Virus record (IMG/VR): IMGVR_UViG_3300037502_001154
Location: 1-29,059 of that record
Length of the DNA: 29,059 bases
Strand: one strand, 5' to 3'
Origin: a virus
How positions within the stretch are numbered: the stretch's first letter is position 1; each line of letters starts with the position of its first letter. The translations under genes and the position numbers were made by a program. The notes under the pieces are model-generated. The model was not told the origin of the DNA. It did no database searches and worked only from the letters and a program-made list of their open reading frames with translations. Below, piece by piece: positions 1-29,059 of this stretch.

Positions 1-169
1 AGAAACGAAGCTAACACCAGAAATAGTCCGAGAATATAAGGAGACTATCCTTCTTGTTAGTCAATATCAAGAAAGCCTTACGATTGAAGATTGGAAGAAC
101 TGTCATCTTATGATGTTAAGTTTCAATGATCTTTTGATGAAGTATATTTATGAGGAGTTGAATCAGTGA
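1..169 (+). CDS. Hypothetical protein, 3' end only (5' end outside window)
   Basis: The frame beginning at base 2 is open without interruption to a TGA at 167-169, giving the last 55 residues of a protein (starts ETKLTPEIVREY, ends YEELNQ). The stretch is acidic and helical-looking with no recognisable motif. Its stop overlaps the GTG start of the next gene (GTGA), the compact translationally coupled spacing seen throughout this operon. The function is not recognised. It is called real because the frame is open to the window edge and joins exactly to the next gene's ribosome site (GAGGAG at 152-157). Confidence 0.7.
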   Translation, partial: ETKLTPEIVREYKETILLVSQYQESLTIEDWKNCHLMMLSFNDLLMKYIYEELNQ

Positions 170-363
170 CAGAGCAACGGTACAAATTTGCAACGGATGA
201 TGATGGGCATGACTACCTAATTCCTATTGATCTATATCCTCTATTCATTCAATTGCTTGAGAATGGTGAAGCTGATTGCTATGCTTCTTTCTGTAATAAA
301 TTTGATGAATACCGTGTTGATGGAATTTACAACTATTCTTTTATTGATCCAAAGGAGATTTGA
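166..363 (+). CDS. Small hypothetical acidic protein, 65 aa
   Basis: A 65-residue acidic protein (begins MTEQRYKFATDD) starting with GTG, supported by a GGAG site at 154-157 with 8-nt spacing. It has no membrane segment, no cysteine pair and no motif I recognise. Its last codons hold the AAAGGAG ribosome site of the following metallophosphoesterase gene, so the two are probably translated together. Its position at the head of a nucleotide-metabolism operon suggests an accessory early or middle phage protein, but that is context only. Confidence 0.65.
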   Translation: MTEQRYKFATDDDGHDYLIPIDLYPLFIQLLENGEADCYASFCNKFDEYRVDGIYNYSFIDPKEI

Positions 364-365
364 TT

Positions 366-1262
366 TTGAGTGGTATTGAAAATACTTGGAAAGCAAAAGC
401 AGTAGAACTTGCTAAAGAAGGTTTGTCTTGGCGTAAAATTGCTGATATCCTTGATGAACCGAAGAGCACAGTGAGTGACTATCTGCGTAAGGTTTTTAGT
501 GAGCAGCTTGTGAACAACAAGCACAGCACTGAAACTTATTCAGTTCGTAAGGTAGATCGGGAAGAAGATAATTCACGCATCCTCTTGATTAGTGATATGC
601 ACATTCCTTATCATCATCCTGACCTACTAGCATTCCTTCAACATCTAAAGGATAAGTACAATCCGACACGAGTAATCTGCCTAGGCGATGAAGTGGATAA
701 GCACGCAATGAGTTATCATGATAGTGATCCAGACCTACCGAGTGCTGGTGATGAACTTCGTAAAAGCTTGCCAATTATCGCAGAACTGTTTAAGATGTTC
801 CCTAAAATGGACATCATTGAATCAAATCATGGTAGCCTTGTATGGCGTAAAGCAAAGACGTTCGGTATCCCAAAACATTACATTAAAAGCTACAACGATG
901 TTCTTGGTGTGGATGGTGGTTGGAAGTGGTCTTTTGATTTAACTATTACACTACCAAATGGTCAGAACTGCTACATTCACCACGGGAAGTCAAGCGATGT
1001 TATTAAGCTGAGTCAGCAAATGGGTATGTGTGCTGTACAAGGGCATTATCACGAATCCTTTAAGATTGATTATTGGGGTAATCCTACGGGGCTTTATTGG
1101 GGTATGCAGTGTGGTTGCCTAATTGATGATGACGCTCTTGCATTCAATTACAACAATGTTAATATTAAAAGGCCGGTGATCGGGACAGGTCTTATCATCG
1201 ACTCTACTCCTGTTTTGGAGCCGATGATTTTAGGAAAAGACGGGAGGTGGGAAAATGTTTAA
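366..1262 (+). CDS. Calcineurin-like metallophosphoesterase with N-terminal helix-turn-helix
   Basis: About the first 45 residues form a helix-turn-helix (KEGLSWRKIADIL followed by KSTVSDYLRKVF), as in Trp-repressor or sigma-like DNA-binding domains. The rest is a dinuclear-metal phosphoesterase with the family motifs in order: SDMHIP (DxH), CLGDEVD (GDxxD), SNHGS (NH), IHHGKS and GHYHES (GHxH). The family hydrolyses phosphomono- or diesters; the substrate here is unknown and could be DNA or RNA ends or a nucleotide. TTG codons at 360 and 366 are both possible starts. The 366 start is preferred because it lies 8 nt after AAAGGAG (351-357), whereas 360 lies only 2 nt after it. The 3' end overlaps the next gene by 8 nt. 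The domain assignment is firm; the role is inferred. Confidence 0.88.
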   Translation: MSGIENTWKAKAVELAKEGLSWRKIADILDEPKSTVSDYLRKVFSEQLVNNKHSTETYSVRKVDREEDNSRILLISDMHIPYHHPDLLAFLQHLKDKYNPTRVICLGDEVDKHAMSYHDSDPDLPSAGDELRKSLPIIAELFKMFPKMDIIESNHGSLVWRKAKTFGIPKHYIKSYNDVLGVDGGWKWSFDLTITLPNGQNCYIHHGKSSDVIKLSQQMGMCAVQGHYHESFKIDYWGNPTGLYWGMQCGCLIDDDALAFNYNNVNIKRPVIGTGLIIDSTPVLEPMILGKDGRWENV

Positions 1263-1758
1263 AGTTGGAGATGAAGTACACCTTTCTCCAAAAGGTGTTA
1301 AAACTTATTCTGTAAATAACTGGGCTGGTTATGAAGTTCCATTTGCTGTATATCTTCATGGTGGTGGTGTTGTTACTAACACAGAGGTTGATCTAAAAGG
1401 CAAGAAAAAGGTATTTGCAAAAGCTTTGAGTGGAGGCCCGGCTGTTTGGTTTGAAGAAGATGATTTGATTCCTGCTAACACCCCCACAAAGCCTGTGAAA
1501 TCTGATGGTGGCGCTTCTTCCTACTACGAAAAACAGATTGTTCGTCTTTCGGATGGGGAAACTTTCAATTGCCAAACTGGAGATATCATTCGGTCAATGG
1601 TAAATAATGACTTTGATGGAGGGAACATCCTGAAAGCTCTTGATCGTATTTTCCAGAATATCCAAGGTAAGGGTAAAGAAGGTACAAGTATTGAATATGA
1701 CTGTAACAAGATCATCTACTTTGCAAACGTAATTAAAGAGCGATTCAAAGATGCGTAA
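1255..1758 (+). CDS. Hypothetical phage protein, 167 aa, two-part
   Basis: The first 75 residues look like a small beta-rich domain (begins MFKVGDEVHLSPKG, with a GYEVPFAVYL strand), possibly an SH3-like fold. A lysine/proline/serine linker follows. The C-terminal part runs from SSYYEKQIV through TGDIIRSMVNNDF and GGNILKALDRIF to the end. That pattern (Y.., DII..L..DF, GN.LKA..R) resembles the small DUF3310-like domain common in phage nucleotide-metabolism clusters, but the match is weak and made by eye. The start is ATG after GGGAGG, overlapping the phosphoesterase gene. The stop overlaps the ATG of the HAD gene downstream. Confidence 0.7.
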   Translation: MFKVGDEVHLSPKGVKTYSVNNWAGYEVPFAVYLHGGGVVTNTEVDLKGKKKVFAKALSGGPAVWFEEDDLIPANTPTKPVKSDGGASSYYEKQIVRLSDGETFNCQTGDIIRSMVNNDFDGGNILKALDRIFQNIQGKGKEGTSIEYDCNKIIYFANVIKERFKDA

Positions 1759-2284
1759 AATCCTTGCTCTGGACATAGATGAAACTGTAGTTAGTATGTG
1801 GCCACTGTGGGCGAAGTGGTGTGAGGATAGTTTTGGTATGACCCCGCACCAAGATATTAACCATGGATTTGATTATAACCTCTGTAATGTGTTTGGTGAG
1901 AGGGCTATTGAGTTCTGGTCAGACAAGGATTTGTACTACAATGTGCCACCGATGAAAAACTCAGTAGAGACACTGGAGCGAATGAAAAAGCTGGGTTGGC
2001 AAATTGGATTTGTCAGCTATACTAAGAAAGGGCACTTTGAGTCTAAATGTGATTGGGTGAACAAGTGGTTTCCTTTTAGAGATTTCATTCACTGTACAAA
2101 AGAGAAAGGTTTCACCCGTTGCACCCATTTTGTAGATGATAGAAACAAATACTTGAATCAACAACCAGAAGGTGTTAAGCTTATCAAAATGCAAACACCA
2201 TTGACACAAGATGAGATTTTGCTAAGAGAGCATTTTGTTGTTAATGATTGGTTTGAGTTTGAACAATTGATTGATAAATTTTAA
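1751..2284 (+). CDS. HAD-superfamily 5'-nucleotidase-like phosphatase
   Basis: A haloacid-dehalogenase fold of 177 residues. Motif I is LALDIDETV, with nucleophile Asp8 and Asp10. Motif II is probably the serine of GFVSYTKKG, and motif III/IV is the acidic pair in HFVDDRNK. The length and the D-x-D-E-T start fit the 5'(3')-deoxyribonucleotidase-like HAD proteins of phages, which dephosphorylate nucleoside monophosphates. Placement between ThyX/RNR-type genes supports a nucleotide-pool role, but polynucleotide 3'-phosphatase activity is an alternative. The ATG overlaps the end of the upstream gene by 8 nt and has a poor ribosome site, so it is probably translated by coupling. Confidence 0.82.
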   Translation: MRKILALDIDETVVSMWPLWAKWCEDSFGMTPHQDINHGFDYNLCNVFGERAIEFWSDKDLYYNVPPMKNSVETLERMKKLGWQIGFVSYTKKGHFESKCDWVNKWFPFRDFIHCTKEKGFTRCTHFVDDRNKYLNQQPEGVKLIKMQTPLTQDEILLREHFVVNDWFEFEQLIDKF

Positions 2285-2292
2285 GGAGACAC

Positions 2293-2775
2293 ATGAAAAA
2301 TTTGTATAACCACTACAAAGCAATCCTAGACTGGAACCAGAAGTGTAATGTTCGTGATGAGATTGCATTCTCTGCTGAGTGGTGGCGTTCTATCGAACTG
2401 CAAACAAACCTTCTTGTAGAAGAATCGGAAGAAGCTAAGGACTCTGCTATTTTTGGTGATAAAGTTGAACTACTTGATGGCGTTGTCGATACTTTCGTGA
2501 TCCTGTCTAAACTGATGGATATGCTTGAGAAAGCTGGTTATGATGTTGAAGGAGCTATTGAAGCAATCCAAGCTAACAACGATAAAAAAGTGTATTCATC
2601 TTTCTATGAAGCTGTAGAAGCCAAAGAGAAGCTTGAAGAACGAGATGATGTAGAGTACCTTATTGATACAGGCATCTTTAATGGTCTTCCATTCTACTCT
2701 GTAAAGAAGATGACAGGGAAAGTAGCTAAAGCAGTTGATTTTGTCCCGGTGAATCTGGAAGATTATGTTCCATAA
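2293..2775 (+). CDS. MazG-like all-alpha NTP pyrophosphohydrolase
   Basis: The core carries the metal-binding signature of the MazG/dUTPase-like all-alpha superfamily: EESEE at about residue 44 (ExxE) and ELLDGVVD at about residue 59 (ExxD..D), each on a predicted helix. These enzymes cleave (d)NTPs to the monophosphate and pyrophosphate; phage versions clear unusual nucleotides or lower (p)ppGpp signalling. The C-terminal 60 residues (from LEERDDVEY) are an extension I do not recognise. The start is ATG, 5 nt after AAGGAG. The neighbours (HAD phosphatase before, thiol protein and ThyX after) fit dNTP-pool sanitation. The exact substrate cannot be read from the sequence. Confidence 0.82.
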   Translation: MKNLYNHYKAILDWNQKCNVRDEIAFSAEWWRSIELQTNLLVEESEEAKDSAIFGDKVELLDGVVDTFVILSKLMDMLEKAGYDVEGAIEAIQANNDKKVYSSFYEAVEAKEKLEERDDVEYLIDTGIFNGLPFYSVKKMTGKVAKAVDFVPVNLEDYVP

Positions 2776-2786
2776 GGAGGATGATT

Positions 2787-2969
2787 ATGCTACACTGCTC
2801 CACACTACAAGAGCGAGAGAAAGAGAACTGGAAAGATCGGATTAAGACAAAGAGAGACTATGATATTGCGGTAGCTAGTGGGATCGGTTTTGTCGTGTAC
2901 AGAGACTTGCCGTTATCGTGGTCGGATTGTTTGAAAGAGCTAGAAGAGGAGAATAAAGAAATTGAATAA
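2787..2969 (+). CDS. Small hypothetical protein, 60 aa
   Basis: A charged 60-residue protein (MLHCSTLQ at the start, EEENKEIE at the end) with no recognised domain. Two in-frame ATGs are available: 2781 directly abuts the AAGGAGG at 2774-2780, while 2787 has a normal 6-nt spacing, so 2787 is chosen. The last 8 nt overlap the TTG start of the following thiol-redox gene. The function is unknown. Confidence 0.6.
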   Translation: MLHCSTLQEREKENWKDRIKTKRDYDIAVASGIGFVVYRDLPLSWSDCLKELEEENKEIE

Positions 2970-3195
2970 AAAGATTATTATTGTGTCTGCGAGCTGGTGC
3001 AAACAGTGCTCTGTACTAAAAGACTTGCTAACTCGTAATGAAGTTATGTATCATGTTATTGACGCGGATGAAGACATTGGCATGAGCTTTTGCAAAGAAA
3101 TGAATGTAAAATCTCTTCCCACTACATTCATGTATGAAGATGATAAGATTGTAAAAGTTATTAATGGTGTTAAAAATCTTGAGGAGTATGTATGA
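2962..3195 (+). CDS. Thioredoxin/glutaredoxin-like thiol-disulfide protein
   Basis: A 77-residue single-domain protein with a redox site WCKQC (residues 13-17) near the N-terminus and a cis-proline loop KSLPTTF at about residues 51-57, the two hallmarks of the thioredoxin fold. Its length fits glutaredoxin or NrdH rather than full thioredoxin. The likely role is reduction of the C-terminal cysteine pair of the phage NrdA encoded 3 kb downstream. Translation starts at TTG; a GGAG lies about 10 nt upstream, and the start overlaps the previous gene. The gene end overlaps thyX by 4 nt. Confidence 0.85.
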   Translation: MNKKIIIVSASWCKQCSVLKDLLTRNEVMYHVIDADEDIGMSFCKEMNVKSLPTTFMYEDDKIVKVINGVKNLEEYV

Positions 3196-3872
3196 CAGAA
3201 GTTAAGTTTGTTGATATGAAAGTGGACTATGTGGATCACATGGGGTCGGATATTAATGTAGTCAATGCTGCTCGTGTGAGCTTTGCTAAAGAATCTAAAG
3301 AGTTTAACCTTGAAAAAGATACTAAACTGATTGAGTATCTTGCTAAACATAATCATTGGAGTCCTCTGGCCCACACATCAGTCAGTATTCGCGTAAAGGC
3401 TCCAATCTTCATGGCACGTCAGTTTGTAAAACATCAGATTGGTCTTGTTTGGAACGAAGAGAGTCGTCGCTATATTGATGATACCCCAGAGTTTTACAAA
3501 CCCTCTGTTTGGCGTAGTCGTCCAGAAAATGCAAAACAAGGTAGTGGGGATGAAATCGTGTCCCCGGTCATTAAGGATCATGGGTGGATGACTGACCCTC
3601 TGACACTGGCGACTATTTCATCATTTAGGTGCTATGTAAGCCTGCTGGATCAATGTGTGGCTCCCGAGCAAGCTAGGATGGTACTACCACAAAACACAAT
3701 GACTAACTGGATTTGGACTGGTTCTCTTGTTGCCTTTGCTCGTGTAGTAAAGCTTCGTATAGAAGAACATGCTCAAAAAGAAGCACAAGAGCTTGCAAAA
3801 CTGATTGAAGAAGTTGTTGCTCCGTTGTACCCTGTAAGCTGGAAAGCCTTGATGACTCATATGAAAGTTTAA
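3192..3872 (+). CDS. thyX: Flavin-dependent thymidylate synthase ThyX
   Basis: Converts dUMP to dTMP using methylene-tetrahydrofolate, NADPH and FAD. The 226-residue length is typical. The fold landmarks are NAARVSFAK near residue 25, HWSPLAHTS near 55, the FAD/dUMP signature at 80-93 and QARMVLP near 160 (substrate-binding arginine). The signature is atypical: Lys80-His81-Gln82, then eight residues to Ser91 (SRRY), whereas the textbook motif is RHRX7S. The surrounding residues match so well that this looks like a phage subfamily rather than a dead enzyme. It starts with ATG after GAGGAG and is part of the dNTP-synthesis operon with nrdB and nrdA. Confidence 0.93.
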   Translation: MTEVKFVDMKVDYVDHMGSDINVVNAARVSFAKESKEFNLEKDTKLIEYLAKHNHWSPLAHTSVSIRVKAPIFMARQFVKHQIGLVWNEESRRYIDDTPEFYKPSVWRSRPENAKQGSGDEIVSPVIKDHGWMTDPLTLATISSFRCYVSLLDQCVAPEQARMVLPQNTMTNWIWTGSLVAFARVVKLRIEEHAQKEAQELAKLIEEVVAPLYPVSWKALMTHMKV

Positions 3873-3882
3873 GGAGAAATAA

Positions 3883-4068
3883 ATGAAAATCAATAACGAT
3901 TATCCATTATCTACATGGCTAGTGGATTTGCGTGATATTATATCTAAACGAGAACTGAAAGCTAAGAAAGATGTTCTTATTGAGATTGTAGAAGATATTG
4001 AAGAGATTCTAGATATGTACGAACAAGGTATGATGCCTCAACAAGTATATGAAGAAATGGTTGAATAA
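3883..4068 (+). CDS. Small hypothetical acidic helical protein, 61 aa
   Basis: A strongly acidic, almost wholly helical 61-residue protein (begins MKINNDYPLSTW, ends YEEMVE) with a clear AAGGAG site 6 nt before the ATG. It has no known motif. It sits between thyX and a 138-aa unknown in the same operon. The charge suggests a small protein-binding or inhibitor protein, but nothing in the sequence proves this. Confidence 0.65.
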   Translation: MKINNDYPLSTWLVDLRDIISKRELKAKKDVLIEIVEDIEEILDMYEQGMMPQQVYEEMVE

Positions 4069-4079
4069 GGAGAGTTGAT

Positions 4080-4496
4080 GTGCCTACGCCTCGCAGTCTA
4101 AGTTTTTATGATTTGAAAAAATGTGTACCCGGCAGTATTGGGATTATGGAGCGGAACAATGAAGAAGAGATTCTAAATCTTCTAGAGCAATTGGGGTTTG
4201 ATCGAGTAATGGGATATGAAATCGAAGTATGTTGGCACAGAGCACTAACTACTAACGAACCTATCTATGGGCCACGAATCACGGGCTTTGAATCTTGTTC
4301 TGGAGAATGGCTAGCTAGTGGCCTAGCAAGTGCAGAAGCAATTTTAGATAGTTGTACAGACAAGACATTGCGAGATGAGCTTGTCAGGATGAATAAACAA
4401 GGTTCTTGTGATAAAACGTGGCATAATGAACAAACAGCTAAGTCTGTAATTCGTCAAGAAAAAGAAGCAAAAGAACGGGAAAGTAAGGAGAACTGA
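4080..4496 (+). CDS. Hypothetical protein, 138 aa
   Basis: Starts at GTG 4080, 7 nt after AAGGAG (4067-4072); an ATG at 4078 is in another frame and closes after seven codons. The centre contains a beta-like segment (GYEIEVCWHRAL, then PRITGFESC), and the last 35 residues are highly charged (Lys/Glu-rich tail ending ERESKEN). I do not recognise a family. The coding end overlaps the nrdB ATG by one base (TGATG), so it is probably coupled to nrdB translation. Confidence 0.65.
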   Translation: MPTPRSLSFYDLKKCVPGSIGIMERNNEEEILNLLEQLGFDRVMGYEIEVCWHRALTTNEPIYGPRITGFESCSGEWLASGLASAEAILDSCTDKTLRDELVRMNKQGSCDKTWHNEQTAKSVIRQEKEAKERESKEN

Positions 4497-5518
4497 TGAA
4501 GCAGTATCTGAGTAAAATTGAAACACCAACTGATTCTTATGTAACACACTATCCTTGGGCTGTAGAGATGACTATTAAGCAACAATCTCTATTTTGGCCT
4601 GCCGAAGAACTTGGTGTAGATGAAGATGAACAAGACTTTAGAACTAAACTAAATAAAGCAGAACTTCATGGGGTTCTATTTGCACAGTCGATTCTAACTC
4701 AGTACGAATTAATGATTGGTGGTAATGAGCTTTGGGGTGGTAAGATTGCAAAGCTGTTCCCACGACCAGAGATTCAACGGATGGCTGCTTGCTTCGCTAA
4801 TGTTGAGCTTGGTAGCCATGCACCGTTCTACGATCTTGGTAACAAAGTATTGGGTAAGGCAACAGATGAATTTTACACTCAATGGAAACAAGAGCCTGTA
4901 CTTGCAGAACGGATTAAGTTTATTGAAGAATGTGCATCAAGCAACGACGCTCTTGAAGTGACAGCAGCTTTGGCATTCCTTGAAGGGGCTATTCTTTTCT
5001 CTGTGTTTGGGTTCTTTAAAGGTTTTAATAGTCGCGGTTTCAACATGATCCCTCATTTCGTGAGCGGTATCGATGGCTCCGCTAAGGATGAAAACTTTCA
5101 CTCCATTGGTTCTGCCAACTTGTTCCGTCAGTGCAAGGCAGAACGTAAAGAAGCAGGTAATCACAGTACCAGACGGGACAATATCCTTAAAGATAAAATC
5201 CGTAAAATGGCTGAAGATGTCTACGAACATGAAAAACTGATTATCAGCAAAATGTTTGAAGTGAAAGGTAATCGCGTGGTAACGGAAGAAGAATGTATTG
5301 ACTTCCTTGAAGATCGAATTAACATTGTTCTTGGTCGTCTAGAAATGGAACCAATGTTTGACAAGAAATCTGGTGAAATCAGTAAGTGGTTTTATCAACA
5401 ACTTTCTACTGTAAAAGTTCCTGATTTCTTTGCTGCTACACAACTACAATACACCCGCAATTGGGCAAAACATAAGTTGGCTTTTAATAAGGAGATGGTT
5501 AATGGGTTTTCATCTTAA
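4496..5518 (+). CDS. nrdB: Class I ribonucleotide reductase small subunit (NrdB)
   Basis: Houses the di-metal cofactor and tyrosyl radical used by NrdA to reduce ribonucleotides. Landmarks: FPRPEIQRM anchors the helix that carries Glu104 and His108 (E. coli E115/H118), with Tyr112 four residues after the histidine as in E. coli Y122; Glu163 in FLEGAIL; and Glu199/His202 in DENFH. Two departures are visible. The first metal ligand appears to be Glu71 (TQYE), not Asp. The spacing between Glu104 and His108 is ExxxH, not ExxH. The last 17 nt overlap the HNH-AP2 gene, whose ribosome site (5489-5494) also lies inside nrdB, so the C-terminal tail that should dock on NrdA ends in NGFSS. Confidence 0.93.
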   Translation: MKQYLSKIETPTDSYVTHYPWAVEMTIKQQSLFWPAEELGVDEDEQDFRTKLNKAELHGVLFAQSILTQYELMIGGNELWGGKIAKLFPRPEIQRMAACFANVELGSHAPFYDLGNKVLGKATDEFYTQWKQEPVLAERIKFIEECASSNDALEVTAALAFLEGAILFSVFGFFKGFNSRGFNMIPHFVSGIDGSAKDENFHSIGSANLFRQCKAERKEAGNHSTRRDNILKDKIRKMAEDVYEHEKLIISKMFEVKGNRVVTEEECIDFLEDRINIVLGRLEMEPMFDKKSGEISKWFYQQLSTVKVPDFFAATQLQYTRNWAKHKLAFNKEMVNGFSS

Positions 5519-6011
5519 AGAAGAGATAAGGAAAAGATTTGAGTATTGTGATGGTAAAGTTTTAGTGAAAACATCAGGGCAGTGGAGAGGTATCGTTGGA
5601 GAAGAAGCGGGTTCTGTTAGAAAAGACGGCAGAAGAATTATTCAGATTAAAGGTAAGCGGTTGTTTACACACCAAGTTGTGTGGCTACTATTTAATGATG
5701 AACTTCCGTTAGGGTCTATCGATCATATAGACAACGATCAAACAAATAATAAAATTGAAAACCTTCGGGCTGCTTCTGGTAGTGAACAGCAAGGGAATAA
5801 ATCTGTACAGACAAATAATACAAGTGGTTTTAAAGGTGTGAGTTTTTCGTCAAAGAGAAACAATAGCCGACCATGGCGGGCATATATAAAAGATAATGGG
5901 GTGTCGGTCCATTTGGGATATTTTATATCTGCTGAAGAAGCAGCAAGAGCATATGATACAGCAGCAAAAGAAAAATTTGGTGCATTTGCGTTGTTAAACT
6001 TTAAGGAGTGA
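5502..6011 (+). CDS. HNH homing endonuclease with AP2 DNA-binding domain
   Basis: A free-standing 169-residue mobile-type nuclease. The HNH core is THQVVW (His57), IDHIDND (His75, Asp77, Asp79) and the asparagines of NNKIENL (83-87) plus the Asn99 region. An AP2 domain follows from about residue 108 (GFKGVSF, WRAYI, LGYF, EEAARAYD), giving DNA contacts. The start is ATG 5502, 7 nt after AAGGAG inside nrdB; longer in-frame starts would lie wholly within nrdB and are rejected. The final codons (AAG GAG TGA) supply the ribosome site of nrdA. RNR genes are a classic target of homing genes, and here the element lies exactly between the two subunits. Cleavage target unknown. Confidence 0.9.
   Translation: MGFHLKEEIRKRFEYCDGKVLVKTSGQWRGIVGEEAGSVRKDGRRIIQIKGKRLFTHQVVWLLFNDELPLGSIDHIDNDQTNNKIENLRAASGSEQQGNKSVQTNNTSGFKGVSFSSKRNNSRPWRAYIKDNGVSVHLGYFISAEEAARAYDTAAKEKFGAFALLNFKE
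6003..6008 (+). promoter_or_regulatory. nrdA ribosome binding site embedded in the HNH gene end
   Basis: AAGGAG formed by the last two sense codons of the HNH-AP2 gene. Its spacing is 3 nt to TTG 6012 and 9 nt to GTG 6018, so it favours 6018 as the nrdA start. Confidence 0.7.
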
Positions 6012-6017
6012 TTGAAG

Positions 6018-7748
6018 GTGTTAACTGAAGAAGGTTTTAGTATTAATGATCAAGATATCCGGCAATTTGAGAAGTTGAGCAAGGAAAGGAAAAAACTACA
6101 GAAGGCTGGACATCTCCCGCACTGGTACACCACAAGCGGGTGGCAGATGTTTAAAGAGAAATACATCTTGCCAGGAGAAGATGCCGTTTTAGGTCGTCAC
6201 AAAACGATTGCAAAAACTCTAGCAAAACATATGGTTGGTAGGGAGAAAGAATGGGAAGAGCTGTTCTTTAATGAGCTTTGGGATGGGATTTTGTCTCCAT
6301 CCTCTCCTGCTCTATCCAACACTGGTACAGATCGCGGTATGCCTGTAGCTTGTTCAGGGCAAGTTATTGGAGACAGTGTAGAATCCTTTTACGAGAATCT
6401 GAAAGAAACTGCACTACTCTCTAAGCAAGGTTTTGGAACAAGCGCAGACTTCAGTATGATTCGTGCTCGCGGTAGTCAGATTAGTACAGGAGGTAAAGCT
6501 AACGGTGCTGTCGATGTAATCGATACATTCTTTGACACTGTATCTAAGATCAGCCAAGGTGGTAGTCGTAGAGGCTCTATTGGTGCCTACCTAGATATTG
6601 AACACGAAGATTGGGATGAAGCTTGTGACTCTCTGGCGCATGATCACAACGGTAAAAATTACGGTTGGGTGATTCACGATACATTCATTGAACGACTAAA
6701 GAACGATGACCCTGAAGCAAATCGACGCTGGATTAAAGCTCTTTATACAAAACTGATCACAGGCAAGGGTTATATCTTTAAGATTGATACAGCTAACCGC
6801 CACCGACCTAAGATGTACAAAGATTGGAATTTGTTTATCAAAGCTACCAACCTTTGTTCGGAGATTATGCTCCATAGTTCAGAGCTGCTAACTTACTCAT
6901 GTATTCTAGCTTCATTGAACTTAGTGCATTGGGATAAGATTAAAGAGCGACGTTCTGTATTCATTGCTACTGTATTCCTAGATTGCTTGTGTTCAGAGTT
7001 TATTGAGAAGTCTGCTAAGATTATCGGGCTGGAGAAGGTACGAGAGTTTACTATTAAGGGGCGTGCCATTGGTTTGGGTGTAATGGGTTTTGCCACTTAC
7101 CTCCAATCAAAGAACATTCCTTATATTAGCCTTGAGGCTCAATTTCTTTCGTCTGAGATTGCTAAACACCTTCACGACGAATCACTGGAAGCTTCAAAGT
7201 GGCTTGCTCAAGAATATGGAGAACCTGCGTGGTGTAAGGGCTATGGCGTGCGTAACACGCATCGTACAGCTTATGCCCCGACCAAGACAACCAGTCTCCT
7301 TATGGGCGGTGTAAGTGAATCTTGGTTCCCTGATCCGGGTATGGTTTTTGATGCTGGTAGTAGTGTGGGTGAGCTTCGGCGTATCCCTCCAGAGTTTCTA
7401 AAGAAGATGAAGGAGAAAGGGGTTTACAACTCAGAGACGATTCAAGATGTGATTGACAATCTCGGCTCTGTACAACACGTTGATTGGTTGAATAATGAAG
7501 AGAAGCTTGTATTCCTAAATGGATATGAAATGGATCAATTTGTTCTTCTGCGTCATGCTAGTCAACGACAGAAGTGGACTTGTCAAGGACAGAGCCTGAA
7601 TTTCTACGTGCCGGAGGATGGATCAGAGGAGCTGATTGCAAACCTGATGACACAAGTGCTCTTGGATGAAAACATTCTAAGTCAATATTACATCTACAGT
7701 CGTAGCGGTATTATCATCAAGGACGAATGTATTTCATGTAGTGCTTGA
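6018..7748 (+). CDS. nrdA: Class I ribonucleotide reductase large subunit (NrdA), compact
   Basis: Catalyses NDP reduction with NrdB. All catalytic residues are visible (numbering from TTG 6012): Cys114 in VACSGQ and Cys297 in YSCILASLNL form the active-site disulfide; Asn280, Cys282 and Glu284 in the N-L-C-S-E loop provide the thiyl radical site; Tyr559-Tyr560 are the radical-transfer dyad; and C573/C576 at the extreme C-terminus are the swinging-arm cysteines reduced by a thioredoxin-like partner. At about 575 residues it is far shorter than the roughly 760 of E. coli and lacks an N-terminal ATP cone, so overall-activity control by dATP is probably missing. GTG 6018 is chosen for ribosome-site spacing, with TTG 6012 as the alternative. 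It is followed by a promoter/terminator switch. Confidence 0.93.
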   Translation: MLTEEGFSINDQDIRQFEKLSKERKKLQKAGHLPHWYTTSGWQMFKEKYILPGEDAVLGRHKTIAKTLAKHMVGREKEWEELFFNELWDGILSPSSPALSNTGTDRGMPVACSGQVIGDSVESFYENLKETALLSKQGFGTSADFSMIRARGSQISTGGKANGAVDVIDTFFDTVSKISQGGSRRGSIGAYLDIEHEDWDEACDSLAHDHNGKNYGWVIHDTFIERLKNDDPEANRRWIKALYTKLITGKGYIFKIDTANRHRPKMYKDWNLFIKATNLCSEIMLHSSELLTYSCILASLNLVHWDKIKERRSVFIATVFLDCLCSEFIEKSAKIIGLEKVREFTIKGRAIGLGVMGFATYLQSKNIPYISLEAQFLSSEIAKHLHDESLEASKWLAQEYGEPAWCKGYGVRNTHRTAYAPTKTTSLLMGGVSESWFPDPGMVFDAGSSVGELRRIPPEFLKKMKEKGVYNSETIQDVIDNLGSVQHVDWLNNEEKLVFLNGYEMDQFVLLRHASQRQKWTCQGQSLNFYVPEDGSEELIANLMTQVLLDENILSQYYIYSRSGIIIKDECISCSA

Positions 7749-7773
7749 CAACTGAACCGATAGGTTCTACTAT
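7745..7773 (+). promoter_or_regulatory. Sigma70-type promoter at the end of nrdA
   Basis: A perfect -35 TTGACA (7745-7750), a 17-nt spacer and TACTAT (7768-7773) as -10 overlap the last codons of nrdA. The predicted start near 7780 lies inside the left arm of the terminator hairpin that follows. It would drive the genes from 7823 to 9398 independently of the RNR operon. Assigned by eye from consensus. Confidence 0.55.
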
Positions 7774-7774
7774 T

Positions 7775-7812
7775 GCCCCACTGACTAACAATCAGTGGGG
7801 CGTTTCTTTATC
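7775..7812 (+). terminator. Rho-independent terminator after nrdA
   Basis: A perfect 10-bp stem, GCCCCACTGA (7775-7784) with TCAGTGGGGC (7792-7801), a 7-nt loop and a T-rich tail (GTTTCTTTAT). It ends the RNR transcript; the next gene starts only 11 nt beyond. Confidence 0.85.
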
Positions 7813-7822
7813 TGGAGGAATT

Positions 7823-8056
7823 ATGAACATTGCAAAATTACTACTATCCCTTGATAATCAATATCGAGGACATTATCAAACAACTATCAAAGGACTAACA
7901 GTAGAACAAGGAATGGAGATTTGTCGATTTCTTGAAAAAGAATTTGACAACCAAGAAAGCTTTGTGTTAGAACTATGGACAGATGGCAATTTCACCATCT
8001 ACAAGAAAGATGGGATTGCTTCTGGACAAGATCAAATTATTCTGGCAACATGTTGA
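7823..8056 (+). CDS. Small hypothetical protein, 77 aa
   Basis: First gene after the nrdA terminator. ATG 7823 follows GGAGG (7814-7818); the frame extends upstream to a TTG at 7745, but that would read through the terminator hairpin and is rejected. The 77-residue product (begins MNIAKLLLSLDNQY) has a helical first half (VEQGMEICRFLEKEF) and a strand-rich end (FVLELWTDGNFTIYKK). No recognised family. It probably shares the 7745 promoter with the RNA ligase gene. Confidence 0.65.
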   Translation: MNIAKLLLSLDNQYRGHYQTTIKGLTVEQGMEICRFLEKEFDNQESFVLELWTDGNFTIYKKDGIASGQDQIILATC

Positions 8057-8068
8057 GGAGGATATGTA

Positions 8069-8995
8069 ATGGAATTTAAAAAATTTAGTAGTCTGGAAAA
8101 TACTTACCGTCAAAACCTGATTGACAAGGTACAGCATGAAGGTAAGGATGTTGGTCTATGGATTGCAACCGAGAAGATTCATGGCGCTAACTTCAGCTTT
8201 TGGTGTGATGGTACAGAAGTAAAAGTTGCAAGTCGAACCCAATTTGTTGATGGTACATTCTTCAATTGCCAAGCTGTTATTAACCGCTACTCTCAAGGTA
8301 TTTTTGATTGGTGTGTTCGTAACGATGTGCAAGACTTTACCGTCTATGGTGAACTGTACGGTAAAGGAGTGCAGAAAGAAGTAGAGTATGGTGAACGTGA
8401 CTTCAGAGCTTTTGACGTTGTGATCGACGGGGTTGTGCAAGACAAACTTAGTGCTCTATCTATTGCAAAAGATTGTGGACTCTTGTTCACTCCGGTTATC
8501 AAGGTGGGGTCGTTTAAAGAATGTCTAGAGCTTTCAAACAAGTTTCAATCTTGGTTAACTCCAGACGAATTTATCACCCAAGAGAATTTGGCGGAAGGTC
8601 TTGTAATCGAGCCTGTAGAGCCTAACTGGTTTAACAACGGAAGTCGTATCTACTTCAAAAACAAAACTGAAGGTTTTAGTGAAAAGAAACGAGAATCTAA
8701 AGAGAAGGTAGTGTTTGAACTATCAAAAGAGGAATCAAGCCTTATGAACGAGCTTCTTCAGTACAGCACAGAACAGCGTGTTTCAAATGTTCTGTCCAAG
8801 ATTGGTCAAGTAAGTCACAAGGACTTTGGTAAGATTCTTGGTCTAACCGTGCAAGATATTTTTGAAGAGTTTACTAAGGACACCGAGCGTGACCCAAAGG
8901 AAGAAGCTGAAAATAATTGGAAGCAGTTCGTTAAACTATTCCAAGCAGAAGTTTCCAAAACTGTACGCACTAAGTTTCTGGAGATTGTAGAATGA
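8069..8995 (+). CDS. RNA ligase, T4 Rnl2 type
   Basis: An ATP-dependent nucleotidyltransferase that seals nicks in RNA. Motif I is ATEKIHGANFSF with the adenylated lysine at Lys36 (T4 Rnl2 uses Lys35). Motif III is around YGELYGKG and FRAFDVVIDG, motif IV is EGLVIEP and motif V is IYFKNKTEGFSEKK. The C-terminal 90 residues are helical, matching the Rnl2 C-terminal domain that specifies RNA ends. At 308 residues it is close to the family length. The start is ATG after GAGGAGG. In phages such ligases repair RNAs cut by host anticodon nucleases. No polynucleotide kinase is visible here, although the HAD protein at 1751 or the phosphoesterase at 366 could process ends. Confidence 0.9.
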   Translation: MEFKKFSSLENTYRQNLIDKVQHEGKDVGLWIATEKIHGANFSFWCDGTEVKVASRTQFVDGTFFNCQAVINRYSQGIFDWCVRNDVQDFTVYGELYGKGVQKEVEYGERDFRAFDVVIDGVVQDKLSALSIAKDCGLLFTPVIKVGSFKECLELSNKFQSWLTPDEFITQENLAEGLVIEPVEPNWFNNGSRIYFKNKTEGFSEKKRESKEKVVFELSKEESSLMNELLQYSTEQRVSNVLSKIGQVSHKDFGKILGLTVQDIFEEFTKDTERDPKEEAENNWKQFVKLFQAEVSKTVRTKFLEIVE

Positions 8996-9186
8996 AATCT
9001 ATAATTGAAAAGATTGAAGAGCAGCTTATGGAATCAAAGAAATTTGAAGAGTTTTACACAGAATCTGCTGAGAAAGCTCATGCTGCTTGGAACCTAGAAC
9101 AAGCTTCATTCTTTCGTAGTGAAGCTTTCTATCAGAAACGCTTACGTGAAACGCTTTATAAACTAATTGATAAAGAGGGAGAATAA
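8992..9186 (+). CDS. Small hypothetical helical protein, 64 aa
   Basis: A 64-residue, highly charged and apparently all-helical protein (begins MKSIIEKIEEQL), whose ATG overlaps the RNA ligase stop (ATGA). There is no strong ribosome site, so it is probably translated by coupling to the ligase. No motif is recognised. Confidence 0.6.
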   Translation: MKSIIEKIEEQLMESKKFEEFYTESAEKAHAAWNLEQASFFRSEAFYQKRLRETLYKLIDKEGE

Positions 9187-9188
9187 AT

Positions 9189-9398
9189 ATGAAAGTAGAA
9201 AAAGCTGAAGCTAAATTTACCCCCGTTGTTATCACTTTGGAGAGTCAAGAGGAAGTTGACCAAATGTATGCTCTTGCAAATTGTGTCAGTGTTAAACGGG
9301 AAACCAATATTACATTTGATTTATTTGATGCCCTAGAACATCTCCACAAAGATGGAGATAAATACAGCCTAGAAGGCTCGGTCTTAATTAAATCGTAG
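9189..9398 (+). CDS. Small hypothetical protein, 69 aa
   Basis: The last gene of the rightward operon, starting 2 nt after the previous stop with GAGGGAG upstream. The 69-residue product (begins MKVEKAEAKFTP) has alternating strand/helix character (VVITLESQEEVDQMYALANC) and no known motif. The convergent late-gene terminator begins right after its stop codon. Confidence 0.6.
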   Translation: MKVEKAEAKFTPVVITLESQEEVDQMYALANCVSVKRETNITFDLFDALEHLHKDGDKYSLEGSVLIKS

Positions 9399-9439
9399 AC
9401 AACAAAAAGCCCCACCAAGCAATCAAGCCTGAGTGGGGC
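9399..9439 (-). terminator. Terminator of the leftward late operon
   Basis: A hairpin with arms GCCCCAC (9409-9415) and GTGGGGC (9433-9439) and a loop of about 17 nt. Read on the - strand it is followed by TTTTTGTTGT (9408-9399), a proper U-tail. On the + strand the tail is AATATTCTG, so it does not look bidirectional. It lies exactly between the convergent early and late operons. Confidence 0.75.
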
Positions 9440-9480
9440 AATATTCTGAGGAATTATTTGTCTATTTAAAATAGCTTCTT

Positions 9481-9843
9481 TTATTTATTCACGATATTCG
9501 TGTTAGTGTTTGTAACTCTGGCTGGAGTAGTCCTCTTAGCCTCAAGAGCTTTCATTCTTTCTTCTAGAACATCAACTCTTCGACTCATATTAACCTGATA
9601 GCTGTCTTGATTAGAAGCAATCCGGTTGGCCTTATCCTCCAAGTACATAAAATTAGATTGATTTACTTTATTTACTTCCCGCCGCAACTCATACAAAGCT
9701 ACTTCGTAGTTTGAAAAGTCTGATCTATAATTGTCATTCCTCAAAAGAATAGTCATTATGGTGATGGCAAGAAGAAGGAAGGTGCAGTTTACAGTGAGGT
9801 TTAATGTTTTCCAAAACAAGTCGCCTTTCCTTCTGTCTGTCAT
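9481..9843 (-). CDS. Small membrane protein with coiled-coil tail, 120 aa
   Basis: One hydrophobic segment at about residues 14-35 (LNLTVNCTFLLLAITIMTILL) preceded by positive charges (MTDRRKGD), so an N-in topology is likely. A long charged, coiled-coil-prone stretch follows, then a Thr/Asn-rich end. This single-span plus coiled-coil layout repeats in the gene just upstream at 9850. They are the last two genes of the late operon, after the lysis cassette. Possible roles are lysis timing or superinfection exclusion, but the family is not recognised. Confidence 0.65.
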   Translation of the reverse strand: MTDRRKGDLFWKTLNLTVNCTFLLLAITIMTILLRNDNYRSDFSNYEVALYELRREVNKVNQSNFMYLEDKANRIASNQDSYQVNMSRRVDVLEERMKALEAKRTTPARVTNTNTNIVNK

Positions 9844-9849
9844 TTTGAA

Positions 9850-10128
9850 TTACTTCTTATCTAAATAGAAAGTAAGGATTTGCCTCACGTCTGCTCTGAT
9901 AGCTTCATTATTATTAGTAAGGCGAGTCTCTAGTTCTTTAAGCTCTGTCTTAGTAACAGAAGTTCTATAAAGTTCTAACACTTTCGTATTAAGCTCTTTA
10001 ATTTCTTGTTTTGATTCATTCTTATCTGCCCAATACTGTGTCTGTACAACACCAAGCAAAATCATGAGAAGACCAATAGCAGCCCTCTCCCATAAATTAT
10101 TGATTCGGTGGTTTGCACTATCACTCAT
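9850..10128 (-). CDS. Small membrane protein with coiled-coil tail, 92 aa
   Basis: The chosen ATG at 10128 follows GAGG (10141-10138) by 9 nt; a TTG at 10143 would add five residues but lacks a ribosome site. One transmembrane segment lies near residues 18-36 (IGLLMILLGVVQTQYW), then a charged coiled coil to the end (ELETRLTNN, FYLDKK). The ribosome site and start overlap the stop of the o-spanin remnant (10121-10279), so before the AP2 gene arrived this gene was probably coupled to the o-spanin gene. Function unknown. Confidence 0.65.
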   Translation of the reverse strand: MSDSANHRINNLWERAAIGLLMILLGVVQTQYWADKNESKQEIKELNTKVLELYRTSVTKTELKELETRLTNNNEAIRADVRQILTFYLDKK

Positions 10129-10279
10129 TGTATACAGCCTCAATTTCAGTTTTATACTTACGTTGCTTTTCTAGTAGAAGCATGTACTTACCAACACAAG
10201 ACGTATTGGTTACGTAGCCTTTTGCAAGAAAGGACTTGACAACGCTGTTTGTTTTTAAATAGTATAACCTTTTCACCAT
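10121..10279 (-). pseudogene. Orphan duplicate of the o-spanin 3' end
   Basis: Translating the - strand from about 10246 to the TGA at 10121-10123 gives a peptide containing YVTNTSCVGKYMLLLEKQ then RKYKTEI. This aligns without gaps, over 31 residues, to the C-terminus of the lipoprotein gene at 10953-11231 (YISNTICIGKYRLLLDKQ then KKYKDQI); 17 of the 31 are identical. No signal peptide or lipobox is present. The first in-frame ATG (10279) only adds unrelated residues, so this looks like a severed original 3' end rather than a functional gene. The AP2 gene lies between the two copies. Confidence 0.75.
10236..10265 (+). promoter_or_regulatory. Putative promoter of the AP2 gene
   Basis: A perfect -35 TTGACA (10236-10241), an 18-nt spacer and TAGTAT (10260-10265); an overlapping TATAAC at 10263 would need a 21-nt spacer. 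It faces rightward, against the late operon, directly before the AP2 gene that otherwise has no co-directional transcription. Confidence 0.4.
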
Positions 10280-10293
10280 ATAAGGGAACCATA

Positions 10294-10962
10294 ATGAAAT
10301 TTGTTCAAAACGTGGGTAAGAATGATGCCGAATATCCAGTAAACCCCCTAGTCAATGGTAAAAGAGAAATCTGCCCATTTTACCGTACTTGGGTTGACAT
10401 GCTTACTCGGTGTTACAATCCTAGGGTTAAGCAAAAGCAACCAACCTACTCAAACTGTACAGTTTGTGAAGAATGGCTAACATTCTCAAAATTCAAAGCT
10501 TGGATGGAACTCCAACGCTGGCAAGGTATGCGGCTAGACAAAGACCTGTTATACCCAGGTAATACTCAGTATAGTCCCCAGACTTGCGTATTTGTCCCAA
10601 ATGCTATAAACTGTATCTTTGGGACATGCGGGGCTTCTCGTGGCGAATATCCAATTGGAGTGTCTAAAGACAAGATTTCGAAGGATATGGTAAATTTTCT
10701 TAAGAAACCGTTCAGGGCAGCCGTTCAAACCTTAAGTGGCACACGTAAACACTTGGGTATGTATGCTACCGCAATGGAGGCCCATGCCGCATGGCAACTG
10801 GCAAAAGTAGAAGTTATTCGTGAGTATGTATTGTGGTGGGAGTTTGAACCAGCTGTGAGCCAAACTTTTAATATTAAGATAGCAGAAAACTTACTATCTG
10901 TAGCAACAAATATAGAGAAAGACTTACAACAGCGCGTAGAGACTGTCAGATTCTATTTTTGA
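10294..10962 (+). CDS. AP2-domain homing-type nuclease in opposite orientation
   Basis: A 222-residue protein on the + strand inside the leftward late operon. The first part (FYRTWVDMLTRCYNP, TVCEEW, LDKDLLYPGNTQYSP, TCVFVP) follows the pattern of phage HNH/His-Me-like proteins that precede AP2 domains, although a classical HNH triad is not obvious. The second part from about residue 125 is an AP2-like domain (PIGVSKD, PFRAAV, LGMYATAMEAHAAW). ATG 10294 is used; the in-frame start at 10249 has no ribosome site. The 3' end overlaps the o-spanin stop by 10 nt tail-to-tail. It separates that gene from the duplicated 3' remnant, so it appears to be a recent mobile insertion. Nuclease activity is inferred. 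Confidence 0.75.
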   Translation: MKFVQNVGKNDAEYPVNPLVNGKREICPFYRTWVDMLTRCYNPRVKQKQPTYSNCTVCEEWLTFSKFKAWMELQRWQGMRLDKDLLYPGNTQYSPQTCVFVPNAINCIFGTCGASRGEYPIGVSKDKISKDMVNFLKKPFRAAVQTLSGTRKHLGMYATAMEAHAAWQLAKVEVIREYVLWWEFEPAVSQTFNIKIAENLLSVATNIEKDLQQRVETVRFYF

Positions 10963-11231
10963 TATAGGTTTAGAATCTGGTCTTTGTACTTTTTCTGTTT
11001 ATCTAGTAAAAGCCTATATTTTCCTATACATATGGTATTGGAAATATAGGCTTTTGATAAACTTCTAACAGTCTCACCAGCTTCAATAGCCTCACAAGGG
11101 TCAACAAGGAGGCTATCAGGCATCACATGCACTCTATCTTTGTATACTGTTATCGAAGCTTTGTTTGAGCATCCTGACAAGCTCAACAGGAAGAGCATCG
11201 TCAAGCCCAGCAACATTGTTTTCTTGAACAT
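10953..11231 (-). CDS. Rz1-like o-spanin lipoprotein
   Basis: A 92-residue protein with a lipoprotein signal: basic start MFKKT, hydrophobic core LLGLTMLFLLSL and lipobox LSGC, which predicts processing at Cys21 and anchoring in the outer membrane. The mature part has a few more cysteines (VDPCEAIEAG, NTICIG) and a basic coiled end. It begins inside the i-spanin gene in another frame (98-nt overlap), the classic Rz/Rz1 embedding. The two proteins would fuse inner and outer membranes in the last step of lysis. Its C-terminal part is duplicated downstream, beyond the AP2 gene, and may be a donor-derived replacement. Confidence 0.8.
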   Translation of the reverse strand: MFKKTMLLGLTMLFLLSLSGCSNKASITVYKDRVHVMPDSLLVDPCEAIEAGETVRSLSKAYISNTICIGKYRLLLDKQKKYKDQILNLYQK

Positions 11232-11547
11232 TGTCTTCTCTCTTTGGCTTATCTTGTTTAATAGGCTTACTTGGAAGTTTGTCTATCTCTGTCAGAATAT
11301 CCTTCTCTTTTTGATCAAGAACACCCTTTTCCTCAATGAAATCAGATACTATTTCTTCTTGAATCTTGCAAGCTGTCTCTTGATTCAGCATGGAGCTTTC
11401 AAGCGATTTGTAGTCTGTTTTTAATTGAGTTAGTTGACTTTCTACCACTGCTTTTTTAGAGTAAAATGTGTACGAGAGATAACCAAACAATCCATTGAAA
11501 GAGAGGGAAATAAGAAGTGCAAGAATAAGTGGTTTATTTAGAATCAT
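11134..11547 (-). CDS. Rz-like i-spanin
   Basis: A 137-residue inner-membrane protein: an N-terminal transmembrane helix (PLILALLISLSFNGLFGYL), then a periplasmic coiled coil (SQLTQLKTDYKSLES onward) and a charged linker region. This is the layout of Rz-type i-spanins, which bind the outer-membrane o-spanin. ATG 11547 is preferred because AAGGAGG lies 9 nt upstream; the extended start 13 codons earlier is inside the holin gene without a site. The o-spanin gene begins within its 3' third. Classified by topology and context, as spanins share little sequence. Confidence 0.8.
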   Translation of the reverse strand: MILNKPLILALLISLSFNGLFGYLSYTFYSKKAVVESQLTQLKTDYKSLESSMLNQETACKIQEEIVSDFIEEKGVLDQKEKDILTEIDKLPSKPIKQDKPKREDNVQENNVAGLDDALPVELVRMLKQSFDNSIQR

Positions 11548-11794
11548 CTTCCATTCCTCCTTTACACTCTTGCCTAATATCATCAAGCCCCTGATCTATT
11601 ACTCTACCTATCAGACCTAATAAACCTAAAGGTAGAGTAATCGCTAGTAAGATTGGTAAACTAACCTGAACACTTATAACGCCCACTATTGAAAGTCCGG
11701 TTACGCTGAGAGCTACAAGAATGTTTGCAATAATGGAAAGACTAGAATAAGATTTAAGGAGTCTTTGCTTCCAGTTCTTTGCGAGCTTTTTCAA
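11534..11794 (-). CDS. Holin candidate, two transmembrane segments
   Basis: About 86 residues with two hydrophobic segments (SIIANILVALSVTGLSIVGVI and SLPILLAITLPLGLLGLIG), a basic N-terminus and a charged tail after GRVIDQ. That plan fits small phage holins of the DUF7940-like kind. It lies between the endolysin and the spanin pair, where a holin is expected. No ATG exists near the start. TTG 11794 has GAGG at 6-nt spacing and is preferred; TTG 11815 would lengthen it by seven residues. It overlaps both neighbours. A SAR endolysin next door could also pair with a pinholin. Confidence 0.7.
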   Translation of the reverse strand: MKKLAKNWKQRLLKSYSSLSIIANILVALSVTGLSIVGVISVQVSLPILLAITLPLGLLGLIGRVIDQGLDDIRQECKGGMEDDSK

Positions 11795-12326
11795 ATTCCA
11801 CCTCAAATGCTTCAAATGCTTTTTGTTTATCCCAACTCAGCTCACCGAGACAATACGACATTGTGTTCTGTCTTCTAGTGACAAGACCTCTCAGTGTCCT
11901 ACCGCCAGCATATACCCATCGCGTAAGCTGTCTACAAGCCTCTACGTGTTTGTTTTGGTTCAGTAGCTTAATGAGGGTACTGCTTCTGACATTCCCCAGT
12001 CCTACGTTAAAGGTGAAGTCTGTAAGAGATTCTTTCTGCCATTCTGACGCATAGGGAACTTTGACAACAGAATCTAGTTGCCTTTGATGTTTCTTCCAAT
12101 CTTCGGCAAACATTTCCATACATTCTTCAATGCTGAATTTCTGCCCAAGTTTAAGAGAGCGATCCATTCTTCCAACGCATACAGTTGGTAAGTTAACAGG
12201 GTCTAAATATACTTCTTGATGAAACCCTTCGCTGGGGAGTGTTAAATCATAAGCAACAAAAGCAGCAGAGCTAGAAAGCCCCGCTGCAATAAAGGCTACT
12301 ATGAGTTTTTGTTTTAAAGGGTGCAT
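11754..12326 (-). CDS. Endolysin, GH24 lysozyme with N-terminal SAR segment
   Basis: Hydrolyses peptidoglycan. The 190-residue protein carries the T4-lysozyme-type catalytic triad Glu33, then eight residues to Asp42, then five to Thr48 (SEGFHQEVYLD, PVNLPT). Later family landmarks are FTFNVGLGN and LTRWVYAGG. The N-terminus is a weakly hydrophobic Ala/Gly/Ser-rich helix (LIVAFIAAGLSSSAAFVA) directly before the catalytic Glu, as in signal-anchor-release endolysins of P1/P21 type, so export by Sec and activation by membrane release are likely. ATG 12326 starts 1 nt after the stop of the 44-aa gene upstream and is probably coupled to it. Confidence 0.9.
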   Translation of the reverse strand: MHPLKQKLIVAFIAAGLSSSAAFVAYDLTLPSEGFHQEVYLDPVNLPTVCVGRMDRSLKLGQKFSIEECMEMFAEDWKKHQRQLDSVVKVPYASEWQKESLTDFTFNVGLGNVRSSTLIKLLNQNKHVEACRQLTRWVYAGGRTLRGLVTRRQNTMSYCLGELSWDKQKAFEAFEVEFEKARKELEAKTP

Positions 12327-12327
12327 C

Positions 12328-12462
12328 CTAAACTTTAACTCGAACAAAAGAAGCAATTGTGCCGTTTCCAGCAACAGTAAACTTAACTCTAGCAGTAATC
12401 AAAATTCCACCTATTCTGACAAATCTTTTAATGTGTTCTGGTTTAAATTCAAACTGTCTCAT
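12328..12462 (-). CDS. Small 44-aa gene between tailspike and endolysin
   Basis: An open frame from ATG 12462 to TAG 12328. The start overlaps the tailspike stop and the end is 1 nt from the endolysin ATG, leaving no unused bases. The product (begins [14 protein letters not shown]) has a beta-strand-like second half ([23 protein letters not shown]). No strong ribosome site is present (GCGGAA only). It could be a real small fibre accessory protein, or the frameshifted last strand segment of the tailspike. Its tight fit between two genes is the main support. Confidence 0.5.
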
Positions 12463-14446
12463 AAGTTCCGCTTACAGAAATAGTTCTCGTTACACTATTT
12501 TGGTCAGCCCCTGTTAATGTTCTAGTAGTGGTGGCTGTGTCAAAAATACGCAGTTGCACTGTAGATGCACCGGCAAGAATACGACCAAATGCTACGTAAG
12601 AAGTGGCTCCATTAACAACTCTTCCAAAATGTTCCCAAAATACTCCAGATGCTGCTGCTGGGAATGGTAGATTAATATTCAACGCCCCAGTACCTGCTCC
12701 TTCATCGCCCCCATCACCATCGAAGAAGATTGTATAGTGAACAGTTTTTCCGAACTTCTTATACTTAGCAAAAGTTGTTGAATAATTCGGAACAGTGTTT
12801 CCCGCGCCACCCACCAATGAAATGGTAGGGGTAAAATCATCCCAAGAAAGTAAAGAATTTCCATAAAGAAAGTCCCCAAACACCTCTCCAGAATCTGTGA
12901 TACCACAAAGTTTAGAATGCGCTGGAATTACTTCTAAATCATATGTACCAAAACCATAGAAATAATTTTTACGAATAAAATGAGTGCCGTCTTCTAAAAC
13001 CGCTGTTTTAGACACAGAACAGTCATAGAAAGCCATCCCAGCAGGAAAATCATTATTAGCTAATGCGTCAAAAATAATACCGTTACTTGTCACCTCTGGC
13101 TTATGGTCAAAATGACAACGATAGAAACTACAAGAGTCTACGAATTTAAACCATGCGCATGTCGCATCAGTAGCACCTGATACTGTTTCAATCCTGACGT
13201 TTCGGAACTGACTAATCCACGTATCATTTTGAACAGAGTAAACACCGTCCATAAAGAGACCAATTGAATTGGCGCTAAGAAGTGCAATGTTAATGTTCTC
13301 AAATACGTTGAAAATATTATAGTTGCCAGTAGGTGCGGCGCCGCCGAGGATAGTCAACCCATTGCTTTTTGGGTTTACGATTTTGATGTTTTTGACTGTG
13401 CAGCCGCTAAATGAGGTTAAATCCATACCACCGGCGGCGCCTTGACATTCAAAGAAAATACCAGAGACTTCACAATCGGAGATTTGACCTCTAACACTAA
13501 CCATAGAAGATGTAGTAGAAGCACCATTCCAACTAAGGATAGTTGGGACACCTGCTCCACTTACAGCGAACCCCGCACCTTGACCGACAAGCTTAATACC
13601 ATTCCTAGTAGAAGGTGTAGTTCCACCATTACCGTCCCCAATAGTAATCTGGGTATTAAGCTTGTAAGTTCCACCAGGAATACGAACCGTACCCCCTTTT
13701 AGGGGAAGAGCATTAATAGCAGCTTGAATAAAGGCGGTATCGTCACTAACACCATCACCTTTAGCACCAAATTGTTTTACGCTCCATTCATTGTTAATTA
13801 CAAATTTCCATCTTCCACCATCAGTGGCAACGATGATAGAACCACCATTATCTGCACTCGTAGTATCGTCGGCATCCAGATAATAGGCGCCACCGCCGCC
13901 ATCGCCTTTTGCATAATAACCAGTGACAAAAGCACGAGTATATTTCGTTTTATCTAAAGCTTTTAGACCTGTAATATTATCAACAACTCTATTCAAACGA
14001 GACTTTAATTGTTGGGCTAAAGTATTTCCATCAAAACCTACTAATGCTGCGCCTTTTAAAATATCTGAAGTATTTGCGATATTAGTAATGGATAATTCTA
14101 CGGCATCTAATCTAGAATCTGTTTGAGTAGATGTATCTATTTGAACTAAGGATGTGCCATTGAATTGATAGGTCTGCCCTGTTGATCTAACAACTATTAT
14201 AAACCATTTTGGAACTGGGGAAGAGAAATAAGTTGTTCCTACTGCAAAATAAAGTCTGTTATCAGTAGTTAGATAATGGGCTTCACCATTAACAGCAGCA
14301 GGTAGGGAGGATGTAATACTATCTACATTTCTATCAAACATAAAAGAAAACTTTAAAAGGTTTTCGTCCATGCCTCCGTTCCAGTTATTTTCTCCAAAAT
14401 TCCAGCCATATTTTCCTTCAACCCAAGGAGATGTTTGCTGTGGCAT
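12449..14446 (-). CDS. Tailspike with pectate-lyase-like beta-helix
   Basis: A 665-residue receptor-binding and probable polysaccharide-degrading spike. Residues 1-105 form an attachment domain ([34 protein letters not shown]). After a coiled neck ([16 protein letters not shown]), the Pectate_lyase_3-like helix begins with [19 protein letters not shown] and [13 protein letters not shown] and continues with repeated short strands to about residue 530. The C-terminal 120 residues (from [10 protein letters not shown]) look like a separate beta-sandwich, perhaps a trimerisation or carbohydrate-binding module. The start has AAGGATAAAAT before ATG. Catalytic residues cannot be assigned by eye. The sugar target would set host range. 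Confidence 0.9.
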
Positions 14447-14455
14447 ATTTTATCC

Positions 14456-14821
14456 TTATATTAAATCAGGGGGGTTAGGTCTTGCGGAGATGTCTGTAAA
14501 ATTCGGATGCTCTGGAAGAGAACGAAGAGCTTTTCTGTAGCCTCTCCAATCAGCTACAGAGCCTCTTGCTTTTGGGTCTGCATCTTGAACTTTATTTAAT
14601 TCATAATCAGCACGTTTAAGCTCATCATCTCTCCAAAGCCGTTCAATAATTTCTAGTCCAGCTTTAGAAATTATTTTTTTGGAAAAATTCCCATTAACAT
14701 ACTGCATACCGATTTGGACAGAGGAATCAGCTACTACCCATTTTAATGAAGAGTGATATTTTTCAGTCGGGTCTTCACCAGTAATTTCTTTCACTTCATT
14801 ATCAACAATTAATGCCCACAT
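14456..14821 (-). CDS. Tail fibre assembly chaperone-like protein
   Basis: A 121-residue protein. The C-terminal half has the pattern of phage tail-fibre assembly proteins: RLWRDDELKRADYELNKVQD, then WRGYRKALRSLPEHP and a proline-rich end. ATG 14821 follows GGAG at 8 nt and lies just after the stop of the glycine-rich protein; a TTG 5 codons earlier is unlikely. It sits between the glycine-rich tip gene and the tailspike gene and probably helps fold or attach one of them. Confidence 0.8.
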   Translation of the reverse strand: MWALIVDNEVKEITGEDPTEKYHSSLKWVVADSSVQIGMQYVNGNFSKKIISKAGLEIIERLWRDDELKRADYELNKVQDADPKARGSVADWRGYRKALRSLPEHPNFTDISARPNPPDLI

Positions 14822-14822
14822 A

Positions 14823-15713
14823 TCACCACTCCACAATAATTACACCTGTTGCGCCTGAACCAGAAGATGCAACAAAAGAACTAACTCCACCACCGCCACC
14901 ACCATAACCCTTACCATTAGATTCACCATCAAAGCTTCCACGGCCCCCTGGCCCGCCACCAGTGCCAGAGGAAGCTCCACCATCAGACCCATCTCCCAGA
15001 CCATCATTCAGATCGCCGCCCACCCCTGCGCCGCTAACACCACCTGCTTCTGCGCCAGCTTCTCCACCACCGCCACCGCCACCTGTGGCACTACAGAAAG
15101 TACCAAAGCTACTAGAGCCACCGGCAGTTCCTGTTCCCCCAAGGTCTGATGTTCCTGCTCCACCACCACCGACAGTGATAGAAATATTTGACATATTGGT
15201 AAGATCAACAAATTTAATAGCGCGACCACCACCGCCACCGCCACCTCCCCTTAAAGACGTTGCAGTTCCACGACCACCACCGCCACCGCCACCTATGACA
15301 GTGACTTTTGGTTTCTTGATTCCCAATTTAAGAATTGCAGGTACTGTCCAAGTTGTGCTAGCAGTAAAAATGGTCAACCCATTGACCGCCAATTCCGCCC
15401 AAAAAACTTCGGAAACATCAGTTACAGGGTTTTGATTGGTGTGTGTTTGAATGGCTACATAAATTTTACCATTACTACCTTGAACATAAGATTTACTAGC
15501 TTGATACTCTGTTACATTATCCCAAACAGCAATACCATGTTGATTGATGTGTGCAATGGCTTCATCTTGACGGTTATCAAGATAGTTGAACCACTGTCGT
15601 GGTGGAATCTCAACTTGCCAACCAGTTGCGTATTTAGTATTGCCTGGATCAAGAATATCACCACCAGACGCCCATGTAAGACTTAGATTTGAAGGCTTTA
15701 AGATTTCAGCCAT
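14823..15713 (-). CDS. Glycine-rich tail tip/receptor-binding protein
   Basis: The first 110 residues resemble the N-terminal domain of many phage tail proteins (WASGGDILDPGNTKYATGW, PPRQWFNYLDNRQDEAIAH, NQHGIAVWD). From residue 145 the protein is dominated by glycine blocks of seven or eight residues separated by variable Ser/Thr/Ala/Asp loops, ending SGATGVIIVEW. Polyglycine-II lattices with exposed variable loops are known from T4-like S16 gp38 adhesins, so a receptor-contacting tip is a reasonable inference. The glycine blocks are encoded by near-identical GC-rich DNA, which stands out against the AT-rich surroundings. It lies between the DUF2612 gene and the fibre chaperone. Confidence 0.8.
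   Translation of the reverse strand: MAEILKPSNLSLTWASGGDILDPGNTKYATGWQVEIPPRQWFNYLDNRQDEAIAHINQHGIAVWDNVTEYQASKSYVQGSNGKIYVAIQTHTNQNPVTDVSEVFWAELAVNGLTIFTASTTWTVPAILKLGIKKPKVTVIGGGGGGGRGTATSLRGGGGGGGGRAIKFVDLTNMSNISITVGGGGAGTSDLGGTGTAGGSSSFGTFCSATGGGGGGGEAGAEAGGVSGAGVGGDLNDGLGDGSDGGASSGTGGGPGGRGSFDGESNGKGYGGGGGGVSSFVASSGSGATGVIIVEW
15064..15294 (-). repeat. Direct repeats encoding polyglycine blocks
   Basis: The same 21-bp unit occurs at 15064-15084, 15226-15246 and 15274-15294 (each begins ccaccaccg and ends ccacct on the + strand). A related copy lies near 14886-14910. All encode glycine runs of the tip protein. Confidence 0.85.
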
Positions 15714-15731
15714 AATATTTATTCCTCAGAT

Positions 15732-16523
15732 TTAAAATAGTGTTGCAAACTGGCCACCGCCAGCGTTTGAAAAGTCAGAATCACCATATCCAACTCCGTA
15801 CCCAAGACCCCACCCAAATGTTCCACTAAACTCTCCAAAACCTTTAGCGCCAAGAGCACCTTGAAATCCAAAGTAGTCGTCAACCTCAAACCATCCGAAA
15901 TTGATCCTGACTCCCACAGTTTTAGGAATAAGTCTTGAAGGGTATCCTTGACTTGTTGAAATGTAATTCAAAAGCACTTGTTCAAAAGCTGATAGTTCTC
16001 TTCCAAAAAGAATGGTATATTCAGCATTTCCTTCTGCTAAAATGGCCGTGGTACTGGTGCCAAACAAGAAGTTAATGAAAGCTATAAATTCTTCTGGTGT
16101 GGAGGCTGTTCTATTTTTTAAAATCTTCGCTTTAATGAACAATCTGTATGTTTCATCGTCTAGAAGGACATTTCCGCCAAGAGGTGTTCCGAAATCATAA
16201 AACCTGCTCCCGGTCACTGGGAAACCAAAGTCACCAAAAGTATCTGCTTTCAATGCACCTTGGAATCCGAAGAAATTGAAAAGATCGGCACTGATAAGTT
16301 CTCTAGGTTGACCTACAATTTCTCCAATGATATCCAGTGTTGCACCAGTAGCTTCATCAATGCTTCGCTTTTGAATCAGGTCTTTAAATACATCTTGAAT
16401 CTGTGTTTGCTGGTCAATCAGAAGCTGTATATAACGATCAATGATTTCTTTATTTTTGAACTGTTCACCAGTGCGTGATCTAGCTTCGGATAGATAATCT
16501 TGTTCACTAAAACCTACAAGCAT
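15732..16523 (-). CDS. DUF2612 baseplate/tail protein
   Basis: The N-terminal 170 residues match the DUF2612 pattern by eye: LSEARSRTGEQFKN, a helical QTQIQDVFKDL, then TGATLDIIGEIVGQPR, LLDDETYRLFIKAKIL and FINFLFGT. Family members sit after the J-like baseplate gene in contractile tails and probably connect fibres to the baseplate. An aromatic/glycine motif FGFQGAL-A--FG-F occurs twice, before and after the DUF core, and the C-terminus is very Gly/Phe-rich (FGWGLGYGVGYGDS). It starts with ATG after GGAGGGAAC. Confidence 0.82.
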   Translation of the reverse strand: MLVGFSEQDYLSEARSRTGEQFKNKEIIDRYIQLLIDQQTQIQDVFKDLIQKRSIDEATGATLDIIGEIVGQPRELISADLFNFFGFQGALKADTFGDFGFPVTGSRFYDFGTPLGGNVLLDDETYRLFIKAKILKNRTASTPEEFIAFINFLFGTSTTAILAEGNAEYTILFGRELSAFEQVLLNYISTSQGYPSRLIPKTVGVRINFGWFEVDDYFGFQGALGAKGFGEFSGTFGWGLGYGVGYGDSDFSNAGGGQFATLF

Positions 16524-16532
16524 GTTCCCTCC

Positions 16533-17993
16533 TTAGACCACATTTACCGAAATATTCACACTTTCAAAAGAGGCAAGCTCGTTGAAATCAATTACAATAT
16601 TTGATGTTGAAGCAGGAGAAGGGGTTGTACCAATAAACAAGCTATCAATCTGGTGCCCTGGAACAGCGTTGATTGGGGTAAAGAGTCTGGAATAGATAAC
16701 ATCCTTACCCACACCAAAATTATCATCTGCATAAGAGATAATAGAATCTTGAATCTGTTCGACTCCATTGCCGGGGAAAGGAGTCGGAGCTTCAGGATTA
16801 AGACTCAATGTCATTTCAATGTAAATAGTTACTGGGTTTGGTCTTTCAAAACCAATGTTATGAGGGAAACCTTGACTATCAATAACCGATACGACAGTAT
16901 TCCCTTGACTGCGGATACCCATCGGCTTATTTTCCCAAATAGTGTCAGCAATCAATTGTGAACTGCCACCAAGAACCACAGGAAGGAAACTGTGAGGAAG
17001 AACCCCATTAGAATCTGTAATATCTGTATCGTTTTCGTAGATTTGTACTTCTTCAACACCTTCTAGATTAAGAAGTGCTGAGTATAAACTATCAAGAATG
17101 TTTGAACTTCTTTCAAGCTTGGTGTTTCTGAAACGAATCCGTAGCTCTTCGTCAGTTTCCAAAAGCCTACCTGGGGAAGCAGCAATAGGGTTAGTGATAC
17201 TATCCCACCCAAAGACCGGAGTTACAATTTGATTAATTGTGTTAGCTTCTTGCTCAATTGCACCATCTTCTACTGCTTGTAACTGCCCCGTCTTCCTTAC
17301 TTTAGTAATGCTCAGATTGCCAGTTGTTGTGAAAGTTGACGTTTGAAATACATCAGCAAGGTTAATTACCAGCGTGGTTCCTACAACAGATGCAACAAGA
17401 AGCGGATGAGAACTTGAAATTAGGGACTGTAATCCGTTTAGAATTTCTGTTTCAGTGGCACTTGAGTCAGAAGTATATGTAACAGTAGAGCTTCCTGTGG
17501 TGCCAGTAGTATACGTAATACGGTACTGTGTAGCGTTTGAAACACTGTTAACTACAACTGTTACGCCAGCAGCCAGAGATGGGGAAAGAGCAACACTTCC
17601 AATAACACTAAACTCGTTATCATCTGCTGATTTTACAACGCTTCCGCCAAGAATCAAAGTTCCGTTATCACCAGCAAATAATCCAACTGCTGTTGAAGCT
17701 GATGGCCCAAATCTTGAAATGCCACCATACTGAACTATATTATCTAAAGAAACCCCTGTTGCAGAGTTTGGATCAAGAGCTGTCCAACTTTGTTGAGCAA
17801 CTTCCCAAAGATCAGCGTCACCAGCAGCATCCAGGGCAATCAATCTACCAAGAAGGCTATCGGGAGACGTATCTACGACATCGCCTGGGACCGTCAAATC
17901 TTGAAAAAGTTCTACTGCTTTTTGTCTTTGTTCTGTAAGAATGTCTTGTAGGCGTTTAATTGAAAAGCCTGTTTCTGAAATTCCAAAAGCCAT
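16533..17993 (-). CDS. Baseplate J-like wedge protein
   Basis: A 486-residue Baseplate_J family protein (P2 gpJ / T4 gp6 relatives), which forms the wedge ring around the hub. The start (GISETGFSIKRLQDIL, GDVVDTSPDSLLGRLI, LDPNSATGVSLDNIV) and the centre (GRLLETDEELRIRFRNTK, LNLEGVEEVQIYEND, SFLPVVLGGS) are characteristic. The middle 150 residues, rich in Ser/Thr/Val, form an insertion typical of the family. It is flanked by gp25-like and DUF2612 genes, the usual order. ATG with GGAG upstream. Confidence 0.92.
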   Translation of the reverse strand: MAFGISETGFSIKRLQDILTEQRQKAVELFQDLTVPGDVVDTSPDSLLGRLIALDAAGDADLWEVAQQSWTALDPNSATGVSLDNIVQYGGISRFGPSASTAVGLFAGDNGTLILGGSVVKSADDNEFSVIGSVALSPSLAAGVTVVVNSVSNATQYRITYTTGTTGSSTVTYTSDSSATETEILNGLQSLISSSHPLLVASVVGTTLVINLADVFQTSTFTTTGNLSITKVRKTGQLQAVEDGAIEQEANTINQIVTPVFGWDSITNPIAASPGRLLETDEELRIRFRNTKLERSSNILDSLYSALLNLEGVEEVQIYENDTDITDSNGVLPHSFLPVVLGGSSQLIADTIWENKPMGIRSQGNTVVSVIDSQGFPHNIGFERPNPVTIYIEMTLSLNPEAPTPFPGNGVEQIQDSIISYADDNFGVGKDVIYSRLFTPINAVPGHQIDSLFIGTTPSPASTSNIVIDFNELASFESVNISVNVV

Positions 17994-18002
17994 ACAAGCT
18001 CC

Positions 18003-18389
18003 TTAGTTAATTGGGTTTAAGCTGATAGTTTCTGTCTCTTCTCCAGTTACAACACGGACACGGAAAGAGAGGGAATAAATTCTGTTTTGGAGTGTGCTAG
18101 AGAAAAACGTAATTTCTCTAACTCCTCGAACATCTAAGATTTCTTGCTGAAAAATAAGATCGATTGCAGATTTAGTTGGTTTCATTCCGAGGACACGTTG
18201 AAAGTAGGGAACACCATACTCTTGATCGAGAAACCACTCTTCCTGAAAACTCAAAAGTCTGATTCTGAGCCTTTGAGCAACAGTCTGTGTAAAAAGTTGT
18301 GTTGTTCCGGCTTTAGTTAATGGGCCATTTACCCAAACAGAATCTCCATAAAAAGAAGAAATACTGTTGGCATCTAAAAGAATATCCAC
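18003..18389 (-). CDS. gp25/gpW-like baseplate wedge protein
   Basis: A 128-residue member of the gp25-like wedge proteins, which start sheath polymerisation on the baseplate. Visible landmarks are TQTVAQRLRIRLL, EEWFLDQEYGVPYFQRVLG and the end strand LSFRVRVVTGEE; the EWFLD..G.PY motif is diagnostic. It is followed directly by the J-like gene, as in most myophages with simple tails. Confidence 0.88.
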   Translation of the reverse strand: MDILLDANSISSFYGDSVWVNGPLTKAGTTQLFTQTVAQRLRIRLLSFQEEWFLDQEYGVPYFQRVLGMKPTKSAIDLIFQQEILDVRGVREITFFSSTLQNRIYSLSFRVRVVTGEETETISLNPIN

Positions 18390-18399
18390 TCATTTCTCC

Positions 18400-19191
18400 T
18401 TATGGATTTGATGGAGGCGGCGATGCACCGTGAACATGGGAAGAGAAAATTACACCGTTAAAGGTTTGTACACCCATACCAGAATAATTACCAGACTGCG
18501 AAATAGTGCCAGACCATGATGTAGAACCAATACTGATATTTGCAACAGGGGAAGTTAGGTTGAAAGATTCAAGAGCATCAATTGTGATGTTGTTTGCTGT
18601 GATATCTAGATTACTTTGGGCAGTAACTGTTGCATTATCACAATTCACAAAGACGTTCTGATTAGTATTGATTACAACGTCTCCGGAAGCTTTCAGACGC
18701 ACTTCTACTTCTTGCCCTGTGCCTATATTATTAACTAACACAGCATCGCTTGTAGAGTGCTGCCAGAGCCTTTTAGAAGGGTTGTTGACGGATACGCTAG
18801 GAGGCTGAATACCCGGAATAAAGATTGCATCCCCTTTATCGAATTTAGCAAAGTTCAGAGGATTTGATGGTCTACCGTTTCCAGATTTCCACGCATCCAG
18901 ATTACGCATTGAGAAAACAGCAAGACCGGGAGTACCAACTTCAATCGGGAATGTAAATCCGGCTCTAGTTGAAACAGGAAAGGACACAGGGACTCCCAAA
19001 ATAGGGGGACGTTCTTTAGCTGTTCCATCTTTTAATTTCTGATTGACAGTAGGTTGAATATCTACCATCATCCCTTCAAGGTTATCTCTTACAGAAACAA
19101 CAATACACGGCATAGCAGTATACAGGTTGTTTGTCTGGTTTTGAATAGCAGATTGTAGAAGCTCTTGAAGCGACCCTTCCCGATTTGACAT
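18400..19191 (-). CDS. Central spike/puncturing protein (gp138/gpV-like)
   Basis: A 263-residue spike. The N-terminal half is OB-fold-like (MPCIVVSVRDNLEGMMVDIQP, PPILGVPVSFPVS, VGTPGLAVFSMRNLDAW), matching the phi92 gp138 N-terminal domain family. The C-terminal half has regular short strands (VVINTNQNVFVNCDNATVTA, NLDITANNITIDA) of a trimeric beta-helix. It ends in HVHGASPPPSNP: an HxH motif followed by prolines, the metal-binding needle tip known from P2 gpV and phi92 gp138. It would pierce the outer membrane upon sheath contraction. Gene order hub-spike-wedge supports this. Confidence 0.9.
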   Translation of the reverse strand: MSNREGSLQELLQSAIQNQTNNLYTAMPCIVVSVRDNLEGMMVDIQPTVNQKLKDGTAKERPPILGVPVSFPVSTRAGFTFPIEVGTPGLAVFSMRNLDAWKSGNGRPSNPLNFAKFDKGDAIFIPGIQPPSVSVNNPSKRLWQHSTSDAVLVNNIGTGQEVEVRLKASGDVVINTNQNVFVNCDNATVTAQSNLDITANNITIDALESFNLTSPVANISIGSTSWSGTISQSGNYSGMGVQTFNGVIFSSHVHGASPPPSNP

Positions 19192-19192
19192 G

Positions 19193-20077
19193 TTAGCTCC
19201 TAATTACCTTTTCAATAGCTGTAGCTCTTACTTCTGTATACCAAGCTTGTCCGCGCCAGTCCCCAGTATGTCTAAGATCGTCGATTTTATACCAACCTTG
19301 GATTAAGGTATCTTCTAGCTTGACAATACTTCCTGCTACAATGTCAGGATTCAAAAGCATCTTCCATTGTACAACTTGCTTCTTAACTTGATCCTTCTTG
19401 GAACGTCTCACGTCCCCAGAGGAACGGTAAGCGTTTTCAATCAATCCTGTGTATTTAGAAACAACATAAGCTTCTTCAAACTTCTCGGATGATGCTCTAT
19501 CGTTGTTGTGAAGGTAAAGAACGTCTCCATCAATCTGCCAATCAAGCTGATACTTCTCAGAAAGCTCATTAAGCATTTCTTTTGGTGTACCCATTAGAGG
19601 ATAACCGTAGATGATTGGATTGTTCAGGTTAGTTCCATTGTAGACACCACGAGAAACACCGGGAATAGCTTTACGAATGTCTTCAGCAACATCTTGAACA
19701 GTTCTACCGGGGGAGACTAACTTGTTCATTAGCTCGTGATTAATTTCTGTGTAAGCGGCACCCATTGTTATCTGTGTAATACGATCTGTACCAGACTTAC
19801 GTGTTGTTACGTTAGTTACTTGCCCTGCGAATACTTCTTTCAATCCAATATCACGATAACCAACAGAGAATCTTGCAGCAGGGTAATCAACATCAATCAG
19901 CTTTAGACTATCATCGGAGAGGTTGTAGATTTCCACAACAGCCGAGTTAGTCTTATCTTTATTAGAGCTAGATTTGGTAATGTCGAAAGTAATTTGAAGA
20001 TTGTTAATCTCCAGTCCTTCTCCAATACTCGTATCACCAACTGTAAGGAGGTATTGACGATTTCTTTGAAACTGCAT
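19193..20077 (-). CDS. Baseplate hub protein (gp27-like)
   Basis: A 294-residue protein located right before the spike gene. The pattern ITFDITKSSSNKDKTNSAVV, EIYNLSDDSL, FSVGYRDIGLKEVFAGQV and the later LNELSEKYQLDW is common in hub proteins that form the trimeric platform for the spike (phage protein D/gp27-like). ATG 20077 is used; it overlaps the previous stop as TGATG, with GAGGAGG four bases upstream. The assignment rests on the N-terminal pattern and gene order. Confidence 0.82.
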   Translation of the reverse strand: MQFQRNRQYLLTVGDTSIGEGLEINNLQITFDITKSSSNKDKTNSAVVEIYNLSDDSLKLIDVDYPAARFSVGYRDIGLKEVFAGQVTNVTTRKSGTDRITQITMGAAYTEINHELMNKLVSPGRTVQDVAEDIRKAIPGVSRGVYNGTNLNNPIIYGYPLMGTPKEMLNELSEKYQLDWQIDGDVLYLHNNDRASSEKFEEAYVVSKYTGLIENAYRSSGDVRRSKKDQVKKQVVQWKMLLNPDIVAGSIVKLEDTLIQGWYKIDDLRHTGDWRGQAWYTEVRATAIEKVIRS

Positions 20078-20406
20078 CAAGCCTCCTCATAGATATAAAC
20101 CAACTGATAGTATTTGTGGATTTGATCAGGATATTGTTTGTATTGTTGTGTGTTTGTTGTGGAGTTGTTAATCAACAAGAAATATCCTGTCAGATTAGGA
20201 AGTCTGTAATCAACAAACATTGGATAATCAGGAACTAAAGCAACACCTTGAACAATTGGATTCTTGTCAGCATCAAACAAACTCATTGTATAAAGAGCCA
20301 TACGCTCATTGTAAATGAATTGAATAATGTAGGAGTTTCCCTCAAGAGAGATAGACAAATCATAGAAAGAAGAACCACTCAAAGGTATGTCAACATATCT
20401 TGTCAT
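20077..20406 (-). CDS. Baseplate plug-like protein (Pam3 gp18 type)
   Basis: A 109-residue beta-rich protein. Its start (VDIPLSGSSFYDLSISLEGNS, then YIIQFIYNERMALYTMSLFD) and middle (VQGVALVPDYPMF) follow the pattern of the small plug proteins described from the Pam3 cyanophage baseplate, which close the tube below the hub. Position between Dit-like and hub genes agrees. The family call is by eye from a short sequence. Confidence 0.7.
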   Translation of the reverse strand: MTRYVDIPLSGSSFYDLSISLEGNSYIIQFIYNERMALYTMSLFDADKNPIVQGVALVPDYPMFVDYRLPNLTGYFLLINNSTTNTQQYKQYPDQIHKYYQLVYIYEEA

Positions 20407-21206
20407 TGCGTAGTCCTTAATGGGTCACTATCGTTCACAGCATCTTTCTTTGTCTGAGAGTCTGTATTGTCAGCAGAGTTTGGGTCTTTAGGTGTAGAGT
20501 CGCACTTACCTAGACTTGTTTTACTTTCAGCCTTCTTTGTTAAAGCTTGTGTAACTCTACGCGGAATTTCTACTTTCTTCAGATAAGCAAACGTAACTTG
20601 TTCAAAGCTGATATCACAGAACAGAGCAAAACCGGAGTCTGTATTCTCATTGAATGTAATGTTTGTGATTACAAGGTTATTGATAATCTTCTTTAGGAGA
20701 CTTCCGTCAAACTCATAAAGCTGAACAAGTTCAATGTTACTGTCAAACTGACCCGTCTCTTCGTTGAAGATAACGCCAGATGTTAGGTTAATCAGTCCTT
20801 GCTTAATCTGTTCAAGCAAATCAGCTCTAGCCGCATCCATCGTAGTTTCTGGACTTCTATCTGGCAGAAACTGTCCAATAGAGTCTGGGATAAACTTTGT
20901 AAGAATACTATTATCTGTACTTTGAACAGAAACAGGATTTGGGGCTTGTGTAGCATTGAAAGCAAAGTTACCGTCAATATCTTGAATCAAATACTTCCCT
21001 GTAGAAATATCAATCCCTGAGATAACAGCAGAGATTGTCCACTTACTATTATCTTTCGTATAATGGTCAGTAATGGAGGCTCCAGAATCTATCGGGTGTT
21101 TACTTATTTGACCACTATGTGTCTCCGTTATTAAGAGAACTGCATCAAAATATACAAACCCGCCAGAGTTAGGAGAATCACCCCCCCACTTTATTGCATA
21201 GGTCAT
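20403..21206 (-). CDS. Dit-like baseplate/tail hub protein
   Basis: A 267-residue protein starting MTYAIKWGGDSP; the N-terminal beta-rich part (VYFDAVLLITETH, WTISAVISGIDISTG) is typical of Dit-like proteins of short contractile tails, which link the tube to the hub. The end is a charged, Ser/Asp/Lys-rich disordered tail. ATG 21206 has GGAGGGG (21219-21213) at 6-nt spacing; the ATG five codons upstream is inside that site. The first 29 bases overlap the end of the zinc-ribbon/GIY-YIG gene, including a run of seven G (21187-21181). Confidence 0.78.
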   Translation of the reverse strand: MTYAIKWGGDSPNSGGFVYFDAVLLITETHSGQISKHPIDSGASITDHYTKDNSKWTISAVISGIDISTGKYLIQDIDGNFAFNATQAPNPVSVQSTDNSILTKFIPDSIGQFLPDRSPETTMDAARADLLEQIKQGLINLTSGVIFNEETGQFDSNIELVQLYEFDGSLLKKIINNLVITNITFNENTDSGFALFCDISFEQVTFAYLKKVEIPRRVTQALTKKAESKTSLGKCDSTPKDPNSADNTDSQTKKDAVNDSDPLRTTQ

Positions 21207-22179
21207 TCTCAACCCCTCCATACTTTTTGTAAATTTGAATTATAGTGTCCATATTATGTAAGTAAGTGGTTTCAGACCATCCATCGGGCAAGATATCTTT
21301 TCCTACAACACCTCTATCTAGAGTTAATTTACACTCCCTCTCTGCTGCTTTACAATCCATGGAAGATTTAAAATAGAATACGTACAAAGATTTTACATCA
21401 ACTGAAGACATAACTTTTTGTCGAGCCAATCGTTTCTTAGCCGCAGATGATATACCAAACTTTACACATAGAGGTGTGTCTCCATCAGAAACTAAGTTTA
21501 TATAAGCTTGCCTTTGCTTATAGTGGGAACAATCGCAACAGGCTGTGCCCATTTGTAAACAGTCTGATGTGGTTTCCCCTTGAGATTCACATACAGGGCA
21601 ATACACATTCCAATAAATTGCCCTGTTCTGCTTAGTCTTTCTCTCACTTCTCCAAAACTTAGTATCGGGATGGAAAGCACCAGAAGCGAAGAAAGACGCA
21701 ATCATTTCTGAGTCTGGTTTTATTTTAGAAGCCCTAAGCGCATCTTGACGACAAGCGGGACACCCACTGCTATTAGCTACAAGGGAGTGAGCACTACCTG
21801 TTCTCCACTCACCATGTTTCTCGCAAGATAGGATAAGTTTAGTATTATACCCATTGAACTCCCCTTGCCAGCCAAAGAAAGTATAATTTAAATCTTTCGC
21901 TTTCCTTTCACATAGGATTTTCATCTGATCTTCAGACCATACGACACGTTCTGCACATCCACAAGGAATTTGACCTTTCTTAAGATTACCTTTAATGCTT
22001 TTGAACAACCCATCGCCAAACAATTCTGGGTCTTGTTTGCAGATAGAGCATTGAACTAAATAGAGTTTGTGACTGGATTGTTTCCCACTCCAACCTATAA
22101 CTTCCAGTTGCTGTTCATCGCCAAATCTTTCGCCACAAAAATTATCCTGAAAGACTTCGCCAAAATCTTCATAATTCAT
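21178..22179 (-). CDS. Zinc-ribbon repeat GIY-YIG-type homing nuclease
   Basis: 333 residues. Three similar zinc-ribbon modules come first (VQCSICKQ with PCGC; LSCEKHGEW with GCPACRQ; YCPVCES with CCDCS), resembling DUF723/CapR-type DNA-binding repeats. From about residue 225 a GIY-YIG-like domain of the T5orf172 kind follows (AYINLV, CVKFGISSAAKKRLARQ, a glutamate in AAERECK). Such proteins are mobile site-specific nucleases. The gene separates tape measure from Dit-like, has its own promoter inside an inverted repeat, and its 3' end encodes the ribosome site of the Dit gene. Strand-cleavage activity is inferred from fold pattern. Confidence 0.8.
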   Translation of the reverse strand: MNYEDFGEVFQDNFCGERFGDEQQLEVIGWSGKQSSHKLYLVQCSICKQDPELFGDGLFKSIKGNLKKGQIPCGCAERVVWSEDQMKILCERKAKDLNYTFFGWQGEFNGYNTKLILSCEKHGEWRTGSAHSLVANSSGCPACRQDALRASKIKPDSEMIASFFASGAFHPDTKFWRSERKTKQNRAIYWNVYCPVCESQGETTSDCLQMGTACCDCSHYKQRQAYINLVSDGDTPLCVKFGISSAAKKRLARQKVMSSVDVKSLYVFYFKSSMDCKAAERECKLTLDRGVVGKDILPDGWSETTYLHNMDTIIQIYKKYGGVENDLCNKVGG

Positions 22180-22229
22180 TGAATTTCTCCGTAAAATAAA
22201 ACTAATATTCTACACTAAAATTATGAAGA
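22166..22229 (-). repeat. Inverted repeat over promoter and start of the zinc-ribbon gene
   Basis: A perfect 11-bp inverted repeat: TCTTCATAATT at 22166-22176 and AATTATGAAGA at 22219-22229 (+ strand), 42 nt apart. The gene-proximal arm covers codons 2-5. The distal arm lies in the promoter spacer, and the -10 box and GGAG site are in the loop. Confidence 0.75.
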
Positions 22230-22235
22230 AATCAA
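22207..22235 (-). promoter_or_regulatory. Promoter of the zinc-ribbon GIY-YIG gene
   Basis: Reading leftward: TTGATT (22235-22230) immediately after the tape-measure stop, a 17-nt spacer and TAGAAT (22212-22207) continuing as ATTAG. The 11-bp -10 region and spacer length are identical to those before the GIY-YIG gene at 27229. Confidence 0.6.
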
Positions 22236-24128
22236 CTACTCCTTCTGAGAATATTGAATCAATGTGTCCTGAATAACAGACTTAAACTTTTCTTGGAATT
22301 GCTGATTAAAGTCTTCAGGGTTAGCTGCTTTAATCTCAACATCCATTTTAATCTCCAAGTTTGTTGAAGATTGTCCTTGAGCCAACGGTTTGTTAATGCC
22401 TGGAAGATCATACTTATTGAAATTCTCAGCAGCCAGCTTAGCTTGTTCTGCTTTGTATCGAGTTGCCCAATCAAGTTGAGAATCTGTTTCCTCAAAAGGA
22501 ACAGGAATCCGTCTGTCTGTGAAAGTTGACAAGATTGCATTGGCACCAGTTCTACCGGGTGCAGTGATTGTATTGATTGTGCTCTTGCCCACAGATGCAG
22601 CAGCGTCCATAGCTCCAGATAAATTACCTTCCGCAAGATTGTTTACTACGTTTGCAGCATTAGCAATGGTTGCAATAGTTGTATTCAATTTATCAATAAC
22701 TGCACTATTGTCTAGCTTATCTAACAACATTGACCAACCGTTATATATGTTGGTTGAAAGCTTATCTAGCTCTGTCATCAGAGTCTTTAGGTTCTCAAGA
22801 AACTCAAAAGCCTTAGCTTTCCCTTCTTCTGTTGGGAAGAGCTTATCGCCTAGTAGACTATCACGACCTTGGAAGAATCGTTGAATAGACTGGATAGATA
22901 GTAGTGCTTTAGAAACCGACAATGATACACTATCAAAACCACGAGCCATTGATTCAACAAGCGGAGAAGCCTCTTTAAGGGCTGCTGTCATTGAACGGAA
23001 CAGACGAGCAAAACCACTCTCAACACCTGCATTAGAAGCTAGAATAGCTTGATCAGACAGTGTATTTTGAAATCTTGCTTGCTCAGCTTGTGAAGCTCTT
23101 GCTGCTACAGTTAGAGCACCACCTTTGTTTGCCTTTTCAGATGCAATTTGTGCAGCTTGAATAAGGATATCACCTTTAACTTGGCGACCTTCCATAGCCT
23201 TTCTAAGAGCTTGAATAGCTTCTGATCCTTGAAGATTACCGCCTATCTGTCTCTGATATGCCTCGGCAAAGAGTGCTACGCCACCAGGGAGAGCTTCTGC
23301 GATTTGCCCAGTAAGTTCCTCACTCATAAGCTGGTTTTTACCCGCTACTTGTGAAAGTGCTCTGAATAATCTATTCTGGGAAGTTTTATCTAGCTTATTA
23401 ACACGAGATAGCTCAGCAAATCCTTGAAACACATTCTGACCTTGCTCAACAGACATACCAGCGCCAGTCAGGCCCGAGAGCAGTTTGTTAAAGTCTGGGG
23501 CAGCGTCTAGGTAGTTGAAACCAACACGTTGGGCTTGACTTCTCAACCAGTCAAAAGACTGTTCCCCTTGCTGGGCTGTCCCACCAGCTTGTTGAACTAC
23601 GGCTTGAGTCATTAGCTGAGCGGATACAACTTCTTGGTTACGTCTGTTAACTTGTCCAAGACCATACCCACCTAAAGCAAGACCTAATGCTGGAGTGTAC
23701 ATCCTTGCAGCTAATCCACCAACACCGCCAGCGACAATAGCATCTCTATGTCTTATAGTTTCTCTCGGGAGTCTTTCTCTTACACCTACATCCGGGTTGA
23801 CGCGAGCAGAGGCTAGTCTACTTGCTCTACCAACGGCTGTCGCCATTTGAGCATTTAATCGTGCCTGGTCGACATTAAAGCGACTTACTTGAAAAACAAG
23901 TCTAGCTGAGGCAAGATCGAGGGCATTGCCCAGAGCAAGATTTAGCTTCTTCTGATCTACAGTGAACTTATTAACGTCAAGATTGATTTTTAGGTGACGA
24001 TCAATCTTCTTACCAAAACGACGAAGCTTGTCTTCGATCTGTTTGAGCGTAGTATCTACTTTGCGAAGTTCCTTGCGTTCCACTCGGAAACCCAGAGTCG
24101 CAAAGTAGCTTGCAATTGCTCCAGACAT
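22236..24128 (-). CDS. Tail tape measure protein
   Basis: 630 residues, mostly helical. It starts with MSGAIASYFATLGFRV, a charged coiled-coil region, and a hydrophobic Gly/Ala segment near 130-160 (AGGVGGLAARMYTPALGLAL). A conserved tape-measure N-domain follows (RLFRALSQVAGKNQLMSEELTGQIAEALPGG split across lines of helices). It sets tail length; 630 residues at roughly 1.5 A each would give about 95 nm, a fairly short tail. The ATG directly follows the stop of the chaperone frameshift frame, the conserved order in tailed phages. Confidence 0.93.
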   Translation of the reverse strand: MSGAIASYFATLGFRVERKELRKVDTTLKQIEDKLRRFGKKIDRHLKINLDVNKFTVDQKKLNLALGNALDLASARLVFQVSRFNVDQARLNAQMATAVGRASRLASARVNPDVGVRERLPRETIRHRDAIVAGGVGGLAARMYTPALGLALGGYGLGQVNRRNQEVVSAQLMTQAVVQQAGGTAQQGEQSFDWLRSQAQRVGFNYLDAAPDFNKLLSGLTGAGMSVEQGQNVFQGFAELSRVNKLDKTSQNRLFRALSQVAGKNQLMSEELTGQIAEALPGGVALFAEAYQRQIGGNLQGSEAIQALRKAMEGRQVKGDILIQAAQIASEKANKGGALTVAARASQAEQARFQNTLSDQAILASNAGVESGFARLFRSMTAALKEASPLVESMARGFDSVSLSVSKALLSIQSIQRFFQGRDSLLGDKLFPTEEGKAKAFEFLENLKTLMTELDKLSTNIYNGWSMLLDKLDNSAVIDKLNTTIATIANAANVVNNLAEGNLSGAMDAAASVGKSTINTITAPGRTGANAILSTFTDRRIPVPFEETDSQLDWATRYKAEQAKLAAENFNKYDLPGINKPLAQGQSSTNLEIKMDVEIKAANPEDFNQQFQEKFKSVIQDTLIQYSQKE

Positions 24129-24431
24129 TTACTTACTCCCTTGTTGTTTTTGTTTAGCTTTAGCCTCGGCTTGGGCTTTATCGTAAGCAATCTTTTTCAT
24201 AGCGTCATGAACGTCTAGCACTTCAATCATATCGAACAACTGCTTTGTGGAGTATTTAGTGCTCATCTCTGCTACTAAGTGAATACCGCCAAGCTCATGT
24301 GTTGCTACTCTGAAGATTTCCCAAGGAAGTGAAAATTCTTCTTGTATCTGCTGCTCTTCTTTCGTAAGTTTTCTTGCCGGCTCAGAAGATTTTATTCCTC
24401 GGAACCGGCGTCTCCGAAACCATCTAGGTCC
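24129..24431 (-). CDS. Frameshift extension of the tail assembly chaperone (gpGT-like)
   Basis: The -1 frame relative to the 110-aa chaperone is open from 24431 to the TAA at 24129 and encodes a plausible protein (EPARKLTKEEQQ, EEFSLPWEIFRVATHELGG, ending KQKQQGSK) of about 87 residues beyond the chaperone stop (24392). It has no usable start codon before an internal ATG, so it should be made by -1 ribosomal frameshifting in the 24392-24431 overlap, as for lambda gpG/gpGT, and it lies immediately before the tape measure. I see no textbook X-XXY-YYZ heptamer in the overlap; GGT TTC or GGT TCC are the only weak candidates. Confidence 0.75.
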   Translation of the reverse strand, partial: GPRWFRRRRFRGIKSSEPARKLTKEEQQIQEEFSLPWEIFRVATHELGGIHLVAEMSTKYSTKQLFDMIEVLDVHDAMKKIAYDKAQAEAKAKQKQQGSK

Positions 24432-24724
24432 TCAAAATTATACTCAAGAACAGCATTATAGAGTTTAGATAGATGACCAAACTTACGAGCAAAGATTACG
24501 TCAAAGCGTTTAGCATCAATTGCTTTATTGTCTTTACAAACGTATTTACAAATAACTTGCTTCATTAGAGCAAGATCAGCTTTACCTTTATCAATACTAT
24601 CTTGATGCTTTTCCATAAACTGCAAACCATCTGTAGCAGACATAGCAGTTACAAGATACTCAACATCATCTACAGTAAGTATTTCTTGAGGAAGTGCAAT
24701 TTCCTCTAGATTAAGATTCTTCAT
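24392..24724 (-). CDS. Tail assembly chaperone (gpG-like)
   Basis: A 110-residue acidic, helical protein (begins MKNLNLEEIALPQEI, ends DGFGDAGSEE) placed between the tube genes and the tape measure, where the first of the two tail chaperones is expected. The zero-frame product terminates at 24392 while the overlapping -1 frame continues. It would coat the tape measure before tube assembly. The call is from position, size and the overlapping frame, not from a diagnostic motif. Confidence 0.8.
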   Translation of the reverse strand: MKNLNLEEIALPQEILTVDDVEYLVTAMSATDGLQFMEKHQDSIDKGKADLALMKQVICKYVCKDNKAIDAKRFDVIFARKFGHLSKLYNAVLEYNFEDLDGFGDAGSEE

Positions 24725-24746
24725 TTGTTTTCCTCAGAATTTAAAA

Positions 24747-25241
24747 TTAAAATAAGCTGGAGGCCAATCCAGAAATAGAGCCAAGTGCAGCGTCAAACAA
24801 CCCTGTAGATGGTCGTGTATTCCCGCCAACGAAATATGTAGTTGTTTGACAAAAGAATGTCCAAACACGATATTCAAAGTCACCAGAAAATCTAACTTCT
24901 GGGTAAGAGATGATACGAGCTTCATCACTACTAAAAACACTTCTACCAGAATTATCTTTAAGTGTTAGAGCAATACGACCAGTACCTTCTACAAGATCAA
25001 GTTCATGAATTGCTGAAAGAACATCGTTAGTTGGAGATGTTTGAATAAGAGAGATAGTTAGAAGTGCTGAACTATCTCCAGTTGGTACAGTGGTGTGTTT
25101 ACCACGAATACCACGAATCTGTCTAAAACCTGGGGCAAGCCTTGAGATTGAAATGTCATCCCAACCTGCTAGTTGATAACCACCGAGAGTGAAGACCACA
25201 TCCGCAGGATTATATGTATTTACAGAGAAGGAATTAGCCAT
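24747..25241 (-). CDS. Tube-like protein, third DUF3277-type paralog
   Basis: A 164-residue protein of the DUF3277/phage tube family: SVNTYNPADVVFTLGGYQLAGW at the start, SPTNDVLSAIHELD, then LTLKDNSGRSVFSS, PEVRFSGDFEYRVWTF and a final GGN before a hydrophobic tail. It shares this plan with the two genes upstream. The start overlaps the previous stop (TAATG). It is the closest of the three to the chaperone and tape-measure genes, and which of the three forms the main tube cannot be told from sequence. Confidence 0.82.
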   Translation of the reverse strand: MANSFSVNTYNPADVVFTLGGYQLAGWDDISISRLAPGFRQIRGIRGKHTTVPTGDSSALLTISLIQTSPTNDVLSAIHELDLVEGTGRIALTLKDNSGRSVFSSDEARIISYPEVRFSGDFEYRVWTFFCQTTTYFVGGNTRPSTGLFDAALGSISGLASSLF

Positions 25242-25750
25242 TAAATAATCCCCTCAAGAGCTGGTAGTGCAGATGTTGCCAAATTAACAATATCTTGTAG
25301 AATGCTAGACGGGTCTTGGTTACTACCGATATTAATGACACCTTGACTACTTCTAAGTGTCCAAGTTCTTCCATCAATTCCGTTCGACTTTACAATTGGA
25401 GGGGGAGTTTCAATCCAAGTTGTAGTTGAGAAGAATAGGTCTGTTCCGCTGCCATCTTTCATCATCAAAGGGAACTTACCCCTTTGTGTGATTTCATCCA
25501 ACTGCCAGAATTTGGTAAGAATGTCGTTTGAAACACTACCATTGTGGATTGTGAAACTAATGGTGTACATCTGACTGTTGTTGTATCGTCTACTAACTGT
25601 GCCATCCGCTGTAACTGTAGACGTGTACGGATTAACGTCTTTAGTGATTTCAATGAATGTTCCATCAACAAAACCACTAAGAGGGATGCCATATACCAGA
25701 AATACAACTTCTTCAGGAATGTAGTTAAAAATCTCTAAATCAGAGGCCAT
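25241..25750 (-). CDS. Tube-like protein, second DUF3277-type paralog
   Basis: 169 residues with the same core: YIPEEVVFLVYGIPLSGF, GTFIEITKD, SNDILTKFWQLDEIT, MKDGSGTDLFFS and a GRTWTLRSS strand. It has a strong AAGGAGAGG site. It lies downstream of a hairpin-bearing 71-nt gap that separates it from the first paralog, so its expression level could differ. The end overlaps the third paralog. Divergence from its neighbours is high, which argues for distinct roles rather than recent copying. Confidence 0.82.
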   Translation of the reverse strand: MASDLEIFNYIPEEVVFLVYGIPLSGFVDGTFIEITKDVNPYTSTVTADGTVSRRYNNSQMYTISFTIHNGSVSNDILTKFWQLDEITQRGKFPLMMKDGSGTDLFFSTTTWIETPPPIVKSNGIDGRTWTLRSSQGVINIGSNQDPSSILQDIVNLATSALPALEGII

Positions 25751-25778
25751 ATCCTCTCCTTAAATTTAAAAGGAGAGA

Positions 25779-25803
25779 GGGAGAAGGAAAATCCCTTCAT
25801 CCC
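25779..25803 (-). terminator. Hairpin between first and second tube-like genes
   Basis: Stem GGGA/TCCC plus GAAGG/CCTTC with one bulged base and a 6-nt loop; on the - strand it is followed by TCTCTCCTTTTAAATTT, an imperfect U-tail. It could be a partial terminator or an mRNA 3' stabiliser for the first, presumably abundant, protein. The rest of the gap 25751-25821 holds only the next ribosome site and a TCTATATAGA palindrome. Confidence 0.5.
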
Positions 25804-25821
25804 GTCCCTCTATATAGATTA

Positions 25822-26352
25822 CTACTGATTACTCAGAAGCCAACGATCCGCTACTTCACCACCAACGGCATTCACAGCAGCAACAGCAGCTTCATCCATT
25901 GGAGTATTGCCGCCAATGTAATTATCTGTGTTGAACATGAACAGAGTCCAATCACGCATCTCTGTAGTTGAAGACAGAGCTACATCAGGGGTAGTTGCAA
26001 TGATGGTTTGGTTAGAGAAGAAGTAAGTCTGACCACTATTGTCTTTGATAGTGCAGCTCACCACCCAAGTGTTATCGTCAGTTTCTTCATCGGCGCGTTG
26101 CAGAGCTTGCAGAACATAATTTGATTGGCTATATTGGTGTAGGCTGATAGTTACGTTCATAGAACGGTTACGACGCTTGACCCGACCGCCGGTGAGGTCA
26201 CTGCCAATATAGGGTTCTGAGGCCGCTACTAACCTCGATGCGTTTATGAAAGTTCCCTCAGCATAGCCAGTAACGGTGTGGACAAAATCACCTTTGGAGA
26301 GTACAATGCTTACAGCTTCGGGGCTGTAATTCCCAATTAGAATATCGCTCAT
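25822..26352 (-). CDS. Tail tube protein, first DUF3277-type paralog
   Basis: A 176-residue protein directly downstream of the sheath gene apart from the intervening GIY-YIG gene, the usual place of the major tube gene. Family pattern: NYSPEAVSIVLSKGDF, GTFINASRL, RNRSMNVTISLHQYS, NYVLQALQRADEE, IKDNSGQTYFFS, EMRDWTLFMFNTDNYIGGN. Best candidate for the major tube subunit because of position and the hairpin that follows. Its ribosome site GAGGAA (26368-26363) lies inside the last codons of the GIY-YIG gene. Confidence 0.85.
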   Translation of the reverse strand: MSDILIGNYSPEAVSIVLSKGDFVHTVTGYAEGTFINASRLVAASEPYIGSDLTGGRVKRRNRSMNVTISLHQYSQSNYVLQALQRADEETDDNTWVVSCTIKDNSGQTYFFSNQTIIATTPDVALSSTTEMRDWTLFMFNTDNYIGGNTPMDEAAVAAVNAVGGEVADRWLLSNQ

Positions 26353-26353
26353 G

Positions 26354-27229
26354 TTATATTAATTCCTCGCTATCTACGTATCTTATATTTGCAGAATTGC
26401 TTTTTAATCGATTATAAAGAATTTTCTTGGTATATTCTGTGCTTCTAATAGCTTCTGCTACTGAACCATAGATAACCCCGTCTACTTCTACAGCCCTTGA
26501 ATTGTGATGAAGAAAACCTGTTCTACCTTTCATATGATTATCTTCACCACTATTGCCGCGTTTACGAAATTTCTCTTCCACGGCACCATCTTTAACTCTC
26601 TTGATTAGAGTCATCCTTTCTTGACCAAGAGCACTGCAAGCATTAGATAACGTATCAAACCAAAACCCACCAACGTAAATAGGTTTCTCCAATGAATCTT
26701 TACTTAATCTCTGAACATCGCCCAAAGTACCGTCTTTACGCCATCGTCTCAATTGGTTCATACCTCTCCCAAGCGCTTTACTGGCGTCTTCTAAGTGAGG
26801 AAACCAAAATCCTGAGACATAGTGAGGATCATACTTTTTTCTTCTTCCCAGTTTGATACCACGATTCCATGGAATATTTTCAGAATAGAACTTATTAAGC
26901 CCATCGGAGATTTTCTGTTTCATTTCTTCCGACAAACACATAGCACCCGTCTTTGGGTTTCCTAAGACTAGATTATATCCGTGTTCAATACTGTTGTACG
27001 CAATTATAGCCTTCTCTTCTAGCTCGATTATGTATTCTTCAGAGCCTACACAAATTACTTCAAAAACAAAGTTTTCCTTTCCATGCTTCTGAATCGCATG
27101 CTTAATCTTCGTGCACGTAGAGTTCTTACTCAGATGATCTTTGAACCTTCGTTTAGGGTTACTAGTCATGCCAATGTAGACTTTTTGATTTATTACGTTG
27201 GTTATCTTGTATAGATAGAATTTTTGCAA
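26354..27229 (-). CDS. GIY-YIG homing endonuclease with NUMOD-like repeats
   Basis: 291 residues. The N-terminal GIY-YIG domain has FYLYKITN, KVYIGMTS, the arginine of NPKRRFKDH, the metal-binding glutamate in the IELEEKAII region and YNLVLGN. A NUMOD3-like helix follows (SEEMKQKISDGLNKFYSE). Then come two copies of a G-FWF motif module (VSGFWFPHLEDASKALG and VGGFWFDTLSNACSALG) and a related third (VDGVIYGSVAEAIRS), probably helix-turn-helix DNA readers. Translation starts at TTG 27229, 8 nt after AGGAGG (27243-27238). It lies between sheath and tube genes, with its own promoter in an inverted repeat. Confidence 0.9.
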   Translation of the reverse strand: MQKFYLYKITNVINQKVYIGMTSNPKRRFKDHLSKNSTCTKIKHAIQKHGKENFVFEVICVGSEEYIIELEEKAIIAYNSIEHGYNLVLGNPKTGAMCLSEEMKQKISDGLNKFYSENIPWNRGIKLGRRKKYDPHYVSGFWFPHLEDASKALGRGMNQLRRWRKDGTLGDVQRLSKDSLEKPIYVGGFWFDTLSNACSALGQERMTLIKRVKDGAVEEKFRKRGNSGEDNHMKGRTGFLHHNSRAVEVDGVIYGSVAEAIRSTEYTKKILYNRLKSNSANIRYVDSEELI

Positions 27230-27295
27230 AACGTAAACCTCCTATTTTTATGAATGAGAGCCTAATATTCTAAAGTAAAAGGCTACGTTTTGCAA
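27224..27295 (-). repeat. Inverted repeat over promoter and start of the GIY-YIG gene
   Basis: A perfect 12-bp inverted repeat: TTGCAAAACGTA at 27224-27235 and TACGTTTTGCAA at 27284-27295 (+ strand), 48 nt apart. The gene-proximal arm contains the TTG start codon; the distal arm contains the -35 box. The -10 box and AGGAGG site lie in the loop. Confidence 0.8.
27267..27295 (-). promoter_or_regulatory. Promoter of the GIY-YIG gene
   Basis: Reading leftward: TTGCAA (27295-27290), a 17-nt spacer and TAGAAT (27272-27267) followed by ATTAG. The -10 region TAGAATATTAG is identical to that at 22212-22202. The -35 lies in the distal arm of the inverted repeat. Confidence 0.6.
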
Positions 27296-27304
27296 CTTTA
27301 ATTC

Positions 27305-28585
27305 TCAAATACCAAGGAAGCCTTCAATAACGATCTTATGAACAGCCCCAGCTAGACGAGCACGGAACTTGAAAGCACCTGCAATACGTTGAGCACGAAG
27401 ATTCTGAGGGATACTCAGAACGTCTGGAGTAGTTACAGTCCAACCGCGATCAAATGCACCATTGGCCTCGCCTTGAGACAGTACACTACGAATTTCATTC
27501 TCGATAATGGTCAGGCCGGGATTGGTCATCGGAACCTTGAGGGTATTAATCAGGCGGAAGAAGATTTGCTCTTGTAGACGGGCATATGTCCAGTCCACAA
27601 CAATTTGTTCATCAATGAACAGACCATCACCCATAACGCTGTCTTGGAAGATATCAACACCACCAACTTCGGTGTACATGTTGCAATTCTTATTACGCAG
27701 ATTAACGCGCTGGGTGTCAGTCAGATTACTTACAGTAACCAGAGCGCCACGCTTGAAGTTCCAAGTATTAGAACCGGGGGTGTAAGCTAGCTGAGAGCCA
27801 ATCCAAGCTGCTTCTGGATATTCGGTGTCGGCAGTTGGCAGGTATACACAGAAAGTACGACCATAGTTACCAGCATCAAGGAAAGAAGCGATATCAGTGG
27901 TTGCTGTGGTTGGTACAGCAGGATTCTGAGTAGAAGTACCATAAATCTTACGGCGGGTTTGAATAGCAGCAGCAAGAGCCTCTACATCTGCTTGTACGTG
28001 AGTTTCAGCAACCAAGGCATACCAAGTGTTGTTTACTTCAGTAACAGCATCAAGAGCTTCAACCCAAGTCTCTGTTGGAGCAGTGTCAACTTTAGTCAGG
28101 TTGCTAGAAACAGCAATTGACCAAGCAGTACCGGGAGTAGTAACTTCTACAGTTAGAGTACCTAGGTTATCTGTAACGGTGATACCAGCAAGAGCGCCAA
28201 TAGCGGTGGCCAGACCAGCAGTGATTTCAGAGGCAATTGCATCAGAGTCAGATACATAGCTGTAATCTGTACCATTAATGGTAACAGTGTAGGTGGTGTT
28301 GTTCGCAACAGTTGGAGTAATGGTTACTTCATCTACTTGGCGACGACCAACTACAACAGAAGGCACACGAGCGCCCGCTTGACCGAAGATACGCTGTGCA
28401 ATAACATAAACTTTATCTACAGAGTCAAAATCAGCAGCAATTGCATCAAAGTCAGTGTAGACACGAGCACGCTCAGCAAACTTCGTATGGGTAGACAGGA
28501 TCAAAGGAATTTGGAACGAGACGGTACTTACTGGCGTTGTTTCACGAGTAATTTGGATAGAAATAATTTGATCAAGTTCTGACAT
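27305..28585 (-). CDS. Tail sheath protein, DUF3383 type
   Basis: A 426-residue contractile sheath subunit. The N-terminus (IISIQITRETTPVSTVSFQIPLIL, SVDKVYVIAQRIFGQ, VPSVVVGRR) and C-terminus (WTYARLQEQIFFRLINT, IENEIRSVLSQGEANGAFDRGW, VTTPDVLSIPQNLRAQR) match the DUF3383 sheath family. A Thr/Val-rich inserted domain at about 90-165 (TPTVANNTTYTVTINGTDYSY) probably decorates the outside. The ATG overlaps the stop of the upstream GIY-YIG gene (TAATG) and uses a GAGG inside it (28596-28593). Confidence 0.93.
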   Translation of the reverse strand: MSELDQIISIQITRETTPVSTVSFQIPLILSTHTKFAERARVYTDFDAIAADFDSVDKVYVIAQRIFGQAGARVPSVVVGRRQVDEVTITPTVANNTTYTVTINGTDYSYVSDSDAIASEITAGLATAIGALAGITVTDNLGTLTVEVTTPGTAWSIAVSSNLTKVDTAPTETWVEALDAVTEVNNTWYALVAETHVQADVEALAAAIQTRRKIYGTSTQNPAVPTTATTDIASFLDAGNYGRTFCVYLPTADTEYPEAAWIGSQLAYTPGSNTWNFKRGALVTVSNLTDTQRVNLRNKNCNMYTEVGGVDIFQDSVMGDGLFIDEQIVVDWTYARLQEQIFFRLINTLKVPMTNPGLTIIENEIRSVLSQGEANGAFDRGWTVTTPDVLSIPQNLRAQRIAGAFKFRARLAGAVHKIVIEGFLGI

Positions 28586-29059
28586 TAGAGAACCTCTTTT
28601 GTTTGGGTTTGTTTTCTAAATTTTTCATAGAAGTGGAGAGTTATGTTCAATTTTTCAAGACACGTTTTCCTATCTGGAAACCAAAAATCTTGGATATATA
28701 CAGGCTCTTGATACTTTCTTTTAGGGTAAATGACTGATACACTGCCCAAAAGATTTCTCTTTTTCCTAAAAGCATACATACCAGCGCCCCAATTGAGGGT
28801 CTCTAAGGCTTTTCTTCTATTGGGAAACCACCAACCAGAAACAAAAACTGGTACATCATCAGACCTTGTTCCTATCTTCTTCCCTTTGTTTAATTGATTA
28901 TTCACAATGCCGCCATTGCATAAGTTGTAGCCGTGGCCGTTTGTTGCGTCACTGTTGTAAGCGACAATAGCTCTACTTTCTAGAGAGTAGATATAATCTC
29001 TACTTCCTACGCAAAGAACATTGAAAGTAAAATTTTCTTTTCCATATTTATTGACTGCT
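28585..29059 (-). CDS. GIY-YIG homing endonuclease, N-terminus outside window
   Basis: The frame stays open from 28585 to the window edge (first full codon at 29058), beyond a GTG at 28905 that is not the true start. The visible part begins in the GIY-YIG domain (AVNKYGKENFTFNVLC, VGSRDYIYSLESRAIVAYNS, GHGYNLCNGG), matching KHGKENFVFEVICVGS and IAYNSIEHGYNL of the gene at 26354. Two modules of the same FWF type follow (VSGWWFPNRRKALETLN and IQDFWFPDRKTCLEKLN). Its final codons hold the ribosome site of the sheath gene. Catalytic tyrosines lie outside the window, so intactness cannot be judged. Confidence 0.88.
   Translation of the reverse strand, partial: AVNKYGKENFTFNVLCVGSRDYIYSLESRAIVAYNSDATNGHGYNLCNGGIVNNQLNKGKKIGTRSDDVPVFVSGWWFPNRRKALETLNWGAGMYAFRKKRNLLGSVSVIYPKRKYQEPVYIQDFWFPDRKTCLEKLNITLHFYEKFRKQTQTKEVL

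Follow-up and report, generated by a model that had tools for sequence, protein, structure and literature searches.

A probable homing-endonuclease element in a phage o-spanin gene that carries a recoded copy of the severed gene end

Homing endonucleases are usually thought to spare the genes that they target by staying within an intron or intein or by occupying intergenic positions. In fungal mitochondria, mobile ORFs that create hybrid genes have been described, namely in atp6 of Allomyces macrogynus and in atp6, atp9, cox2 and nad3 of Glomus (PMC3630166), with further cases in Rhizopus atp9 and Mortierella cox2 (PMC3630166 and references 30 and 48 therein). There, an endonuclease ORF of the LAGLIDADG or GIY-YIG type sits in a coding gene, a divergent C-terminus completes that gene, and the native C-terminus lies stranded past the ORF and is closest to the C-terminus of near relatives. 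In the same paper, a 1992 dissertation on introns of T7-like phages (S. Eddy) is cited for homing endonuclease genes (HEGs) that carry coding sequence.

The free-standing endonucleases of phage T4 (the seg and mob genes) are described as either intergenic or gene-splitting, and splitting leads to two cooperating polypeptides, as with mobE in Aeh1 nrdA and mobA in gene 60 (PMC2988022). The study on IPA-HNH proteins by Barth, Dunham and Seed (2023, PMC10448857) deals with free-standing genes, introns, inteins and HEG islands; term searches in it for carried replacement gene ends found none. Finally, synthetic HomeR home-and-rescue drives, which are engineered Cas9 systems in insects (PMC7968924), combine homing into an essential gene with a recoded rescue and costly resistance.

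Here, we describe a locus in a viral genome (the window, that is, the whole stretch of 29,059 nucleotides that was analysed) where, very probably, a homing-endonuclease element has inserted in a phage coding gene, bringing along a recoded version of the part that it severs. The locus lies in the lysis cassette, which runs on the minus strand and comprises a lysozyme gene (11754-12374), a holin-like gene (11534-11815), the i-spanin gene (11134-11547; PHROG 4349, Rz-like spanin, E 3e-9), homologs of which occupy the same position in relatives, and the o-spanin gene (10953-11231, 92 aa). The o-spanin contains the lipobox LSGC and matches a PHROG Rz-like spanin with E 3e-7; its match to Pfam LysC (E 5e-4) is under the curated cut-off. 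It begins within the i-spanin ORF, in another reading frame, and the two genes overlap over 11134-11231. A lipobox lipoprotein, an embedded start and lysozyme and holin-like neighbours are thus all found, as in a two-component (Rz/Rz1) spanin.

Between the o-spanin and the next cassette gene, on the opposite strand, lies a gene for a putative AP2-HNH homing endonuclease resembling IPA-HNH (10294-10962, plus strand, 222 aa), preceded by a leader (10226-10293, plus strand). Beyond the leader follows a headless spanin fragment (10121-10225, minus strand), which encodes LAKGYVTNTSCVGKYMLLLEKQRKYKTEIEAVYNE and a stop, and then the next gene (9850-10128, minus strand), an ORF for a small membrane protein. 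The C-terminus of the intact o-spanin reads LSKAYISNTICIGKYRLLLDKQKKYKDQILNLYQK before its stop; the two ends share the same residue at 19 of the first 33 codons in a gapless alignment. An earlier note on this DNA had placed the intact o-spanin, the AP2 gene and the fragment correctly and had recognized the gapless shared C-terminal domain; its count was 17 of 31 identical residues, against the 19 of 33 here. It drew the fragment up to about 10246; homology to native spanins is clear up to about 10225, and 10226-10293 is the element leader rather than spanin. When the two flanks of the HNH gene were compared by tblastx, they matched with E ~1e-12, while the best of 563 mismatched flank pairs reached 7e-5. 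The stop of the fragment (10121-10123) overlaps the ATG (10128) of the next gene, whose Shine-Dalgarno sequence GAGG (10138-10141) lies inside the fragment, and the 3' part of the fragment may persist for this reason. Elsewhere in the window, 8069-8995 holds a T4 Rnl2-like RNA ligase gene (Pfam T4_Rnl2_C, E 7e-20).

Relatives of the o-spanin were collected by an alignment-based search, which gave 25 viral contigs besides Pseudomonas phage vB_PsaM_M1. Searching viral contigs with the window o-spanin alone gave no match, and a distant DNA search of phages for the cassette matched only Pseudomonas phage M1. The spanin end is single in all 23 relatives that have no HNH gene at the site; 22 of these are informative, as the contig of L127 ends at the site. 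Two copies of the end occur in only two of the 25 relatives, L005/L112 and L006/L123, and both carry an HNH gene there, with 94% and 69% amino acid identity, respectively, to that of the window. In both, the overlap of the HNH gene with the spanin 3' end is like that in the window. The single native ends of L003, L116, L120 and other HEG-less relatives are colinear with the stranded fragment, as the earlier note had expected of relatives lacking the AP2 gene. In most empty relatives, the spanin end adjoins or overlaps the next cassette gene, and the overlap is of the same kind as that of the fragment, which agrees with the earlier view that the undisrupted spanin stop had overlapped this start. 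Three empty relatives (L124, L131 and L133) have other sequence between the spanin end and the next cassette gene. In L015 (L124), a second pair of a small membrane protein and a lipoprotein, possibly a second spanin pair, separates the o-spanin from the next cassette gene (3959-4707), and in L131 and L133 this gap contains inserts about as large.

The insertion point can be placed at base level by comparing L116 (empty) with L005 (= L112, occupied), two close relatives whose next genes are 97% identical. Their spanin genes are almost base-for-base identical up to ...AAAGAAGCTGGATGGTCTGT, and the near-identity reaches ...GGATGGTCTGT, after which the element begins in L005. Past this junction, L116 reads TCGATCATTGGCGAAAGGTTATGTAGAAAACAC... 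and L005 reads AAGGAGTTTATCAAAAGCC..., the window-type end. Beyond the HNH gene, the native sequence of L005 picks up at TTGGC, and about seven native bases are present on neither side. The insertion therefore lies within the conserved codons V-R-S|L-A-K-G-Y. In the window, the bases of L005 and L116 together with the step in identity between the window and L005 place the native/carried junction, and thus the probable insertion point, at 11060-11069 (minus strand, codons V55-R56-S57-L58). Accordingly, the o-spanin gene consists of a native 5' part (11067-11231, minus strand), with the lipoprotein signal and the first ~55 codons, in the same gene position as in empty relatives, and a carried, recoded 3' end (10953 to about 11066, minus strand), with codons 56-92 and the stop, which overlaps the 3' end of the HNH gene by 10 bp. 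These junctions bear out the proposal that the element landed in the spanin gene and left the native 3' end stranded.

The history of the two ends was also followed in a tree of the 33-residue spanin ends, in which most other forks were unresolved. The stranded end of L005 grouped with the native ends of L115, L116 and L118 (88/92), and its carried end grouped with that of the window (96/89). As in Allomyces-type elements, the stranded end is most like the ends of ORF-less relatives and the carried end is divergent. Relative to this backbone, the carried end is foreign; it likely originated within related phages. An HNH gene flanked by two homologous ends could also result if the spanin 3' end had been duplicated in tandem long ago and the HNH gene had landed later between the copies. 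Relatives lacking the AP2 gene and having both copies, which the earlier note had named as a sign of such a duplication, were looked for among the 23 and none was found (0 of 23, 22 informative). In addition, the stranded end goes with the backbone and the working end with the HNH gene, unrelated genes show the same layout with related HNH genes (see below), and the L116/L005 pair contradicts the duplication. We thus consider this explanation extremely unlikely and retain that of an element inserted with its own copy of the gene end.

Comparison of the window with L005 shows that the carried end shares its history with the HNH gene. At the DNA level, both the HNH gene and the carried end are 93% identical, in contrast to the spanin 5' part (64%), the i-spanin (51%), the stranded fragment (55%), the next gene (50%) and the gene after that (46%). 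At the amino acid level, the values are 94% for HNH, 91% for the carried end, 57% for the spanin 5' part and 36% for the next gene. The earlier expectation that the present C-terminus would be shared with another AP2-carrying phage was thus borne out, and with 93-94% identity against 46-64% in the neighbours, the HNH gene and the carried end have moved together between phages. The pattern is reversed in the comparison with L006, where the identity of the next gene reaches 78% (DNA) and 82% (amino acids) and that of HNH only 69%; the element therefore has a history separate from that of the backbone. The synonymous divergence between the window and L005 followed the same lines (dS of 0.295 for HNH and 0.226 for the carried end, against 0.97 for the spanin 5' part and 2.97 for the next gene). 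Nonsynonymous divergence was low (dN of 0.025 for HNH and 0.036 for the carried end), so that both are under purifying selection. Judged from these substitution patterns, the carried end appears to behave like a working spanin tail.

To describe recurrence at other genes, flanks were compared at 164 distinct sites of related HNH genes, with the 563 mismatched flank pairs as control. Besides the spanin carriers, of which only three are known, four sites exceeded every control: L090, L050, L298 and L199. At L090, the gene belongs to PHROG 11543 (function not assigned), the HNH gene runs in the same direction, and a 3' end is stranded. The HEG-less L138-L140 have single ends to which this stranded end is 88-93% identical, against ~63% for the gene's own end. 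The other three sites concern 5' ends. At L050, the stranded native 5' end of ninG (Pfam NinG, E 1e-55), reading MARCKICRDKFEPRFFLQK, is followed by the HNH gene and then by an intact ninG with a recoded start; the HEG-less L203-L205 have N-termini of the stranded type. L298 has a stranded 5' end of the gene for the single-strand binding protein SSB (PHROG 44, E 6e-15), which reads MATTIVGKLNKAATQFQAGES. L199 has a stranded 5' end of an ATP-dependent DNA ligase gene (PHROG 114, E 5e-64), where the stranded copy stops in QPKL, at the catalytic KLDG motif. No near HEG-less relatives of L298 and L199 were found, and the direction of replacement at these two sites therefore rests on the layout. 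The start codon of the restored gene and the HNH stop codon overlap as ATGA at L050 and L199; at the spanin locus, the overlap is between the spanin stop and the end of the HNH gene. In all cases, native and carried ends are similar in protein with 57-71% nucleotide identity, and where their residues are identical, the codons differ in roughly half to three quarters of the cases. At ~155 of the 164 related HNH sites, a duplicated end was undetected, so that carrying an end is either a minority arrangement or one that decays quickly.

Flank duplications at L061, L069 and L071 (E 0.002-0.004) are not claimed, as they are at the level of the control (4 of 563 mismatched pairs). Sites at rIIB, baseplate, nrdB and pnuC genes (L019, L020, L023 and L026), where the HNH start overlaps the stop, were left uncounted as they have no stranded end, which has possibly decayed or was never present. 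The lysozyme gene of L117 is probably a further case. In this contig, a stranded 46-codon native lysozyme N-terminus (2059-2196) ends in YLDPV and is followed by an antisense HNH gene (2207-2836) and a divergent (39%) lysozyme at 2957-3436, the divergence being too great for the flank scan. As a separate observation, L113 has a remnant of a native lysozyme N-terminus (2663-2749) before an unrelated-looking endolysin (ORF after 2750), an apparent non-homologous replacement with no HNH gene at the spot. Furthermore, a second HNH gene lies tail-to-tail near the following cassette gene in L005 (2316-3017) and L006 (2540-3133), and likewise in L113 (5059-5757) and L118 (4838-5530), with no stranded end detected.

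The precise insertion within a conserved motif and the frequent residence of phage HEGs in introns (PMC10448857) could also point to an intron or an intein-like element, in which the mRNA would be spliced from VRS to the stranded LAKGY and the carried end would be mere read-through. However, no Rfam family was found at E<=1 in 9800-11700, and none reached its gathering score in seven carrier loci. The HNH gene and the spanin run in opposite directions, and the carried end forms an intact spanin-like C-terminus that has its own stop and is under purifying selection. In the 5' cases, a full start is supplied anew. This makes splicing a very unlikely explanation, and the element with its carried end is again the reading on which we proceed.

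The window HNH protein belongs to PHROG 953 (HNH endonuclease, E 1.6e-79), and the HNH label is based on PHROG names. A Pfam search of the gene found neither an HNH nor an AP2 domain. At the C-terminus, the family profile matches plant AP2/ERF (WRI1) at residues 124-172 with E 1.3e-5, and the AlphaFold model (pLDDT 86) compares by VIA with WRI1 (Z 6.0) and AtERF1 (Z 5.9). In the N-terminal part, residues 79-109 are predicted to form a strand-strand-helix, in which LDKD stands in place of the DH of canonical HNH motifs. A comparison of the nuclease part with the PDB (Foldseek/VIA) matched no nuclease fold, an absence of match that is not evidence of absence. The protein fits the IPA-HNH architecture of Barth et al. 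(PMC10448857), with a putative divergent HNH-type N-terminal region and a C-terminal AP2 domain, near or within essential genes; the HNH domain of those proteins is likewise invisible to Pfam. The AP2-HNH protein would be expected to cut DNA, and the traces of homing are comparative ones, namely the discordant histories of element and backbone and the precise empty site.

As the catalytic residues are not those of a canonical HNH and the activity is putative, the gene could also be an ordinary, non-mobile AP2 DNA-binding gene, with the spanin end swapped by mosaic recombination, common in phages, and no targeted cutting. Against this stand the position of the insert, which interrupts a gene at a conserved motif and occupies one and the same site in three divergent phages, the repetition of the end-carrying design at unrelated genes and the purifying selection on HNH (dN 0.025, dS 0.30). 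Homing therefore fits better than random exchange, which we regard as unlikely.

The element also contains possible signals for its own transcription. In the leader, TTGACA at 10236 and a -10-like AATAGT/TAGTAT ending at 10263/10265 are the best promoter-like hits of the region, by consensus match only, and TTGACAAC with the promoter-like TTGACA is conserved in all three carriers (window, L005 and L006). Inside the carried end, an imperfect palindrome of 66 nt (10997-11062, no strand assigned) can form a hairpin with a dG of -27.1 and a z of -6.6. The corresponding values are -22.8 and -5.0 in L005 (4692-4777) and -17.7 and -2.2 in L006 (4689-4774); covariation is weak in these three sequences. 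Native spanin ends do not form this hairpin (-7.5 to -16.7, other shapes). In some related HNH genes of these phages (L108, L015 and L128), a GC-rich terminator-like hairpin directly follows the HNH stop. Possibly, the HNH transcript of the spanin element terminates at the palindrome, which would thus lie hidden in the recoded spanin end; on the spanin strand, translation would keep it masked.

Overall, the likeness to the Allomyces atp6 hybrid gene, drawn already in the earlier note, is apt (PMC3630166). Like the fungal mobile ORFs, the element joins an endonuclease ORF in a coding gene to a divergent C-terminus that completes the gene, it strands the native C-terminus, and its DNA has diverged with the protein conserved. 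In contrast to them, it is of the AP2-HNH type and found in phages, and thus works like Allomyces atp6-type elements without being of that lineage. Moreover, the window HNH gene is antisense to the spanin, and the phage elements concern both 5' and 3' ends, whereas the fungal ORFs described in PMC3630166 concern 3' ends only, with no N-terminal case. Compared with T4 seg and mob genes, it is similarly not intron-borne, the cognate sites in relatives are the expected targets, and a neighbouring gene co-travels. Unlike a T4-type HEG, it is inserted within the o-spanin coding sequence and not between genes, and unlike in the T4 splitting cases, the target gene is kept whole by the carried end. 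In the open-access literature, most subscription papers being outside the search, no phage report of a carried replacement end was found; titles on spanins and homing endonucleases included none that obviously describes such a layout. Likewise, no report of the 5'-end version, fungal or phage, was found in the open-access literature. Within this search, the arrangement is new for phages and for the AP2-HNH family, as are the 5' ends; the 3' design is already established in fungal mitochondria.

We propose the following mechanism. The mobile unit would consist of the leader with its promoter, the AP2-HNH gene and the carried spanin 3' end. In a co-infection, the enzyme would cleave the other phage's spanin gene at the conserved codons VRS|LAKGY, and repair from the element-bearing genome would copy the element into the cut gene. 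The 5' part of the recipient gene would then be completed by the carried end, and the recipient's own 3' end would be stranded. Because the carried end is compatible in protein yet different at the site, it would keep the spanin functional and resist cutting. Mutations of the target site tend to harm a conserved motif, and resistance would therefore be costly. The first such element may have arisen from an HEG beside a spanin end, with homologous repair copying it in on one side of the break and a joining without homology on the other.

More broadly, it seems likely that phages host a recurrent 'home-and-rescue' class of AP2-HNH elements that enter coding genes at conserved motifs and in which a recoded 3' or 5' end of the interrupted gene would serve as antidote and as self-protection. 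With respect to HomeR drives (PMC7968924), the window element would be a natural counterpart with the same logic and putative activity, so that the logic of engineered rescue gene drives would exist in nature beyond fungal mitochondria. A spare recoded end, at either end of a gene, would concern genes of lysis, recombination, DNA ligation and single-stranded DNA binding. If true, homing endonucleases would have a fourth means of coexisting with an essential gene, next to introns, inteins and intergenic or splitting insertion. It predicts a route by which conserved phage genes acquire swapped, recoded ends, and the stranded fragments would be datable scars from which homing histories become readable.

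Follow-up and report, generated by a model that had tools for sequence, protein, structure and literature searches.

A homing-endonuclease gene lodged in a phage tail operon raises the question of whether its translation depends on where the transcript begins, in the operon upstream or at a promoter of the gene itself. The locus was analysed in a window of 29,059 nucleotides (the whole stretch of DNA under study), a 29-kb virus contig that encodes a tail operon of the myovirus type on the - strand. There, a tail sheath gene (DUF3383; 27305-28585), the source of read-through RNA, is followed by a GIY-YIG gene (26354-27229; 291 aa, TTG start at 27227-27229) and a tube-like gene (25822-26352). 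The GIY-YIG product matched the Pfam GIY-YIG domain over the full profile (E 4e-11, residues 3-86, profile positions 1-78 of 78), PHROG 314, homing endonuclease (E 8e-36), and, weakly, the I-TevI DNA-binding domain of Pfam; the gene thus encodes a homing endonuclease with a GIY-YIG catalytic domain. Relatives of the sheath gene were found in 27 viral contigs. In three of them (L006, L016 and L023) the tube gene lies directly 3' of the sheath gene, leaving the site uninterrupted, and others carry a GIY-YIG or HNH/AP2 nuclease gene as an insertion at this junction. The GIY-YIG gene of the window is probably a mobile homing-endonuclease gene that has entered the junction of sheath and tube. No terminator-like site was found between the sheath stop codon and the endonuclease start, and at the DNA level known phages gave only 60-80% matches to the window, confined to the sheath. 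A second GIY-like gene is located on the upstream side (28585-29059, - strand); it overlaps the sheath start (TAATG) and its own start lies outside the window.

An earlier note on this DNA had pointed to a perfect 12-bp inverted repeat around the start of the gene, with the TTG codon in one arm, a -35 box in the other, and the -10 box and ribosome site in the 48-nt loop. The arms, 27224-27235 and 27284-27295, are indeed fully complementary and 48 nt apart, and they hold the TTG start (27227-27229, - strand) and the -35-like TTGCAA (27290-27295), respectively. The -10-like TAGAAT (27267-27272), 17 bp from the -35, and the Shine-Dalgarno (SD) sequence AGGAGG (27238-27243) both lie between the 12-bp arms, but RNA folding extends the stem to ~20 bp by pairing TTGCAAAACGTAGCCTTTTA (27276-27295) with TAGGAGGTTTACGTTTTGCAA (27224-27244), so that the SD, like the TTG, is paired and not looped out. 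In the leftward direction of transcription, TTGCAAAACGTAGCCTTTTA begins 9 nt past the sheath stop; TAGAAT comes next, inside the hairpin, and ~20 nt beyond it lies TAGGAGGTTTACGTTTTGCAA, which carries the SD and the start codon. The distal arm overlaps the -35, occupies most of the -35/-10 spacer and contains the anti-SD CCTTTTA. The predicted fold of the read-through RNA reaches -27 kcal/mol, compared with -14 +/- 2.9 for shuffled sequences (z = -4.5; 0/200 shuffles as low), and the cost of opening the start region was calculated as 17.8 kcal/mol in the long RNA vs 6.2 in the predicted short RNA. An Rfam scan of the window and the PAK_P4 region returned no known RNA family. The bare repeat is not rare, as the window has four distinct perfect 12-bp repeats of loop <=60 where about 0.4 would be expected, and the 9/12 match of the -35/-10 to consensus is at background level (4 found, 5.5 expected). 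Neither is remarkable alone; what carries the argument is that the arrangement recurs in related phages.

The proposed mechanism is that a long read-through transcript arriving from the sheath gene and containing both arms would form the ~20-bp stem over the SD and start codon, and with these hidden from the 30S subunit in vivo the nuclease would go untranslated from the tail-operon mRNA. A putative internal sigma70-type promoter, whose -35 coincides with or precedes the distal arm, whose -35/-10 spacer accommodates that arm and whose start point falls within the hairpin, would instead yield RNA without the distal arm, leaving the SD open. The expected outcome would be a nuclease that is on early, through host sigma70, and off late. 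This distinction between a closed read-through RNA and an open internal-promoter RNA, made in the earlier note, is supported by the comparison described below, and the predicted fold and opening cost, the geometry, the recurrence with covarying arms on unrelated nucleases and the concentration in structural operons, all read from sequence, make it probable that a switch set by transcript origin operates on this mobile gene. Ribosomes that terminate at the sheath stop, 9 nt short of the distal arm, might perturb the stem.

The same layout is found a second time in the window, at a CapR-GIY endonuclease gene located after the tape-measure gene (21178-22179, - strand). Its candidate promoter (TTGATT-17-TAGAAT, 22207-22235, - strand) is the top promoter match on the sense strand in the structural region of the window and holds in its spacer a distal arm, TCTTCATAATTT (22218-22229), that pairs with GAATTATGAAGA (22166-22177, - strand), at and just past the CapR ATG. 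In related contigs the layout recurs, with differing sequences, as a sigma70-like -35, a distal arm in a 16-18 bp spacer, a -10, and an SD/start in the proximal arm, and its carriers are unrelated nuclease genes in the tail operon (GIY-YIG, CapR-GIY, HNH/AP2). At the sheath/tube site it was found in L007/8, L009, L010, L011, L012, L013, L015, L017, L018 and L031 as well as in isolated Pakpunaviruses. When scored with a position weight matrix (PWM) from the annotated promoters of the relative PAK_P4, the candidate GIY-YIG promoter of the window ranked 11 of 16,962 sense positions, and the corresponding sites in 13 viral-contig loci ranked 1st-27th of about 4,700-17,000 sense positions. From the position of the -35/-10 relative to the distal arm, the candidate promoters of the layout loci are placed so that their own RNA would lack the 5' arm. 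Median opening costs over the tabulated loci, among them the L030 and L022 GIY genes, which lack the layout, were 13.9 (long RNA) vs 5.3 kcal/mol (predicted short RNA). In the weak members (L089_HNH7115, L114, L017 and the Ges254 CapR gene) pairing was barely better than with spacer-shuffled arms.

The layout is not universal: at the same sheath/tube site it is absent in L022, KIL1 and L030, the last of which encodes the closest protein relative seen (52% identity), and it was not found at GIY genes directly upstream of the sheath (L008, L016) or at the CapR genes of phi92, Kashira and SYP. Where a nuclease gene is not preceded by an operon on the sense strand, it can combine a strong promoter with the absence of such a hairpin, as in Pectobacterium phage DU_PP_I and at the window HNH gene 10294 (10229-10962, + strand, opposite to its neighbours), which has a strong promoter (TTGACA-18-TAGTAT) but no hairpin over its start.

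Enrichment was assessed in 20 relative contigs (whole or part) with 1338 called genes, including 98 nuclease genes defined blind to hairpins by iterated profile search and Pfam, with profile seeds among the first examples seen. Each gene was then scored for pairing of its start region with the spacer region of a promoter. The thresholds for promoter and pairing were set after the first examples had been seen, and scoring was identical for all gene classes. At a cut-off of -16 kcal/mol, and with counts corrected at contig edges (L097 and L129 were put into the structural class by hand), the layout was found for 13 of the 28 nuclease genes in structural operons and for 0/70 nuclease genes elsewhere. 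Non-nuclease genes gave 25/1240, comprising 22/960 outside structural operons and 3/280 within them, all three from G010, a contig with wrong operon bounds. Fisher tests gave 7e-9 and 6.5e-13 (9e-8 and 5e-11 with near-duplicates collapsed), values that overstate independence, as the loci are related and represent, by eye, about nine independent arm sequences. In the uncorrected table the picture was unchanged across thresholds from -12 to -20.

Covariation was examined in two sets of four sequences each. In four alignable loci, 94.7% of the cells of a 19-pair stem were paired, vs 38-51% when the arms were slid, and three stem pairs had changed on both sides. The 19-pair stem of the Pakpunaviruses was paired in 100% of cells, with one A-U to G-C change, although these four close sequences were alone not above shuffles. 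Prediction and covariation together indicate that RNA structure would hide the ribosome-binding site and start in upstream-initiated RNA. Furthermore, the control regions of the L013 GIY gene and the L018 HNH gene are 54/65 identical (83% over 65 nt), whereas the flanks are less alike (sheath ends 64%, downstream coding 49%), so that unrelated nucleases are evidently able to have the module in common. A broader reading, offered tentatively and with slightly less than even confidence, is that a portable promoter and anti-SD module, with the antisense arm in the spacer of an early promoter, has been acquired by unrelated homing-endonuclease families in late operons, giving early-on/late-off expression as a temporal mirror of T4. 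The design would be compact, a single 17-bp spacer serving both as promoter part and as antisense arm against the gene's own start, and suggests a route by which selfish nucleases inhabit strongly transcribed late operons without massive overproduction.

Evidence on timing comes from isolated phages. PAK_P4 has the same layout with a near-consensus promoter of the annotated early class; with the PWM built from annotated PAK_P4 promoters, the endonuclease promoter not among them, this promoter ranked 15th of ~186,000 positions, and within the structural region no sense-strand site ranked above it. By sequence-derived class, the window element is sigma70-like and the PAK_P4 element fits the annotated early-region promoters of PAK_P4. 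In PAK_P3 the structural region is transcribed mostly late, with early overexpression reported for five of its genes (PMC4933390), gp34 and gp45 among them; annotated promoters directly precede these two genes. We infer that the internal promoters act early, a timing borrowed from another genus. Since the promoter is early-like and the read-through comes from late structural genes, the timing is probably the reverse of that in T4. PAK_P4, JG004 and Adele can be grown and would permit a comparative test of why homing endonucleases time their own expression, which the T4 review leaves open. As a separate observation, the strongest promoter-like site of the window (25270-25302, + strand, TTGCCA-16-TAGAAT with TG) faces the tube genes in antisense orientation; early antisense RNAs over structural genes occur in PAK_P3.

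Similar arrangements occur in other systems. In IS10 and IS50, read-through RNA folds over the transposase start and RNA from the internal promoter does not, protecting the element from outside promoters. As predicted for the window, a mobile-element gene is closed in read-through RNA and open in internal-promoter RNA, but the gene there is a transposase of an insertion sequence with terminal repeats, and that of the window is a homing-endonuclease gene that stands free within a phage operon and has no element ends. Another such group is formed by I-TevI, I-TevII, I-TevIII and segB of T4 and mobE of Aeh1, homing-endonuclease genes within longer transcription units whose ribosome-binding site is hidden by RNA structure in upstream-initiated RNA and whose own-promoter RNA lacks the 5' arm (PMC2988022, PMC3014915). 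The parallel to I-TevI drawn in the earlier note thus stands as regards a hairpin in the long transcript with a promoter inside it, but probably not as regards timing: the endonuclease-specific promoters of T4 are middle or late, never early, and the silenced read-through is early/middle (PMC2988022), while in the window the promoter is sigma70/early-like and the read-through originates from late structural genes. Loci of the window type also differ from T4 in placing the distal arm within the -35/-10 spacer and in recurring on GIY-YIG, CapR-GIY and HNH/AP2 genes, one pair of which (L013/L018) shares a control region. In T4 genes e and soc the SD/start is likewise sequestered by RNA structure, and for gene e the long early transcripts are closed and those started at nearer promoters are not (PMC3014915); unlike the window nuclease, these are the phage's own genes with late promoters and not mobile nucleases. 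The GIY-YIG genes of the Pakpunaviruses PAK_P4, JG004, Adele and PaZq-1 share with the window the sheath/tube site, the protein family (38-40% identity) and the layout, and have arm sequences unrelated to those of the window. The insertion in Adele has been noted in a paper that nowhere uses the word hairpin in its text and mentions a promoter once, in connection with tRNAs (PMC12846349).

Other functions of the repeat were weighed against a switch set by transcript origin. A hairpin that merely silences read-through, next to a promoter match due to chance, would leave the nuclease essentially unexpressed or leaky and would agree with the background frequency of the -35/-10 match in the window; it is nevertheless unlikely, as promoter-like elements of high rank occupy an equivalent position with respect to the arms in the 13 loci, and in PAK_P4 a near-consensus early-class promoter stands there. 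A functionless chance repeat, for which the four perfect 12-bp short-loop repeats of the window would speak, is hardly credible in view of the z-score of the extended stem, the recurrence, the covariation and the enrichment. The ~20-bp stem is a plausible substrate for RNase III, which might cut it and thereby destroy or trim the endonuclease start in the read-through mRNA. Processing is known from T4, where RNase E acts on the segB and segG transcripts (PMC2988022), yet as the sole function it seems very improbable, since it leaves unexplained why one arm lies in the promoter spacer and why the stem covers the SD/start; it could act together with the main mechanism.

The earlier note also allowed for a DNA operator, at which the nuclease or another protein would bind the repeat and repress the promoter. 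The repeat does overlap the -35, I-TevI represses its own gene through an operator similar to its homing site (PMC2988022), and the window protein has the weak match to the DNA-binding domain of I-TevI. However, in comparison with three uninterrupted sheath/tube junctions, the one way in which this reading was examined, the region showed no likeness (p 0.15-0.97), and an operator resembling the homing site was rejected. Furthermore, the arm sequences vary from locus to locus with pairing kept, the proximal arm tracks the SD/start, and two invariant U.G pairs (four loci) as well as G-C to G.U changes pair as RNA and break a DNA palindrome. The operator thus went unsupported and is considered quite unlikely, and a switch set by transcript origin is the preferred reading.

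Several further elements were observed. In the window, a strong hairpin with an 8-nt loop (CTCTCTCCTTttaaatttAAGGAGAGG; 25751-25790, - strand) covers the SD of a structural gene starting at 25750 and has no promoter inside. Small, seemingly related genes in L125 (17109), L096 (3299), L104 (15462) and L098 (1652) have TTGACA promoters beside GC-rich terminator-like hairpins. Group I introns (Rfam RF00028) were detected in L021 (4003-4290), L019 (3972-4264) and L006 (3480-3765). The sheath gene is interrupted at one shared codon (about 326) in two of these relatives, the tube gene in the third; a 254-aa ORF that appears HNH-like by eye comes after the L021 intron.
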